A DNA stretch of 64,000 nucleotides, from IMG/VR virus record IMGVR_UViG_3300046777_001387, positions 19,697 through 83,696 of that record. One strand, given 5' to 3'. How positions within the stretch are numbered: position 1 is the stretch's first letter; each line of letters opens with the position of its first letter. A program made the position numbers and the translations under genes. Below are positions 1-64,000 of the stretch, piece after piece. This DNA is from a virus. The notes beneath the pieces are model-generated. The model searched no databases, had not been told where the DNA came from, and saw only the letters and a list, made by a program, of their open reading frames with translations.

Positions 1-948
1 GTCAAGATTCCTCCCAAGACTGATAAACCGGGAGGTATTGGCAAGATTCTACCGAGTGGCTCGGGTTCTGACGCTGCAGCCACGGGTCTGCCAACTCCTT
101 CCGCACCAGCCACTGCCAATGGCTTCCGTATGGCACCGAATGGATCGTTGGTGGCTGCAGGGGCACCGGTTGTTTCCAGCTTCCGTTCGGCACTGGCAGC
201 TTCCCCAGCGTTCAATGGAATCGACTTTGGAACGGTCAGTGGTTCGGTTGCCAGCGCTGCCGGTGGGCTGAATATAAACAGTATTGCTGGAGCAGGTATT
301 GTGGGTGGCGTGGCTGGTATTGCACAAACTGTAACCACAGCAGCTTCGGATGCTCTAAGTTCGGTAATTCAGGGCAACAACTTCTTGGGTTCGCTGCAGG
401 CATTGACTTCGCCGGGAGCAATTGCTTCGCTCCCAATTTCGATGTCTTCTGCGGTTTCTACAATTACCAATTCTCTGGGATCGATTTCTGGAAAGGATAT
501 TCTGGGAATCACTCAGTCAATTCCACAAATTTCTGGAATTGCAAAGTCGGCAATTGCAACCGCACAGATGACGCTGCAGAGAACCATTCCGTTCCTAGAT
601 TTGCAGACCTCGATGCTCGAGTTCGAGGATGTTATGAATGGTATTTCTGGATACATCCAGAATCTGGATATCGTGGACCAAGTGCTTATCCAGACCGGTT
701 GCCAAGAGGTGGTGGATTTGGCACTCGCCAAGGAAGTGGTCGTCAGCCTTGTGGATACGCTACTACCACGCAGCGAAGATCGTCAGGAGTTCACCTACGA
801 AACCGGCAAGCGTCTATATCCATCGACAGAAACCGTCGCCATTCCGGTTCCAGAAGAACCCGAACCATTCGTCGAACCAGTGCAGTCAACCCCAGTCGTG
901 GAAGAATTGCCGCCTGAAGAACCACCAACCGATGAGTTGAGCGAATAA
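1..948 (+). CDS. Virion structural protein, 5' truncated
   Basis: The reading frame is open from the first base of the window to a TAA at 946-948, so the gene begins upstream. An internal ATG at 130 is not needed as a start. The 315 visible residues are low-complexity in the first half, rich in Ala, Gly, Ser and Ile, with several segments that could form helices. A charged helix around residues 215-260 follows. The last 30 or so residues are Pro/Glu-rich and acidic. I do not recognise the family. It lies immediately before a structural protein and gp25, a place where T4-like phages keep baseplate or tail-tube-end genes, so a baseplate role is inferred from position only. It ends one base before the next ATG, implying translational coupling. 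Confidence 0.7.
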   Translation, partial: VKIPPKTDKPGGIGKILPSGSGSDAAATGLPTPSAPATANGFRMAPNGSLVAAGAPVVSSFRSALAASPAFNGIDFGTVSGSVASAAGGLNINSIAGAGIVGGVAGIAQTVTTAASDALSSVIQGNNFLGSLQALTSPGAIASLPISMSSAVSTITNSLGSISGKDILGITQSIPQISGIAKSAIATAQMTLQRTIPFLDLQTSMLEFEDVMNGISGYIQNLDIVDQVLIQTGCQEVVDLALAKEVVVSLVDTLLPRSEDRQEFTYETGKRLYPSTETVAIPVPEEPEPFVEPVQSTPVVEELPPEEPPTDELSE

Positions 949-949
949 T

Positions 950-2068
950 ATGGCTGAAGATAATCTATTAGCAGACAGTCTAGTGACGCTAGCCATGGGC
1001 GCTGCCAATGGCAATACAGGTCTGGAGCAAACTCTTTCCCAGATTTCCACCAATCCTCTGGGCACTGTGATTGCAGACCTAAAGTCGACCATTTCCTATT
1101 ACACGGCGAATAACTTTGCTGGACTAGACGTAGAGCTAGCGAGTATTGCGTCGAATCCTGCGATGAATACTGCCTATAACACTCTCAAGTCTGCACTGGG
1201 TGGAGGCGATGGATTGAGTGGTGCGGTGTCGTATTTGAATCGCTTTCAGGATCACACGGATCGTCTATCGGGAGTGGCACTCGCCAGCGACTCGCCATTC
1301 GCCAATAACCAGAATGATTCCACCTCAGAGTACTCGACATTCTTTGGATTAGAAGCGAATTCTTTTACAAATATTATCTCCTTCCCTGCTAATAAGTATC
1401 GCTCGGGCAAGTATCTGGTGCAGGCTTCTGCCGACAAAGAACACCAGCTGACTGAGCTATATGTAATGCACGATAATAAAAACGTATTCCTGCGCGAAGT
1501 ATTAATGGTGATGACGCAGGATCCATTCGTGGTCTTTACGGGAACGCTGGTGGATAATACAGTTAGAGTTTTGGCAAACACCGCATACAGCAATACGGAT
1601 ATGGTGGTGGATGGCACTAGGCTGCAGATTGCCACCAAGGCAAAGTCCTCGGCACAGATTTCCCAGAAGAAGATTCTCGAGCAAGCAGCAGCCATGCGTG
1701 CTTATGCACCGTCGAATAAAACCGACCACGTGGCAGCGCAGGCTGGGTCTATTCTAAAGGTGAGTCTGGTGGCGGATTTGTCGCAAAAGATTAAGGATAT
1801 TGTTCCACTAATGCGCGACCCAAGCTTTGTTTCCTCTCAGGGAGGCGAGGCTGGTGCTCTTACATTTATGGCAAACACGATAAATACGATGTGTCTAGAT
1901 TTACAGAATTCTGTGGACAACGACATTGCCAGCTATGATAATATTGCTAAGCAAATCGAGGCACTAGAAGTTTTGTACATTCTCCAAACCCACTATGCAA
2001 ACTCCAAATCTGTCGTAGAACTAACCACGACTTCCTCGGTAAAGGGCGACCTAAAGAAAGATGGCTGA
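950..2068 (+). CDS. Virion structural protein with fibre-type beta domain
   Basis: This 372-residue protein has an N-terminal region of about 120 residues rich in Ala, Ser and Leu. A beta domain follows at roughly residues 125-220, with the pattern F..nKYRSGKYLVQ then TELYVMHD. I know this pattern from large structural proteins of marine T4-like phages. The last 140 residues are predicted helical with several Gln/Lys-rich stretches. The start sits one base after the preceding stop. Its 3' end overlaps gp25 by 8 bases, so the three genes are translated as a unit. The product is probably a baseplate component. No T4 gene name can be assigned with confidence. Confidence 0.75.
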   Translation: MAEDNLLADSLVTLAMGAANGNTGLEQTLSQISTNPLGTVIADLKSTISYYTANNFAGLDVELASIASNPAMNTAYNTLKSALGGGDGLSGAVSYLNRFQDHTDRLSGVALASDSPFANNQNDSTSEYSTFFGLEANSFTNIISFPANKYRSGKYLVQASADKEHQLTELYVMHDNKNVFLREVLMVMTQDPFVVFTGTLVDNTVRVLANTAYSNTDMVVDGTRLQIATKAKSSAQISQKKILEQAAAMRAYAPSNKTDHVAAQAGSILKVSLVADLSQKIKDIVPLMRDPSFVSSQGGEAGALTFMANTINTMCLDLQNSVDNDIASYDNIAKQIEALEVLYILQTHYANSKSVVELTTTSSVKGDLKKDG

Positions 2069-2453
2069 GAGCACCAAAAAATATACCGATCTGGATCTGG
2101 AGTTTTTACCGCATCCAGTCACCGGTGACATCACCAAAAAGAAAGACGTCGCTGCAGTTATGACGTCGGTTCGCAACTTGTTGTTGACTTCGTTCTACGA
2201 GCGTCCATTCCAGCCTGCTATTGGATCGAATCTGAGAAGGATGCTCTTCGAACCAATTGATCGACTGACGTCGCTACAGATTCGCGACGAGATTAAGAAT
2301 GTGGTGTCAAACTTCGAGCCTCGTGTAAATCTACAGGGTATTGTCGTAGACCCAGACTATGATCGCCAACGATATGACGTCACGTTGACCTTTTTTATTG
2401 TTTCCAATCCTGATCCAATTACGATCAATCTTTTTCTAGAAAGAGTAAGATAA
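2061..2453 (+). CDS. 25: Baseplate wedge subunit gp25
   Basis: At 130 residues this is almost exactly the length of T4 gp25. The pattern is typical of the gp25-like lysozyme-fold family: an N-terminal DLDLEFLPHP segment, the LLLTSFYERPFQP core and the PAIGSNLRRMLFEP motif around residues 45-70, followed by beta strands ending in DYDRQRYDVTLTFFI. In T4 and in contractile injection systems gp25 sits at the inner baseplate ring, links the (gp6)2-gp7 wedge to the hub and nucleates sheath assembly. It overlaps the upstream gene by 8 bases and is followed after one base by gp6, its structural partner. Confidence 0.95.
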   Translation: MAESTKKYTDLDLEFLPHPVTGDITKKKDVAAVMTSVRNLLLTSFYERPFQPAIGSNLRRMLFEPIDRLTSLQIRDEIKNVVSNFEPRVNLQGIVVDPDYDRQRYDVTLTFFIVSNPDPITINLFLERVR

Positions 2454-2454
2454 A

Positions 2455-4518
2455 ATGGCAGATTCAGACGCAAAGCTAAAAATCGCTGAGCTCGACTTCG
2501 AGCAAATAAAGAATAACCTCAAGAATTATCTGAGGTCGCAGAACGAATTTAGCGATTACAACTTTGAAGGTTCTGGTATGGCAGTTCTGTTGGATCTGCT
2601 TGCCTACAATACTCACTACATGAGTTTCTACCTGAATATGGTCGCCAACGAGATGTTTATCGACACTGCGTTGACGCGTCCTTCGGTAGTTTCCCATGCC
2701 AAGCTTCTGGGTTATACACCGGGAAGCCGAGTGGCTTCGCAAGCCACAATTAATGTGGCATTCCAAGAAGTCAGTGGTGGCGCAAACTCGGCGATGACTC
2801 TGCCAAGATTCACTCGTTTCGTCACCTCGCCAAAAGACGGAAAGAGCTATGTGTTCGTCAACACGGAAACCCGAGTAGTTTCCAAGAACAATGCTGGATA
2901 TTTTAACTTCGAAGGTGTCAAGCTAAAGGAAGGTCAGCCTGTCGGCTATACCTTTACTTACGATTCGACGAATAATCCAAAGCAGATTTTCGAGCTCCCC
3001 GATGCAGGAATCGATCTCGACACGCTAGTGGTTCAGGTGCAGCGATCCAACCAGAATGCCAATCTAGAGACGTTTGTATTGGCAGAGGACGCAACTGAGG
3101 TTCTTACTGATTCACCAGTTTATTACGTCGAGGAAAATAGAAATGGTAAGTACCAGATCTACTTCGGCGATGGAGTTATCGGTAAGCAGCTAGTGCAAGG
3201 CAATATTGTTATTGTGTCGTATATTGTAACCTCGGGCGATGCGGCGAATGGAATTCGAGTGTTTAGATTGGCAGATAATGTCAAGCCCGGATCCACACCC
3301 ACTATCACTCTGCTGACGGAATCCTCAGCGGGTCGACTCGAAGAAAGCATCGAGAATATCAAGTTCACTGCACCCAAGAGTTTTATCGCACAGAACCGTG
3401 CAGTTACCAAGAACGATTATATTGCAATGATCAATAAGAACTATCCATACTTCGACTCCGTCACCGTATGGGGTGGAGAAGAGGCAGTGCCTCCGGTTTA
3501 TGGAAAGATTTTCTTCTCGGTCAAGCCACGCGGTAACTACGAAATCACAGAAACAGAAGTCGAGTATCTGAAAAACGATGTCATTCGCCCTGTTTCGGTG
3601 CTTACGGTTACTCCAGAATACGTGCCTGCTGATTACAATTATCTAAACTTTGTTGTGGATGTTATGTACGATCCACGCAAGACAACGCTGACTGCGGGTG
3701 CAATTCAAACTGCAGTGCGTAGTGCAATTGTTGGATTTGTGGATGAGAATCTAAACACTTTCAATAATACCTTTAAAGCTTCCAAGCTTATTCGTGCAAT
3801 TGACGATGCGGATCCATCGATCGAGAATAACTCTACAAAGATCTATATTGAGAAGCGTTTCCGTCCAGAACTAAACCAGTCCAAGAGCTATCGCCTAGAC
3901 TTCTACGTTCCCCTCAAGAAAGGAACCGCGCTGGACAGAGTTACTTCCTCGCCGTCGTTTGAGATTTACGACGAATTCAATGTTCTGCGTAATGCATTCA
4001 TTGAGGAAGTTCCCCAGTCGTTCACCGGTATTGATGAGATCGAAGTGGTTACCACTGGCGATGGATACACTGACCTGCCAGAGATTATGATCGAAGGCGA
4101 CGGAACTGGTGCCAGTGCTGCACCGATTGTTGTCAACGGCAAGCTAAAGTCTATTGTGGTAACGAATCCGGGTGCTAATTATTCGGCAGCAATCGTTAGA
4201 ATTTCTGGTGGTAATGGCACCGGAGCTACTGCAAGAGCAATTCTGCAAGGCAAGAAAGGCGCGCTGAGAATCTACTACTATGACTCCAACAATATCAAGC
4301 GTGTCATCAATAATAATGCCGGAACCATCTACTATAATCAGGGATATATCGAACTAAATAATTTCGCACCAGTAAGCGTCAAGGATCCATTCGGAACTAT
4401 GGTCTTCAAGGCACAGCCGGAAACAAACGTGTTCTCAACCACTCGCAACGCCATTTTGACGGTTGATATTACGGATCCTGCTGCCATTGACATTCGAGTC
4501 GGCGCGGTAAGTTATTAA
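2455..4518 (+). CDS. 6: Baseplate wedge subunit gp6
   Basis: The 687 residues are comparable to T4 gp6. The N-terminus (FEGSGMAVLLDLLAYNTHY, then a run of hydrophobic helices) is the family hallmark of gp6/J-like baseplate wedge proteins, which form the inner ring of the baseplate and clamp gp7. The middle is alpha/beta. Around residues 530-605 there is an unusual insertion with GDGYTDLP, EGDGTGASA, NPGANY and GNGTGATA motifs. Similar inserts occur in the neighbouring gp7-like, gp8 and 1056-residue proteins. The gene starts one base after gp25 and ends one base before the gp7-like ATG, so it is part of the same translationally coupled baseplate operon. Confidence 0.93.
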   Translation: MADSDAKLKIAELDFEQIKNNLKNYLRSQNEFSDYNFEGSGMAVLLDLLAYNTHYMSFYLNMVANEMFIDTALTRPSVVSHAKLLGYTPGSRVASQATINVAFQEVSGGANSAMTLPRFTRFVTSPKDGKSYVFVNTETRVVSKNNAGYFNFEGVKLKEGQPVGYTFTYDSTNNPKQIFELPDAGIDLDTLVVQVQRSNQNANLETFVLAEDATEVLTDSPVYYVEENRNGKYQIYFGDGVIGKQLVQGNIVIVSYIVTSGDAANGIRVFRLADNVKPGSTPTITLLTESSAGRLEESIENIKFTAPKSFIAQNRAVTKNDYIAMINKNYPYFDSVTVWGGEEAVPPVYGKIFFSVKPRGNYEITETEVEYLKNDVIRPVSVLTVTPEYVPADYNYLNFVVDVMYDPRKTTLTAGAIQTAVRSAIVGFVDENLNTFNNTFKASKLIRAIDDADPSIENNSTKIYIEKRFRPELNQSKSYRLDFYVPLKKGTALDRVTSSPSFEIYDEFNVLRNAFIEEVPQSFTGIDEIEVVTTGDGYTDLPEIMIEGDGTGASAAPIVVNGKLKSIVVTNPGANYSAAIVRISGGNGTGATARAILQGKKGALRIYYYDSNNIKRVINNNAGTIYYNQGYIELNNFAPVSVKDPFGTMVFKAQPETNVFSTTRNAILTVDITDPAAIDIRVGAVSY

Positions 4519-4519
4519 T

Positions 4520-7500
4520 ATGTCCAGCGTAGAAAAAACAGTTTCGGCACTGATTGAAACTCAGCTGCCTGAGTTCGTTCGCTCAGGTAGCTCGAAGTTT
4601 CAAAGATTTCTCGAGCTCTACTACACGTGGCTAGAGAATAATGGTTCGTTCCAAGGCGTAGGCAATACCACCTATCAATTTGGCAATACTGTCTTCCATA
4701 TACAAAACATCGACAAGTATCGCGATATTGATGAGACGCTAGACCCATTCATTCGCCTGTTCAAGCAGGAACTGCTCCCATACTTCCCCGAAAATACTTC
4801 GCTGGATCTGGTTAAGATTCTCAAAGGCGCAAGAGAGTTCTATGTAAAGAAGGGCAGCGAAGAATCCGTCAAGTGGCTGTTCCGAGTATTATTCGACGAA
4901 GACGTCCAGATCTATTATCCAAAGCGTCAGATTCTAATTGCTTCGGACGGAAAGTGGAAACTGCCACAGGCATTCCAGCTAACGCTAACGGGGCAAAATC
5001 TTTCCATTAACCCAAACCTGCTCGAGAAGCACAAGGGTATTGGATCTATTTCTACTGCTACTTGTATTATCGAGTCGGCAAACAAGACCATTGACAGCGT
5101 ATTTGGAAATGAGATTCTAGAAATCTATGTATCGAATGTTAGCAAAGAATTCGAAAACGGCGAAAATCTAGAAATCGAATATACTGACGAATTTGGCATC
5201 GAAAGAAGTTTCTCTGAGAAAATCATCGGTGCAATTTCTGGTATTCGTATTGACTCCAACATCAAGACCGATCCACAGCAAAGACGCAGAGGCTTGACCT
5301 ATAACGTTGGCGATCCAGTGGTGGTGTTTGGCGGTCTCGACAGCACTCCGCTAGCCAACGATGCCGTTGCGGTGGTGGGTAACGTTACGGTTGGATCGAT
5401 TGAAGGTCTAAACATTCTATTCCCCGGTTATGGTTATCGCACTTATTGGAATACTGAGTCGATTGTATATCGCTCGGAAACCGATGACCCTAACGCCAAC
5501 CAGAGCACGGACATTCGTGCGGTTGCAGCCAATTACTCTGTAAACTCCAACAGCCAATTTAACTTCTCAGAATATATCAGCGTCGATATGATGCCGATTA
5601 ATTATCTGGAAGGCGTGGCGTTGAGTGCTACGGAATATTCCATCTTCACACAGAATAACAGAAACATCGTAATCAACGTCACCGAGACTAACTCGACGTT
5701 GAAATATAATAACTTCGAAGACGTTTACGCTAACGGTGCGTCGTACGAAACTGCCAATTTCAGAGGAAAAATCCTCACCTCGAATAGCTCAGTTGGCTTT
5801 GGTGCAGGTGGCGTTGCTTGTACTGCGACTATTATTCTGTTTGCGGTTTCGAATACGGTTCCGTTGAACACGACTGGATTCCTCGTAAATCGTCCGTTGA
5901 TCGGAGCGAATACGCTAAAGCAATTCACTGTCAACAGCATCACTAACTCGCAGCTGCCTGCTAATATCGATAGCCAGATCCAACAGACACAAAACTATCA
6001 ATTAATCCAGACTGGTGGCGTTTCGCTGTTCAATATTATCAACGGTGGATACGGATTCCGTACTGCTCCGACGGTTGATGTTAGCAGTTACTTCGACACG
6101 TATGAGTCGGAAAACTACGATTATGCTCAGCAAAGAGCACTGTGGACTTCTACTAGACAGCCTATGGGTGCATTTGGATATATTGCACACGTTTATGTCG
6201 ATAATCCCGGAATCGGCTATGCCAACGGCGATAGTATTGTGGTCAGCGACAGAGGCTACGGATTCACTGGTTATGTGAACGTAAACAGTGCTGGCGCTAT
6301 CATGACCACCACTATTACTAATCGTGGTGAGGGTTATTATGGACCCAAGACTGCTCGCGTTGTTTCGGCGACGGGCACCGGTGGAGCAGTTTCAGCTTAC
6401 GGATTCGGCGAAGGTCTCAGAACCGTAACGGTGACGGGTGCAATTGGAAGAATCTCGGACGTCAGAATGAAGTCCAGAGGTTTTGATTATATCTCGGCAC
6501 CTCTAGTTTCCTTCAAGGTTGTTGATATTGTTATTGATCCAATCTTGGAAAATGAGACTCTGACCGAAGGCGAAAGAGTCTATCAGGGTGCGTCGCTGGT
6601 TAACCCAATCTTCACTGGTATTGTGAAGGAATATAACCGCACCACTAACGTGCTTAGATTGTTTAATTACTCGGGTGCGTCGTTCGGTAACTTCAATGCC
6701 TCCATTCCTTTCACCAGCGAAGGTGGCGTGAGCTTTACTGTTAATCTGACCGCCAGAGTTCCTGCTCCTACCGAATACCCAATCGCCACCCGTGCCAATG
6801 GACTACCAAATCCATGGTTCTACGGAAACGGCAGAGCCAGAGGTATTGCTGAGTTCTATAACGGTTTGATTAAGTATCCCGGATTCTTTATCAATACCGA
6901 CGGCTTCCTGAGTGCAGATAAAAAAACTCAGGACGGCAAGACCTACCACAATTATTCCTATGTGATTGAGTCTGAGAAGTCGTTGGTGGAATATCGAGCT
7001 TCGTTGCGTGATATTGTCCACCCAGCTGGCATGTCGATGCAAGCACGCACCACTTCCCAGTCAAGCATTGTGAATACGCCACAGGCGAATACGGTTATCT
7101 ACTTGAACGCGCAGAACCCTGCTTCTTCGTTGATCAATGTGCAAAACTCCTACACGACAAGAGTCAACGGAGTTTCAACCGAGTTCAATACTGCTAACGT
7201 AGGTGACTTGCTGATCATTACAGATACCACTAATCCGCTGCGTAGCCAAGTCAAGACTATTAAGACCATCGAGAGCGCAACCACGCTGAATGTCGATAGC
7301 AACTTTATCTACGTCGGTCAGGGTAGATTGACGCTGACTAACGGCAGTTCGCAGTATAGAATTACTGGAAACTCCAATAATATCTTTGAGTTCCTGCAAA
7401 TCGGCGATCAGGTTCTGTATAATATTGCTGTGGCTAATGTGTTCTCTGCACAGACCGGTACCGTTGCAGTTACTTCGGGATCGGCTCTAGTTACTGGAAC

Positions 7501-7807
7501 AGGCAGCGCGTTCAATACTCAATTGGCAGCGAATGATATTATTCGCATAAATAATCAAGTCAAGAAGGTTGTCAACATCGCTTCTGCGACAATACTGAAC
7601 GTCAATTCAGCCTTTACCGCAACCAACACCGGAATCCAAATTCAGAAGCTTGCAACCATAATTCGCGCTAATGTGACCGGTGTGATTGCTGATTATATCA
7701 ACACCGACGCTAGCGCAATTGCAAATGCCAATAATCTGGTATATAAAGTGAACCCAGATTATAAGAGCGTAAACTATGATTACGAAATCATCACTGTAAC
7801 GGAATAA
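4520..7807 (+). CDS. 7: Baseplate wedge protein, gp7-like
   Basis: This is a 1095-residue protein between gp6 and gp8, the T4 position of gp7. Residues 1-140 (FQRFLELYYTWLENN, then AREFYVKKGSEESVKWLFR followed by VLFDEDVQIYYP) resemble the pattern near the C-terminal end of T4 gp7, as I recall it. A VHPAGMSM segment near residue 833 matches the gp7 VHPVGF motif. Here that core starts at residue 1, so the N-terminal beta-rich half of T4 gp7 is missing. Instead, hundreds of residues of beta repeats (GYGF, GRGxGY and GTGGA motifs, about 500-700) are inserted between the two conserved segments, and GTGSAFNTQL/GDxI repeats follow at the C-terminus. Family assignment rests on these recalled motifs and on gene order. 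Confidence 0.8.
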   Translation: MSSVEKTVSALIETQLPEFVRSGSSKFQRFLELYYTWLENNGSFQGVGNTTYQFGNTVFHIQNIDKYRDIDETLDPFIRLFKQELLPYFPENTSLDLVKILKGAREFYVKKGSEESVKWLFRVLFDEDVQIYYPKRQILIASDGKWKLPQAFQLTLTGQNLSINPNLLEKHKGIGSISTATCIIESANKTIDSVFGNEILEIYVSNVSKEFENGENLEIEYTDEFGIERSFSEKIIGAISGIRIDSNIKTDPQQRRRGLTYNVGDPVVVFGGLDSTPLANDAVAVVGNVTVGSIEGLNILFPGYGYRTYWNTESIVYRSETDDPNANQSTDIRAVAANYSVNSNSQFNFSEYISVDMMPINYLEGVALSATEYSIFTQNNRNIVINVTETNSTLKYNNFEDVYANGASYETANFRGKILTSNSSVGFGAGGVACTATIILFAVSNTVPLNTTGFLVNRPLIGANTLKQFTVNSITNSQLPANIDSQIQQTQNYQLIQTGGVSLFNIINGGYGFRTAPTVDVSSYFDTYESENYDYAQQRALWTSTRQPMGAFGYIAHVYVDNPGIGYANGDSIVVSDRGYGFTGYVNVNSAGAIMTTTITNRGEGYYGPKTARVVSATGTGGAVSAYGFGEGLRTVTVTGAIGRISDVRMKSRGFDYISAPLVSFKVVDIVIDPILENETLTEGERVYQGASLVNPIFTGIVKEYNRTTNVLRLFNYSGASFGNFNASIPFTSEGGVSFTVNLTARVPAPTEYPIATRANGLPNPWFYGNGRARGIAEFYNGLIKYPGFFINTDGFLSADKKTQDGKTYHNYSYVIESEKSLVEYRASLRDIVHPAGMSMQARTTSQSSIVNTPQANTVIYLNAQNPASSLINVQNSYTTRVNGVSTEFNTANVGDLLIITDTTNPLRSQVKTIKTIESATTLNVDSNFIYVGQGRLTLTNGSSQYRITGNSNNIFEFLQIGDQVLYNIAVANVFSAQTGTVAVTSGSALVTGTGSAFNTQLAANDIIRINNQVKKVVNIASATILNVNSAFTATNTGIQIQKLATIIRANVTGVIADYINTDASAIANANNLVYKVNPDYKSVNYDYEIITVTE

Positions 7808-7809
7808 AC

Positions 7810-9417
7810 ATGAAATCAGTCATTACGCCACTTCTGAAGTATCAGATTGCAGAAACTCTAAAGAACGAAATGTTCTCGACGAGCGCCAATACCTATATTG
7901 GCATCGGTAGACCTATTAGATGGGGCAACGATAATACTGAGGTTGCCGGAGAGATTGAAGAGGTTTCGTATACTACGAATTACATCAATCAAGTATACAG
8001 AGATATGGTGGCAGTGAAGAAGATTACTGCCTCGGATATTGCTCTGGTTGTTCCTCGAGTGGACTGGACAACCAGCACTCGCTATGACGAATACCTAGAC
8101 CATAGAGAAATCTTCTCACACGACAGCTATACTTCTTTGGGTAATCTGACGGCATCTGCATCCTCGGGTTGCACCGCAATTAATATTGCGAGCTCGTACA
8201 ATACCAGCGTTGAGGTTGGATCGATTATTACAATCGGATCCAGAGAAGATAAAGAAGTCGTCACCGTACAAACTATCGCCACAAACACAATCCTGACACT
8301 GAACTCGGCGACTTCTACTGCATACACCAATGCAAATACGCTGGCAGTATTGCAGAACACCTATCCAAAGTTCGCCAATAACTTCTATGTGCTGAACTCC
8401 AAGGATCAGGTTTTCAAGTGCCTGTTCAATAACAGCAATGGTCTTTCGACGGTTGAGCCAACCATTGATATCGACGGTCAGCTTCCAGAGAATCCATACG
8501 TTGAGCCGGGAGACGGATATAAGTGGAAGTATCTCTACACTATTCCGTATGGCTACAAGCAAAAGTTCTTCACTAAGAATTGGATGCCAGTTCTGTCGGA
8601 CAATGCCGTTACTGCTGGTGCACTAGACGGAAGAATCGACATTATCAAGGTTGTCAACGGTGGCACAGGTTATTATCTGTCCGGACAATCTGGAAATAGC
8701 AATACTCTGCCCATTATCACTGTTGTCGGCGACGGCACCGGCGCTAACGTAACCGCAAAGGTTGCCAGTGGCGTTATTGTGGACCTGAATATTCTGAATG
8801 GTGGTTTTGGTTATACCAAGGGCACAATCGTCGTAAACGATCCTGACCAGCTAGCCAATGGCACTCCAGCTTCCTTCGACGTAAACATCAGCCCCAAGGG
8901 TGGACATGGATCTAATCCATTGAAGGAATTGGGTTGCTATACTGCGATGGTTTCTGTCGATCTAATTGGAACTGAGTCTGGACAGATTCCTGTCGGCTCA
9001 CCAACCACGGGTCAGTTTGACTTCCGTCAGATTTCTCTGATTCGTGATCCGCAGCTTGCCAATGGCAGATACGCAACCTCCAGCGTCTACAGAACAACCA
9101 CTGTTCTTACGGTTTCTGATCCCGGTATCACCAACTTCACCAATGACGAAGTGGTCAGTACCACAGCAGGGTTCACAGCAACTGTTATTGACTGGGATCC
9201 GAATAATAATCTTTTGTCCATAAATAACAAAGATGGAACTCTGTCTGTTGGCGATCAGGTATTCGGTAACGTCACCGGCGCAGTTTCAACAGTAACCGCT
9301 ATTCAAGAACCCACTCTAAGCTTGTTCACCGGCGATCTGCTATATATTGAAAACAAACTAAAAGTGATTCGCGATATTGATCAGTCGGAACAAATCAGAG
9401 TAATTCTATCATTCTAG
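7810..9417 (+). CDS. 8: Baseplate wedge subunit gp8
   Basis: The protein is 535 residues against 334 in T4. Conserved gp8 blocks are visible in order: an N-terminal region ending in VVPRVDWTTSTRYDE (about residue 85), VEPGDGYKWKYLYTIP (about 230), FRQISLIRDP (about 404) and the C-terminal LLYIENKLKVIRDIDQSEQ (about 510). gp8 forms dimers in the baseplate wedge and binds gp10/gp7 in T4. The extra length comes from two beta inserts. One is at about 110-180 with a GSIITIGSREDKEVVTV pattern. The other is at about 277-365 with GGTGYYLSG, GDGTGANVTAKV and GGFGYTKG motifs shared with gp6 and gp7-like. The gene begins two bases after the upstream stop. Confidence 0.9.
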   Translation: MKSVITPLLKYQIAETLKNEMFSTSANTYIGIGRPIRWGNDNTEVAGEIEEVSYTTNYINQVYRDMVAVKKITASDIALVVPRVDWTTSTRYDEYLDHREIFSHDSYTSLGNLTASASSGCTAINIASSYNTSVEVGSIITIGSREDKEVVTVQTIATNTILTLNSATSTAYTNANTLAVLQNTYPKFANNFYVLNSKDQVFKCLFNNSNGLSTVEPTIDIDGQLPENPYVEPGDGYKWKYLYTIPYGYKQKFFTKNWMPVLSDNAVTAGALDGRIDIIKVVNGGTGYYLSGQSGNSNTLPIITVVGDGTGANVTAKVASGVIVDLNILNGGFGYTKGTIVVNDPDQLANGTPASFDVNISPKGGHGSNPLKELGCYTAMVSVDLIGTESGQIPVGSPTTGQFDFRQISLIRDPQLANGRYATSSVYRTTTVLTVSDPGITNFTNDEVVSTTAGFTATVIDWDPNNNLLSINNKDGTLSVGDQVFGNVTGAVSTVTAIQEPTLSLFTGDLLYIENKLKVIRDIDQSEQIRVILSF

Positions 9418-9430
9418 AGCAGGATAAACA

Positions 9431-12400
9431 ATGGAATTTAACGTAGAACCATATTATGACGACTTTACGCTAAACGCGAAAGACAATAACTATCTCAAGA
9501 TTCTATTCAAACCCGGATATTCTGTTCAGGCTCGCGAACTGACACAGATCCAGTCTATCCTGCAGAATCAGATCAAGCAGCTGGGAGATCATATCTTCCA
9601 GAACGGTTCCCCAGTTATCGGTGGAAACCTTACGCTTGACAACAAGATCACCTATCTAAAGCTCGACGAAACTTACAACAATGAAGACATCGAGCTAGAT
9701 TCTTTCATTGGTCGAATCATTGTGCGTGACTCGGATGGTGTGGTGCAAGCCAAGGTTATGGCTTCGTATTTCCCATCGGGTGGCGTGCCAACCATCATGA
9801 TCAAGTACCTCAGCGGCGCTGAGTTCTCGGATGGTGATGTGTTTAAGGTTGCCGGCACTACGCTAAAGGCAAAGGCAGTAGACAGTGCTGCGTCGGGCAA
9901 GGGAACGATTGTTTCTATTAACGACGGCATTTTCTACGTTGACGGTTATTTTGTAACTGTTGTTCCTCAGACTGCGGTCGTGGGTGCATACACTCAGAAC
10001 GCTAACGTTAAGATTGGTCTAGAAATCAGCGACGACGTTGTTGATTATGTCGTTGACTCGACCCTATTGGATCCAGCGCAGGCTTCGTTCAACTATCAGG
10101 CTCCGGGTGCAGACCGTTATCAATATAATCTAAACCTTTCGACTCGCCCACTAGAAACTGCGGTTGATGAGTCGAAGTTCTTCGAGTTGATGCGCGTAGA
10201 AAATGGCGCAATCACTAAGCTTGTTCGTTATCCAATCTACTCAGAAATCGAAAAGACTCTGGCGCGTAGAACCTTCGACGAGTCGGGTGATTATACCGTC
10301 AGCCCATTCCGTGCTTCGATTGGAAAGTCCAGCGACGATAACAAGTACATTATTAATATCGAACCAGGAAAAGCCTACGTTAAAGGTTTTGAGTTCGAGA
10401 CGCTGGGCACTCTAAAGCTAGAAGCCAACAAGCCAAGAACCACCGGCATCGACACCAGAGATATTGTTGATATTGACCTGAGCACTTCCTACGGTAATTA
10501 CCTGAAGTTCAAGAACGTTACCGGATCCAGTTCCTCGTTTGTTGATATCAGCGCACTGGAAGTTGTCGACCTTCACTGCGTACCAGTGAACGTTGTCAAT
10601 ACTTCGGATCGTTTCATCTATCAAAATACTAAGATCGGTACTGCACGAGTCAGAAATATCCAAAGAGATACCACCGGTGCAACTGAGTTCACCAGTGACT
10701 TCCGTGTATACTTCACAGATATTAGTGTACAGCCTCGTACACTTATTATGAATACCATTAGCACTGGAATCACTGCTAACACGATTAACCTGACTCCATA
10801 CGCTAGTGCCACTGAGAACGCTTACCAGAATACCACAATCACTATTCTGCCGGTCACTCTGTCGCCTATTGCTAACGTTAATGTGGCGAACGTTTTCGTT
10901 AATTCTACCAGAGTTAATGCTAACTCTACGGTCGCTAACGTATTCTACGATCCAACCACTGGCTTTGCTAACGTTGGAATTGGTACGATTATTAGAGTCG
11001 GCGATGAAGTTCGTCAGGTTGTTAATATTGGCGTTGACGGTGCGGGTAACTATCTGCTGGTCAATAGTGCCTTCACTAAGACGGTTGTTGGATCGGACTC
11101 GACCACCAATCCTCTACAAATCTTCCGTCAGAATGCTTATTCGTCTAACGTAACGAACCAGACTCGCCAGATCGTTCGCTACGACGGCACCACCAGACTT
11201 GCATACTTGGATCGTGCGTTTGATGAAAATGCTGTTCCTGTGCAAAATTCTGTCATCCAGCTGAACTTCGCGATCAAGGATCTCGAGTGCTTCATGGATG
11301 CCAACGGAATCACTGGCGTAGTTAACTGCCACGCTAACGTTTCGCTACAGTCTAAGCTGATCAACGGCGACGTTGAGATGTTCCAGCCTTATGATACTGG
11401 ATTGCTCTATAGACTGCCTGCTCCTTATATCAAGCGTGCTAGCTTGACCAATGTGGATCTAAACCACACCAAGTTCATCCAGCGTTCTGCCAGCCCTGCC
11501 GGCACGTTTGTGATCAATAACGGTAACGGTCTAGAGTCATATGAATCCATTCCTTGGTCAGTAACCAATAGCAATATTGAAGATAATCTAATTGTCTTCG
11601 TTCGTGCTGGTGCTGGAACTGGTGATAATGCAACCGGTAAAATTCTAAACCTAACCACTGCCAACGTTTCTGCATCGGGTAGCGGTATCCAGATTACTGC
11701 AAATACTCTGATCACTGATATTGACGTTTATATCAATATCAAGCAGAACGACGTTCAGACCAGCTACCTGCGTCAAAAGACCTACAGAAGCAATGCTTCC
11801 TTCTCGACTTCGCCATTTAATTATCCGCAGTCGACTGGTGCATTCTCTGCTGACTACACAGTCACGGTTCCAAACATCGGTGCAGTTTCTAAGATCAACG
11901 TTTCCAATGGTCTGATCTTTATTACTAACACCCAGTTTACTAGAATTGACTCTGGTGATGCGATTAATCTGTTCGTTCCAGACGTAACCAAGGTTCGCCG
12001 TGTTCTTAAGGGACAGGGAGAATTCGAGGCTAACTCGACCAATTATGTGGATATTACGGACCACTTCATTGTCGACTACGGTCAGAAGGACGAAATCTAC
12101 GAACACGCCAAGCTTATTCTTAAGCAAGGCTACCCAACGCCAAACGCCAAGCTGCTTGTGCACGTTGACTTCTTCGAGCACACTTATCCTGCGGGCGCTT
12201 CGTTCTTCTCGGTAGATTCGTATTCTGATGCACTGTATCAGTCTGGCGAAATTCCAATCTACACCTCTGCTCGTGGTGGTACATTCTTCCTGCGTGATTG
12301 CTTGGACTTCAGATCAACCCGTAGAATCGGCGTTGCTGACGGATCAATCCAGACCGCAAAGATTCCATCCCCCGATGCATCCACTAGCGTTTCGTACAGA

Positions 12401-13672
12401 TATTACCTACCAAGAATCGATAAGCTAGTTCTGAGCAAGAATAAAGAATTCCGAATCATTGAAGGTATTTCGGCATCTGCGCCAACTCCTCCAGATGATG
12501 AAGAAGGCTCGATGACGCTGTATAACATCTATCTGCCTCCTTATGTTTCGAATATCTCGGATATTCGCTTGAAGTATTTCGATAATAAGAGATACACCAT
12601 GAAGGATATCTCTAGAATCGACAAGAGACTAGAGGCAGTTGAGTATTATACTGCGCTGAACAATATCGAAAGCCGCGCTCTTAACGACGTCACTCTATAC
12701 GAGGACGGCACGAATAAAGAGAAGTATGGTATTATCGGCGAAAACTTTAAGAACTATAACATTGCAGACTACAAGAATAAAGACTTCAATGTTCAGCTTA
12801 AAGAAAACAATATGTCGCCATATTCTGTGTCGAGACCACACACCCTTGAGGTTGTGTCGGTTTCTAACGCTATTGAAAATGGTAAGACCGTCAGCTTGAG
12901 CTATTCGGAAACACCTGCAATTAGTCAGGGTGTGACCAGTAATAAGACTCTATCGGTTCAGCCATTCTTGTTCGCTCAGTTTATTGGAACAATGAAGCTG
13001 ACGCCAGAAATTGACTACTGGGCATCGGAAGAACTGAAGCCAGAAGTTATTCGTGGTCCAGAGGTTACAACGATCGTTAAGGAAATTAACAACAGCGTTG
13101 TGATCCATGAGAAGATTATTGAGAAGCAAATCACTGTCACCGTTCCTGCTCCTGTCAAGAACTGCGATTCGGTGATCATTATTACTCCGGGTGCTGATCT
13201 GCCAAGCGTGGTTCCAGAAGATATCGAGCCTGTGAAGAAGGACGATCCTCCGGTCGTCATTCCTCCGCAGCCAATCGATCCTCCTCCTGCAGCACCTCCT
13301 GCAGACCCAGTTGCTGTTATTCCTCCAGTGTTTGTTCCTTCGCCAACCTATGCAGAACCTCCAACGTTCCAAGAGGACGTCATGGTGGTCGGTCAGGATT
13401 GGGGTGCTGCTACGAGCACCGATACATATAGTGGACAGAATCAAGGTTGGATTGGATCCACCGAGTGGATTCCAGTTATGGATATGTCGGCGACCATGGG
13501 TCAGACACTTGTTGAACCTATGCCTTCGACCCCTGTTCAGGTCTACGATGCACCAATCGTCGCTAGCACCTCTACTGCATTCGCTGGATCTGGTCCGATG
13601 AATCTATCGCTAGGCAGCTATGATAACTACTATGCGATGTTGGCATATTATTATTCAGATTGGTATTTCTAA
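9431..13672 (+). CDS. DUF4815-type large baseplate/fibre-attachment protein
   Basis: This is a 1413-residue protein. Residues 1-70 (NVEPYYDDF, LKILFKPGYSVQARELTQIQ, GDHIFQNGSPV) are the signature of the DUF4815 family, large virion proteins of aquatic T4-like phages that take the place of T4 gp10-type baseplate periphery proteins. A conserved core lies around 900-970 (DFFEHTYPAGASFFSVDSY, FLRDCLDFRSTRRI). A Tyr/Asn segment around 1080-1190 ends in VQPFLFAQFIGTMKLTPEID. A proline-rich linker covers 1255-1310, and the C-terminus is Ser/Thr/Tyr-rich. The gene starts 14 bases after gp8 and is followed by a distantly similar large protein. Its function is inferred as baseplate periphery or fibre docking. 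Confidence 0.85.
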   Translation: MEFNVEPYYDDFTLNAKDNNYLKILFKPGYSVQARELTQIQSILQNQIKQLGDHIFQNGSPVIGGNLTLDNKITYLKLDETYNNEDIELDSFIGRIIVRDSDGVVQAKVMASYFPSGGVPTIMIKYLSGAEFSDGDVFKVAGTTLKAKAVDSAASGKGTIVSINDGIFYVDGYFVTVVPQTAVVGAYTQNANVKIGLEISDDVVDYVVDSTLLDPAQASFNYQAPGADRYQYNLNLSTRPLETAVDESKFFELMRVENGAITKLVRYPIYSEIEKTLARRTFDESGDYTVSPFRASIGKSSDDNKYIINIEPGKAYVKGFEFETLGTLKLEANKPRTTGIDTRDIVDIDLSTSYGNYLKFKNVTGSSSSFVDISALEVVDLHCVPVNVVNTSDRFIYQNTKIGTARVRNIQRDTTGATEFTSDFRVYFTDISVQPRTLIMNTISTGITANTINLTPYASATENAYQNTTITILPVTLSPIANVNVANVFVNSTRVNANSTVANVFYDPTTGFANVGIGTIIRVGDEVRQVVNIGVDGAGNYLLVNSAFTKTVVGSDSTTNPLQIFRQNAYSSNVTNQTRQIVRYDGTTRLAYLDRAFDENAVPVQNSVIQLNFAIKDLECFMDANGITGVVNCHANVSLQSKLINGDVEMFQPYDTGLLYRLPAPYIKRASLTNVDLNHTKFIQRSASPAGTFVINNGNGLESYESIPWSVTNSNIEDNLIVFVRAGAGTGDNATGKILNLTTANVSASGSGIQITANTLITDIDVYINIKQNDVQTSYLRQKTYRSNASFSTSPFNYPQSTGAFSADYTVTVPNIGAVSKINVSNGLIFITNTQFTRIDSGDAINLFVPDVTKVRRVLKGQGEFEANSTNYVDITDHFIVDYGQKDEIYEHAKLILKQGYPTPNAKLLVHVDFFEHTYPAGASFFSVDSYSDALYQSGEIPIYTSARGGTFFLRDCLDFRSTRRIGVADGSIQTAKIPSPDASTSVSYRYYLPRIDKLVLSKNKEFRIIEGISASAPTPPDDEEGSMTLYNIYLPPYVSNISDIRLKYFDNKRYTMKDISRIDKRLEAVEYYTALNNIESRALNDVTLYEDGTNKEKYGIIGENFKNYNIADYKNKDFNVQLKENNMSPYSVSRPHTLEVVSVSNAIENGKTVSLSYSETPAISQGVTSNKTLSVQPFLFAQFIGTMKLTPEIDYWASEELKPEVIRGPEVTTIVKEINNSVVIHEKIIEKQITVTVPAPVKNCDSVIIITPGADLPSVVPEDIEPVKKDDPPVVIPPQPIDPPPAAPPADPVAVIPPVFVPSPTYAEPPTFQEDVMVVGQDWGAATSTDTYSGQNQGWIGSTEWIPVMDMSATMGQTLVEPMPSTPVQVYDAPIVASTSTAFAGSGPMNLSLGSYDNYYAMLAYYYSDWYF

Positions 13673-13689
13673 TCTTATAAGGCAAAGCA

Positions 13690-16600
13690 ATGTCATCAGA
13701 AAATATTTACGTTCAGCGTGGTAAACTAGTCACTGATTCTTCGTTGATTCCGTTCATCAGAAGACAGGACGTTGCCTTTGAGGCAGATAATCTGCGCCCC
13801 GGAAAGATCGCGAAGTTGTTCTTTGATGACATCGCGATGAATGGGTTCTCGCAGAAAGCCAACAGAATTGTTCTCGACTCAAAGAAAGTTATCTCTGTTA
13901 ACAGTAATAGCTCGTCTATTTTGGCGGGTTATTACGTTTATCAGGGCAGTTCTCCTGCGGTCACTACGTTTACTGCAAACGTTGCGGCGTATGACTCTTC
14001 GTCGACCACTCTGACTATCTCGAATATGAGTGGCAACTTTGATACTAGCGCCACTCTGTATATCCAGAACCTGACTTCCGGAATTATCACGGCACAGGCT
14101 AACGTTGTCAGCTTTATCAATGCTAACACTGCTGATATTTTCTACACCGGCGAAGGTGTTTACTCGCCAAACAATAACGTATACTTCGAGGTTCTTGGAA
14201 CTTCTGGAGAAAATATTCTCTACGTTAACCAGAACTTCACGGTTCTGAACATTGCCAATGCTGACGTAGTAGACGTTCTGAGCACGATGACTAATGATTA
14301 CCAGATCGGTGATCTGGTTTATCAGACCACTCAGGGAAAGAGAAACCCAAACCTAGCAACTTATCTGGGTCGTGTGGTTTGGTATAATCCTGCTGTCGGT
14401 GGAACTAAGCTGGTTCTTGAGACTATTCGTGGTACACTGAACACCAATAACCAAAACTTCACCACCAATCTAGACTGCAGAATCTGGAACGCAACTAACA
14501 CTAGCTCTAGAACAATTCAGGCGACTCATCCTGTAACAATTGATCTTCAAGCTAACAACATTATTATCTCGGTCGAGGATCCTTCGAAGAAGGTTAATGT
14601 CAAGTCCCATATCCACAACTCTGGTGTTATTTCTAACACGTTTGTGAATGGAACTGACATCTATATTAACTCTGCCAATGCCTCGATTGCTGTTGGTAAC
14701 TTGCTATACTTCACTGCCGGAACTGGTATGGGTCAGATCCGTAAGGTTATTGCTGTAAACGGAAATCGCGTTACGCTGAACCTTGCTCCTACTGTGAATG
14801 GAAAGACCTCTACCAAGTATTCTATCGGCAACCATGTCGTTGACGAAAACGGTACGCTGATTGGTATTCTGAATATTCCAGAAGAACCAAACTTCAAGTT
14901 CAAGACCGGCGAAAGAATCTTCACGATCACAGACGCTTCTACAGTAACTGCGTCTGAGTTCACGATGAAGGCATCTGCCAAGTTTACTGCTGGTGGTATT
15001 CTGAACAAGACTCAGAATATCGTAACCACTCCAGTCGGTCAGCCTCTGCCAGAATTTAATCTGGATAATCCTGTTGCGCCTCTGAAGCCAACGGAAAGAG
15101 CATATAACTCTATCTCGAAGCAGCAGCCTTTGACTGATTCAGACTCGAGCAATATTCCTCGCGTTCCTCTGGCGGACGGTCTGTCGCAGACATTCTTCAC
15201 TCCTAAGTCAAGAACCAATAAGGTCAATAATGGTATCTTCGTGACCTCGGTTGACCTGTTCTTCAAGAGCAAGCCAAGCGTTGCGAACGGCTCGTTGCAG
15301 CTACCTATTACTGTCAGAATCGCCCAAGTGGTCAATGGATTCCCAACTAAGAATTACATTGCCTCTTCCACAGTAAAGGCAAAGGACGTAAAGATCTCAG
15401 ACAGCCCTAGCGTTACGGACTCTGCTACTGTCACCAAGTTTACGTTTGATGATCCAGTTTATCTGGCACCGGATAGCGAATATGCATTCGTTGTTTCTTC
15501 TGAGTCGCCAGAATATGAACTGTATATCGCCGAGCTAGGTGGTGAGGTACTAGGTGCGGATCCTCCGCGTCGTATCTCGGAGCAGCCATACGCTGGTTCA
15601 CTATTCCGCGCACAGAACTCTTCGACTTGGACTCCGTACCAGAATGAAGACCTGATGTTTGTGATCAATAAGGCAGTGTTCCAGACCACGGGTTCTGTGA
15701 CTATGCGCTTCTCTGATCCTCCACTTGCATACGAAACTGTCGACAAGATTCTGCTGCACGTTAATGATCTGAGCTTCCCATCCGGCACTATTGACTTCAA
15801 GGTCAAGGGTGTTTGGAAGGCTAACCAGCAGCTAGAAAATTCTTGGAGATATATTAAGCCACAGGTTGAGTTCAACTATGGTTATCTACTAGATCAGTCT
15901 ACTAACCCAGCCTCGTCGAGCAACAATAACTCGAGAATGGTTGTTCACGGTAACGCAAACAGCTTTATCGTTATGGCTGAGTTCAATTCTACGGATACTG
16001 ACGTTTCGCCAGTGTTTAATATGGAATCTGTGTCGCTAACTACTTCGCAGTTCCTAGTTAATAACGCTGAAATGTCTAATAACATTATCTCTATCACTAA
16101 TAGAGGTATTGGTTATCTTGGTAACGCTACTGCGGTTGCTAGCTCGAACGTTCTCTACGGGTCAAGCAGCCCTGATCAGAATAACGCGGCGCAGCTGTTC
16201 AGAATCAATTATCTGAACAATAACGCCAACGTTGGTCTGTATAACGTGACCATCACCGGTGGAAACGGAAGCGGCGCGCAAGGATTTGCTGTCGCTAATA
16301 CTGATGGATCGAATACGGTTAATTATATCGTTGTTCACCCACGCGGCAGCGGCTATATCGAAAACCCAACCATTTCGATCGCGAATGGTATTGCTACGGT
16401 TAATGTTAGAGCAGCTGCTGTGGCTTCTGGTGAAACTGGTAAGTCTGGTGGCAATATTACAGCTAAATACTTAACGAGACAGATTACTCTGGATAAGCCT
16501 TCGGGTGACTTGACAGTTTATATGGACGCTATCAGCACTCCGGGAACTGATATTCAAGTTTACTACAAGGTCTTGGGATCTGAGGATCCAGAAGGATTTG

Positions 16601-16860
16601 CTGATAAGTCTTGGGTTCGTATGCATAAGGAAGTCGACAGAAAGTCGAAGAACCAGCAGAATATTATCGAGCTCAAGTTTAGATCTTACCCAGAAGGCGC
16701 AAATACCATCAACAAGCTGCAGTATACTGAGAACGGTAAGCAATACCCGATTGGTGGAACGTTTACCTCGTTCGCTATCAAGGTTGGTCTGCTAACTTCC
16801 GATACCTCTGTAATCCCTGTCGTTAAGAATCTGAGAATTCTAGCTACTCCAGAGGGATAA
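13690..16860 (+). CDS. Large baseplate structural protein
   Basis: This 1056-residue virion protein is the usual partner downstream of the DUF4815 protein in aquatic T4-like phages. The recognisable central core at about 485-690 contains PLADGLSQTFFTP, GIFVTSVDLFFKSKP, FTFDDPVYLAPDSEYAFVV, QPYAGSLFRAQNSSTWTP and EDLMFVINKAVF. This is a beta-rich module I know from several baseplate proteins of this phage group. Around 798-915 there is an insert with NRGIGYLG, GGNGSGAQG and PRGSGYIENP motifs, related to the inserts in gp6, gp7-like and gp8. The C-terminal part (YYKVLGSEDPEGFADKSW) resembles a jelly-roll-like domain. The exact role is not established. A role in carrying fibres is inferred from position directly before the fibre cluster. 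Confidence 0.8.
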   Translation: MSSENIYVQRGKLVTDSSLIPFIRRQDVAFEADNLRPGKIAKLFFDDIAMNGFSQKANRIVLDSKKVISVNSNSSSILAGYYVYQGSSPAVTTFTANVAAYDSSSTTLTISNMSGNFDTSATLYIQNLTSGIITAQANVVSFINANTADIFYTGEGVYSPNNNVYFEVLGTSGENILYVNQNFTVLNIANADVVDVLSTMTNDYQIGDLVYQTTQGKRNPNLATYLGRVVWYNPAVGGTKLVLETIRGTLNTNNQNFTTNLDCRIWNATNTSSRTIQATHPVTIDLQANNIIISVEDPSKKVNVKSHIHNSGVISNTFVNGTDIYINSANASIAVGNLLYFTAGTGMGQIRKVIAVNGNRVTLNLAPTVNGKTSTKYSIGNHVVDENGTLIGILNIPEEPNFKFKTGERIFTITDASTVTASEFTMKASAKFTAGGILNKTQNIVTTPVGQPLPEFNLDNPVAPLKPTERAYNSISKQQPLTDSDSSNIPRVPLADGLSQTFFTPKSRTNKVNNGIFVTSVDLFFKSKPSVANGSLQLPITVRIAQVVNGFPTKNYIASSTVKAKDVKISDSPSVTDSATVTKFTFDDPVYLAPDSEYAFVVSSESPEYELYIAELGGEVLGADPPRRISEQPYAGSLFRAQNSSTWTPYQNEDLMFVINKAVFQTTGSVTMRFSDPPLAYETVDKILLHVNDLSFPSGTIDFKVKGVWKANQQLENSWRYIKPQVEFNYGYLLDQSTNPASSSNNNSRMVVHGNANSFIVMAEFNSTDTDVSPVFNMESVSLTTSQFLVNNAEMSNNIISITNRGIGYLGNATAVASSNVLYGSSSPDQNNAAQLFRINYLNNNANVGLYNVTITGGNGSGAQGFAVANTDGSNTVNYIVVHPRGSGYIENPTISIANGIATVNVRAAAVASGETGKSGGNITAKYLTRQITLDKPSGDLTVYMDAISTPGTDIQVYYKVLGSEDPEGFADKSWVRMHKEVDRKSKNQQNIIELKFRSYPEGANTINKLQYTENGKQYPIGGTFTSFAIKVGLLTSDTSVIPVVKNLRILATPEG

Positions 16861-16863
16861 ACT

Positions 16864-17073
16864 ATGAAACTGAGAGTCAAAGAAAACGAAAAGCTTGTCA
16901 GAGATTCTACAAACATGGCTATTTTGAACACTGATCCTGACGCTGTGAAGCGTCATGAACAGAAAATGGCTCAGCTGAGAAAGGCAAAGCAGCAGGAAGA
17001 AGAAATAAATAATCTTCGTCAGGAAATCTCCGACATCAAAAGTATGATGCAAGAACTAATCAAGAGACTCTAA
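16864..17073 (+). CDS. Small coiled-coil protein
   Basis: This 69-residue protein starts three bases after the preceding stop and ends three bases before the next ATG, with no room for an alternative gene. The N-terminal half contains LVRDSTNMAILNTDPDAVKRHEQ. The C-terminal half (KQQEEEINNLRQEISDIKSMMQEL) has clear heptad spacing of Leu/Ile/Met and is a predicted short coiled coil. Small proteins of this pattern recur beside baseplate genes in aquatic T4-like phages, but no function is known to me. Assembly factor or oligomerisation adaptor are both possible. Confidence 0.8.
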   Translation: MKLRVKENEKLVRDSTNMAILNTDPDAVKRHEQKMAQLRKAKQQEEEINNLRQEISDIKSMMQELIKRL

Positions 17074-17076
17074 TAA

Positions 17077-19572
17077 ATGGCAAGTACAACAAATATTTCG
17101 CAAGTAGTTACCGCCAATACTTTTGGTCAGTGGAGAATCCAAACCAATCTTTTGGTTAATGATCTCAACGAGGTAACTCGCGGTGAGTTTGTGAAGCCTA
17201 CTGGTAACACAACATTTACTGTCGGAAGTCTAACTCTTGCAAACGCGACAGGAACCATGCTTACGGTTACTGCGGACGCTCGTATTTCTGGCAAGCTAAG
17301 TCTTAGAAACTACGAGCAGGACGGCGGTAACTCGTATTTGTATTCTCAGAGTCCAGATATTCAGTTCCAGAATGCTAACGTTATCTTTCAGGTTGCTGGA
17401 AATACTAGAACCAGATTCCTGTACAATAATACTTTCTCAAGCCTAGCCAACGTCAATGCCAATGGTTATATTGAGACCACTGGCACGTTTGCAAACAATG
17501 GCTTGATTATGAACGTCGCCAACGTACTTACGGTGCAAACTGCATCGGGTCAGGCGAACGTTAATGTTTCCACCAACGTAACTGTTTCAAGAAACACCAC
17601 GACGGGTAATCTGAGAGTTATTGATAGAGCCGATATTTCTTTGGCAAATATCGGCACTGCCTACGTCGACACTCTGTACGTTACTCAGCCGATTATTGCT
17701 CCTTCGGAAAGCGACACGAACCAGTATCGCCTGCGTGCTACATCGAATGATCGCGGCGACGGTTTCTTTGGTGTGAGACTGGGAACCTCGGCGAATGGTA
17801 ATGCTTGGATCAGATTCGACACTACTTCAGGCAACGTTTGGAGAGCAACTTCAAACAGCACCGAAGGAACTTATTACACGCTGCTGACTATGCAGAATGT
17901 GATAACTTCCACTGCATGCACTAGCACTTCTGATGTGGCTTCAGCTGCTTCTGTTAAGCAGGTGTATGACCTAGCGATCGCTGCCGCAGGATCTAACGAC
18001 GCTGCAAATACTGCCGCAAATACCGCAAGAGTTTCTGCTAACGGTGGAAGCTCTTTGGCAGCGCGCCAGCTAAACTTCGTCAATACTTCTACTGTATCGG
18101 TTACTGTAACTTCAGGCGCTGGTGCTGCTGCTGGTAATGCCAATATTGCTCTGAGTGTTATCGGTGCTATTGGTGCCCAAGGCGCGCAGGGCGCTCAGGG
18201 TGCCCAAGGCGCTACCGGTGCAGGAACTCAAGGTGCTCCCGGACCACAAGGTGCTGTTGGATTGCAAGGTCCACAAGGCGCTCTCGGACCGGGAACTCAA
18301 GGCGCTCCCGGACCACAAGGTGCTCAGGGCGCGCAGGGTGCTCGCGGCGGTGTGCCTTATGCATTCTCCAACTCAACCACCGATAGCGATCCTGGTAACG
18401 GAACAATTCGTTACAACAACAGCACAATTGGTTCTGTTTCTCAGTTGTTCATTGACTCTCTGGACAGAACAGGCGTAACTCAGACTGCATGGTTTAATTC
18501 TTGGGACGATAGTACGAACTCTGTAAAGGGATTTGTTACTATTAGAAGTGCCGTAGATTCTGGCGTAGTTACAAATGTGTTCAAGATCACTGGCGCTGTT
18601 ACTGCAGCAACTGGTTACCATAAGATTCCTGTGACCTATGTCAGCGGCAGTATCCCATCCAACGGATCTGAGTTGGTTATGGAGTTTTCTCCAGCCGGTG
18701 ATATTGGTCCCGGAACTCAAGGCGCTCCCGGACCACAAGGTGCTCAAGGTGCTCAAGGCGCACAAGGCGCAGTTGGTCCCGGAACTCAAGGTGCTCCCGG
18801 ACCTCAAGGTGCTGTTGGATCGCAAGGTCCACAAGGCGCTCTTGGAATAGGAGCGCAGGGTGCTGTGGGTGCCCAAGGAGCAGTTGGACAGGTTGGCGCG
18901 CAAGGTACACAAGGGGCTCGCGGCGCACAAGGTGAAAGAGGTGTTCAGGGTGCACAAGGAGCGCCAGGAACTCAAGGTGTACAAGGAGCAACTGGATTTG
19001 GTGCCCAAGGATACCAAGGCGTGCAAGGTGCTGTTGGTCAAACTGGTCCACAAGGTCAAATCGGTCAAACTGGTCCGCAAGGCGTGCAAGGTGCTGTTGG
19101 TCAAACTGGTCCACAAGGTCCACAAGGACAAACAGGAGCCTCTGGTCCAAGCACTGCAATTAATGCAACTCTAGTTTCCTCTGGAACTTATTACCTTGTT
19201 GGCGTTGGTGGATCTGGTACTAACCACACCCCAGCTGTCCAAGGAAGCATAACCTATAACGGTTCGAACGCCACGATTTATGCATATGACTTCGCTGCAA
19301 CTTCGGATGCCACGCTGAAGAACGTTATTGGTTCGATTGAAGATCCTCTGTCCAAACTACACGGCATTAATGGCGTTCGATTCTATTGGAAGTCTGACGT
19401 TGAGCAGATTAAGATGGAAGTCGGTCTGTTGGCGCAAGAAGTCGAAGCAGTTCTACCAAGTGCAGTTGTCCATAATAATGGAAACATGTACGTTCTCTAC
19501 GATAAGATTGTTCCGTTGCTAGTTGAAGCAATTAAAGAACTCGAAGCCAGAGTTAAGAAGTTAGAGGGGTAA
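17077..19572 (+). CDS. Collagen-like tail fibre with C-terminal S74 chaperone
   Basis: This is an 831-residue fibre. The N-terminal 110 residues (FGQWRIQTNLLVNDLNE, then beta strands) look like a docking domain seen in aquatic phage fibres. Residues about 320-363 hold one copy of the SAN..GS..LNFVNT..VxVTVTSG..GNANI module that is repeated seven times in the protein at 38593. Two collagen-like Gly-X-Gln tracts lie at about 367-425 and 545-690. The C-terminus is a peptidase S74 intramolecular chaperone: Ser743 and Lys748 in TSDATLK form the expected self-cleavage dyad, followed by VGLLAQEVEAVLP and a terminal coiled coil. In this family the domain trimerises the fibre and is then cut off. Confidence 0.88.
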   Translation: MASTTNISQVVTANTFGQWRIQTNLLVNDLNEVTRGEFVKPTGNTTFTVGSLTLANATGTMLTVTADARISGKLSLRNYEQDGGNSYLYSQSPDIQFQNANVIFQVAGNTRTRFLYNNTFSSLANVNANGYIETTGTFANNGLIMNVANVLTVQTASGQANVNVSTNVTVSRNTTTGNLRVIDRADISLANIGTAYVDTLYVTQPIIAPSESDTNQYRLRATSNDRGDGFFGVRLGTSANGNAWIRFDTTSGNVWRATSNSTEGTYYTLLTMQNVITSTACTSTSDVASAASVKQVYDLAIAAAGSNDAANTAANTARVSANGGSSLAARQLNFVNTSTVSVTVTSGAGAAAGNANIALSVIGAIGAQGAQGAQGAQGATGAGTQGAPGPQGAVGLQGPQGALGPGTQGAPGPQGAQGAQGARGGVPYAFSNSTTDSDPGNGTIRYNNSTIGSVSQLFIDSLDRTGVTQTAWFNSWDDSTNSVKGFVTIRSAVDSGVVTNVFKITGAVTAATGYHKIPVTYVSGSIPSNGSELVMEFSPAGDIGPGTQGAPGPQGAQGAQGAQGAVGPGTQGAPGPQGAVGSQGPQGALGIGAQGAVGAQGAVGQVGAQGTQGARGAQGERGVQGAQGAPGTQGVQGATGFGAQGYQGVQGAVGQTGPQGQIGQTGPQGVQGAVGQTGPQGPQGQTGASGPSTAINATLVSSGTYYLVGVGGSGTNHTPAVQGSITYNGSNATIYAYDFAATSDATLKNVIGSIEDPLSKLHGINGVRFYWKSDVEQIKMEVGLLAQEVEAVLPSAVVHNNGNMYVLYDKIVPLLVEAIKELEARVKKLEG
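18709..19140 (+). repeat. Collagen-like repeat tract in S74 fibre
   Basis: G-X-Y triplets with several GPQ, GPG and GTQ units (more Pro than in the other fibres) at about residues 545-690 of the 831-residue protein. A shorter tract of the same kind lies at 18175-18350. Both are interrupted by GAG or GPG phase shifts. Confidence 0.85.
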
Positions 19573-19575
19573 CTA

Positions 19576-20193
19576 ATGCCATTGCAAGGTAGCGCAAGTA
19601 CTGGCGATCCTCTAACTCTTAGAGAAATCGCCGGAGAATTTGGAAACGATGGCGGGATCAGTCTTCGAGATTATTATCGAGGAGGTCCACTTGTTTCCAG
19701 TGGCTCATCCTCAAGTATATCTACAAATCCTTCTTCTTTAACCATTCTACAGTTTTTAGGTGCTTCTGCTGTAAGTATTAACTTCAATAACTATACTATA
19801 TCTTCAGTTTCTGAGGTTTCTGGAAGTGCTACTGCAGCGTATGAAATTCATACTAATGGTAATGCATATCAAACGCTACAATACGACAGTGTAAATAGTA
19901 CGACATTGCTGCAGAGTGGAGCAATTGTTCCAGGTTCTGCCACGACGTCATATGAAGTTTACGTTATTCCGTCTACTACTGCTCTGTCGACATATGGAAC
20001 CTTGTATAGCTGGTTACCATTAACAAGTAATCGTGGATGGGGATTAACATACACTGATCCAACCTTTGGTGCTAGCGGTGGAAATGCGACCATAGTTCTA
20101 GATTTCCAACTCAGAGCAACTGGCGGATCAACAATTATCGACAACTGGCAAATTACTCTACAAGCAGCCGTTATTCCGTATCAAGGTTTTTAA
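19576..20193 (+). CDS. Fibre-associated structural protein
   Basis: The protein has 205 residues. The N-terminus (MPLQGSASTGDPLTLREIAGEF, then ISLRDYYRGG) is a pattern common at the start of small tail-associated proteins in aquatic phages. The rest is Ser/Thr-rich predicted beta structure with little charge, ending in LQAAVIPYQGF. Trp-Thr/Gly segments near 155-165 suggest a compact beta sandwich. It lies three bases after the S74 fibre gene and before another fibre operon segment. A role as fibre tip, fibre accessory or attachment protein is inferred from neighbours. I cannot name a family. Confidence 0.65.
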   Translation: MPLQGSASTGDPLTLREIAGEFGNDGGISLRDYYRGGPLVSSGSSSSISTNPSSLTILQFLGASAVSINFNNYTISSVSEVSGSATAAYEIHTNGNAYQTLQYDSVNSTTLLQSGAIVPGSATTSYEVYVIPSTTALSTYGTLYSWLPLTSNRGWGLTYTDPTFGASGGNATIVLDFQLRATGGSTIIDNWQITLQAAVIPYQGF

Positions 20194-20205
20194 TAGAGAA
20201 GTAAT

Positions 20206-20538
20206 ATGGCATACGCAGAACTAACAATCGATCAAGGAACAACCTTTGAAACTTCCATTGATCTGACCAACGATGACGGAACCAGCGTTAATGTTGCGGG
20301 TTATGTCTTCAGCGCACAGGTTAGAAAATCATATTATTCTGTGAATCCTACTGCGAATATTACAGTTACTATCACTAATCCTGCTAGCGGCAATGTTAAG
20401 CTTTCGATTGATGCAGCCAATACGGCAAATATTAGGGCTGGAAGATACCTGTACGACGTAAAGATGACCAACACCACCGGTGTTACCACTAGAGTCATTG
20501 AGGGGATTATCACAGTAACTCCTCAGGTATCTAGATGA
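20206..20538 (+). CDS. Small beta-sandwich virion protein
   Basis: This 110-residue protein has the pattern LTIDQGTTFETSIDLTNDDG, then VFSAQVRKSY, GNVKLSIDAANTANIRAGRYLYDV and VIEGIITVTPQV. It is an Ig-like beta sandwich type that occurs next to collagen-like fibre genes in many phages, probably as a fibre adaptor. A plausible ribosome binding site (GAAG at 20199-20202) precedes the ATG. It overlaps the next gene by four bases (ATGA), so the two products are probably made in a fixed ratio. The biological role is not established. Confidence 0.75.
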   Translation: MAYAELTIDQGTTFETSIDLTNDDGTSVNVAGYVFSAQVRKSYYSVNPTANITVTITNPASGNVKLSIDAANTANIRAGRYLYDVKMTNTTGVTTRVIEGIITVTPQVSR

Positions 20539-22298
20539 AGATCGAGATTAAGAACCAAAATTCAGTTGGTTCTGTAAACGTCAATAACACTCCTGAAGTC
20601 GGCAAGGTCTCGATTAAGACCGGTGCTCCCGGACCCGCAGGCTCACAAGGTTCACAGGGCTTCCAAGGTACGCAAGGCTCTCAGGGTATTCAAGGCGCTC
20701 AAGGCGTCCAAGGCGCGCAGGGTGTCCAAGGTGCTCAAGGTGCACAAGGTGCACAAGGTTCGCAGGGACAGCAAGGTGCACAAGGCTTTCAAGGCGTTCA
20801 AGGCGCACAGGGTGTCCAAGGTGCTCAAGGTGCACAAGGTGCGCAAGGTGTACAAGGAGCTCAAGGCGTCCAAGGCGCGCAGGGTTCGCAAGGATTCCAA
20901 GGCGTTCAAGGAGCACAGGGAGTCCAAGGTGCGCAGGGAGTTCAAGGAGCTCAAGGTGCGCAAGGCGTTCAGGGTGCGCAGGGAGTTCAAGGAGCTCAAG
21001 GCGTTCAAGGTGCTACAGGAATTCAGGGCGCTCAAGGTGCACAGGGAGCACAAGGCGCTCAGGGTGTTCAAGGTGCTCAGGGATCACAGGGTTATCAAGG
21101 CGCTCTCAATAGATGGAAAGTCTTAACTGCAAACTATACGGCAGTAGACGGTGACCGTCTAATTGCAGACACTAGCTCTGGCACGTTTACTGTAACTCTA
21201 CCAGCCTCTCCTACTTCTGGTGATTATGTACAGATCTCAGACGGTAATGATTGGAGAACAAATAACCTTCTAGTCAATCCGAATGGATCAACTATTGAGG
21301 GTGTTTCGGATACACTGGCGCTCAATATCAAGGGTGTTACTGTAGAGTGTATCTACGACGGCACGACTTGGGAAGTTACAGCAACTACTGGTGCTCGTGG
21401 TGCGCAGGGTGCAATTGGCGCTCAAGGTGCCCAAGGATTCCAAGGTGTTCAGGGTACTGCCGGTGTTCTGGGTGGAGAAGGTCCGCAAGGTGCACAAGGT
21501 GTGCAGGGCGCCCAAGGATTCCAAGGCGTTCAAGGTACTGCAGGCGCGCAGGGTTCTCAGGGATATCAAGGTTCTCTAGAACGCTGGAAAGTTATAACTT
21601 CAACATATACTGCTTCTGATGGTGAAAGAATTCTTGCTGACACATCAGCAGGAAGCTTTACTCTAACTCTGCCAGCTGCTCCCACTGTTGGAACTTATGT
21701 GCAGATTAGTGATGGCGGCGACTGGTCAATCAACAACCTGACTGTAGGAAGAAACGGATCTTTAATTGAAGGTGTTGCTGATGATGTTCTTCTAGACTTT
21801 AAAAACGTCACAGTAGAGTTTATCTACGACGGCACGACTTGGGAAATTACTGCGACCACCGGAGCCAAAGGTTCTCAAGGATTCCAAGGCGTGCAGGGTG
21901 CAGTAGGTGCACAGGGCGCACAAGGCTCTCAAGGTCCACAAGGCGCTCAGGGCGCGCAAGGAATAATTGGCGCACAAGGCTCTCAAGGATTCCAAGGCGT
22001 ACAGGGTTCTGTCGGAAACCTGATTGAGAACCTATCAGTGGTGCAAACTGCCACTGATTATACCATGACTATCAATGATGATCTGGTTATTGGGACCAGC
22101 ACCAGCGAGATTTTTATTACTCTTCCAGACGTTGCAGCCAGAAACAAAGCCTATTATTTTCAAAATTTCGGCACTGGCTTCATGACTATTCAAACAGTTT
22201 CATCTCAGCTTATAAATAGTGATACCAAGCTAACATTACAGTTCAAGAATAGTTCTGTGAAGCTTATTTCGATAGGAACTAAGTTCCTTATCTTCTAG
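20535..22298 (+). CDS. Collagen-like fibre with three or four beta modules
   Basis: The 587-residue product has a short N-terminus (KIEIKNQNSVGSVNVNNTP) and then a Gly-X-Gln tract of about 160 residues. Two copies of a beta module of about 94 residues follow (pattern RWKV..YTA.DG..ILADTS.G.FT.TLPA.P..G.YVQI.DG), at nt 21111-21392 and 21582-21866. Short collagen-like linkers separate the modules. A diverged copy forms the C-terminus (about residues 498-587), lacking the IEG and IYDGTTWE blocks. The arrangement predicts a trimeric rod with beta knobs. One related module occurs in the giant protein at 31795. A late-promoter-like box at 22211 lies inside the 3' end. Confidence 0.85.
   Translation: MKIEIKNQNSVGSVNVNNTPEVGKVSIKTGAPGPAGSQGSQGFQGTQGSQGIQGAQGVQGAQGVQGAQGAQGAQGSQGQQGAQGFQGVQGAQGVQGAQGAQGAQGVQGAQGVQGAQGSQGFQGVQGAQGVQGAQGVQGAQGAQGVQGAQGVQGAQGVQGATGIQGAQGAQGAQGAQGVQGAQGSQGYQGALNRWKVLTANYTAVDGDRLIADTSSGTFTVTLPASPTSGDYVQISDGNDWRTNNLLVNPNGSTIEGVSDTLALNIKGVTVECIYDGTTWEVTATTGARGAQGAIGAQGAQGFQGVQGTAGVLGGEGPQGAQGVQGAQGFQGVQGTAGAQGSQGYQGSLERWKVITSTYTASDGERILADTSAGSFTLTLPAAPTVGTYVQISDGGDWSINNLTVGRNGSLIEGVADDVLLDFKNVTVEFIYDGTTWEITATTGAKGSQGFQGVQGAVGAQGAQGSQGPQGAQGAQGIIGAQGSQGFQGVQGSVGNLIENLSVVQTATDYTMTINDDLVIGTSTSEIFITLPDVAARNKAYYFQNFGTGFMTIQTVSSQLINSDTKLTLQFKNSSVKLISIGTKFLIF
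20626..21105 (+). repeat. Collagen-like Gly-X-Gln coding repeat
   Basis: A 9-base period dominates (GGT GCT/GTC CAA type codons for Gly-Ala-Gln, Gly-Val-Gln, Gly-Ser-Gln, Gly-Phe-Gln) inside the gene at 20535. Synonymous Gly, Ala and Gln codons alternate so that exact DNA repeats stay short. The first triplets (APGPAG) contain proline; later ones do not. Confidence 0.9.
21111..21392 (+). repeat. Beta module copy 1 (of the DGDRLIADTS family)
   Basis: This codes for about 94 residues beginning RWKVLTANYTA and ending IYDGTTWEVTATTG. It is homologous along its full length with 21582-21866 in the same gene and with 32055-32337 in the giant fibre. Confidence 0.85.
21582..21866 (+). repeat. Beta module copy 2
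   Basis: The second copy (RWKVITSTYTA to IYDGTTWEITATTG) keeps the IADTS-like, YVQISDG, NNL.V and IEG blocks of copy 1, with different codons, so duplication is not recent. Confidence 0.85.
22211..22218 (+). promoter_or_regulatory. Late promoter box TATAAATA inside fibre gene
   Basis: A perfect match to the T4 late box, 88 bases before the start at 22307 and inside the coding region of the gene at 20535. It would provide a transcript for the downstream small protein and the 1187-residue protein. Confidence 0.5.
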
Positions 22299-22306
22299 AG
22301 GTTTAA

Positions 22307-22657
22307 ATGTATCTGGAACAGACAAAACTAACCGATTCCACCGGCGCAGTAATTAATCCGGCTACAACTGACGTAAGCGATCAGATTATTCTGCTTCGTA
22401 GAATTATTAAATTGCTCGAGGCGCAGTCGGCTGTCGATCCTCAGCAACGCCAGAGAGTTACGCTTGACGCTATTTCAGCTTCACTAACTCTTGGTGCTGT
22501 CACGACAGTCGGTACTGTCACAACTGTCACAACTGTTACGACAGTTTCTTCAGTAACCAACATCGCAGCACTAAATGGTTGGAACCAGCAGATGTTTGCT
22601 GATCCAGCCAGAAACGCATACAACACTGGCATCAGAGCGCAGTTAACATTCTCTTAA
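22307..22657 (+). CDS. Small fibre-cluster protein with TVTT repeats
   Basis: The protein has 116 residues. The N-terminal half (MYLEQTKLTDSTGAVINPAT, then IILLRRIIKLLE) contains one amphipathic helix. Residues 64-82 are a simple TVTTV repeat encoded by ACTGTCACAACTGTC-like repeats at 22498-22550. The C-terminus contains NQQMFADPARNAYNTGIR. This combination, including the TVTT run, is familiar from small proteins next to fibre genes in aquatic T4-like phages, but no function is known. It starts nine bases after the preceding stop with a GAGG site at 22299-22302. A late box at 22211-22218 could give it its own transcript. Confidence 0.7.
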   Translation: MYLEQTKLTDSTGAVINPATTDVSDQIILLRRIIKLLEAQSAVDPQQRQRVTLDAISASLTLGAVTTVGTVTTVTTVTTVSSVTNIAALNGWNQQMFADPARNAYNTGIRAQLTFS

Positions 22658-22672
22658 TCGGAGTTTATATCA

Positions 22673-25600
22673 ATGTCACTATCGGCAAATAAGCTAATCA
22701 AACAAGTCGATCTACCAGTATGGGAGTGGACGCGCCCTCTTCCTGTTGCTCCGACAGCAGGTTTATCTTCTTCTTGCGTAGCTGATGCACCAGACTTTAA
22801 TCCGATCTCTGGTCGTTACATCTATATGCTTCTGAACGCTACCAACTTCTGGCGTTATGACACGGTTTCAGACACATACATGCAGATGGCTTCTCCCGGC
22901 ATTACGCCACTGTCTGCTACGAATATGCGTTTTGCCGGCGCTGCTGGGTATTATGGTCGCACGATTGCAGCAACATCGACTACGATGGACACTGGTCTTC
23001 CGTTCGGAAAACAGGCTATTGGATACAGAATTCGTATTATCTCGGGCAAGGGTGCAGGTCAGGAGCGCATTATCACTAATGTGAGCGACCCTATTGTTGC
23101 TGATTTTGGCGGCGCAACTTCTACTACGACATTCAGCTTGACTGATACCAATAAAAACTGGGGTGTAGTTGGAGCTACAAACAACGTTAATAACTGGATC
23201 GGTTATGTTATCAGAGTTATTGGCGGTACAGGCTTCACACAGGTTCGTAAGATTCTCCATAACAGTGCTACAGTAATTTCGGTGGCTGATACTAACATCT
23301 ATTCGCACGATACTTGGTCGTTACCAATGTCGCCAACAGCAGGTACTCCAGGATGGACCTCTCCTGGTACTGGCGCGATTTACAATATTGAATACTCAAC
23401 GATCACTGTAGATACTGCTTGGGACGTAACACCTGATAACACCTCTAGATACGTTATTCAGTCAGGTGGTATTTGGTTGGCTTCTGGCGCAACTGTTGGT
23501 AACGGTACTGTGACTCTGCAGTACTACAGCGTTCTAGAGGATATTTGGTACGCCAAGACATCTGTTAACAACATTATCCCAACTAACTTGACTGATCTGT
23601 GTATTGAGAGATTAACAGAAAACTCTACTCTCTGGTACACCGGATTAGCAACATCCGGAAGTACAACTACTCTAGTTGACGCTAACGCCAGCTGGACTGC
23701 AAATCAGTGGAGTGGTTATGAGACCACTATTTGGTCGGGAACTGGAAGAGGTCAAATAGCTGTAGTTGCCAATAATACAGGCAACACACTAACATTCACC
23801 ACTACACTAGATACTGCTCTAGACGCAACCAGTAGATATAACATTACTGGTTATGATGGTGGAATCTTCACATCCACTGCTGGTAGAATTGTATCAGATT
23901 CTTCAAAGAACTGGGCAGTGAACCGTTGGACAAACTATGCTGTGCGAATTGTCTCCGGCACCGGCGTCGGACAAACTAGACAAATCCTTTCCAATGGATC
24001 CGACAGCCTAGTTGTTTACGACTGCTGGAATGTTCAGCCAGATAACACTTCCAAGTACATTATCCAAAGCAACTCACAGGATATGTTCTTGGCTATCGGT
24101 GGTGGACAGCATACATATATGTATCGTGTCGGTGACACGGATATGCTCAGCCCAGCTAGAATCCTCGATGAGGGTATCAATGCTATAGCTTGTGCGATGC
24201 TGACTGATGGCACAAGTACCGCAACTCATGAAATCTATGAGCAAAAGCCTATTGCTATCAGTGCAATCTCTGGCACTACAACTATCACAGCTACTACTGT
24301 ACACCCCCATCAGCTAAAGGTTGGGCAGTGGGTTTCTATTCGTGGCGTCACTTCGGCAGCGGCTGACGTATACAACGTAACTGGTAAGGTTCAGATCACT
24401 TCTGTTCCTTCGCTGACAACGTTCACATATACTCCATTTGCTGCTGGTACTGGCACATATCAATATTCCAACAATATTGCGCTTGGTACAACTACTCTTA
24501 TTGATGCTGCCAAGTATTTCGCTGATCTGGCTACTGGCGGTTCTACGACTACTGTAACGTTCAGCAGAGCAACTCCGTCGAATATCAACGGATGGTATGT
24601 GTACGGTACCAATATTGCTGATGGTGCACAGATTGTAAGTGGTGCTGGAACAACAACTCTGACGCTAAACTTGACCGGTGCAGGCACTCCTTCGGGAACT
24701 ATTATCATCACTAAATGGCCAAGACCTGTGACAGCAACTTATGCTTCTGGTGGTGGTGCTGGTGTGTTCTCGGTTACACTTTCTGCGCCAATTCCAACCT
24801 ATGTTAAAGGATGGTTGGCTACAGGAACTAACATCGGTCTGAGTGCAACAGTTACTGGCGGCGAAGGCACTGCCACTCCGTTATTCTCAATTCAGTGCTC
24901 GGGCACTCCTTCTGGAACAATTACCTTTAGCTGCCCAACAAATAACTTGTTGCCAGTTACAGCGACATATAGCTCCGGATCGGGAACTTCGATTACTCTG
25001 AGCGGTAATGTGCCAAGCTATATTCGTGGTTGGCTAGTTTGCTGCTCGAACATTGCTAACGGAACTACTGTTACTGGTGGAGAGGGTACTTCTACAGTCA
25101 CGCTATCAACGCCAACAGCAGGAACTCCTTCTGGTACGGTAATATTCTATCCACCACCAATAGCGCCTGTTTTGCATTATGGAACAACTGGTATTCCAGC
25201 TTTATCTGCTACAGGCATGGTTTCTACGGGTCAAGTTTTCCAAATGGTTGCTCAGAATGCAACTAATCCGACCATCATGACTTCTATTACAGCGTCAACA
25301 ACCCCAACTGCTGGCGTCTCGAAGTATGTGCTCACCAGAAGATATGCGTTTGGACACGCATATGAAGGGCATAATATCAATTATCTTGATGGAATTGCGT
25401 TTGGTACACAGTCGACAACGACTCTAGTTGATACAAATGCTTTCTGGGCAACTGCTACAGGGTCTGGTGGATCTGCTGGTGCAACATCGTTCACTCTGTC
25501 TGCTCCAGGATCACCAATCCATAATGGATGGTACGTTTCAGGAACAGGTATCCCACTAGGCGCAAGAGTGGTGAGTGGTGCTGGCACCACTTCGATCACC

Positions 25601-26236
25601 ATTGACTTGCCGTTAACTGGTGTTGTTTCTGGTACGATTACGTTTACTGCTTGGTCTCAGTCTCTAGTTAACAGACGTCTTCGTATTTTCTCTGGAACTG
25701 GCTTCAACCAAGATCTGGTCATTACTGGCGTAACACCTGCAACAGGAACTATTACGTTTGGTGCGGCAACTGCTCCGGGTTCTGGTGTTTCTACCTACAG
25801 TATTCTACCGTTTGGTGCAACGTCAACTGGTCTTTCTCTGCAGTGGGTGTCGGACTCATCAACTATGACGAACAAGGGAAGATACCTGTTCAGATTCTAC
25901 GGTGGTGGTAATACTCTAATTGATAGATACGATATCACTACCGATAGAGTCATGCAGGTAAGAACAACCCCATCAACGGAAACCTTGAGCTCTGGTTCGA
26001 TGTATGCATACGACCAGCTAGACAGAATCTATTTCACCAAGGACGTCACGAACCGCATCTACTATCTAGATGTAAATACTATGACATTGTATGGTTCTGG
26101 TATGTTCCCATACGTTGCTGGTACTGCAGGTATCGGTAATATGATGGAAATTTTCAAGACTGCTGATGGATTGAAGTATCTGTGGGTCAATCGTAAGGCT
26201 CAGGTTGAAACGTTCAGACAGCTGCTGTTCTATTAA
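22673..26236 (+). CDS. Large repeat-rich structural protein
   Basis: A 1187-residue protein with a CGGAG ribosome site at 22659-22663. Two repeat families are visible. The first, at least five copies between nt 22960 and 25800, has the core W..n.W..Y..RIVSGTG.GQ.R.I followed by a strand and often TPDNTS.YVIQS. The second, about four copies between 24538 and 25650, has ..GW...GTNI..G..V.GGEGT followed by TPSGTI.F. The N-terminal FWRYDTVSDTYMQMASP and C-terminal YDQLDRIYFTKDVTNRIYYLD segments look like propeller blades, so the chain may close a beta propeller around a repeat-rich middle. Its place within the fibre cluster suggests an adhesin or fibre-tip protein. I do not recognise a named family. 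Confidence 0.75.
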   Translation: MSLSANKLIKQVDLPVWEWTRPLPVAPTAGLSSSCVADAPDFNPISGRYIYMLLNATNFWRYDTVSDTYMQMASPGITPLSATNMRFAGAAGYYGRTIAATSTTMDTGLPFGKQAIGYRIRIISGKGAGQERIITNVSDPIVADFGGATSTTTFSLTDTNKNWGVVGATNNVNNWIGYVIRVIGGTGFTQVRKILHNSATVISVADTNIYSHDTWSLPMSPTAGTPGWTSPGTGAIYNIEYSTITVDTAWDVTPDNTSRYVIQSGGIWLASGATVGNGTVTLQYYSVLEDIWYAKTSVNNIIPTNLTDLCIERLTENSTLWYTGLATSGSTTTLVDANASWTANQWSGYETTIWSGTGRGQIAVVANNTGNTLTFTTTLDTALDATSRYNITGYDGGIFTSTAGRIVSDSSKNWAVNRWTNYAVRIVSGTGVGQTRQILSNGSDSLVVYDCWNVQPDNTSKYIIQSNSQDMFLAIGGGQHTYMYRVGDTDMLSPARILDEGINAIACAMLTDGTSTATHEIYEQKPIAISAISGTTTITATTVHPHQLKVGQWVSIRGVTSAAADVYNVTGKVQITSVPSLTTFTYTPFAAGTGTYQYSNNIALGTTTLIDAAKYFADLATGGSTTTVTFSRATPSNINGWYVYGTNIADGAQIVSGAGTTTLTLNLTGAGTPSGTIIITKWPRPVTATYASGGGAGVFSVTLSAPIPTYVKGWLATGTNIGLSATVTGGEGTATPLFSIQCSGTPSGTITFSCPTNNLLPVTATYSSGSGTSITLSGNVPSYIRGWLVCCSNIANGTTVTGGEGTSTVTLSTPTAGTPSGTVIFYPPPIAPVLHYGTTGIPALSATGMVSTGQVFQMVAQNATNPTIMTSITASTTPTAGVSKYVLTRRYAFGHAYEGHNINYLDGIAFGTQSTTTLVDTNAFWATATGSGGSAGATSFTLSAPGSPIHNGWYVSGTGIPLGARVVSGAGTTSITIDLPLTGVVSGTITFTAWSQSLVNRRLRIFSGTGFNQDLVITGVTPATGTITFGAATAPGSGVSTYSILPFGATSTGLSLQWVSDSSTMTNKGRYLFRFYGGGNTLIDRYDITTDRVMQVRTTPSTETLSSGSMYAYDQLDRIYFTKDVTNRIYYLDVNTMTLYGSGMFPYVAGTAGIGNMMEIFKTADGLKYLWVNRKAQVETFRQLLFY

Positions 26237-26247
26237 GGAGTTATGAG

Positions 26248-26424
26248 ATGACGCTCAATGAGATTCTAGTTATTCTTCAAAATAGAATGGTTGCTCTGAC
26301 CGAAGCCAGAAAGGGTGCTGTGGCATCCGGAGACCTTGAGAGTGTCGTTCGTATTGACGGCGACATTCTCACCACTCTAACAAGCATCGAAAGAATCGCA
26401 ACTACCATTAACGAAACCCAGTAA
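26248..26424 (+). CDS. 58-residue helical protein
   Basis: This is a short gene between two large ones: ATG at 26248, TAA at 26422-26424, with AAGGAG at 26235-26240 at good spacing. The product (NEILVILQNRMVALTEARK, then VASGDLESVVRIDGDILTT) is a predicted two-helix hairpin with an acidic second half. Small proteins of this pattern occur beside fibre genes in aquatic T4-like phages. An alternative ATG at 26243 meets a stop after two codons. The function is unknown. A small fibre chaperone or subunit would fit the context. Confidence 0.7.
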   Translation: MTLNEILVILQNRMVALTEARKGAVASGDLESVVRIDGDILTTLTSIERIATTINETQ

Positions 26425-26426
26425 TT

Positions 26427-27971
26427 ATGCCGACTAGTATTCAGGATTATTTGTCGAGCAGCCTTCCTTTAGGTCCGCAAGGATCTCAAGGAGTGCAAGG
26501 TGCTGTCGGTCTGCAAGGACCACAGGGTGCACAGGGAGTACAGGGAGAGATTGGCGCTCAGGGCGCTATTGGAGCACAAGGTGCAGTAGGAGCTCAGGGT
26601 GCAGCGGCAGCTGTAGGTGGTTCCACAACACAACTGCAGTATAACAACGCTGGAGTTTTTGCTGGCGCTGCTGGTCTGACAACTACTGGAACAGAACTGA
26701 ATATTGTCAGTGGCGCAAAGACTACTGATACACCTGCGCTGGATGTCAGTCAGACTTGGAGCAATGCTTCTGCGACATTTGCAGGATTTAGATTAAACGT
26801 CGCAGACTCTGCAAGCTCTTCTGGTTCATCGCTAACTGACTTACAAATTGGCGGAGCTAGCAAATTCAGAGTATATAAGTCAGGAACAATTGAACTTGGT
26901 GATATGAGCTCAACTGGCACATATTTACAGCTGACATCAACAGCTATTTCTACCGGCAGAGGAGCAAGTGCTGGTTATCCTCAATTAGATATTAATGTGC
27001 CAACAAACACCAATGGTTTGGGGCTTAATGGTCGCCTCAGAGTTTCTTCCAGTGCTATTAATGCCATGGGTCCGTTTTATCTTGCCATCAGTAATAATTA
27101 TGGGACCGAAGTTGCACTGCAGGCTGATGCTTCTAATATTTTCGCTCAGCGTAACGCGACCAATGCACAAACATTTAGAGTTTACAACACATTTACAGAT
27201 ACAGGTAATTATGAAAGGATTTCTTTTGGATGGGGGTCGAATGAATTTGTTATTGCTGCTGAATCTGCTGGTAGTGGAGTTACAAGACCATTTAAGCTTG
27301 TAAACAATAATGCCCAACAGTGGTTATCTATAGGTCAGGGGTGCATTAATGGTGGATATTCAAATGAAACTTCTGCTAGAAATGGTATAACCTTAAATGG
27401 TCCTGGATTTATAGGATATGCTTCAGGAGGTGAACATTGGTTTAGTGCTGGATCTGGTAGTGGTAGTATAAGTAGTCCACCATCAGCTGGTAATGCGGTT
27501 ATAATCTCTCCCTTTGCTGTAACTAATAATACATTGACGCACAGATTTATGCCATCTAAAAAGGATCGTGGTGGTGCATATACTGGTAATGGTCATAATC
27601 TTGAAGTTGCTGGTGGTGAAGCGTCTTCTTCAGGAACAAACAGCTATGATGGTGGGCATTTATACTTGGATGGTGGAAGAAAAACTGGCGCCAATGCCAA
27701 TGGTTCTGTTTTTATTGGAACTATTAGCACCGCTAACGTTAATATCAGTAGCGTAATAACTGTCACCGAATCTAGCCTAAGAGTTGGAACTTCGTCTTCT
27801 TCACTAGTGGGCTTCTGGAATGCAACTCCTATTGTACAGCCAACCACTGGAGTTGCAGCTGCCACGATTGTGACTAATAGCGGAACAGGCGTAAATAATG
27901 CAACAACCTTTGATGGCTACACATTAGCGCAGGTTGTCAAAGCTCTCAGAAATGCTGGACTATTGGCATAA
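26427..27971 (+). CDS. Collagen-like fibre/adhesin (514 aa)
   Basis: The N-terminus (TSIQDYLSSSLPLGPQG) is a tag shared with the genes at 27981 and 31795. A short Gly-X-Gln tract follows (about residues 16-62). Then come TQLQYNNAGVFAGAAGLTTTG, one copy of the DVSQTW.N....F.GFRLNV module (about 102-155) and one copy of the QRNATN.Q.FRVYNTFTD.GNYER module (about 240-295). The C-terminus has GFWNATPIVQPT followed by DGYTLAQVVKALRNAGLLA, a closing segment typical of phage collagen-like fibres and shared with the next gene. The DNA between about 27180 and 27720 is noticeably richer in A/T third positions than the structural genes. Probable receptor-binding fibre. Confidence 0.82.
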   Translation: MPTSIQDYLSSSLPLGPQGSQGVQGAVGLQGPQGAQGVQGEIGAQGAIGAQGAVGAQGAAAAVGGSTTQLQYNNAGVFAGAAGLTTTGTELNIVSGAKTTDTPALDVSQTWSNASATFAGFRLNVADSASSSGSSLTDLQIGGASKFRVYKSGTIELGDMSSTGTYLQLTSTAISTGRGASAGYPQLDINVPTNTNGLGLNGRLRVSSSAINAMGPFYLAISNNYGTEVALQADASNIFAQRNATNAQTFRVYNTFTDTGNYERISFGWGSNEFVIAAESAGSGVTRPFKLVNNNAQQWLSIGQGCINGGYSNETSARNGITLNGPGFIGYASGGEHWFSAGSGSGSISSPPSAGNAVIISPFAVTNNTLTHRFMPSKKDRGGAYTGNGHNLEVAGGEASSSGTNSYDGGHLYLDGGRKTGANANGSVFIGTISTANVNISSVITVTESSLRVGTSSSSLVGFWNATPIVQPTTGVAAATIVTNSGTGVNNATTFDGYTLAQVVKALRNAGLLA

Positions 27972-27980
27972 GGTAATTAA

Positions 27981-30900
27981 ATGGCTGTAAGCATTCAAAC
28001 AATCACACAAAGCAGTTTGCCTGCAGGACCACAAGGTGTGCAGGGTCCTCAAGGACCAGCGGGAGCATCTTCTACCCCCGGTGGTAATAACACAGAACTA
28101 CAGTACAATAATAACGGTGTATTTGCCGGCGCTTCTGGTCTGACCACTACAGGGACAGAACTGAACATTGCTTCTGGCATCAAGACGCTGAATACTTCTC
28201 CGGCAATAAACGTTTCTCAAACTTGGGATAATTCTGGAAACACATTCACTGCAATCAGATTAAATGTCACTGACACTGCAAGCGCCACTGGTTCTTTGCT
28301 ATTTGATGGTAGGGTGGATAATGCCAGCGTGTTTACCGTCGACAAATCTGGTGGCGTTTATTCTTTGCTTGGAGCAATTTTAGGCAATAACAAATGGTCA
28401 TTAGCACAAGCTAGATTTGCTGGAAATGCTTCTTATTATATTGGTTGGGCAAGCACGAGCACAGTCAGTAACTCCACCACACCAGATACTCGATTGTATC
28501 GCGATGAAGCGTATACCATAGCCCAGCGAAATGCCACAAATCCTCAGAGTTTTCGAGTTTATAAAACCTTCACAGATGCAGATAATTATGAAAGAGGTTT
28601 CCTGCGTTGGAACGGTAATATTTTTGAAGTTGGTGACGAGGGAGCCGGCTCAGGTGTTTCTAGACAGCTGCGCCTAGTTGCAGCAAATGTCAGTTTCTCT
28701 ACCAATATCGAGGGCGGAAATTCCAGAACAAATCCAAACCTAATCAATTCGGCGTTCGCAATCACAAATACTGGTGCGTTTAACGCTAGCAATATGATCG
28801 GGTTGGTTAGTCGAGGTGAAAGTGCATATAATGCAGTTGGAGTTATTGGGTATGCTGCTAACTCCAGTACTTGGACATATAATACAACTGGATTAATGGG
28901 AGTCGCTGTTCGAAACTCTACAAGATCAGCGGTTGGCGTTTATGGTGCGATACAAAGCACCAATATTTTACCTGATTATGAGCACTATTCCCTATCTGCT
29001 GCTATTTTTGATAATGGTGGTATAACAGGCGCAAATATTATTGAAGGCAGAAGTTCGGGGACATCTAGATTTTTGGTTAGTGGAGTTGGTGCAGTTACTG
29101 CAAATAATGGCGCGATTACTGCTTCTACACCAGCATTAAACTTATTACAAGAATGGAATAATTCCGGCGTTGCGTTCACTGGATTAAAATTTAATGCTAT
29201 AGATACAGCAAGCGCAAGTGGTTCACTTTTATTAGACGTGCAGCTTGGTGGTACTAGCAGATTTAAGGTTTCTCGCACTGGCGGAATTGCTACTGGTAAT
29301 CCTTCTGGTTATAATCTAGATCTTGGTTTTACAAACAATAACTACATAACTGGTTTTTATCAAACTTCTAATCGTGGATCAATTGAGTTCGGTGCGGGTG
29401 CTGGTACAGATCTTGTTTGTAGAGCAGGAGCCTCAGGAGGAGGCACTGGAACATTTAAGATAACTGCTTATGGTGGAGTTACAGAAGTTGTCAATGATGG
29501 TAACCCCCAAATATTTCGCATCTATAACACTTGGACAAACTCATCAGACCAATTCGAACGTGGACATATTCGATGGAACTCTAACGTTCTGCAAATTGGA
29601 ACTGAGAAGGGTTCGGTCTCTGGAACGGCTCGACCACTAGAACTTCAAACTGATGGGATCACCAGAGCTACTATAGAAGCTGCAGGCACATTCAGAACTA
29701 ACACACAACCAGTATATGTCAACGCCACGTATAACACTGGAATTTCTTCTAGTGCTGATGGATATGTTCTCTCAATTTCTACCAGATACGGTACTCATAT
29801 CGACACTTCGCTTGGGCGTATCAATCTTTATTCCATTGTAAAATTTGGTGCTGCCAATTATTCACCCGGAATAACTGTTGCTCCATATGCGACTGGTCTA
29901 TCTACAGGCGATCCGATTTATGGTGGTCTATTAAACGCTTCTTCATCTACCTCTAGTCTATGGCTTTATGGTAAATATGGTGGAACTTATGCAGCTTCTA
30001 CTGGATACCATAATGGAACAGGAATTTCCATTTGGTGTGGTTTTGGTGCACAACCAACGGATGCTAATGCCAATGGCGGAAATGCTGGCAACTTCGATGT
30101 TTGGCTAAATGCTGGTGGAGCTGGTACAGGAACAGGTGTTTCTGGAAATCGTGGAAAGCTGCGTGTACTTAATGATTCTACTGACCTTGAAGTGTTCTCT
30201 GTTAACCAGCTCGGTAATGTTGTAATTACATCGGCTATTACTGGCGATAACGGAACTCTGACTTCTTCTTCACCAATTTTAGATTTATCACAAACATGGA
30301 ATGATGCAGGAACCGCATTCGTTGGTTTGCGATTTAATGTTGTTCGTACTGCTTATGGCGCGAGCAGCAGATTACTGTCTCTTACGGCTGATTCGGGCGA
30401 TCGCTTTTTTGTAACCAGCACAGGAGAAGCCACACTTCTTGGAACTCTGACCGCAGGAGCGTTTACAACCACAGGAACAGTTACTGCCGGAACAGTACTC
30501 GTAACTGGAAGCTCAAATTATGTTGCATTAAACGGCAGTTCATTTTTGCAGCTTTCTGATGGAACTTATCCTGCTCGAATGCAGGCTGATGGAAACGGGT
30601 ATAATGTCTCTTTGCGAAATGGAACGAATCCACACAGTTTCTTAGTATACAACACATTTGTCAACTCTACCAACTATGAGCGCGGATTCCTTAAGTGGGA
30701 CAGCAACACCTTCAAGATCGGCACTGAGAAAGGCAGCGGCGGAGGGACATCGCGTGCGCTGGAGCTGCAGACAGATGGTGTGACGCGAGCAGTGTTTTCT
30801 ACCGCACCTTCAGGCACAATTCCCATTGCTCGCTTTACTGGCAATTCTGGGGCGCATATTTCTATCGAAAATACTAGCGCCACAAGCTCTGGTAATGGTG

Positions 30901-31382
30901 CGTTTTGTTTTCTTGTCTCAAATCCCCCAAGCGGCGCAATGGCAAACGGCGATCGTATTGGTGGGTTTGTTTTCGCTGGCAATTCTGCCACCGGCGTCTC
31001 TAGAAACAGCGCGCTGATTGCTGCCTTTGCCACGCAGGCATGGAACGACACCACGCCGCAGGCGGGAGCCGAGCTTCGGTTTGAGACCACTAATAACGGT
31101 ACTATAACTAGAACGGTGAAGCTAACGTTGGGCAGCGCCGCAACCTTTGCTGACGCGGTCAACATCGCAGTCGGCACCTCTACCGGCACAAAGATTGCTA
31201 CAGCAACCTCCCAGAAGCTGGGCTTCTGGAATGCAACTCCAGTAGTTCAACCAACAACAGCAGTAACAGGAGCAGAACGTGTTGCCGGTGGTGGCGCAAC
31301 AGTAACTGCCACTGATACATTCGATGGATACACAATCGCACAAGTAGTCGCAGCACTGCGTAGTGCTGGACTATTAGCTTAA
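27981..31382 (+). CDS. Collagen-tagged modular fibre/adhesin (1133 aa)
   Basis: This gene begins with the same tag type (VSIQTITQSSLPAGPQG) and a short collagen-like stretch, then TELQYNNNGVFAGASGLTTTG as in the upstream gene. It carries three copies of the SQTW/RLNV module (starting near nt 28192, 29125 and 30268) and three of the FRVY-TF-YERG..RW.SN module (near 28516, 29497 and 30616). It ends with GFWNATPVVQPT and IAQVVAALRSAGLLA. It looks like a triplicated version of its upstream neighbour. The segment 30715-31190 has clearly more G/C-ending codons than the rest of the gene, suggesting that it was acquired separately. A receptor-binding role is inferred. Confidence 0.82.
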   Translation: MAVSIQTITQSSLPAGPQGVQGPQGPAGASSTPGGNNTELQYNNNGVFAGASGLTTTGTELNIASGIKTLNTSPAINVSQTWDNSGNTFTAIRLNVTDTASATGSLLFDGRVDNASVFTVDKSGGVYSLLGAILGNNKWSLAQARFAGNASYYIGWASTSTVSNSTTPDTRLYRDEAYTIAQRNATNPQSFRVYKTFTDADNYERGFLRWNGNIFEVGDEGAGSGVSRQLRLVAANVSFSTNIEGGNSRTNPNLINSAFAITNTGAFNASNMIGLVSRGESAYNAVGVIGYAANSSTWTYNTTGLMGVAVRNSTRSAVGVYGAIQSTNILPDYEHYSLSAAIFDNGGITGANIIEGRSSGTSRFLVSGVGAVTANNGAITASTPALNLLQEWNNSGVAFTGLKFNAIDTASASGSLLLDVQLGGTSRFKVSRTGGIATGNPSGYNLDLGFTNNNYITGFYQTSNRGSIEFGAGAGTDLVCRAGASGGGTGTFKITAYGGVTEVVNDGNPQIFRIYNTWTNSSDQFERGHIRWNSNVLQIGTEKGSVSGTARPLELQTDGITRATIEAAGTFRTNTQPVYVNATYNTGISSSADGYVLSISTRYGTHIDTSLGRINLYSIVKFGAANYSPGITVAPYATGLSTGDPIYGGLLNASSSTSSLWLYGKYGGTYAASTGYHNGTGISIWCGFGAQPTDANANGGNAGNFDVWLNAGGAGTGTGVSGNRGKLRVLNDSTDLEVFSVNQLGNVVITSAITGDNGTLTSSSPILDLSQTWNDAGTAFVGLRFNVVRTAYGASSRLLSLTADSGDRFFVTSTGEATLLGTLTAGAFTTTGTVTAGTVLVTGSSNYVALNGSSFLQLSDGTYPARMQADGNGYNVSLRNGTNPHSFLVYNTFVNSTNYERGFLKWDSNTFKIGTEKGSGGGTSRALELQTDGVTRAVFSTAPSGTIPIARFTGNSGAHISIENTSATSSGNGAFCFLVSNPPSGAMANGDRIGGFVFAGNSATGVSRNSALIAAFATQAWNDTTPQAGAELRFETTNNGTITRTVKLTLGSAATFADAVNIAVGTSTGTKIATATSQKLGFWNATPVVQPTTAVTGAERVAGGGATVTATDTFDGYTIAQVVAALRSAGLLA

Positions 31383-31392
31383 GGAGATTTTA

Positions 31393-31728
31393 ATGGCTAC
31401 GTTTAATCTAAGAATCACTGGCGTCTCGGCTTATCCAACAGTGGATAATCTAGAGAATGTTGTATTTGATATTCACTGGGCATATGAAGGAACAGACGGC
31501 ACCTTCTCAACTGCAATGTCTGGCACTACTATGGTTCCAGCCCCAAGTGCAGAAAATTTTGTTCCCTTCGATCAGCTGACAGAACAGATGGTCAAAGACT
31601 GGGTTATTGCCTTCACAGACGCCCAGACTTTCACCAATTTTGAGAATCTAATGACTGATTGGCTTGCTGCCCAGCATAATCCTCCCGTCGTGTATCCTCC
31701 ACTCCCTTGGGCGACGGCAAACACTTAA
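31393..31728 (+). CDS. Small conserved phage protein (PLPW C-terminus)
   Basis: The protein has 111 residues: MATFNLRITGVSAYP, then VVFDIHWAYEGTDGTF, FVPFDQLTEQMVKDWVIAF and a C-terminus with NPPVVYPPLPW. This order (beta sheet, central Phe-Pro-Phe with a Thr-Glu-X-X-Val-X-X-Trp helix, proline-rich end) is a recurring small protein family of aquatic phages located beside tail fibre genes. Its function is unknown to me. AAGGAG at 31381-31386 is a strong ribosome site. The gene is the last before the terminator hairpin at 31749, so it closes the transcription unit of the upstream fibres. Confidence 0.78.
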   Translation: MATFNLRITGVSAYPTVDNLENVVFDIHWAYEGTDGTFSTAMSGTTMVPAPSAENFVPFDQLTEQMVKDWVIAFTDAQTFTNFENLMTDWLAAQHNPPVVYPPLPWATANT

Positions 31729-31739
31729 TTGATCGATCG

Positions 31740-31747
31740 CATAAATA
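31740..31747 (+). promoter_or_regulatory. Late promoter box CATAAATA before the giant fibre
   Basis: T4-type late box, 48 bases before the ATG at 31795. It overlaps the upstream side of a perfect palindrome, so transcription started here would begin inside the hairpin. Confidence 0.7.
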
Positions 31748-31748
31748 A

Positions 31749-31778
31749 AGGGGGTCTGATCAGACCCCCTAGATCTTT
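31749..31778 (+). terminator. Terminator hairpin before the giant fibre
   Basis: A perfect 22-base palindrome at 31749-31770 (half AGGGGGTCTGA) is followed after AGATC by TTTT at 31775-31778. It would end the transcript from the upstream fibre genes. It is not a simple terminator because the late box lies directly before it. Confidence 0.75.
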
Positions 31779-31794
31779 TAAGAGTTAAAAAAGA

Positions 31795-34700
31795 ATGTCT
31801 ATTACCCTCGAAGATATCCTCCAAAGTAGCCTTCCCGTCGGTCCACAGGGCATTCAGGGAGCTCAAGGCAATCAAGGCGTTCAAGGTTCTCAAGGCAATC
31901 AAGGAGTTCAAGGTTCTCAAGGTCCCCAAGGCGCACAAGGTGTGCAAGGAGCCCAAGGCGTTCAGGGATCGCAGGGTGTACAAGGTTCGCAAGGAGTTCA
32001 AGGCGCACAAGGTGTGCAAGGAGCCCAAGGCTACCAAGGATTTGATGGTCTTAAGGGATGGACTTTAAAGACTTCTAATTATAACGCTTCTAGTAATGAT
32101 CGCATTATTGCGGATTCTAGCGGCGGCTCTTTTGTAATCTATCTTCCTACTACTCCTCCTGTTGGCTCATATGTTCAAATTACTGATGGAGCTAACTGGA
32201 ATCTCAATAGTGTCACGGTAAATTCTAGCGGAACAATTATCGAATCTGGTTTCGATGAGGTTATTCTAGATGCTGCCGGCATAACCACTGAGTTCATTTA
32301 TACTGGAACAAATTGGCAAGTCACCTCTACGCTAGGTGCAATGGGTTCCCAAGGATTTCAAGGCACTCAAGGAGCAACTGGTGCACAAGGCTCTCCCGGT
32401 CCTCAAGGTGCGCAAGGTCTCACGGGCGATAGATATGCCACTACCAGTTCTAGCACAAATACTATCGGAACTGGTTCTAAGACATTCACAGTAGAAACTG
32501 GACTTTCTTACACTCCTGGTCAAGCTGTAAAAGTTTATTATGATATTTCTAATTATATGGACGGCACAGTCGTCTCATATAATTCTGGGACTGGAAGTCT
32601 GGTATTAAGTATTTCGGCAGTGACCGGAACAGGAACATATAGTTCTTGGGTTGTTAATCTTTCCGCTATTACCGGCGCACAAGGTTCACAAGGTATTCAA
32701 GGCGTCACTGGTGCACAAGGCGTTCAAGGTTCTATCGGAGCACAGGGCGCACAGGGTTCTCAAGGAACACAAGGTCCCCAAGGTGCAGCAGGTGTGCAAG
32801 GCGCTCAGGGTGCATCGGGTGCACAAGGTGCTCAGGGTGCTGCTGGTACTCAAGGTGCCCAAGGTTCTGTGGGCGCACAAGGTGCTCAAGGATCAGTGGG
32901 TGCTCAGGGTGCTCAGGGTGCTGCTGGGACTCAAGGCGCACAGGGGACGACAGGAGCACAAGGAGCGCAAGGTTCTGCTGGAGTTCAGGGTGCACAAGGT
33001 GCTCAGGGTATTCAAGGCGATCAAGGCGCAGTTGGTCCACAAGGTTCTGCTGGTCCACAAGGTGTGCAAGGTTCAACTGGAGCGCAAGGTGTACAGGGAT
33101 CTGTAGGAGCTCAAGGCGCGCAAGGTTCAGAAGGTGCCCAAGGATCTGTTGGTGCGCAAGGTGTGCAAGGAACACAAGGTCCTCAAGGTGCAACAGGAGC
33201 GCAAGGTTCCGTTGGTGCTACCGGCAGTGAGGGTGCTGTCGGCGCTCAGGGTGCACAAGGTTCTGTTGGAGCACAGGGTTCTGTCGGAGCTCAAGGTGTT
33301 CAGGGATCTGTTGGAGCTCAAGGTGCGCAAGGTTCTGTTGGTGCACAGGGTGAACAAGGTGTCACCGGTGCGCAAGGTTCTGTTGGTGCACAAGGATCAG
33401 TCGGAACTCAAGGAGCACAAGGTGCTGCTGGAGCTCAAGGTTCTGTTGGTGCACAAGGATCTGTTGGAGCGCAAGGCGCACAGGGTGCTCAAGGTGCTGC
33501 TGGAGTGCAAGGCGCTCAAGGTGCAGTAGGTGCGCAAGGTACAGTTGGAACCCAAGGCGCACAGGGTGCTGTAGGTACTCAAGGATCTGCTGGAGCACAG
33601 GGTGCTCAAGGATCAGTTGGTCCACAAGGAGCGCAAGGCGCTACAGGAGCCACGGGCACTCAAGGTGCACAGGGCGCTTCTGGTGTACAAGGTGCTCAAG
33701 GATCTGTCGGAGCACAAGGTTCTGTCGGAGCACAAGGTGCAATTGGTCCGCAAGGCGCACAAGGTTCCACTGGAACAACTGGTTCTCAGGGTCCACAAGG
33801 AGCCCAAGGTGCCGCAGGTGTGCAAGGCGCTCAAGGTTCTGCCGGCGCACAGGGATCAGTAGGTGCTCAAGGCTCAGTTGGTCCGCAAGGTGCACAAGGT
33901 GCTACTGGAACAACTGGAGCACAGGGATCAGTTGGCGCGCAAGGTGCCCAAGGTGCTAATGGAGTTCAGGGCGCGCAAGGTGCTGTCGGAGTTCAGGGTG
34001 CACAGGGTGCTACTGGAACAACTGGAGCGCAGGGATCAGTTGGTCCACAAGGTGCACAGGGTTCTGTTGGAGCTTCTGGCGCACAGGGATCAGTTGGTGC
34101 TCAAGGTGCAGTAGGTGCACAAGGAGCACAAGGCGCACAAGGCGCTACCGGTGTACAAGGTGCACAGGGTTCTGTTGGAACACAAGGATCAGTCGGAGCA
34201 CAAGGATCAGTTGGTCCGCAAGGCGCTCAAGGATCTATCGGTGTACAGGGAGCACAAGGTGCTCAAGGCGCAGCTGGTGTTCAAGGCGCACAAGGCGCTA
34301 CTGGAGTTCAAGGTGCTCAAGGTGCAGTTGGTCCGCAAGGTGCACAGGGTGCTAATGGAGTTCAAGGTGCTCAAGGCTCAGTTGGTCCACAAGGCGCACA
34401 GGGCGCTGCTGGTGTTCAGGGTGCAGTAGGCACTCAAGGTGCGCAAGGTGCTTCTGGAGTTCAAGGCTCAGTCGGTCCACAAGGAGCACAGGGTGCTGCT
34501 GGAGTTCAGGGTGCTCAAGGTGCGGTGGGCGTACAAGGTGCAATTGGTCCACAAGGCGCACAAGGTGCTGCCGGAGTTCAAGGTGCACAGGGTGCTGCTG
34601 GTGTGCAGGGAGCACAAGGTGCTGCCGGTGTTCAGGGTGCTAATGGAGTTCAAGGTGCACAGGGTGCCATAGGCGTTCAAGGTGCACAAGGTGCTAATGG

Positions 34701-35883
34701 AGTGCAAGGCGCTCAAGGTGCCATAGGCGTTCAAGGTGCACAAGGTGCTGCTGGATTCCAAGGTGCCCAAGGCTCAGTCGGTCCACAAGGCGCACAAGGC
34801 GCACAAGGTGCTGGTGGAGTTCAAGGTGCGCAAGGAGCACAAGGTGCTGCTGGAGTCCAAGGTGCTCAGGGAGCACAAGGCGCTAATGGAGTTCAAGGTG
34901 CACAAGGTGCTGCTGGGATACAGGGAGCACAAGGTGCTGCTGGGGTACAAGGCGCTCAAGGAGCACAAGGTGCTGCTGGCGTACAAGGCTCAGTAGGCGC
35001 GCAAGGTGCAATTGGTCCACAAGGCGCACAAGGTGCTGGTGGAGTTCAAGGTGCGCAAGGAGCACAAGGTGCTGCTGGAGTTCAAGGTGCCCAAGGTGCT
35101 CAGGGAGCAGTAGGAGTCCAAGGCGCTCAGGGTGCTGCTGGTATACAAGGTGCTCAAGGAGCACAAGGCGCTAATGGAGTTCAAGGTGCTCAGGGAGCAC
35201 AAGGTGCTGTGGGCGTTCAAGGCGCGCAAGGTGCTGCTGGAGTCCAAGGCGCTCAGGGAGCACAGGGTGCAGTAGGTGTTCAAGGCGCGCAGGGTGCGCA
35301 AGGTGCCGCAGGTGTTCAGGGCGCTCAAGGTGCTCAAGGTGCAGTAGGTGTGCAAGGTGCTCAAGGAGCGCAGGGCGCACAAGGAGCACAGGGTGCAGTA
35401 GGTGTTCAAGGCGCTCAAGGTGCTCAAGGTGCTGCTGGCGCACAAGGACAATCTTTTGTGGGGGCTCAAGGAGCGCAGGGCGCACAAGGAGCACAAGGAG
35501 CGCAGGGTTCTGTCGGAGCACAAGGTGCCCAAGGATCTCAGGGTCCTGCAACTTTCCGAGTTAGCTCCACAACCTCTATCGCATCTCCTCTAGCATGGAA
35601 TAGTGACAACTTTGAAATGTATGCAGCAACTGCCCAAGCAGTTGCTCTGACCATTAGTGCTGATGCTGGAACGCCAACTAATGGTCGCAGAATTATCTTC
35701 AGATTCAAGGACAATGGAACTGCAAGATCTCTAAACTGGACAACTGGAACGTCCAAATCATTCAGAGCAGTTGGTGCAACTCTCCCAACCACAACTGTAG
35801 TCAATAAGACCGTATACATTGGTTGCATATATAACGCTGCAGACGACAGATGGGATGCTATTGCAGTATCGCAAGAAGCTTAA
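31795..35883 (+). CDS. Giant collagen-like fibre (1362 aa)
   Basis: The N-terminus ([18 protein letters not shown]) is the shared fibre tag. Collagen-like tract 1 runs to about residue 82. One copy of the beta module found in the protein at 20535 follows (nt 32055-32337), then a short G-X-Y linker and a beta segment. From codon 294 to about 1219 every third residue is Gly without a break, about 308 G-X-Y triplets, mostly GAQ, GVQ, GAA and GSV. The first interruption is GQSFV. The last 110 residues ([21 protein letters not shown], then [20 protein letters not shown]) form a beta cap common at the end of phage collagen-like fibres. The long tract is almost uncharged. Probably a trimeric triple-helical long fibre. 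Own late promoter at 31740. Confidence 0.88.
32055..32337 (+). repeat. Beta module copy in the giant fibre
   Basis: This copy ([11 protein letters not shown] to [15 protein letters not shown]) is more distant from the two at 21 kb but in the same order of blocks. It is likewise flanked on both sides by collagen-like triplets. Confidence 0.8.
32674..35448 (+). repeat. Giant uninterrupted collagen-like coding repeat
   Basis: The tract extends over about 308 consecutive G-X-Y codon triplets in phase. A higher-order 9-residue pattern (GxxGAQGAQ and GAAGVQGAQ) becomes more regular toward the 3' end (34,800-35,440). Only a handful of acidic residues (SEG, GDQ, GEQ) and no basic ones are seen across the tract. 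Confidence 0.95.
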
Positions 35884-35892
35884 TGACATAAT

Positions 35893-38559
35893 ATGGCTAC
35901 CTATAGAAAATTCGTAGCAATCACCGCTAATGGAACTTGGACAGTTCCTACCGACTGGAGCAATACAAGTAACAGAATTGCTTGTATTGGTGCCGGTGGA
36001 AACGGTGCAGCTGTTGCCGACGGATCAGGTTCCGGTGGTGGTGGAGGTGGAGCATATTCTGCTGTTCCCAACGTTTCACTGACTCCAGGAGCCACAGTTT
36101 ATGTGACTATTGGTGCGGGTGGAGGTGGTGCTACTGGCGCAGATACTTGGGTCAATTGGGTTTCTAATACTGCTCCAGCTGCTACAACTAATGGCGTTCT
36201 TGCTGACGGTGGTCTTAACGGTTCAGGTCTGACTGGTGGTGCTGGTGGAACAGTAGCCAACTCTGTTGGAGATGCATCTCTAGAATTTGCAGGCGGTTCT
36301 GGTGGCAACGGTAACAATACTGGCGACACCGGTGGTGGCGGTGGTGGAGCAGCAGGTCCCGGTGGTGCTGGCAAAGACGGTGGTACTGGTGGTACTGGTG
36401 CTGGCGACGGCGGCGGTGGCGGTGGTGGTGCAGGCGGTGGTTCATCAACTGCTGGTTCTGGCACAACCACAGCAACTGGCGGTGCAGGTGGTAACGGTCC
36501 TCTAGGAACGGGCAGCGGCGCTGGCGCAACTGGCACAGGTACAGGTACTGCTGGCGGTGCTGGTACTGGTGCCGGTGGTGGTGGCGGCGGTGGTACTGCT
36601 GGTGTTGGTGGTGCTGGTGGATCTGGCAGCGACCTTGGTACTATTAGCAGCGTTTCTTATGGTGCTGGCGGCGGTGGTGGTGGTAATGGCGACAACAACG
36701 CAGCCACAGGAACTCCCGGCGCTGGTAACGGCGGTCTTTATGGTGGTGGAGGTGGAGGTCGCGAAACTGGTGGTACTGGTGGATCGGGCGCGGCTGGTGT
36801 TGTTTGGATTTGGTATGATGTTATTATCGATAGCCTATACTGGATTGGTGGTTCTGGCAACTGGGACACGACTACAACTTCTAAGTGGTCGACCACTTCT
36901 GGTGGTACTGCCAACACTGCTGTTCCTGACGAGTTCTGCGACGTTATCTTTAATGCAGCGTCAGATGCAGGCTCTGCATTCACAGTGTCTATATTAGCAG
37001 GCGCTAACTGCAAGAATCTAACTGTATCTGGTCTAGATCAGACAATGAACCTGTTCCAAGGCGCGAATACTCTTAACGTCAATGGATCTCTAGTTTTCTC
37101 TGGAACAAACCAGACATATTCACTGACCACAGGAGTGACTAGATTCACGTCTCCTTCTTCAGTGAATATTGACACTGCAAATATTGCATTCGGAAATGTG
37201 GTGTTTGTGGGAAGCGGAACGTTTACTCTTAGCAATACGCTCAACACTGCCTTCGGTACGATTACACATTTAAATGGCAACATCAACGCCAACAATCGTA
37301 ACGTGAGTGCCGGCGCGTTCTTCTCAAACACAACCAATACCAGATCTATCACAATGGGTTCTGGTACTTGGGAAGTAAGATCAAACTCCGATTGCTGGGA
37401 CGTTGTTGGAACCAACCTAACGGTAACACCAAACACATCCACGATTTATTTGTCGAATACTAGTTCAGACACAAGAACATTCGCTGGTGGAACTGAGCCA
37501 TACTACAACTTACGAATTGGTGGTCCTACCGGAAGTTCAGTCACTATTGTTACAGGGAATAATACCTTTAATGAGATATCTAGCGATAAAACTGTAGCTC
37601 ACACAATTCAATTCGAAAGCGGCTCTCTAACAAAAACCAACAGTTTCATAATTAGTGGATCATCAGGAAATCTTGCTAAGATAAACTCAGCGCCTGGAAC
37701 TTCTCAAGTCACACTTTTGCAATCCAAGTTTGCAACTAACGCTAGCGGTTCTACTGTGACCGCAACCTTTGATAACGCAACTACTGCAGGTTCTGTCATT
37801 GTTGCATTTCCTGTTGGTGATGATGCTTCTTCGGCTACGTTGTCCTCAGTAAGCGACAATAGAAGCGGTTCATACACACAACAATTCGGAGACATCATCA
37901 GCAGTTCGCGTTTCGTTCTTGCAGCATTCACAAATATTGCTGGTACAAGAGGAACTGCGCACAGTGTCACTGCGACATTTACAGCTGCTGTAACTTTTAC
38001 AGGATTGATGTTGGCAGAGTTTTCCGGGGTGAATACATCTAGTATTCTAGCAGGATCAGGAAGTGCCGAGGCACCATCAGACTACGCAGTACCGTACCAA
38101 GTAATCGGTCCTTCTGTCACCCCAACTGCTAATGGTATCCACATAGCTGCATTCTTCCAAGACGGTGCCTCTAATAGTGCATTCGTTGGATCGTCTGGAT
38201 GGACAGAACAATTTGAATTGCCACTAGGACAATTTGCTGGTGCAGGGTTATATACAAGAACTGCTACTAATGGTGCGGCGCAGCAACTTACAGTCGATGT
38301 AACAAATAACGTTGTTGACGTTGGTGGTATTATTCATCTGGTGATTCGAGAAGGAGTTGGCGCTTCCGGACATACTCTAGAGAAAACTGGTGGCGGTACC
38401 ATTTCAGTTAACTATCTAGACATAGCCAACTCCTCAGCAACTCCGAGTTCAACTTGGTATGCGTATAATTCAGTAGATTCAGGAAGCAATACTGGTTGGA
38501 TTATTTCAACAGGTGGTGCAGCCACTGCTGGAAACTTCTTTATGTTGCTGTTTGCTTGA
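35893..38559 (+). CDS. Glycine-rich adhesin (888 aa)
   Basis: Residues 1-310 form a glycine-rich domain: TWTVPTDW, then GAGGNGAAV, and many runs of four to seven glycines, ending in AAGVVWIWYDV. This matches the phage glycine-rich domain type whose packed polyglycine helices are known from T-even gp38 adhesins and other receptor-binding tips. From about 315 (LYWIGGSGNWDTTTTSKW) a beta-helix-like region runs to about 600, with NxxLTVSG and GxxTLNVNG strands. A third beta domain (about 600-860) with SVIVAFPVGDDASSATLSSVSDN follows. The small C-terminal cap ends NFFMLLFA. The gene starts nine bases after the giant fibre and probably supplies a host-recognition tip. Confidence 0.8.
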   Translation: MATYRKFVAITANGTWTVPTDWSNTSNRIACIGAGGNGAAVADGSGSGGGGGGAYSAVPNVSLTPGATVYVTIGAGGGGATGADTWVNWVSNTAPAATTNGVLADGGLNGSGLTGGAGGTVANSVGDASLEFAGGSGGNGNNTGDTGGGGGGAAGPGGAGKDGGTGGTGAGDGGGGGGGAGGGSSTAGSGTTTATGGAGGNGPLGTGSGAGATGTGTGTAGGAGTGAGGGGGGGTAGVGGAGGSGSDLGTISSVSYGAGGGGGGNGDNNAATGTPGAGNGGLYGGGGGGRETGGTGGSGAAGVVWIWYDVIIDSLYWIGGSGNWDTTTTSKWSTTSGGTANTAVPDEFCDVIFNAASDAGSAFTVSILAGANCKNLTVSGLDQTMNLFQGANTLNVNGSLVFSGTNQTYSLTTGVTRFTSPSSVNIDTANIAFGNVVFVGSGTFTLSNTLNTAFGTITHLNGNINANNRNVSAGAFFSNTTNTRSITMGSGTWEVRSNSDCWDVVGTNLTVTPNTSTIYLSNTSSDTRTFAGGTEPYYNLRIGGPTGSSVTIVTGNNTFNEISSDKTVAHTIQFESGSLTKTNSFIISGSSGNLAKINSAPGTSQVTLLQSKFATNASGSTVTATFDNATTAGSVIVAFPVGDDASSATLSSVSDNRSGSYTQQFGDIISSSRFVLAAFTNIAGTRGTAHSVTATFTAAVTFTGLMLAEFSGVNTSSILAGSGSAEAPSDYAVPYQVIGPSVTPTANGIHIAAFFQDGASNSAFVGSSGWTEQFELPLGQFAGAGLYTRTATNGAAQQLTVDVTNNVVDVGGIIHLVIREGVGASGHTLEKTGGGTISVNYLDIANSSATPSSTWYAYNSVDSGSNTGWIISTGGAATAGNFFMLLFA

Positions 38560-38565
38560 TAAATA
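38558..38565 (+). promoter_or_regulatory. Late promoter box GATAAATA
   Basis: It overlaps the stop codon of the glycine-rich adhesin and is 28 bases before the ATG of the S74 fibre at 38593. Confidence 0.7.
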
Positions 38566-38592
38566 TGTAAGCCTAAACTACAGAAGAACCCC

Positions 38593-41500
38593 ATGGCAGA
38601 CTTCCCAGCTAATCCCACTCTCGGTATTATATTCAAAACTACTGATAACACTCAGTGGTATTTTGATGGCTATTCTTGGAAAGCAGGAACCTTCGCGCCC
38701 AATCAGGCACTGATTCACTTCGCCACTTCTGCGAATAGTGGATCTACCGTAAATGCCAACTCTCTAAATTTCATTAATACTCAGTATATTCTGGCAAACG
38801 TCCAGCCGGGACTCACAGGCAACGCGAATATATCCTTCGCTTTGCAGTATCCAGTTATTGCTAATAACGAATTGATCGTCACTGCTAACGGTATTAATTT
38901 CGTCAATAATAACTCGGTTTTCGTCAACGTTGGTACTGGTATTAACGGCAACGCTAACGTTCAGTTCGGAATCACTATTCCTACTGCAGTAAACAGTGGA
39001 ACTGTAGTTATTGCCAACAGCTTCAACTACACCAATACAAATACAGTTAATGTTACTGTTTCTTCTGGTATTGCTGGCAATGCCAATATTGCTTTTGAAA
39101 GCTATATGGTGGCTAGTGCCAATGGAGGAAGTGGAGTTAAGACAAACTCTATAAACTTCGTAAATTCTCCTAGTGTGATTGTGAATGTGTCTCCTGATCC
39201 TGCAGGAAACGCTAATGTAGGATTCTCCAGCTTCTTCCCCACATCGGCTAATAGCGGATCTACAGTAACTTCTAACGGAATCAACTTCGTTAATACTTCT
39301 AGTGTTCAGGTTAACGTTCAATCTGGCTTAACTGGTAATGCAAACATTTCGCTGGAAAGCTTTTTCCCTACATCGGCTAACAGTGGATCCACGATAACAT
39401 CCAACGGTATTAACTTCATAAACACCAGAAGCGTTCAGGTAAACGTTCAATCTGGGTTGACTGGAAATGCGAATATCTCTTTCCAGAGCTTCTTTCCAGT
39501 TTCAGCCAATACTGGAAGCACCGTAACAGCCAATGGAATCAACTTTACGAATACAGAGTCTATTCTGGTTGCGGTTCAGACTGGACAAACTGGCAACGCG
39601 AATATTTCTTTCTCTGTTGCTACTACCAGAGCAATCAACGCGGACGCCACTCTAGGTGGTACAAACTATTACGTCGTCGGTGTAGCTGCTACTGGAGTCA
39701 ATTCAGTTCCCAATGCGAATACTGGATTTTATTTCAATGGTAATACGGCAACAATACTAGGCAGCCTTGGTGTGGGAGTCACACCCACACAAAAACTAGA
39801 GGTTAATCTAACTTCTGGTGGAACAAATATGTTCCTAGCTTCTACCACACAAACTCCATCTATTGGTGGCGGTGGTCAAGGACTTAGGTTTGGTTGGAAT
39901 ACAACTTCTGCTGGACCAACGATAAGACTGCTGCATGGTGGGTCATATAGCGACGCAGGATTATTATTCTCTACTTGGACTTCTGCAGCTGAAGTTGAGC
40001 GCATGCGCCTCGACACTGCTGGCAATCTTGGTATTGGTGCATCACCCTCATATCCATTGGATGTTGTTAAAAATGGTGTTCAAGTCGGCAGCACTACAGC
40101 ATATTTGATTACTAGATTTAGCGATGCGACGCCAAATAAAGGTATACACCTTGGGTATGATAGCGGTTCTCAAACTGGTATTGTTCTCAGCGCCAGTTCA
40201 GCGGCTTCCAGTAATCTAGCTTTCTGGAATTTTGACAGTGTTTCAACCGGTTGGGCAGAGCGCGCAAGAATCACTAGCACTGGCAGACTGGGCATCGGCA
40301 CTACTAATCCAGCATACAGATTGCAAGTAAGCGATTCCTCATCCAACTTTGTTTCTGTTATTTCTGGTACTAGCGCGACAGCAGGACTTCTTCTCGGCGA
40401 CACCGACAGTGCAACTGTTGGTCGTGTTGAGTACGAAAATCTTAATAATGCGATGACAATGTTTACTAATGGTTCTGAGCGTATAAGGATAACATCAGGC
40501 GGTAATGTTGGAGTTGGTGTCAGCCCTTCTGTAAGATTGCATGTTTTGACTGGCAACTCAGGCGAGGGAGAGGTTCGTGTAGAGAACTCCAGTGCAGTTC
40601 ATTCTTCAGGAATTAATTTCTGGACTGGCACACAGAGAGGATTTGTTGGTTGGAGAGGAACCAGCTCAACTTCTCCATTCAATGTCAGTGGAATGTATCT
40701 GATCAATTTCGACAACTCTAGCCTGATTCTCGGCACGAATAATCTTGAAAGAATGCGTATCGATTCTAATGGTAATGTGGGAATTGGATCCACTCCATCT
40801 GCTTCGTATAGACTACAGATTACAAGTTCCGGTACAGTTAATGGTATTTTGGTTACTACAGGCACTGGTGGTTATCCACAAGTTACTGGAACTGATGGCA
40901 CAGTTACGCAGTTTGGAGTATATGCTGCCAATGGAATTGGTTATGCCGGAACGCAAAGCAACCATCCTTACGTTCTACTAACCAACAATACTGAAAGAAT
41001 TCGTGTTGATACAAGTGGTAATATGGGTGTAGGTATCTCGCCAGCAGCAAAACTTGATGTGCTTGGCGTGATCAGATCGACTAGTCCCGATTCCGGAACA
41101 GTTCTAGATGCGACTGCCTTGAACGGCGGAACATCTTATATTGACTCTTTCCGATCTACTGGAAGTGCGTTAGTGTTCCGCACAAATAGCTCTGGATCTG
41201 GAGTTTCTGAGAGAGTCAGAATAGATAGCAGCGGCAATGTTGGTATTGGACTGTCGCCATCAACAAATCTCGATGTTCGAAGCGTCATACGAAGCACCAG
41301 CCCTGACAGTGGAACTCTGCTTTCCGTTCAAGCCACAAACGGAGGAGCAACATACATCGATGCCTTTAGAACTGCTGGAGCCACACTGTATCTAAGAGTT
41401 ACGAACGGATCTGGAACGCTATTAGAAAGATTTACTGTTACGCAAAACGGTATAACTGTCACTGGAGGCGTTGGTGTTACACAGGGAATTTATGCTAACG

Positions 41501-42471
41501 CTACTGACATAACTGCAGCCAGAACTTCTACGGCAGGCGCATATTATTTTGGTACTGGTGGATCAAAGTATCTATTTTTCGACGGAAGCAGCTACTTGTT
41601 TGGCGATACTGGAGTTTCTATCACTTCAACAACTCTTAATGCTACAGCGATCGCAGCTTCTTCTTTAACATTAACAACAGCATTGAGTGTTGCTAATGGT
41701 GGAACTGCATCCACCACTAGAAAAGCTGCCTCGTCTAGCATAGCCAACTTTGGACAGCTAGAAAATCACGGTACATATACTGATTTTAATTCAGTGCAGC
41801 AATGGGGCGGCACATATGTACAAGGTAGCACTAACGGACCGGGAATTCCTAGTGCAGGACAGTATTACCAGTGCATGTATTCAATCGGAGCGGACTATGA
41901 TTGGGCAGGGGGTAATGCTTATGCTATGCAAATGGCTATTCCAAGAACTCCAGTTGGTGGTGCGCCATATCTGTCTGTAAGATTTAAAGAGGGTGGTGGT
42001 GCTACTTCTGGGTGGGGAAGCTGGTCGAAGATTCATGCAGGATATGCTGACACAGCGGGTTCTGTTGCCACTAGCAGTAATGTGCAGATGAGTTCTCTTG
42101 GAGTCAATACGGCTGCGTCAGGAACTGCTGGAGAAATACGCGCCACCAATAACATCACTGCGTACTATTCTGATATGCGCCTCAAAAAGTATTTGGGTGC
42201 TATTGAAAACCCATTAGAAAAATTGATGTCGCTTAAGGGTTTCTATTATACAGGTAATGAAGAGGCAGGGAAGCTAGGTTACAATACAGAGACTCCAGAG
42301 GTTGGTGTTTCTGCTCAGGATGTTCTGGAAGTGCTTCCTGAGATCGTAAAGCCTGCTCCTATTGACGATAAATACTATACTCTAGATTATTCCAGACTAG
42401 TTCCTTTATTGATTGAAGCTATCAAGGAACAGCAGAATCAAATAAACGAGCTAAAAGCCCGTTTGCACTGA
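38593..42471 (+). CDS. Modular fibre with tandem repeats and S74 chaperone (1292 aa)
   Basis: The N-terminus (LGIIFKTTDNTQWYFDGYSW) is a small beta domain often found at fibre bases. Seven tandem modules of about 43 residues follow (nt 38728-39615; pattern SANSGSTV..NGINFVNT.SV.VNVQSGLTGNANI). Next comes a long region with seven copies of (M)RIDS.GN.GIG.SP...L.V between 39757 and 41275. The C-terminus is a peptidase S74 chaperone: Ser1193 and Lys1198 in YSDMRLKK, then GVSAQDVLEVLPEIV and a coiled coil. This domain trimerises the fibre and is then released by self-cleavage. A GATAAATA late box lies 28 bases before the ATG. Probably a distal fibre or tailspike. Confidence 0.88.
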   Translation: MADFPANPTLGIIFKTTDNTQWYFDGYSWKAGTFAPNQALIHFATSANSGSTVNANSLNFINTQYILANVQPGLTGNANISFALQYPVIANNELIVTANGINFVNNNSVFVNVGTGINGNANVQFGITIPTAVNSGTVVIANSFNYTNTNTVNVTVSSGIAGNANIAFESYMVASANGGSGVKTNSINFVNSPSVIVNVSPDPAGNANVGFSSFFPTSANSGSTVTSNGINFVNTSSVQVNVQSGLTGNANISLESFFPTSANSGSTITSNGINFINTRSVQVNVQSGLTGNANISFQSFFPVSANTGSTVTANGINFTNTESILVAVQTGQTGNANISFSVATTRAINADATLGGTNYYVVGVAATGVNSVPNANTGFYFNGNTATILGSLGVGVTPTQKLEVNLTSGGTNMFLASTTQTPSIGGGGQGLRFGWNTTSAGPTIRLLHGGSYSDAGLLFSTWTSAAEVERMRLDTAGNLGIGASPSYPLDVVKNGVQVGSTTAYLITRFSDATPNKGIHLGYDSGSQTGIVLSASSAASSNLAFWNFDSVSTGWAERARITSTGRLGIGTTNPAYRLQVSDSSSNFVSVISGTSATAGLLLGDTDSATVGRVEYENLNNAMTMFTNGSERIRITSGGNVGVGVSPSVRLHVLTGNSGEGEVRVENSSAVHSSGINFWTGTQRGFVGWRGTSSTSPFNVSGMYLINFDNSSLILGTNNLERMRIDSNGNVGIGSTPSASYRLQITSSGTVNGILVTTGTGGYPQVTGTDGTVTQFGVYAANGIGYAGTQSNHPYVLLTNNTERIRVDTSGNMGVGISPAAKLDVLGVIRSTSPDSGTVLDATALNGGTSYIDSFRSTGSALVFRTNSSGSGVSERVRIDSSGNVGIGLSPSTNLDVRSVIRSTSPDSGTLLSVQATNGGATYIDAFRTAGATLYLRVTNGSGTLLERFTVTQNGITVTGGVGVTQGIYANATDITAARTSTAGAYYFGTGGSKYLFFDGSSYLFGDTGVSITSTTLNATAIAASSLTLTTALSVANGGTASTTRKAASSSIANFGQLENHGTYTDFNSVQQWGGTYVQGSTNGPGIPSAGQYYQCMYSIGADYDWAGGNAYAMQMAIPRTPVGGAPYLSVRFKEGGGATSGWGSWSKIHAGYADTAGSVATSSNVQMSSLGVNTAASGTAGEIRATNNITAYYSDMRLKKYLGAIENPLEKLMSLKGFYYTGNEEAGKLGYNTETPEVGVSAQDVLEVLPEIVKPAPIDDKYYTLDYSRLVPLLIEAIKEQQNQINELKARLH
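38728..39615 (+). repeat. Seven tandem 43-residue fibre modules
   Basis: Successive copies share SAN.GS.V..NGINFVNT..V.VNV..G..GNANI.F. Copies 5 and 6 are nearly identical, copies 1-4 diverge more, and one further copy occurs in another gene at 18034-18165. Confidence 0.9.
39757..41275 (+). repeat. Seven dispersed RIDSSGNVGIG..P repeats
   Basis: Units with GN.G(I/V)G.SP...(L)V start near 39757, 40021, 40282, 40501, 40771, 41017 and 41234, usually preceded by ER(M/I)R(I/L)D. They are separated by 60-90 variable residues. The motif is a common phage fibre repeat and marks repeated beta segments along the shaft. Confidence 0.85.
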
Positions 42472-42479
42472 TATAAATA
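42472..42479 (+). promoter_or_regulatory. Late promoter box TATAAATA
   Basis: A perfect late box directly after the stop of the S74 fibre, 31 bases before the 62-residue gene, with AGGAG between. Confidence 0.8.
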
Positions 42480-42509
42480 TAACCGTTGTAATTACTATAG
42501 GAGACTATT

Positions 42510-42698
42510 ATGTCGAATGAACAGTTGGATGCTATCTCGCAGCCGGTAGAGCAGACTGCTAAGATTGATTTGAGTATCGCTGAGTTGAATGTTGTGCTTG
42601 CGGCGCTTCAGGAACTTCCTCACAGAATCGCCGATCCAGTGATTAAGAAGGTTGTTGCTCAGGCACAGTCTCAGTTGGGTCAGCCCCAGCAAGGATAA
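42510..42698 (+). CDS. Small helical protein (62 aa)
   Basis: A perfect TATAAATA late box at 42472-42479 and an AGGAG site at 42500-42504 precede the ATG, which makes this a confident gene despite its size. The product (AKIDLSIAELNVVLAALQEL, then HRIADPVIKKVVAQAQSQL) consists of two amphipathic helices with a Gln-rich C-terminus. The same pattern (a helix with LxxLPHR and xVIxKxxxQA) is common in small proteins of phages and may be an oligomeric structural adaptor. I do not know its function. The opposite strand is also open here but has no such signals. Confidence 0.78.
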   Translation: MSNEQLDAISQPVEQTAKIDLSIAELNVVLAALQELPHRIADPVIKKVVAQAQSQLGQPQQG

Positions 42699-42707
42699 AA
42701 TCTACAA

Positions 42708-43310
42708 ATGTCTTGGGATGGTCGTATATCTCAAGTATCAATCAGCGAAGTAAACAGTGCTGTTGGGTATTCCTCAACAGCACAAACTTCTTTGAATGAT
42801 ACTAGATTCAGGAACCTAGCAAACAAAACAGGTTCTGGTACAACAATTCCTATGGCAGACCTCAGATTCGGTCTGCAATTACCTCTTGTTGAATTCACGT
42901 CAAGCAATACTGCCATTCTTGAAGTAGAAGATGCTTCTGCAGTAGCAGGGTACTCTTTCGCGAGTATCTCTATCCAGTTAAATTCTAACGGAACCGGTTC
43001 TTATAATTACACTTATATTAATAACAGCCCCAGTAGTGCAAGTCAATCTTTTACTTGGTTGACTGTCGGATCGGCTAGTGATTATGAGTGTCAAATGACA
43101 GTGCACTCTGGTTCTTTATCCTCTAGCTCTGGTACTGGAACTTCATTATCTTTATCTAGCACTAGATTTTGGACTTTGAGCGCAGAAGCAAGTGGAGGCG
43201 GTGGTGTCAGCCAAGTTAACACCTTTGAGGGTACCCTAGTTATTACCAGAAGCGGCGTGGTTGGTCCGTTTAGAAGATATTCTCTTTCTGCTGGCGCTGC
43301 TTCATTCTAA
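42708..43310 (+). CDS. Fibre-cluster beta protein (200 aa)
   Basis: The N-terminus (MSWDGRISQVSISEVNSAVG, then TSLNDTRFRNLANKTGSGTTIPMADLRFG) is a pattern widely seen at the start of small tail-associated proteins, here joined to a Ser/Thr/Gly-rich beta domain (residues 60-195). It starts nine bases after the 62-residue gene and shares its late promoter. It is the last of the fibre cluster before the neck genes. The function is not known. A virion protein at the fibre or tail tip is inferred. Confidence 0.7.
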   Translation: MSWDGRISQVSISEVNSAVGYSSTAQTSLNDTRFRNLANKTGSGTTIPMADLRFGLQLPLVEFTSSNTAILEVEDASAVAGYSFASISIQLNSNGTGSYNYTYINNSPSSASQSFTWLTVGSASDYECQMTVHSGSLSSSSGTGTSLSLSSTRFWTLSAEASGGGGVSQVNTFEGTLVITRSGVVGPFRRYSLSAGAASF

Positions 43311-43311
43311 A

Positions 43312-43319
43312 CCTAAATA
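43312..43319 (+). promoter_or_regulatory. Late promoter box CCTAAATA before gp13
   Basis: The second base differs from the consensus (C for A). It sits 29 bases before the gp13 ATG, within AACCTAAATAGA, which is repeated before gp18. Confidence 0.6.
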
Positions 43320-43347
43320 GAGTAAATTGGGCTTCGAGCACTAACAA

Positions 43348-44112
43348 ATGGCACAACCTGCGTCAAAACAAGAACTCAAAGATTACTGCCTTCGTCGTCT
43401 GGGATTCCCAGTCGTCGACATTAACGTTGACGAAGATCAGGTCGACGATAGAATCGATGATGCGCTGCAGAAGTATGCGCTGTTCCATTTTGATGGAACC
43501 TCGAAAGAGTATCTGAGATACCAGCTTACCCAGCAGGACTACAATAACAAGTACCTGACTCTGCCAGACGCTATTGTTGGCGTTAACCGTGTGTTCCCGA
43601 TCTCCAGCGACACAGTTAACTCCGGCTCTGGATCGAACTTCAATATCTTCGACCTAAACTATCAGCTTCGCCTAAACGAGTTGTATGAGTTCACCTCGTC
43701 CTCGTACACTTACTACTGGATCGCCAGAAGCCATATCCGTATGCTGGAGATGATTCTGATTGGAGAGAACCCAGTTCGCTTCAACAAGAAGATGAACCGC
43801 CTGTACGTTGATATGAACTGGGCGAACGAAGAAGTCAAGATCGGTAATTATATCATTATCGAGTGCTCGGCTGTTCTCGATCCAAACACCTACACAAAGG
43901 TGTATAACGATAACTGGCTCAAAGAATACAGTACCCAGCTTATCAAGAAGCAATGGGGCGAGAACCTCAAGAAGTATGGTAATTACTCGCTCCCCGGCGG
44001 TATGATTATCAACGGTCAGCAGATCTATGATGAAGCTGTCGCTGATATTATTCGTCTTGAGGAACAGATCCGCGATATCTACGAAGAACCACCAACCTTC
44101 GAAGTAGGCTAA
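43348..44112 (+). CDS. 13: Neck protein gp13
   Basis: At 254 residues it is somewhat shorter than T4 gp13. The N-terminal KQELKDYCLRRLGFPVVDI, then EDQVDDRIDDALQKYALFH and a beta segment ending WIARSHIRMLEMI, are family marks of gp13 in aquatic T4-like phages. With gp14 it forms the neck that closes the filled head and receives the tail. The gene has a CCTAAATA box at 43312-43319, 29 bases before the ATG, and is followed after four bases by gp14. Confidence 0.92.
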   Translation: MAQPASKQELKDYCLRRLGFPVVDINVDEDQVDDRIDDALQKYALFHFDGTSKEYLRYQLTQQDYNNKYLTLPDAIVGVNRVFPISSDTVNSGSGSNFNIFDLNYQLRLNELYEFTSSSYTYYWIARSHIRMLEMILIGENPVRFNKKMNRLYVDMNWANEEVKIGNYIIIECSAVLDPNTYTKVYNDNWLKEYSTQLIKKQWGENLKKYGNYSLPGGMIINGQQIYDEAVADIIRLEEQIRDIYEEPPTFEVG

Positions 44113-44116
44113 CTAG

Positions 44117-44995
44117 ATGGCAACCTCGGTATATTTTAATAACCAAGGCGCTTCCAGAGAGCAGATTCTTCTGGAAGATATGGTCATCGAATCGATCCGT
44201 AACCACGGAATTGATATCTACTATATGCCGAGAACTTCCCAAAGCGTACTCGATACGCTGTTTGGCGATGATCCTGTCAAGTATTATGACTCAGCCTATA
44301 AGGTTGACATGTACCTCGAAACTTTTAACGACTTCGGCGGTCAGCAGGAATTCTTCTCAAAATTTGGTCTGCAAATTGAGAAGACTGCTCGTGTCGCGAT
44401 TGCCAGAAGAACCTTCGAGCGATTTGTCCCCAGCGCAGTCCGCACTCTACCAAAAGAAGGTGACCTAGTTTATTTGCCAACGCAAAGAAAGCTGATGGAA
44501 ATTCGTTTCGTAGAGCGCGATAGAAACTTCTTCCAGCTAGGAAAGTTCCAGCCATACATGTATGTGCTTTCGATGGAAACGTTCAAGTATAACGGCGAGT
44601 TTATTAATACTGGCATCGATGATATCGACTATATTGGAGACGAATCGGCTGTGTCGATTAACTATCAGTTACAGTCAAGCAACTCCTCGCTATCGTTTAT
44701 TCGTGGCGAGGTTGCATATCAGGGCGCTAACCTAGGAGCCTCGACAGCAAAGGGTATTGTTGTCAACCACGATCGTCCAAATAATGTATTGCGCCTGAGA
44801 AATATCAAGGGCAGTTTTGCAGTCAACACTGCGATCAAGGGCAGTGATTCTACTGCTCAGTTTAATCTGGTTTCATACGATGAAATGTACGATGCCACTA
44901 TTCCGAACGGTGAGGTTGGTGATAACGTTATCATCCAACAGGAAGCCGACGATATCCTCGACTTTAGTGAAAGCAATCCTTTCGGTGAGCCATAA
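44117..44995 (+). CDS. 14: Neck protein gp14
   Basis: The protein is 292 residues. The characteristic N-terminus (ASREQILLEDMVIESIRNHG followed by IDIYYMPRTSQ) and the DVKYY-like segment (GDDPVKYYDSAYKVDMYLE), then FSKFGLQIEKTARVAIARRTF, identify gp14. It acts with gp13 in head completion and tail joining. The C-terminal third is beta-rich with an acidic DDILDFSESNPFGEP end, also seen in relatives. It ends by one-base overlap with the gp15 ATG, so the neck and tail-completion proteins are translated from one message. Confidence 0.93.
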   Translation: MATSVYFNNQGASREQILLEDMVIESIRNHGIDIYYMPRTSQSVLDTLFGDDPVKYYDSAYKVDMYLETFNDFGGQQEFFSKFGLQIEKTARVAIARRTFERFVPSAVRTLPKEGDLVYLPTQRKLMEIRFVERDRNFFQLGKFQPYMYVLSMETFKYNGEFINTGIDDIDYIGDESAVSINYQLQSSNSSLSFIRGEVAYQGANLGASTAKGIVVNHDRPNNVLRLRNIKGSFAVNTAIKGSDSTAQFNLVSYDEMYDATIPNGEVGDNVIIQQEADDILDFSESNPFGEP

Positions 44996-45753
44996 TGCTA
45001 TCCGGTCAGCACTATTATCATAGAGTGGTCCGTAAGCTGGTGGTTGCTTTCGGAACAATGTTCAATAACATGACGCTTGTTCGTTACAATCAGGCTAATT
45101 CGCAAGAAGTCGAACGTATTAATGTTCCTTTGATGTACGCGTCGAAGGAAAAGTTCTATATGAAGATCTCGAAGGATCCAGATCTGGTTAATCCGATGCA
45201 GTTGACTCTGCCGAGAATGGCGTTTGAGATGAACGGCATCACCTATGATCCGTTGCGCAAGACTTCTTTGTTTAATGACGTGTTTGAGCAAAGCCCAACA
45301 GCCGATCGCCTGAAGCGAATTCGTATGACTCCATATAACTTCGACTTCAACCTGTACGCTTTCGTCAGAAACACAGAAGACGGCATGCAGATTGTAGAGC
45401 AGATCCTACCGTATTTTAATCCAGACTACACCGTAACTATCGACTTCCTTTCGCTGAATAACTTTAAGCTGGATGTGCCTATCGTGTTCAACGGAATCAC
45501 CTATGATGATTCTCACGAAGGTGATCCTGAAGCCACTCGCTCTATTGTTTGGACATTGAACTTCACAATGAAAGCCTATCTGTTCGGTCAGATTGCTGAC
45601 GTTAAGCCTATTCGCAAGGTTACTGCCAACGTATACAACGACTTGGTTTCGCCAGCTTCGCAAATGGTCAATATCACCGTGCAACCAAATCCTCTTTCAG
45701 CTAACTCTGATGACGACTTTGGCTTCACCACTAACATCACTGAGTTTGTATGA
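44995..45753 (+). CDS. 15: Tail sheath stabiliser and completion protein gp15
   Basis: The protein is 252 residues (T4 about 270). RRVxxLVxAFGTMFNN-type N-terminus, then VPLMYASKEKFYMKI, LPRMAFEMNGITYD, NFDFNLYAFVRNTEDG, MQIVEQILPYFNPDYTVTI and TRSIVWTLNFTMKAYLF match gp15 block by block. gp15 forms the hexameric terminator ring at the head-proximal end of the tail and contacts the last sheath ring. It overlaps gp14 by one base and gp16 by four (ATGA). Confidence 0.95.
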   Translation: MLSGQHYYHRVVRKLVVAFGTMFNNMTLVRYNQANSQEVERINVPLMYASKEKFYMKISKDPDLVNPMQLTLPRMAFEMNGITYDPLRKTSLFNDVFEQSPTADRLKRIRMTPYNFDFNLYAFVRNTEDGMQIVEQILPYFNPDYTVTIDFLSLNNFKLDVPIVFNGITYDDSHEGDPEATRSIVWTLNFTMKAYLFGQIADVKPIRKVTANVYNDLVSPASQMVNITVQPNPLSANSDDDFGFTTNITEFV

Positions 45754-46169
45754 ACGAAGTAGATAAAAACCTTACATCTATTCTAGAAACTGAGTTCATC
45801 CCGCACGACGAACAACCAAAGCAGCTGCCCGCGGCGACACAGGTCCCCTCTGGTTCGGAAGTTCAGGAAGACTTCGACTACTCTAGAAAGAATTATCAGG
45901 AACTGCTAGAAAAGGGCAGCTTGGCACTAGACGGTATTCTAGAAGTCGCCAAAGAATCCCAGCACCCTAGAGCCTATGAAGTCGCCGCTACTATGATGAA
46001 GAATCTAGCGGATATGACTGATAAGCTAATGCAGCTACAGAAACAAAGAAAAGAACTAGAAGGCGGCAAGGATTCTACTATTGCTCCGACTAGCGTCAAC
46101 GTTGAAAAGGCAGTGTTCGTAGGATCTACTGCTGACTTGCTAAAGAAAATACAGAATGGAAATAATTGA
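45750..46169 (+). CDS. 16: Small terminase subunit gp16
   Basis: The protein is 139 residues. A central helical pair (NYQELLEKGSLALDGILEVA, then HPRAYEVAATMMKNLADMTD) matches the coiled-coil oligomerisation core of gp16, and the C-terminus KAVFVGSTADLLKKIQ matches the conserved VF.GS..EL motif. gp16 forms rings that regulate the gp17 packaging motor and stimulate its ATPase. The gene overlaps gp15 by four bases and gp17 by 14, so motor subunits are coupled. The N-terminal 45 residues are acidic and probably flexible. Confidence 0.92.
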   Translation: MNEVDKNLTSILETEFIPHDEQPKQLPAATQVPSGSEVQEDFDYSRKNYQELLEKGSLALDGILEVAKESQHPRAYEVAATMMKNLADMTDKLMQLQKQRKELEGGKDSTIAPTSVNVEKAVFVGSTADLLKKIQNGNN

Positions 46170-47787
46170 AAAGATAAAGAATTATTTGGGGAATCCTCAC
46201 CTAAAACGTATCGGGGTTGCCCAAAAACTTAATGAAAACCAAGTAACTGAGTTTGTTAAGTGTGCCCAAGACCCAGTCCATTTCATTCAGCACTACGTCA
46301 AGATCATCACGCTGGATAAGGGTTTCGTCAATATCCACCTGTATCCTTTCCAGAAAGAAGCTATTGAAAAGATCAATGGCAACCGGCGCGTCATTGTAAA
46401 GGCTGGTCGTCAGGTCGGAAAGACCACCATGGTTGTTGGGTATATCCTTTGGTACATTCTTTTCAATCAAGACAAGACCGTGGCGATTCTAGCCAACAAG
46501 GCTGCAACGGCACGTGAAATTCTATCCAGAATCAAAACCGCATATGAGGCTCTACCTCTATGGTTACAGCAAGGTGTGCGCACATGGAACAAAGGTGATA
46601 TTGAGCTAGAAAATAACTGCAGAGTCATGGCGACTTCTACTGCTTCTAGCGCCATCCGTGGTTTCTCTATCTCGCTTCTGTACCTTGACGAGTTTGCATT
46701 CGTTCCAAGCAATATCGCCGATGAGTTCTTTACTTCGGTCTACCCAACGATTTCTTCTGGTACTAGTTCGAAGATTCTAATTTCTTCCACGCCGAACGGC
46801 ATGAACCACTACTACAGAATGTGGACTGAAGCCACGGAGGGTAGGAATGGCTTCGAGACTATTGAGGCTAACTGGCGACAGGTTCCCGGTAGAACCGAAG
46901 AATGGGCACTTGAGCAGCGAAAGGTTCTGGGTGAGGAAAAATACTTCCAAGAAATGGAGTGTGAGTTCCACGGATCCGTTGGCACTCTAATCTCTGGAGC
47001 TATCCTAAAGACGCTAACCTTCCGCAACGCCACGATCAAGAGTGGTATTGTTGGTTTATCAGTTCACGAAGAACCTATAGAGAAACACAACTATGTTGTA
47101 GTTTGTGACACCTCTAGAGGCAAGGGTCTGGACTATTCAGCGTTCGTAGTTATTGACGTCACCAGCCTACCATACCGTACAGTTTGCACCTATAAAGATA
47201 ACGACATCTCCCCTATCGTATATCCGTCTATCATCCACAAGATGGGCAAGTATTATAACGAAGCCCACGTGCTCGTCGAAATTAACGATAACGGGCAACA
47301 GGTGGTCGATAGTCTGTTCGACGACTTCGAGTACGAGAATATTCTCTCCACGACTGCCGACGCAAGAAAGGGTGTGGTATTGACTTGGGCGACTGGAAAT
47401 AAGCGAGGCGACCGAGGCATTCGCACCACGAAGTCTGTCAAGAGGTTGGGTTGCAGTCTGCTAAAGAATCTGATTGAATCGAAGAAATTATTAGTGGAAG
47501 ACTACAATATTATCACTGAACTCTCCACTTTTATAAATAAGCGTAACAGTTATGAAGCAGATGACGGTTCCCACGACGACTTGGTTATGTGTTTGGTTTT
47601 GTTCTCGTGGATGACGAACCAACCGTTTTTCGCAGACCTCTGTAACGTGAACATTAAAGAAAAGTTGTATCGCGATCAGATGTCTCAGATAGAGGATGAT
47701 ATGTTACCACCGCCACTTTCTGGTGCAGACTTTGATGATGAAAGGTTGATTGAAGATGGTGCAGTTTGGGATGTCGTTAGAAATTAG
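46156..47787 (+). CDS. 17: Large terminase subunit gp17
   Basis: The protein has 543 residues with an N-terminal ATPase and a C-terminal nuclease. Walker A is GRQVGKTT (84-91), Walker B with catalytic Glu is LLYLDEFA (174-181), and the coupling motif is SSTPNGMN. In the nuclease domain, VVCDTSRGKGLDYS gives the first acidic residue (Asp318), EINDNGQQV the middle part, and SHDDLV (about 472-477) the last acidic pair. It packages DNA into the prohead and cuts the concatemer. The start overlaps gp16 by 14 bases. A perfect TATAAATA box at 47532-47539 lies inside the gene and could start a gp18 transcript. Confidence 0.97.
   Translation: MEIIEKIKNYLGNPHLKRIGVAQKLNENQVTEFVKCAQDPVHFIQHYVKIITLDKGFVNIHLYPFQKEAIEKINGNRRVIVKAGRQVGKTTMVVGYILWYILFNQDKTVAILANKAATAREILSRIKTAYEALPLWLQQGVRTWNKGDIELENNCRVMATSTASSAIRGFSISLLYLDEFAFVPSNIADEFFTSVYPTISSGTSSKILISSTPNGMNHYYRMWTEATEGRNGFETIEANWRQVPGRTEEWALEQRKVLGEEKYFQEMECEFHGSVGTLISGAILKTLTFRNATIKSGIVGLSVHEEPIEKHNYVVVCDTSRGKGLDYSAFVVIDVTSLPYRTVCTYKDNDISPIVYPSIIHKMGKYYNEAHVLVEINDNGQQVVDSLFDDFEYENILSTTADARKGVVLTWATGNKRGDRGIRTTKSVKRLGCSLLKNLIESKKLLVEDYNIITELSTFINKRNSYEADDGSHDDLVMCLVLFSWMTNQPFFADLCNVNIKEKLYRDQMSQIEDDMLPPPLSGADFDDERLIEDGAVWDVVRN
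47532..47539 (+). promoter_or_regulatory. Late promoter box TATAAATA inside gp17
   Basis: A perfect box about 300 bases before gp18, in the nuclease part of gp17. It may give an additional gp18 transcript. Confidence 0.45.
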
Positions 47788-47792
47788 TAAAA

Positions 47793-47800
47793 CCTAAATA
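47793..47800 (+). promoter_or_regulatory. Late promoter box CCTAAATA before gp18
   Basis: It lies in the 54-base gap after gp17, with the same AACCTAAATAGA context as the box before gp13. Confidence 0.65.
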
Positions 47801-47841
47801 GAATAGTATTTTTCAATTCCTTATTATAGGGGAGTATACAA

Positions 47842-49572
47842 ATGGCATTTCAAGTATCACCAGGAGTGAACACTTCGGAAATTGACCTGACAACAGTTAT
47901 CCCAGCCATCAGCACTTCAACGGGCGCTGTTGCTGGAGAGTTTGTTTGGGGTCCGGTTGAGCAAATCCGTCAAATCTCAAACGAAACCCAGCTGGTTTCG
48001 GTTTATGGCAAGCCAAACAATGGCGCAGCGAGCACGTTCTTCACTGCTGCTAACTTCTTGGCTTATGGCAACGATCTTCGCGTTGTTCGTGCTGCTAACT
48101 CGGCAACCTACACTGCGTTCGCTAACCTGAAGTCGCAGCTGCAGGCTTCGATGAGCCCACAGCAGATCAAGAACGAAGACGATTACCAGATCAACTTCCC
48201 TACCGGTAAGGCAAACACTGCTTTCGGTGCAAGATATCCTGGCGATCTAGGTAACAGTCTGGCTGTTTCTGTCTGGGCAAATACCACTGCCCCATTCACG
48301 AACTGGGCATACAGTGCCTATTTCGACAAGGCACCCGGAACTTCGAACTTCGTTGCTACCAACTTCAGACCAAATGCAAACGATGAGTTGCACATTGTCG
48401 TTATCGACGAGGATGGCGCAATCACTGGTACTGCAAACACGGTTCTAGAAGTTTACTCGAATCTGTCCAAGGCAACCAATGCCAAGGACGAGACCGGTCA
48501 GAGCATCTATTATAAGGACGTTCTGTTCCGCAATTCGAAGTACATCTATTGGACTGGTCACCCAGAAGACGTTGCCGGCGTAACCACCAACTGGGGCGTT
48601 GCTGCTAATGCTTCGCACACCTTCTCGCAGCTAGGTTCGGCTACTGCCAATACGGACTTCTCGTTCCGTAACGGTGCAGACGCTGCTGTGAATAGTGGTG
48701 ACATTATCCGTGCGTATGACCTGCTGAAGAACAGCGAGAACGTTGACGTTCAGCTAGTTATGGCTGCTGGTCACAACGAAACTGTAACTTTAGACATTGT
48801 TAACAACCTTGCTGGTGCTCGTAAGGATTGCGTCGCGTTTGTTTCGCCTTCGTTGGCAAACGTTCAGTCGACCGATGCAACCACTGCAATCATCAACTAC
48901 CGTAAGAATGCTCTGGCGAATGTTTCGTCGTCGTATGCTGTAATGGACAGCGGCTGGAAGTACCAGTACGACAAGTACAACGACGTTTATCGCTGGGTGC
49001 CTCTGAACGGTGACATTGCTGGTCTGTGCGCCCGCACTGACACTGATCGCGACCCATGGTTCTCGCCAGCTGGTCTGATCCGTGGTCAGATTAAGAATGT
49101 CATCAAGCTACCTTACAACCCATCTAAGGCAAATCGCGACGAACTGTACAAGAACGACGTGAACCCAGTTGTAAGCTTCCCCGGCGACGGCACTCTGTTG
49201 TTCGGCGACAAGACCCTACTAGGTCGTCCGTCAGCCTTCGACAGAATCAATGTTCGTCGTCTGTTCATTGTTCTAGAGAAGTCGATCGCACGTGCTGCTC
49301 GTTCAAGCCTATTCGAGTTCAACGATGAGTTCACCAGAGCTCAGTTCGTTAACCTCGTTGAGCCATTCTTGAGAACTGTCCAAGGTCGTCGTGGCATTTA
49401 TGATTATCGTGTTGTTTGCGACGAAACCAACAACACCCCAGAAATCGTTGACCGCAATGAGTTCGTAGGCGACATCTATGTTAAGCCAGCTAAGAGCATC
49501 AACTTTATCCAGTTGAACTTCGTTGCTGTCCGCACCGGTGTGTCGTTCGAAGAAATTGTAGGCAAGTTCTAA
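47842..49572 (+). CDS. 18: Tail sheath protein gp18
   Basis: The protein has 576 residues (T4 659). The N-terminus SPGVNTSEIDLTTVIPAIST with GAVAGEFVWGPVEQ is the usual sheath start. The C-terminal portion (GRPSAFDRINVRRLFIVLE, then FEFNDEFTRAQFVNLVEPF, VVCDETNNTPEIVDRNEF and IYVKPAKSINFIQLNF) is the conserved inner sheath domain that forms the contractile lattice. Middle residues are variable and probably surface exposed. A CCTAAATA late box lies at 47793-47800 and an AGG AG-type site (AGGGGAG at 47828-47834) precedes the ATG. Codons are strongly biased to C/G endings, as in gp23, consistent with high expression. Confidence 0.96.
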   Translation: MAFQVSPGVNTSEIDLTTVIPAISTSTGAVAGEFVWGPVEQIRQISNETQLVSVYGKPNNGAASTFFTAANFLAYGNDLRVVRAANSATYTAFANLKSQLQASMSPQQIKNEDDYQINFPTGKANTAFGARYPGDLGNSLAVSVWANTTAPFTNWAYSAYFDKAPGTSNFVATNFRPNANDELHIVVIDEDGAITGTANTVLEVYSNLSKATNAKDETGQSIYYKDVLFRNSKYIYWTGHPEDVAGVTTNWGVAANASHTFSQLGSATANTDFSFRNGADAAVNSGDIIRAYDLLKNSENVDVQLVMAAGHNETVTLDIVNNLAGARKDCVAFVSPSLANVQSTDATTAIINYRKNALANVSSSYAVMDSGWKYQYDKYNDVYRWVPLNGDIAGLCARTDTDRDPWFSPAGLIRGQIKNVIKLPYNPSKANRDELYKNDVNPVVSFPGDGTLLFGDKTLLGRPSAFDRINVRRLFIVLEKSIARAARSSLFEFNDEFTRAQFVNLVEPFLRTVQGRRGIYDYRVVCDETNNTPEIVDRNEFVGDIYVKPAKSINFIQLNFVAVRTGVSFEEIVGKF

Positions 49573-49578
49573 TAAATA
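49571..49578 (+). promoter_or_regulatory. Late promoter box AATAAATA before gp19
   Basis: It overlaps the gp18 stop codon and is 25 bases before the gp19 ATG, with AGGAG between. Confidence 0.65.
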
Positions 49579-49602
49579 GAATAAGTTCATAGGAGTATTC
49601 AA

Positions 49603-50175
49603 ATGGCATTTAACGTAGACCAATTTAGAACAGCCCTGCGATATGACGGCGCTCGTCCTAATCTGTTCGAGGTCGTTCTCAATTTCCCTAACTACGTTGA
49701 GCTTGGATCGCTAGCTGGCTCGCAGTCTCGCTTTATGTGCAAGACTGCCCAGCTTCCAGGATCGACAATGGGCGTTGTTGAAGTTCCTTACTTCGGTCGC
49801 CAGATTAAGGTTGCTGGAAACAGAACCTTTGCTGAGTGGTCGGTAACGATCATCAATGACGAGGACTTCGCGATCCGCAATGCTTTCGAGAGATGGCATC
49901 GTGGTATCAATGAGAACGTCGCGAACCTGCGTGATCGTGCGGCACTAAGCACTACTGCTCCGGGCGCGTCCTATGCAGTAGACGCTCGTATCTACCAGTA
50001 CGGAAAGACTGGTGGATCGCCTCTCAAGTCGTACAGACTTGTCGGCATGTTCCCATCGGACATCTCGGCAATCGACCTTGATTGGGGTTCGAACGATACA
50101 ATTGAAGAGTACACAGTGACCCTGTCGTACCAGTACTGGACGACACTTGATACTGCCGTATCGAGACCCGCCTAA
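49603..50175 (+). CDS. 19: Tail tube protein gp19
   Basis: The protein has 190 residues (T4 163). GARPNLFEVVLNFP at the N-terminus, then FMCKTAQLPGSTMGVVEVPYFGRQIKVAGNRTF, ending in EYTVTLSYQYWTT, is the gp19 tube fold (same family as Hcp-like tube proteins). Hexameric rings of it stack to form the inner tube. An AATAAATA late box at 49571-49578 overlaps the end of gp18, and AGGAG at 49591-49595 is the ribosome site. A strong terminator hairpin follows the gene. Confidence 0.95.
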   Translation: MAFNVDQFRTALRYDGARPNLFEVVLNFPNYVELGSLAGSQSRFMCKTAQLPGSTMGVVEVPYFGRQIKVAGNRTFAEWSVTIINDEDFAIRNAFERWHRGINENVANLRDRAALSTTAPGASYAVDARIYQYGKTGGSPLKSYRLVGMFPSDISAIDLDWGSNDTIEEYTVTLSYQYWTTLDTAVSRPA

Positions 50176-50190
50176 GTATAAGTGATATGT

Positions 50191-50217
50191 GGAGGGGAGA
50201 TTTTCTCCCCTCCTTTT
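50191..50217 (+). terminator. Terminator after gp19
   Basis: A 10-base-pair stem (GGAGGGGAGA paired with TCTCCCCTCC) with a TTT loop, followed by TTTT. It separates gp18-gp19 from gp20. Confidence 0.9.
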
Positions 50218-50233
50218 GATATGGAGCTAATAT

Positions 50234-51829
50234 ATGGCAGGAATTAATCTTTTTGGCTGGGAACTAGTTCGTAAAAAAGAACTAGAACAACAACAGCCAG
50301 CTATAGCACCACCACAAACGGACGATGGCGCATTGACCATCAGTTCGTCTAGTTTAGGTGGTTACTATGGCACATACTTAAATCTTGAGTCGGCTTTCAA
50401 GAACGAGAATGAGCTCATTTCTCGTTATCGTACCATGGCAATGCAGCCAGAAGTCGAACAAGCTGTCGATGAGATTGTGAATGAAGCTATCGTTCATGAT
50501 GAACAGGGTAAGACTGTTTCAATCATCCTAGACGATCTGCCTCAGCCGGATAATATCAAGAATATGATCCGTAATGAGTTTGATGCAGTTTTGCGTCTAC
50601 TAGATTTTTCCAACTCTGGCGCGGATATCTTCCGTCGCTGGTATGTCGACGGTCGTATCTTTTATCAGGTACAGGTTGACGAAAAGAATCCAAAGCTTGG
50701 CATCAAGGGTCTTGTATACCTAGATCCAAGAAAGACTCGTAAGGTTCGTTCGGTCGTTAGAGAAAAAGACCCACGTACTGGAGTCGAAGTTGTAAAGGGA
50801 CAGCAAGAGTTCTACGTTTACAACGATAAGGCACTATCTCAGGGCAATATGGTTATGTCCAGCCCAGTGGATAATGCGCTAAAGATTTCAACCGACGCTG
50901 TAGTCAATATCAACTCTGGACTGATGGACGTTTCCAGAAACATGGTATTGTCATATCTACACAAGGCAATCAAACCTATTAACCAGCTGCGTATGATTGA
51001 AGACGCAATTGTTGTTTATCGTTTGTCTCGTGCGCCAGAGCGTCGTGTGTTCTATATTGACGTAGGTAATCTGCCTAAGATGAAGGCTGATCAGTACCTG
51101 CGCGATATTATGACCAAGTTCCGTAACAAGATTGTATACGACGCGAGCACTGGTGAAGTGCGTGATGATCGTCGCTTTATGTCGATGATTGAAGACTTCT
51201 GGATCCCTCGTCGCGGCGAAGGTAAGTCTACGGAGATCACCACGCTACCTGCGGGTCAGAATCTTGGTGAGCTAACTGACGTCAAGTATTTCGAGCAGAA
51301 GCTTTATAAGTCACTCAACGTACCTATTTCAAGACTCGAGTCCCAACAGGGATTCAGCCTTGGACGCACTACTGAGATTACAAGAGACGAACTGAAGTTC
51401 AGTAAGTTTGTCGAGCGTCTGCGTAACAAGTTCAGCACTATCTTTGATGAGCTAATGAAGCGTCAGCTGGCACTCAAGGGTATTGCTTCGGCTGAAGAAT
51501 GGGACGAGATCAAAGAATTCATTCACTATGACTTCCTTGAAGATAACAACTTTGCAGAGCTAAAGGACGCAGAGCTAATGACTTCTCGCGTTCAGCTGCT
51601 CAACCAAGTTGCTCCTTATATCGGTCAATACTACTCCATGAACTGGGTGCGCAAGAATGTTCTTCACTTGACCGAAGAAGAAATCGAAGAGATGCAGGCA
51701 GAGATCGAAGAAGAGCAGGAGATGATGTTGCGTATCGCACAGAATCAAGTCGCTCAGCAAATCATGCAGCAATCTGGAACACCAGCAATAAATACACCTA
51801 ACCAAGCACCATCGGGTGGAGAAAAATAA
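50234..51829 (+). CDS. 20: Portal vertex protein gp20
   Basis: The protein has 531 residues (T4 524). Family blocks are YLNLESAFKNENELISRYR, MAMQPEVEQAVDEIVNEAI, LLDFSNSGADIFRRWYVDGR, SRAPERRVFYIDVGNLP and the long MTKFRNKIVYDASTGEVRDD segment, then SLGRTTEITRDELKFSKFV. It forms the dodecameric portal at the special vertex of the head and docks terminase, then the neck. The acidic C-terminus (EIEEMQAEIEEEQEM) is helical. The gene follows a terminator after gp19, with no strong late box in the 59-base gap. It ends immediately before the next ATG. Confidence 0.96.
   Translation: MAGINLFGWELVRKKELEQQQPAIAPPQTDDGALTISSSSLGGYYGTYLNLESAFKNENELISRYRTMAMQPEVEQAVDEIVNEAIVHDEQGKTVSIILDDLPQPDNIKNMIRNEFDAVLRLLDFSNSGADIFRRWYVDGRIFYQVQVDEKNPKLGIKGLVYLDPRKTRKVRSVVREKDPRTGVEVVKGQQEFYVYNDKALSQGNMVMSSPVDNALKISTDAVVNINSGLMDVSRNMVLSYLHKAIKPINQLRMIEDAIVVYRLSRAPERRVFYIDVGNLPKMKADQYLRDIMTKFRNKIVYDASTGEVRDDRRFMSMIEDFWIPRRGEGKSTEITTLPAGQNLGELTDVKYFEQKLYKSLNVPISRLESQQGFSLGRTTEITRDELKFSKFVERLRNKFSTIFDELMKRQLALKGIASAEEWDEIKEFIHYDFLEDNNFAELKDAELMTSRVQLLNQVAPYIGQYYSMNWVRKNVLHLTEEEIEEMQAEIEEEQEMMLRIAQNQVAQQIMQQSGTPAINTPNQAPSGGEK
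51787..51794 (+). promoter_or_regulatory. Late promoter box AATAAATA at the end of gp20
   Basis: Inside the last codons of gp20, 36 bases before the prohead core candidate at 51830. It is a weaker candidate because of its coding position. Confidence 0.4.
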
Positions 51830-52732
51830 ATGGAAAATCTAGTAGAGTCTATTGTACTACAAGAAGAAGAGGCTGCTGATATTTTTGCTGCGGCTATTTC
51901 CCAAAAAGTTGCCGAGGCGCTTGAGGCTCGCAAGGCTGAGATTGCTTCGAATCTTTTTGGTGAGAAAGCAGAGCAGGTTGATGAAGCTATCAAGGGAATG
52001 TCTGCAAAGCCTGCAGCTGCTTCCAAAGCAGAAGCTCACCCATCACTACAGCGTGCAATCAATCATGCGGTAAAGAACGGATATAAGGCAACGCTTACCA
52101 ATAAGGGTAACGATGTGCTGCTTCACCATGAAAAGTCTGGTCATAAGATTGAAGCCAGTTACAATTCCAGAAGCAACATGGTAAATTTCAGCGATCACGA
52201 CAGTGGCATTTCTGGCAACGATGACGCTGACGATTTTAATCATACGGTTAAGAGCGCGGTTGCAAATAACAAGAAAAACAATAAGAGAGCTTTTGCTGAA
52301 GATGTTGAGCCGGTCGATGAGGCAATGCGTCGTGGATTTGATTGGCAGAAAGCTGCTAAAAATTCCAAAGAAATGGAAGACAAGGGTTATGAGCGCGACG
52401 GACCATACAGCTGGAAAAAGAAGGGTTCGAAGACAGAATCAGATCCTAAAGCAAAGAAAATCCCAGTTGATGAAAGAGCCGAAACCGTATCGGAGAATGA
52501 GGCTTCTCAGCAGCTAGCCATGCACAGAACCAACCTAACTAAGATGGGTGTTGCTTCTGGCGATAAGTCGAAGGTTCTTTCGGCGATCAAGAGCCACCTA
52601 GCTGGTCGTAAACTAAACACAACCCAGAGCGCAGATCTCCTAGGATATCTGAGCCAAGCTGGTGGTCTAAACAACGTCAGTGCTTCTGTTCGTAACAAGG
52701 CACTAACTGCTGCTAAGAAAGATGAAGTTTAA
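51830..52732 (+). CDS. Prohead core protein candidate (gp67/gp68-like)
   Basis: The protein has 300 residues and its ATG directly follows the gp20 stop. The N-terminal helix (IFAAAISQKVAEALEARKAE, then IASNLFGE) has the Ala/Glu/Lys pattern of T4-like prohead core proteins such as gp67/gp68. The middle is hydrophilic with a His/Asn/Asp-rich patch at about 105-145. Then come charged Lys/Glu repeats and a C-terminal domain of about 70 residues (LTKMGVASGDKSKVLSAIKSH). Position between portal and protease supports an internal scaffold role and possible processing by gp21, but cleavage sites cannot be confirmed by eye. It is three times longer than T4 gp67, so it may be a fusion. Confidence 0.7.
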   Translation: MENLVESIVLQEEEAADIFAAAISQKVAEALEARKAEIASNLFGEKAEQVDEAIKGMSAKPAAASKAEAHPSLQRAINHAVKNGYKATLTNKGNDVLLHHEKSGHKIEASYNSRSNMVNFSDHDSGISGNDDADDFNHTVKSAVANNKKNNKRAFAEDVEPVDEAMRRGFDWQKAAKNSKEMEDKGYERDGPYSWKKKGSKTESDPKAKKIPVDERAETVSENEASQQLAMHRTNLTKMGVASGDKSKVLSAIKSHLAGRKLNTTQSADLLGYLSQAGGLNNVSASVRNKALTAAKKDEV

Positions 52733-52937
52733 GCAACTAAGAGAATCAATCAAGGGGGATGAGATGAATCCTCCCCCTATGCTTGTACTGCGCCGTCGTG
52801 GGTATAGATTGTTCCCAGACGGTCGCAGAGTTGCATTATACACAAACGATCAATACAAGCTTGTCTTTACCATTCCATACGAAGATAAAAACAAGAAAAC
52901 AGACTACACCACCATCAATAGCGTTAACCCATACTAG
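52722..52937 (+). CDS. Small head-cluster protein (71 aa)
   Basis: The 71-residue reading frame overlaps the upstream gene by 11 bases. The N-terminus MKFKQLRESI is a start commonly seen in T4-like scaffold and head genes, and the rest (MLVLRRRGYRLFPDGRRVAL, then YKLVFTIPYEDKNKKTDY) is a compact beta-rich basic domain. An alternative start at 52764 has a better ribosome site (AAGGGGG at 52752-52758), giving 57 residues. Position between core candidate and the basic protein suggests a head-assembly role. No family is recognised. Confidence 0.6.
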   Translation: MKFKQLRESIKGDEMNPPPMLVLRRRGYRLFPDGRRVALYTNDQYKLVFTIPYEDKNKKTDYTTINSVNPY

Positions 52938-52939
52938 AG

Positions 52940-52947
52940 TCTAAATA
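52940..52947 (+). promoter_or_regulatory. Late-type box TCTAAATA at the start of the basic protein
   Basis: The box abuts the ATG at 52948, so its transcript would begin inside this gene. It could serve gp21, which starts 330 bases later. Confidence 0.35.
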
Positions 52948-53274
52948 ATGAATGACATTAAGTTAGCATTAAACGCTATTCTTTCAGAGAAGCTAGACTT
53001 CCTGAAAATGCACCTAGCATCAAACCTTGACGAAGCAAGAGTCAAGATTGTAAAGGCGAGAGTGCGTGGTGGCAAGATTCAGCGCCGCAAAAAGGTTTCT
53101 AACGTCAAGGGTTACACTTTGCGCGGCGGTAAACTTACTAGAATGTCCTCCAGCGAAAAGCTGAAGAGAAAAATGGGCGCGAGAAAAGCCAAGATCAAGC
53201 GTAAAGCAAAGATGGCACGCGCCCTAATTAAACGTAAAAGATCGCTTCGTAAAAGAGCATCACTAGGATTGTAA
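52948..53274 (+). CDS. Highly basic small head protein (108 aa)
   Basis: About one third of the residues are basic (21 Lys and 15 Arg of 108), concentrated in the C-terminal 75 residues (KLKRKMGARKAKIKRKAK, KRKRSLRKR). The N-terminal 30 residues form an amphipathic helix with LSEKLDFLKMHLASNLDEA. The gene lies between the portal-core genes and protease gp21. A basic protein here could bind packaged DNA or the acidic scaffold gp22, as internal proteins do in T4 relatives. The function is inferred from charge and position. A TCTAAATA box ends at 52947, directly against the ATG. Confidence 0.75.
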   Translation: MNDIKLALNAILSEKLDFLKMHLASNLDEARVKIVKARVRGGKIQRRKKVSNVKGYTLRGGKLTRMSSSEKLKRKMGARKAKIKRKAKMARALIKRKRSLRKRASLGL

Positions 53275-53276
53275 AG

Positions 53277-53930
53277 ATGAAGTTAATCTCAGAGACAGTA
53301 GAAGAAGTAAAATACATCACTGAAGAAAAGAACGGAGTCAAGTCCCTGTATATTCAGGGTCCGTTCCTAGTTGCGGAAACGCAAAACAAGAACAAGCGTA
53401 TGTACCGCACTGAAACTCTCGCAAGAGAAGTCAAGCGTTACAACGAAGAATACATTAAGAACAATCGTGCTTTCGGTGAGCTAGGTCACCCAGAGAATCC
53501 TTCGATTAATCTGGATCGTGTTTCTCACCTAATCACCAGCCTCAAGCAGGAAGGTTCTGTTTGGGTTGGCAAAGCAAAGATTCTTGAAACTCCTATGGGC
53601 AAAATCGCCAAGTCCTTAATGGAAGGCGGTGCTTCGCTAGGTGTTTCATCAAGAGGCATGGGTTCGCTCAAAGAAGTAAACGGAGTGAACGTTGTGCAAG
53701 ATGACTATTATCTAGCTACAGCGGCAGATATCGTGGCTGATCCTTCGGCTCCCGGTGCCTTTGTACAAGGCATTATGGAAGGCAAAGAGTGGGTATGGGA
53801 CAATGGCGTAGTTAAAGAGATGAACATTGTTGAATACTACGATGATATCAAGAAGGCAAAAGCCAAGCAACTCGAAGACATCTCACTGAAGATCTTCGAG
53901 AACTTTTTGAATAAAATTTCAAAATCATAA
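53277..53930 (+). CDS. 21: Prohead core protease gp21
   Basis: The protein has 217 residues (T4 212). Serine protease of the herpesvirus-assemblin-like U9/U35 type: catalytic His in FGELGHPENPS (His71) and Ser in LGVSSRGMG (Ser124 or Ser125), with IQGPFLVAETQNKNKRMY before them. It is packed inside the prohead core and cuts the scaffold and the capsid protein N-terminus during maturation. The gene starts two bases after the basic protein and precedes its main substrate gp22. The C-terminal helix (IKKAKAKQLEDISLKIFE) matches relatives. Confidence 0.95.
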   Translation: MKLISETVEEVKYITEEKNGVKSLYIQGPFLVAETQNKNKRMYRTETLAREVKRYNEEYIKNNRAFGELGHPENPSINLDRVSHLITSLKQEGSVWVGKAKILETPMGKIAKSLMEGGASLGVSSRGMGSLKEVNGVNVVQDDYYLATAADIVADPSAPGAFVQGIMEGKEWVWDNGVVKEMNIVEYYDDIKKAKAKQLEDISLKIFENFLNKISKS

Positions 53931-53934
53931 TTTG

Positions 53935-53942
53935 TATAAATA
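53935..53942 (+). promoter_or_regulatory. Late promoter box TATAAATA before gp22
   Basis: A perfect box 26 bases before the gp22 ATG, in the short gap after gp21. It probably drives gp22 and gp23. Confidence 0.85.
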
Positions 53943-53967
53943 AGATTACCGTTTATAGGAGTTTAAA

Positions 53968-55146
53968 ATGAGCAAGTCATTACTAGAATCTGCTGCTGAC
54001 ATTCTGAATGTATCAGTAAATGGCGCAGGCAAAGATCCTATGCAGAAAGGTGCAGAAGCACAGGAAGTTGGCGGCGAGACCCCAACTGAATCTGACCTAG
54101 AGAATCTTGGCGCAAAGGCAGCAGCCCCTGTAAAGAAGGCAGCTGAACCAACGACTCAAGGCGACGCAAAGTCAGCCAAGGTTCAGGCTATGGAAGAAAC
54201 CGAAGCTGATGCTGAAGAAGTCATCGCTGAGGAAGAGGAAGTTGAGCTCACCGAAGAAGAAATCGATGAGTATCTAAACTCGCTTTCAGAAGAAGAACTA
54301 GCTGATCTAGTTGCTGAAGCCACAGCTGAAGATGAGTCAGAAGAAATCGCTGAGGAAGCAGAACTTTCTGAAGAAGAAATTGCTGAGGCACGTAAGGCAG
54401 CAATCAAGGACATGGTCCAGAAGAACATGAGTTCTTGCAAGGAAGATGTCGATGCGCTGTTCAACGGCGAGTCGCTATCAGAAGAGTTCCGCACTAAGGC
54501 AACCACCATTTTCGAAGCAGCTGTTCGCGCTCGCGTTGAGGCAGTTGTTGAGGAAGTCGTTGCTGAGAATGAGCAGGCACTAGTTGAGTCGTACAATGAC
54601 CTAGAGGCAGAAATGACCGCTAAGGTTGATGAGTACCTGAACTATGTCGTAGAGAATTGGATGGAAGAGAATCAGCTAGCAGTTGAAACCGGCTTGCGCG
54701 GTGAACTGGCTGAGGATTTCATCTCCGGACTGAAGAACCTTTTCGCTGAGCACTACATCAATATCCCAGAAGAAAAGGCTGACGTCCTAGAGGGAATGGC
54801 TGCTGCTGTAACCGAAGCTGAAGAAAAGCTGGCTGAGCAGGCTGCTATCCTAGAGAATACAGTCAAGGCACTACACGAAGCCAAGGCTAAAGAAATTCTT
54901 CGCAATGTCTGTGAAGGTCTAACCGAAGTACAGTCGTCGAAGATTAAAGCACTCGCAGAGGGTGTGGAGTTCACCTCAGAGGGTGAGTATACAGAGAAGC
55001 TCGCAGTGATTCGCGAGAGCTACTTCCCATCGAAGACCTCGAAGGGACAGGCTCCTCAGACCGTAGTTGAGACATCTGAGCAGCCAGTAGTGAATGATAC
55101 CATGTCTCACTATGTTAAGGCAATTACCAAACAACTTCCAAGATAA
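53968..55146 (+). CDS. 22: Prohead core scaffold protein gp22
   Basis: The protein has 392 residues (T4 269). It is strongly acidic and Ala/Glu-rich, with EEVIAEEEEVELTEEEIDEY near 87-110 and long heptad-rich helices beyond. The C-terminus (DTMSHYVKAITKQLPR) resembles the conserved gp22 end. The scaffold fills the prohead, is degraded by gp21 and leaves during packaging. A perfect TATAAATA box at 53935-53942 and a TAGGAG site at 53956-53961 precede the ATG. The extra length compared with T4 is in the acidic N-terminal third. Confidence 0.92.
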   Translation: MSKSLLESAADILNVSVNGAGKDPMQKGAEAQEVGGETPTESDLENLGAKAAAPVKKAAEPTTQGDAKSAKVQAMEETEADAEEVIAEEEEVELTEEEIDEYLNSLSEEELADLVAEATAEDESEEIAEEAELSEEEIAEARKAAIKDMVQKNMSSCKEDVDALFNGESLSEEFRTKATTIFEAAVRARVEAVVEEVVAENEQALVESYNDLEAEMTAKVDEYLNYVVENWMEENQLAVETGLRGELAEDFISGLKNLFAEHYINIPEEKADVLEGMAAAVTEAEEKLAEQAAILENTVKALHEAKAKEILRNVCEGLTEVQSSKIKALAEGVEFTSEGEYTEKLAVIRESYFPSKTSKGQAPQTVVETSEQPVVNDTMSHYVKAITKQLPR

Positions 55147-55180
55147 TTGGAATACATTTAAAAACGGAGATTAACCAAAA

Positions 55181-56542
55181 ATGTATCTATCAGAAACTCA
55201 CGCAAACAAGTGGGCACCTGTACTTGACCACCCAGAACTCCCAAAGATCAGCGACAACTACAAGCGCGCTGTAACTGCACTCGTTCTGGAGAATCAGGAA
55301 AGAGCCCTAAGAGAAGAAGCTTCGGCTTACGGTAACATGTTCGAGGCTGTGCCAAATGCAGTCGGTTCGGGCATGTCGCCAATCAGCGGCGAAGGCAACA
55401 TCAAGGGCTTCGACCCAATCCTAATCGGACTGGTTCGTCGCGCTCTGCCAAACCTAATGGCATATGACGTCTGCGGCGTTCAGCCAATGACTGGTCCTAC
55501 CGGACTGATTTTCGCAATGCGCGCCAAGTACGCAAACACTGCAAACGGCAACCTGACTTCGGTTGAGGCTCTGTACAACGAAGCCGACACCGACTTCTCG
55601 GGTGGTCCTACTCAGGCAACCCACGACAACAACACTGGTTTCGACAAGACTGACGCTGCTGCCCAGCAGTTCGGTACTGCCAACACCGGTACTGGTGTCT
55701 CGACTGCAACTGCTGAAGATTTCGGTGGTGCAACAACCCTACAGTCAATGGGCTTCTCGATCGAGCGCGTCTCGGTTGTTGCTAAGTCGCGTGCACTGAA
55801 GGCTGAGTACACCCTCGAGCTAGCACAGGACCTGAAGGCAATTCACGGTCTGGACGCAGAGGCTGAGCTGTCGAACATTCTTTCGACAGAAATTCTGGCT
55901 GAAATCAACCGCGAAGTTGTTCGTACAATCTACGCTGTTGCTAACGTCGGTTACACCGGTCTGACCACAAACACCTTCAACCTGAACTCGACCTCGGACA
56001 CCTCGGGTCGTTGGGCTGTTGAGAAGTTCAAGGGTCTTCTGTTCGCAATCGAGCGCGCAAGCAACAAGATTGCTAAGGACACCCGCCGTGGCAAGGGTAA
56101 CATGCTGATCGTTTCGACCGACGTTGCTTCGGCACTGTCGATGACCGGTCTGCTAGATTACAACTCGGCTCTGTCAAACAACACCAACCTAGCTGTTGAC
56201 GACACTGGCAATACCTTCGCTGGTACCCTGTTCGGTCGCATCAAGGTCTACGTTGATCCATACTCGGTAACGGGTCAGGATTACGTCGTTGTTGGCTACA
56301 AGGGTGCAACCCCTTACGATGCCGGCTTGTTCTACTGCCCATACGTTCCTCTGCAGATGGTTCGCGCCATTAACCCAGACACGTTCCAGCCTAAGATTGG
56401 CTTCAAGACCCGTTACGGTCTAGTTGCTAACCCATTCGCTGATTCGTCGCAGGGTGCAAACGGCGGTGCACTTGCTGGTGCGCTGACCAATGGAACCAAC
56501 ACCTACTATCGTCGCTTCCGCGTCACCAACCTAGTTGGTTAA
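55181..56542 (+). CDS. 23: Major capsid protein gp23
   Basis: The protein has 453 residues (T4 521). Recognisable blocks are LVRRALPNLMAYDVCGVQPMTGPTGLIFAM, SMGFSIERVSVVAKSRALKAEYTLELAQDLKAIHGLDAEAELSNILS, and the C-terminal LFYCPYVPLQMVRAINPDTFQPKIGFKTRYG. It forms the HK97-like shell after gp21 trims its N-terminus. No gp24-type vertex protein or Hoc/Soc gene follows, as is usual in aquatic T4-like phages. Codon use is the most C/G-ending of the window. A terminator hairpin at 56586-56612 ends the unit. Confidence 0.97.
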   Translation: MYLSETHANKWAPVLDHPELPKISDNYKRAVTALVLENQERALREEASAYGNMFEAVPNAVGSGMSPISGEGNIKGFDPILIGLVRRALPNLMAYDVCGVQPMTGPTGLIFAMRAKYANTANGNLTSVEALYNEADTDFSGGPTQATHDNNTGFDKTDAAAQQFGTANTGTGVSTATAEDFGGATTLQSMGFSIERVSVVAKSRALKAEYTLELAQDLKAIHGLDAEAELSNILSTEILAEINREVVRTIYAVANVGYTGLTTNTFNLNSTSDTSGRWAVEKFKGLLFAIERASNKIAKDTRRGKGNMLIVSTDVASALSMTGLLDYNSALSNNTNLAVDDTGNTFAGTLFGRIKVYVDPYSVTGQDYVVVGYKGATPYDAGLFYCPYVPLQMVRAINPDTFQPKIGFKTRYGLVANPFADSSQGANGGALAGALTNGTNTYYRRFRVTNLVG

Positions 56543-56585
56543 TAGTCGGTAAATTATAATAATAATATCCCTTCCGGGAACCCTT

Positions 56586-56612
56586 GGGGGCTGGGCAACC
56601 AGCCCCCTTTTT
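56586..56612 (+). terminator. Terminator after gp23
   Basis: A 9-base-pair stem (GGGGGCTGG with CCAGCCCCC) with a GCAA loop, followed by TTTTT. A classic factor-independent terminator 44 bases after the capsid gene. Confidence 0.93.
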
Positions 56613-56619
56613 ATTGCGC

Positions 56620-56627
56620 GCTAAATA
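56620..56627 (+). promoter_or_regulatory. Late promoter box GCTAAATA before gp3
   Basis: It directly follows the gp23 terminator and is 24 bases before the gp3 ATG. Confidence 0.6.
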
Positions 56628-56650
56628 CTAGTGGTCATTGAGGTGTCGGA

Positions 56651-57193
56651 ATGAGCGCCATTACTCGAAATCCTACAAATAAAGACATACTGCAATCAAC
56701 GAAGTTTAAGCTAAACTTTGCTCGAATTCCAGCAACGACATACTTCTGTCAATCAGCGTCACTACCAGGATTATCACTAACCGAAGTCCCGCGCAACACT
56801 CCATTTATCGACCTGTACGTTCCCGGCGAAAAGCTACTGTACGATACACTTAATATTACATTTCTAGTAGACGAAGACCTAGTGGGCTGGCAAGAAATCC
56901 ATGATTGGATTCGCGCTATGACCTTTCCATATGACTTTGAAGAATACGTTAACCTTAAAAACCTATCCAGCGTTGCACAATCAAGAAGCATCAATAGATT
57001 ACCTCCTCAATATTCCGATGCCTCAATGACCATTTACACTAACAAAAATAACCCAAACATTCGCGTACAGTTTAAAGACCTGTTCCCAATTTCACTTGGT
57101 GGGTTGGTTTTCAACTCGTCCGACAGCGCAGAAAACATTATCACATCAGACGTAACCTTTAGGTTCTCGTACTACAATATCGAAAGACTTTGA
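56651..57193 (+). CDS. 3: Tail completion protein gp3
   Basis: The protein has 180 residues. The pattern TKFKLNFARIPATTYFCQSASLPGLSL, then YDTLNITFLVDEDLVGW, is the gp3 family: T4 gp3 has the comparable LIVRFLVDEDLSSW, and the fold is that of the tube-like tail proteins. gp3 caps the head-proximal end of the tail tube. Placement after gp23 is the arrangement known from cyanophages. A GCTAAATA late box lies at 56620-56627, 24 bases before the ATG. It is the last late gene before the recombination operon. Confidence 0.85.
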   Translation: MSAITRNPTNKDILQSTKFKLNFARIPATTYFCQSASLPGLSLTEVPRNTPFIDLYVPGEKLLYDTLNITFLVDEDLVGWQEIHDWIRAMTFPYDFEEYVNLKNLSSVAQSRSINRLPPQYSDASMTIYTNKNNPNIRVQFKDLFPISLGGLVFNSSDSAENIITSDVTFRFSYYNIERL

Positions 57194-57218
57194 TTTTATA
57201 AGCATTTTCTGTTATACT
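57190..57218 (+). promoter_or_regulatory. Sigma70-like promoter for uvsY operon
   Basis: TTGATT (57190-57195), 17-base spacer, TATACT (57213-57218), 31 bases before the uvsY ATG. This is a host-sigma pattern rather than a late box. Confidence 0.75.
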
Positions 57219-57248
57219 ATGTGGGTGTTTAACTACTGACTTTACACT

Positions 57249-57701
57249 ATGAGCAAACTAATTGCACCTTCTCTTGAAAGTCTTATCGAGTCTTGGACCA
57301 AGGACTCATCTATTGATTCCACTGAGCCGGGAAAAGAAATCCTGCGCACTCCTATTCTGCATAACAAGTATAACAAGTTTCTTTCGCTGCATAACCTAGC
57401 GGCTAAGAAGGCTGCACTTGAATATGCCAAGATGCGCAAGGTTAAGTGGGCATACTATACCGGAAAGCTTTCTAACGAAGAACTGAAGAAGTACAACTGG
57501 GAACCTTTCCAGTTCGTTCTTAAGTCTGACATCAGCGTATACATAGATGGTGACGACGATCTGGCGATGCTACAGAAGAAGAAAGCTTACCACGAGGAAG
57601 CCGCTAGCTTTTGTATCAACGTGATGAAAGAACTCAACTCTCGCACATATCAGCTTAAAGCATTCATGGATTGGGAGCGTTTCATTAATGGGCAACACTA
57701 A
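57249..57701 (+). CDS. uvsY: Recombination mediator UvsY
   Basis: The protein has 150 residues (T4 137). The N-terminal helix (LESLIESWTKDSSIDSTE), HNKYNKFLSLHNLAAKKAALEY and WAYYTGKLSNEELKKYNWEPF are the UvsY marks, with the C-terminal helix ending in FMDWERFINGQ. UvsY is the hexameric mediator that loads recombinase UvsX onto single-stranded DNA covered by gp32. A sigma70-like promoter (57190-57218) precedes it, unlike the late boxes of the genes before. The gene overlaps the next small ORF by 14 bases. Confidence 0.9.
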   Translation: MSKLIAPSLESLIESWTKDSSIDSTEPGKEILRTPILHNKYNKFLSLHNLAAKKAALEYAKMRKVKWAYYTGKLSNEELKKYNWEPFQFVLKSDISVYIDGDDDLAMLQKKKAYHEEAASFCINVMKELNSRTYQLKAFMDWERFINGQH

Positions 57702-57924
57702 CGAACAGCAAAGCGGCACATATATAATTCCAGAGGGAACTTGGATTGGTGGCAGTTTATCTGCCAACATCGAACCATCCAACATCTACTCGCACTATGC
57801 CGGTAAGTACTGCCTGCGTAACTCATGCTATTACTGCATCTTCCTAACAGAAAAGCCTAACTGGTTGCGTCGTGCGATGATGCTCTGGTTGTTTGGCTTT
57901 GAGTGGCAAGACCTAAATGGCTGA
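57688..57924 (+). CDS. Small Cys/Trp-rich protein between uvsY and uvsW
   Basis: This 78-residue frame overlaps uvsY by 14 bases and uvsW by 8, bridging exactly the interval between them. The sequence contains GTYIIPEGTWIGGSLSANI, then KYCLRNSCYYCIFLTEKPNW and a hydrophobic C-terminal helix (LRRAMMLWLFGFEWQDL). The three cysteines might bind a metal or lie next to a membrane-associated helix. Coding is supported by the tight spacing. I do not recognise a family and cannot tell whether the product is related to recombination or late transcription. Confidence 0.65.
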   Translation: MGNTNEQQSGTYIIPEGTWIGGSLSANIEPSNIYSHYAGKYCLRNSCYYCIFLTEKPNWLRRAMMLWLFGFEWQDLNG

Positions 57925-59365
57925 TGTTGTTGTCGAACACTTCGACAACTCTTATGCCAAGGTTATCTGCGAACCCTCGATAGCCCAAGAGCTCTCCGAC
58001 TTCTTTACCTTTGAAGTTCCCGGAGCACAGTATTCACCCCAGTACCGTAGCAAGTACTGGGATGGAAAGATTCGCCTGTTCAATACCAAGACAGCTGTTC
58101 TGTACTCTGGTCTAGTCAACCATATCGCAGAATTCTGTAAGCTGAGCGACTACTCGTTCAAAAACAACTCTCAGTATTTTGGTACTGATATTGTTTCACC
58201 AGATTTCATCAAGACTCTTGGTCTTAAGATTGAACCCAGAGACTATCAGAAGCTAGCGTTCTCCTACGCAGTTTCCAAGAAGCGCACCGTTATTGTTTCA
58301 CCTACTGCTAGTGGTAAGTCGCTTATCATCTATACCATTGCGCGATACATGCAAAGCATCGGTAAGAAAAGAGGCTTGCTGATTGTACCAACTGTTTCTC
58401 TTGTAGAGCAGATGTATAGTGACTTTGCTTCGTATGGTTGGGACGTAGAAACTAACTGCCAGAAAATCTATCAAGGTATGGAGAAGGCACCTAATCAGCC
58501 TCTGGTCATTTCAACTTGGCAGTCTATCTTTGATATGCCCAAGAAATACTTTAGCCAGTTTGACTATGTAATCGGTGACGAGGCGCATACGTTCAAGGCA
58601 AAGTCTCTAATCTCTATCATGTCTAAGCTGATCAACTGCGACTATAGAATCGGCACTACCGGTACGCTAGATGGTACTAAGGTTAACAAGCTTGTGTTGG
58701 AAGGATTGTTTGGTCCTGCCAAGAAGATTGTTTCCACAAAAGAGCTCATTGACCAGAAGCACCTAGCAAAGTTTAGAATCGAATGCTTGGTGCTCAAGCA
58801 CCCTGAAGCTGTTTGTAAGGAACTCAAGGGTAGAACGTACCAAGATGAGATTGCCTATCTTATCGGAAGCGAACCTCGCAACAACTTCATCAAGAACCTT
58901 GCGATAAACCTTAATGGTAATACACTGATTCTTTATACCTATGTCGAAAAGCATGGTAAGATATTATTTGAAATGATTAAGAATTCGTGTTATAATAGAA
59001 AGGTGTTTTTCGTATCGGGTGAGACAGATGTGCTTGACAGAGAACAAGTGCGTCATATCACTGAGAAGGAAAACGACGCGATCATCGTAGCTTCATACGG
59101 GACGTTCTCTACCGGGATCAATATCCGTAACCTACATAATATTATATTCGCATCCCCCACAAAGAGTCGTATCAGAAGTTTGCAGTCTATCGGTAGAGGG
59201 TTGCGTCTAGGTGATAACAAAGAGGAAGCTGTTCTTTACGATATCGCTGACGACTTACGATACAAGACATACACAAACTTTACTCTGAACCACTATGAAG
59301 AAAGAGTAAAGATGTATAGCGAAGAAAGGTTTCCGTTCAAGACTCGTAACATAGGATTAAAATAA
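57917..59365 (+). CDS. uvsW: Helicase UvsW
   Basis: The protein has 482 residues. An N-terminal domain (about 1-95, with YWDGKIRLFNTKTAVLYSGL) is typical of UvsW. The superfamily 2 core has SPTASGKS as Walker A (residues 128-135), GDEAH (220-224), TTGTLDGT as motif III, GETDVLDREQ and SIGRGLRLG as motif VI. UvsW unwinds R-loops and branched DNA, and in T4 shifts replication from origin to recombination mode. It starts by overlapping the small ORF by 8 bases and ends at the base where the next ATG begins. Confidence 0.96.
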   Translation: MADVVVEHFDNSYAKVICEPSIAQELSDFFTFEVPGAQYSPQYRSKYWDGKIRLFNTKTAVLYSGLVNHIAEFCKLSDYSFKNNSQYFGTDIVSPDFIKTLGLKIEPRDYQKLAFSYAVSKKRTVIVSPTASGKSLIIYTIARYMQSIGKKRGLLIVPTVSLVEQMYSDFASYGWDVETNCQKIYQGMEKAPNQPLVISTWQSIFDMPKKYFSQFDYVIGDEAHTFKAKSLISIMSKLINCDYRIGTTGTLDGTKVNKLVLEGLFGPAKKIVSTKELIDQKHLAKFRIECLVLKHPEAVCKELKGRTYQDEIAYLIGSEPRNNFIKNLAINLNGNTLILYTYVEKHGKILFEMIKNSCYNRKVFFVSGETDVLDREQVRHITEKENDAIIVASYGTFSTGINIRNLHNIIFASPTKSRIRSLQSIGRGLRLGDNKEEAVLYDIADDLRYKTYTNFTLNHYEERVKMYSEERFPFKTRNIGLK

Positions 59366-59763
59366 TGGAAGAACAGATTAAATTTCTAAAGCTTCGTACA
59401 GGTGAGGATATTGTTGCCTATACAGAAGACGACGGAGACTTTGTGAAGGTTAGACGTCCAGTTGTTATTATTATCGAGAACATCTTTGAAGAAGCAAGGC
59501 AGCTTCTTAATGTTAGAGAGTGGCTACCGTTGATCGTTGTTAGAGACGAATCGATCAGTCTTTCAAGAACAGAAATCGTAGCATCACTGGATGTTAATGA
59601 TGAGTTCTTGGAACAGTATAAAGAACTGTGTGAAATGTTCTTTGATACTAAGCCTACCATCAAGAAGAAAAAGAAGAAGGTTATTGATGGAGACGATAAG
59701 GTTATCTCTATGGCTGAAGCGATTGCTAGCCTAGTTGAGAAGAAAGATAAACCTATTCACTAA
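59365..59763 (+). CDS. Sm-like candidate protein between uvsW and gp55
   Basis: The protein has 132 residues. The N-terminal half (KFLKLRTGEDIVAYTEDDGD, then VRRPVVIIIENIFEEA) has the look of a small Sm/Lsm-like beta barrel as seen in phage proteins at this place. A Lys-rich linker (KKKKKK, about 110) and a C-terminal helix (SMAEAIASLVEKKDK) follow. The ATG uses the last base of the uvsW stop. A conserved hypothetical protein at this position is common in aquatic T4-like phages. Relation to the late coactivator gp33 is possible but not shown by sequence motifs I can see. Confidence 0.7.
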   Translation: MEEQIKFLKLRTGEDIVAYTEDDGDFVKVRRPVVIIIENIFEEARQLLNVREWLPLIVVRDESISLSRTEIVASLDVNDEFLEQYKELCEMFFDTKPTIKKKKKKVIDGDDKVISMAEAIASLVEKKDKPIH

Positions 59764-59773
59764 GAGTCTTAAA

Positions 59774-59794
59774 GTGGTCTCATTCATAGACCAC
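59774..59794 (+). other. Hairpin and possible extended -10 before gp55
   Basis: GTGGTCT (59774-59780) pairs with AGACCAC (59788-59794) around a 7-base loop, without a T run. TGATTATAC follows at 59799-59807 as a possible extended -10 element. It could be a leader or processing structure or a weak promoter region for gp55-gp47-gp46-def. Confidence 0.4.
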
Positions 59795-59814
59795 ACAGTG
59801 ATTATACCCATGGG

Positions 59815-60360
59815 ATGGAAAACGGTCAAGTAATTATGGCAAAAAAACACTATATTGATAATGAATTGTTCCTCAAGGAGATGACGGCGCACCGCAAAGC
59901 TGTAAAGAAAGCAAAGAAAGATGGACTGCCGAAGCCAAGGCTTCCTGAGTACGTTGGTAAGTGCTTCATGCAGATTGCTGAAAACCTCTCACACAGACCT
60001 AACTTCCTGTCGTATACATTTAGAGATGAAATGATCTCGGACGCAGTAGAGAACTGTGTCATGTACGCAGATAATTTTGATCCTGTGAAATCGAAAAATC
60101 CATTTGCCTATTTTACTCAGATAGTTTATTATGCATTCTTGCGCAGAATTCAACGCGAGAAGAAACAACTGTACGTCAAGTACAAGTCCACTGAGATGAT
60201 CGGTGTAACTGATGAGTACGATCAGTTGGAATCTGACGATGGCATGACTCGTCAGTTTGAGATGTATGATAATATCTCAACGTTCATCGAGAACTTCGAG
60301 GCAGCTAAACGCGCAAAGAAAAAGTCGAAGGTAAATCTAGAAAAGTTTATTGAAGAATGA
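59815..60360 (+). CDS. 55: Late transcription sigma factor gp55
   Basis: The protein has 181 residues (T4 185). Conserved segments are AENLSHRPNFLSYTFRDEMISDAVENCV, then FDPVKSKNPFAYFTQIVYYAFLRRIQREKKQLYVKYK, matching the sigma region 2-like core of gp55 that reads TATAAATA late promoters. The C-terminus NLEKFIEE is a short hydrophobic-acidic tail like the sliding-clamp-binding tail of T4 gp55. The start may be at 59836 (MAKKHYIDN), because relatives begin similarly and because a possible promoter at 59799-59807 would leave the first ATG without a leader. The stop overlaps gp47 by four bases. Confidence 0.92.
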   Translation: MENGQVIMAKKHYIDNELFLKEMTAHRKAVKKAKKDGLPKPRLPEYVGKCFMQIAENLSHRPNFLSYTFRDEMISDAVENCVMYADNFDPVKSKNPFAYFTQIVYYAFLRRIQREKKQLYVKYKSTEMIGVTDEYDQLESDDGMTRQFEMYDNISTFIENFEAAKRAKKKSKVNLEKFIEE

Positions 60361-61421
60361 AGCTTGTAATATTAGGTGACACACATATCGGCTGTCGTAA
60401 TGACAGTCCGGTATTTCATGAGTTGTACAAGAACTTCTATACGAAGACTCTGTTTCCGTATATGAAGGATCATGGCATTAAGGCTATCCTACAGCTAGGC
60501 GACTTGTTTGATCGCCGTAAGTATATCAACTTCTATACTCTGAAGGCATCGAAGCAATACTTCTTCGATCCGATGAAAGAGATGGGAGTTGAGTTTCATA
60601 CTCTGCTCGGCAACCACGACGTCTATTTCAAGAACACTCTTGAAGTCAACTCGACCCAGCTAGTGCTTGGTGAGTATGATAACGTGTTCATCTATGACAA
60701 TCCTACCACGATCAACTTCGATGGATTGGACGTTGACGTTATTCCTTGGATCTGCGACTCCAATGAAAAGGAAGCTGTAGAGTTTATCTCTAATTCTAAG
60801 TCAGAGTTTTGTGCAGGTCACTTCGAGCTAGCTGGCTTTGAAATGGATCGCGGCAATATTTGTCATGAGGGTTGGGACGCTGTAAAGCTATCTCGTTATG
60901 AGGTTGTGTTCACAGGTCACTTCCACCACCGTTCTATCAAGAACAATATTCTGTACGTTGGCAGTCCCGGTGAAATTACTTGGGCAGACTATGACGATCC
61001 TCGTGGGTTTCATGTGTTCGATACAGAGACCCGCGAGATTGAGTTTGTGCAGAACCCGCATACTATCTTCCGTAAGCATATCTACAATGATGAGAAGTTC
61101 TTCTACAATGACTTGAAGACCTTCGACTTTGAGCAGTACAAGGGAAAGTATGTGAAGGTGATTATCGAGAAGAAGACAAATACCTTCTTGTTCGATTCCT
61201 TCATGGATCATATCAACCGCGCTGGTCCTATTGACCTTTCAGTTGTTGAAGACTTCACAGAAATTAACTCTGTCGGTGATACAGCTGACGTTGATCAGGC
61301 TGACGACACTATCACCATCATCAATAAGGTTGTTGATGGACTTGAAATTGATTTGAATAAGTCGAAGCTGAAAGATATACTTAGAGGTGTTTACACCGAG
61401 GCGATCTCAATCGAGTCATGA
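60357..61421 (+). CDS. 47: Recombination nuclease subunit gp47
   Basis: The protein has 354 residues (T4 339), an Mre11/SbcD-type calcineurin phosphoesterase. Metal-binding motifs are GDTHIG (Asp8, His10), LGDLFDRR (Asp49), GNHD (85-88), CAGHFEL and TGHFHHRS. With gp46 it forms the ATP-dependent exonuclease that makes single-stranded 3' ends for UvsX and UvsY. An ATGA overlap couples it to gp55 upstream and another to gp46 downstream, so the stoichiometry of the complex is set by coupled translation. Confidence 0.96.
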   Translation: MKLVILGDTHIGCRNDSPVFHELYKNFYTKTLFPYMKDHGIKAILQLGDLFDRRKYINFYTLKASKQYFFDPMKEMGVEFHTLLGNHDVYFKNTLEVNSTQLVLGEYDNVFIYDNPTTINFDGLDVDVIPWICDSNEKEAVEFISNSKSEFCAGHFELAGFEMDRGNICHEGWDAVKLSRYEVVFTGHFHHRSIKNNILYVGSPGEITWADYDDPRGFHVFDTETREIEFVQNPHTIFRKHIYNDEKFFYNDLKTFDFEQYKGKYVKVIIEKKTNTFLFDSFMDHINRAGPIDLSVVEDFTEINSVGDTADVDQADDTITIINKVVDGLEIDLNKSKLKDILRGVYTEAISIES

Positions 61422-63127
61422 TTAAATTTACACGCATATTCTGGAAGAACTTCCTATCGACAGGCAACGTTGGCGCTGAAGTATTCCTAGACAAGTATAA
61501 CAATACATTGATCGTTGGGGAAAACGGTGCCGGCAAGTCTACTATACTTGATGCGCTGACGTTCGCCCTTTTCGGTAAGCCATATCGCAATATTAACAAG
61601 CCGCAGCTAGTGAATTCCATCAACGCGAAGGAATGCCTAGTTGAGCTCAAGTTCAGTATTGCGGAGAACGAATACACTATCCGTCGAGGCATCAAGCCTA
61701 ACGTATTCGAGATTTTCCTGAACGACGAGTTAATGAATCAGGACGCTAAGGCAAAAGACTACCAAGATATGCTTGAGCGTATGATCATCAAGATGAACTA
61801 CAAGTCCTTTACACAGATTGTTATTCTTGGCGCTGCTTCGTTCACTCCGTTCATGCAGCTAGCAGCGGCTGATCGTCGTGCAGTTATTGAGGATCTATTG
61901 GATATCCAGATCTTCACTAGCATGAACATAGTTGTTAAGGATAAGCTGTCAGAACTCAAGGGACTGATTTCTGAAACCAAGATCCGGCTGGACAACGTGA
62001 AGGAAAAGATTGAACTGCATAAAGCTCACCTAGATGAGATGAAGAAGAACAATGCAGACATGGTCGAAAAGAAGAAAGCTGACATTACAACTCATGTAGA
62101 TAATCTGGCTGCGCTGAACGACCAGAAGACTCAGCTTGAGGCTGATATTGAATCGTTACTGCAGCAAGTAGTCAACTATGACAGCTTGGTTGAGAAAGAA
62201 AAGAAGCTGAATACCTTTGAAGCACGTATTGATGCGAACAAGGGCAAGCTAGAAAAAGAGATTCGATTCTATAACACCACAGACCAGTGCCCTACCTGTA
62301 AGCAAAACATCAACACAGACTTCAAGGCAGTGACCATTGAAGAATGTAACAAGACGATGGAAGAGTACAGCGATGGGCTGGCTAAACTGAAGGATCAAAA
62401 AGATGCAATCGTCGTACAAATCCAAGCAATCAAATCAACCCAGCGTAATATCAACCGTCTGGAAACAGATCTTGCTACAGTTAACAGTTCTATATCTCAC
62501 ACTAGAAGATACATACGCAAGCTTGAAGAAGAAGTTGAAGAGCTAGCCTCACCCAAGAAGATGAGTGCTGACTCTAAAGAGCAGTCTGAAAAGCTAGTAC
62601 AAGAACTGACTGATCTGCTGAATCAGCGCAAGACTGCCAACGAAGAAAAACAGTACTATGATGTCGCTGCGCAACTCCTTAAGGATGGCGGTATCAAGAC
62701 TAAGATCATCAAGCAGTATCTGCCAGTTATCAATAAGATGGTGAATAAGTATCTAGCCTCTATGGACTTCTTCGTCAACTTTAACATTGATGAAGAGTTT
62801 AAGGAAACCATCAAGTCTAGGCATCGTGACGATTTCAGTTATGAGAATTTTTCTGAAGGTGAAAAGCAGAAGATCGACTTGGCGCTGCTACTGACTTGGC
62901 GTTCTATTGCTAGACTGAAGAACAGCGTTAACACCAATTTGCTAATTCTGGATGAAACGTTTGATTCCAGCCTTGACGCTAAGGGTACTGATTCGCTGAT
63001 GCAGATTCTGCAAACTCTGCCAAACAATACAAACGTGTTCGTGATCTCGCACAAGGACCAACTGTTCGATAAGTTCACCAACGCCATTCGGTTTGAAAAG
63101 AAACAAAACTTCTCGAGGATAGTATGA
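61418..63127 (+). CDS. 46: Recombination nuclease subunit gp46
   Basis: The protein has 569 residues (T4 560), an SMC/Rad50-type ATPase. Walker A GENGAGKS is at 34-41, the Q-loop is near YKSFTQIVILG, two antiparallel coiled coils (about 175-270 and 300-410) flank a zinc hook CPTC (291-294), the signature SEGEKQKIDLAL is near 480 and Walker B LLILDETFDSSLD near 507-519. It partners gp47. Compared with cellular Rad50 the coiled coils are short, as in T4. The start overlaps gp47 and the stop overlaps def, each by an ATGA. Confidence 0.96.
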   Translation: MIKFTRIFWKNFLSTGNVGAEVFLDKYNNTLIVGENGAGKSTILDALTFALFGKPYRNINKPQLVNSINAKECLVELKFSIAENEYTIRRGIKPNVFEIFLNDELMNQDAKAKDYQDMLERMIIKMNYKSFTQIVILGAASFTPFMQLAAADRRAVIEDLLDIQIFTSMNIVVKDKLSELKGLISETKIRLDNVKEKIELHKAHLDEMKKNNADMVEKKKADITTHVDNLAALNDQKTQLEADIESLLQQVVNYDSLVEKEKKLNTFEARIDANKGKLEKEIRFYNTTDQCPTCKQNINTDFKAVTIEECNKTMEEYSDGLAKLKDQKDAIVVQIQAIKSTQRNINRLETDLATVNSSISHTRRYIRKLEEEVEELASPKKMSADSKEQSEKLVQELTDLLNQRKTANEEKQYYDVAAQLLKDGGIKTKIIKQYLPVINKMVNKYLASMDFFVNFNIDEEFKETIKSRHRDDFSYENFSEGEKQKIDLALLLTWRSIARLKNSVNTNLLILDETFDSSLDAKGTDSLMQILQTLPNNTNVFVISHKDQLFDKFTNAIRFEKKQNFSRIV

Positions 63128-63684
63128 GTAAGAAACTAAAGTTTGTCAACGGGCAGATGGTTGAATATGAAATCTTTAAGCTAGTTGACCGCTATGATGA
63201 TATTCTTCGTGAACCGACAAAAGAAGTCGACTTCAATGACCCCAACGTCAACGTGCCGCATCTAGCTTTCTCGCTGGCAGAAACTCTGGGTGAACTCAAC
63301 GGACTGGGACTTTCAGCTAATCAAGTTGGACTGCCTTACAGAATGATGGCAGTAAACATGGGCGAAAAGATTTGGATCATGATCAACCCTAAAGTGATCA
63401 GCCGCAGTACTGACAGAACTGAATACAATGAAGGTTGTTTGTCGTTTCCGGGATTGTTCTTAAAGATTGGTAGACCCGAGTCAGTTGTTGTTGAGTTCCA
63501 AGCTATCGGCGGTGAGAAACTTACGCAAGAGTTCAACGGGCTGACTGCCACAGTTGTACAGCATGAGCTAGACCATTTAGACGGTATCGTGTTCACTGAC
63601 CTAGTTTCGCCCATCAAGCTTGATATAGCTAAGAGAAAAGTAAAAAGCAACATTCGAAAGTTAAAACGGCTCACCGGCACGTAA
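63124..63684 (+). CDS. def: Phage peptide deformylase
   Basis: The protein has 186 residues. All three active-site motifs are intact: GLGLSANQVGLP (Gln67; Ser replaces the usual second Ala), EGCLSFPG (Cys105) and QHELDHLDG (His147, Glu148, His151), giving a complete metal site. It removes the formyl group of nascent proteins. Cyanophages and other aquatic phages carry such genes. It retains a basic C-terminal helix of about 25 residues (KRKVKSNIRKLKRL) that minimal phage versions lack. The ATGA overlap with gp46 ties its expression to the recombination operon, followed by a palindromic hairpin. Confidence 0.95.
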   Translation: MSKKLKFVNGQMVEYEIFKLVDRYDDILREPTKEVDFNDPNVNVPHLAFSLAETLGELNGLGLSANQVGLPYRMMAVNMGEKIWIMINPKVISRSTDRTEYNEGCLSFPGLFLKIGRPESVVVEFQAIGGEKLTQEFNGLTATVVQHELDHLDGIVFTDLVSPIKLDIAKRKVKSNIRKLKRLTGT

Positions 63685-63695
63685 GTGGTTGATCC

Positions 63696-63724
63696 AGCAC
63701 GGGTTTTTAAAAACCCGTGCTTTG
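63696..63724 (+). terminator. Palindromic terminator after def
   Basis: A perfect 26-base palindrome at 63696-63721 (stem start AGCACGGG) followed by a short T run. It can work on either strand and separates the recombination operon from the next promoter. Confidence 0.8.
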
Positions 63725-63800
63725 AAAGTTAAAATCGCAGGAAATCACTGTGTTCGGCAGCCTCTGCCGTAAGTTGTTGATTCTATTCAGGTTTCCTCTG
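63725..63800. other. Non-coding stretch after the def terminator
   Basis: No gene is visible. The only structure seen is a small hairpin, CGGCAG (63755-63760) with CTGCCG (63764-63769), loop CCT, without a T run. No tRNA-like cloverleaf could be found here. Confidence 0.4.
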
Positions 63801-63829
63801 TTGCCTTTTTCTAGCCTTCGGTGTACAAT
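63801..63829 (+). promoter_or_regulatory. Sigma70-like promoter before last gene
   Basis: TTGCCT (63801-63806), 17-base spacer, TACAAT (63824-63829), 28 bases before the ATG at 63857. It marks an early-type transcription unit. Confidence 0.75.
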
Positions 63830-63856
63830 GCGGTTATCGAGTTGAGGTAACTGTAT

Positions 63857-64000
63857 ATGTCCGAGCTAGTAAAAACCAAGTCACTACTCGCCAAGCTGAT
63901 GGCGGCAGAGAATATCAACGTTCAGCACTCGAACGTTCCTACTGCCTACTTCGACCTGAGCTCGCGCACCATGGTCCTTCCTATCTGGAAGGATATGGAC
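63857..64000 (+). CDS. Metallopeptidase-like phage protein, 3' truncated
   Basis: The ATG at 63857 starts a frame that runs off the window, with 48 residues visible (LLAKLMAAENINVQHSNVPT, then AYFDLSSRTMVLPIWKDM). This N-terminus (LLAKxxAxENxxVxH followed by AxFDxxxRxxxLPxW) is one I associate with a conserved predicted metallopeptidase/VWA-like protein of T4-like aquatic phages, in which a GHEVGHAL-type motif comes just after. That motif is outside the window, so the assignment is provisional. A sigma70-like promoter at 63801-63829 lies directly upstream. Confidence 0.75.
   Translation, partial: MSELVKTKSLLAKLMAAENINVQHSNVPTAYFDLSSRTMVLPIWKDMD

Follow-up and report, generated by a model that had tools for sequence, protein, structure and literature searches.

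A short N-terminal peptide common to three collagen-type fibre proteins of an uncultured T4-like virus, a candidate attachment tag

Introduction

Attachment to the virion through the N-terminus has been described for fibritin (PMC3797505), for the tail of the adenovirus fibre (PMC8156859) and for the anchor of CBA120 TSP4 (PMC10253068). In adenoviruses, a short conserved N-terminal peptide (FNPVYPY) docks trimeric fibres of different length on one capsid site, and some of these viruses with two fibre genes put either the long or the short fibre on each vertex (PMC8156859). A short N-terminus which fixes a fibre to the particle is a familiar idea for phages, and the tag described here is most likely a new and unusually short example.

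The stretch of DNA which we have analyzed (the window) has 64,000 nucleotides, bases 19697-83696 of an 83,696-base IMG/VR record of an uncultured virus. A preliminary description, based on the letters of this stretch, had noticed a similar start in three neighbouring fibre genes, called here A, B and C, and had suggested that it might dock all three at the same virion site.

Results

Gene content and gene order are T4-like across the window. A long fibre block (17077-42471) comes after the baseplate wedge genes (2455-9417). Head-tail connector genes (43348-45753) are found 3' of this block, then terminase, sheath, portal, scaffold and major capsid. The fibre locus is flanked by gp6/7/8-like genes on one side and by gp13/14/15-like genes on the other. 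Since it lies between the wedge and the head-tail connector genes, it occupies the place of gp9-gp10-gp11-gp12-wac in the T4 order. The capsid gene has 71-74% nucleotide identity to those of Stenotrophomonas phage DLP6 and cyanophages. Two small genes are found beside A, B and C. A 58-codon open reading frame at 26249-26424 (MTLNEILVILQNRMVALTEARKG...), under the threshold of our ORF list, stops immediately 5' of A, and the gene at 31393-31728, between B and C, codes for a DUF7936 / phrog_7802 protein of unknown function.

The preliminary description was right about the three starts: Related peptides do open A at 26427, B at 27981 and C at 31795. The tag has 19 residues in each case, MPTSIQDYLSSSLPLGPQG in A (26427..26483, +), MAVSIQTITQSSLPAGPQG in B (27981..28037, +) and a third version in C (31795..31851, +). 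The register is exact in the three proteins: M1, S11 S12 L13 P14 x G16 P17 Q18 G19. The last residues, GPQG, are already within the Gly-X-Y collagen repeat, which begins at G16. The search pattern first suggested, [ST]I.{2}[YIL].{1,2}SSLP.GPQG, matches A and B and misses C; M.{9}SSLP.G.QG fits all six members of the family now known. Any two of the three tags have 10-11 of 18 identical residues after M1 (11-12/19 for the whole tag), and no other pair has more than 6/18 when the 78 distinct N-termini of ORFs in this virus record are compared.

The coding DNA of the tag is 53-60% identical among A, B and C, and only 3-4 of the 10-11 conserved residues use the same codon. The DNA 5' of the three genes is unrelated (12-32% identity), which rules out a common upstream sequence as a recombination site. 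With diverged codons and unrelated upstream DNA, a recent copying of the tag is excluded. The amino acids have stayed the same although the codons for most of the conserved positions have changed: The codon comparison demonstrates that purifying selection acts on the tag peptide.

The bodies of the three fibres are quite different in size. Gene A (26427..27971, +) codes for a 514 aa fibre with the tag, 15 Gly-X-Y triplets (residues 16-60, 26472..26606, +), a beta-type body and a promiscuous C-terminal module. Gene B (27981..31382, +) codes for a 1133 aa paralogue of A with the tag, 5 triplets (residues 16-30, 28026..28070, +), repeated shaft modules and a C-terminal module as in A. Gene C (31795..35883, +) codes for a 1362 aa collagen whisker. 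Its tag is followed by 25 triplets, a small domain also found in the product of the gene at 20535, a main run of 309 uninterrupted triplets (residues 294-1220, 32674..35454, +) and a C-terminal tip unlike that of A and B. Collagen residues amount to 1065 of 1362 in C, 45 in A and 15 in B. Collagen rises 0.286 nm per residue; the predicted length of C is about 300 nm, and that of the collagen in A and B a few nm. The Pfam collagen model (PF01391) scores above its cut-off in A and C and is the only Pfam match there; neither Pfam nor PHROG searches gave a match for B, with its five triplets, and the PfN N-terminal domain (PF08400) was found by Pfam in none of the three. An AlphaFold2 model of A, built with three sequences, has a pLDDT of 32.5.

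It had been said that the three proteins differ completely after the tag. This holds for their sizes and for C, which has nothing but the tag and the collagen repeat in common with the others, but A and B are paralogues, with 39% identity along 299 aa, 32% along 198 aa and 56% in the last 68 aa. DNA repeats between A and B are visible, and B has additional copies of the shaft module of A. A common tag in A and B is therefore partly expected by descent, and the informative comparison is that of A/B with C. The C-terminal module of A (GFWNATP...TFDGYTLAQVVKALRNAGLLA, 27765..27968, +) and B (31176..31379, +) is found in 80 other viral loci, with many different N-termini; neither the tag nor a collagen run is present in any of the 80. 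In IMG/VR and in cyanophages, relatives of B only have short body motifs in common with it, and the two cyanophage proteins examined have other N-termini.

The tag is rare. A scan of 2.9 million IMG/VR contigs with a pattern including the start codon and SSLPxGPQG found it in one other contig, L004, as the start of a collagen fibre of 2063 aa; the end of this protein has matches to tail-spike and tail-fibre families. Looser patterns added L033 and L057 (MPISVRTLIASSLPQGVQGVQG), with large collagen-type proteins within fibre clusters. Three other IMG/VR contigs are thus the only ones with the same register. The total is six genes in four viral contigs, and each tag opens a large collagen-type protein; our reading of this rare tag draws on these six sequences. 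IMG/VR scans without the start-codon constraint gave no further protein with the tag at its N-terminus. The preliminary description had named a tag on unrelated non-fibre proteins as its refuting condition; none was found, as far as exact degenerate patterns can detect one. Other IMG/VR matches (L072 and L075) look like chance, since neither opens a collagen-type or other fibre reading frame. The only two matches in GTDB genomes (L073 and L074) also look like chance; neither opens a fibre reading frame. Searches with tblastn of single tags or short peptides against 50,697 phage records gave no match at E 10; such short repetitive queries have little power. A special case is L020, a 2227-aa jumbo-phage collagen fibre with an internal SSLPVGPQG near residue 906, directly before collagen. 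It cannot be an N-terminal plug, and this single match may be due to chance.

One of the tagged contigs, L033 (48 kb, genome G002), is syntenic with the window, and most of its proteins from baseplate to capsid are 55-83% identical. Its counterpart of C has a tag with 16/19 residues identical to that of C, followed by an unrelated body of 1504 aa. The orthologue of A in G002 has 47% identity over residues 80-514 of A and contains neither tag nor collagen. It (L066 4482-5768) starts about where the tag and collagen of A end, and overlaps the stop codon of the preceding gene. The comparison suggests that the tag is dispensable for this body, or that the gene has decayed, or that it docks otherwise. 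A conserved N-terminus with exchanged bodies is seen in three comparisons: in C and its G002 counterpart, in A/B as compared with C, and in the C-terminal module of A and B, which other viruses carry on other N-termini. Since the body of C has been replaced in G002, and the C-terminal module is found on other N-termini, the N-terminus is the end specific to the phage lineage, and the rest is exchangeable. Judged by these sequences, the tag behaves as a phage-side module.

Other N-terminal classes are also present in these fibre clusters. One of them, roughly FPxNPxxxxxFxxxxxxWxYDGxxW, opens fibre genes in the window (38593-42471), in G002 (L065 11964-15194) and twice in G003 (L068 6919-9804; L069 7806-13625), and has weak matches in cyanophages such as P-SSM2. 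Another, a DPDPxxNRIxxxNxA-like block, is common to four proteins of one G003 fibre cluster (L068 3222-5642; L069 3572-5347 and 5356-7596; and the gene at 1-3178). One and the same fibre cluster can thus contain several classes of tag.

The T4 late-promoter core, ATAAATA, is found 13 times in the window, always on the + strand. Several copies are placed 32-55 nt 5' of the start codon of a late gene, where a late promoter of the T4 type would be expected; sites include 17004, 31740, 38558, 42472, 49571, 51787 and 53935. The one at 31740..31747 (+), CATAAATA, resembles the T4 late promoter (TATAAATA) and lies 55 nt 5' of C. A perfect palindrome (31749..31770, +), which looks like a terminator stem, is found between the 31393-31728 gene and C. 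No copy of ATAAATA lies directly 5' of A or B, and the expression of C may thus be separate from theirs.

Discussion

Our preferred reading is that the 19-residue N-terminus is probably a minimal plug by which collagen-type fibres of a T4-like myovirus are attached to the virion. The best evidence is the conservation of the tag in syntenic C genes with unrelated bodies, which argues for a role on the virion side. Of the claims made in the preliminary description, that of a docking peptide remains the best-supported reading: The tag is at the very N-terminus, in a fixed register, in four contigs, is kept on unrelated C bodies and was found on no non-fibre protein in our pattern scans. The sequence comparisons establish the tag itself, its register, the selection on the peptide and its modular behaviour; they make an attachment role likely. 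A conserved N-terminus with an exchangeable remainder is, by analogy, how the virion-attachment ends of fibritin, adenovirus fibres and tailspikes behave (PMC3797505, PMC8156859, PMC11414711, PMC10253068).

In the arrangement we propose, three copies of the tag would begin each fibre, presumably a trimer. Each copy would form a short capped helix at about residues 4-9, an SSLP turn and the Gly-X-Y repeat from G16. In an AlphaFold2 prediction from the six tags in alignment, residues 5-9 form a helix (pLDDT about 75), S/T/D at position 4 fits a helix cap and P14 fits a helix end; an amphipathic face of the helix is not significant (permutation p = 0.11). The copies would dock on a baseplate or neck protein, and everything 3' of the tag would be free to change. 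The virus would have placed one such plug on two related knob fibres (A and B) and on a very long collagen whisker (C). The plug might perhaps also nucleate the collagen triple helix.

This last function could also be the main one. The tag would then be an N-terminal cap which registers and nucleates the triple helix, by means of a short trimeric helix and the SSLP turn, and the fibres would be attached to the virion elsewhere. We consider this possible, although rather improbable. In all six proteins the tag continues directly, from G16, as Gly-X-Y, L020 has its internal copy directly before collagen, and the only tagless homologue, the A orthologue in G002, has no collagen either. In addition, phage collagens place trimeric coiled coils (PCoil) beside the collagen rod (PMC3368898). 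On the other hand, the tag is confined to residue 1 onward in 6/6 members, and B retains it with only five triplets. The collagen runs of two control fibre genes of the block, 17077..19572 (+) and 20535..22298 (+, in the same cluster), and the internal runs of C begin without a tag. These other runs rule out a general collagen lead-in as the whole story.

Two other explanations appear much less probable. Collagen and beta fibres often require dedicated chaperones, and the tag might be a signal for such a chaperone, or for the order of assembly, rather than a structural contact in the finished virion. A 110-aa neighbour gene (20206-20538) does match the PHROG family 'L-shaped tail fiber protein assembly', but nothing links it directly to the tag, and the usual target of tail-fibre chaperones is the C-terminal or folding domain; we find this explanation hard to credit. 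Mere common descent, in which a tandem duplication gave A and B, recombination gave C the same start and the tag has no present function, is if anything slightly less probable. It accounts for A and B, whose common tag is expected in paralogues. Nevertheless, the codons of the tag have largely diverged while its residues were kept, and the tag has persisted in the G002 counterpart of C, where the whole body has been replaced.

The attachment reading does not imply that the three fibres are equivalent. That an interchangeable plug loads three unlike fibres on equivalent sites, giving particles with mixed fibres, is a tentative idea which we consider doubtful. The tags of the paralogues (11-12/19) differ more among themselves than the orthologous C tags (16/19), a pattern which hints at gene-specific specialisation. 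This divergence, the tagless A orthologue in G002, and the promoter-like site and terminator-like palindrome of C all weigh against simple interchangeability. Distinct roles of the fibres are as likely as competition for one site, because of the difference between a whisker of about 300 nm and a few nm of collagen, and because C has an apparent late promoter of its own.

In any case, the tag is a candidate attachment peptide of collagen-type phage fibres which is very short, precisely defined and sufficiently rare to be traced. The two orthologous loci, which have this tag in front of unrelated bodies, are a natural test pair. If such plugs are interchangeable, they would explain how a phage can gain new fibres while its baseplate keeps its design.

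In function, the adenovirus fibre tail comes closest to the idea of a shared site, though in an unrelated virus and with an unrelated sequence; the docking site is known there, while here there are three fibre genes and a collagen rod. The branched tailspike complexes of Ackermannviridae (CBA120, S117) and of Alcyoneusvirus RaK2 also combine several receptor-binding proteins with conserved N-terminal assembly modules and variable C-terminal parts (PMC11414711, PMC10253068). Their modules are folded domains (anchor, XD and TD), each at a defined place within the complex, unlike the 19-residue peptide common to three proteins found here. Prophage side tail fibres with the PfN-PCoil-Col-PfC architecture have the same succession of an N-terminal attachment part, a trimeric helical element, a collagen rod and a C-terminal domain (PMC3368898), but PfN has about 134 residues and the tag has 19. 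T4 fibritin (wac) has a conserved N-terminus, an exchangeable C-terminal part and a similar genome neighbourhood before gp13 (PMC3797505). The attachment domain of fibritin has about 50 aa, binds to the neck and continues in a coiled-coil shaft, whereas here a 19-residue tag leads directly into collagen.
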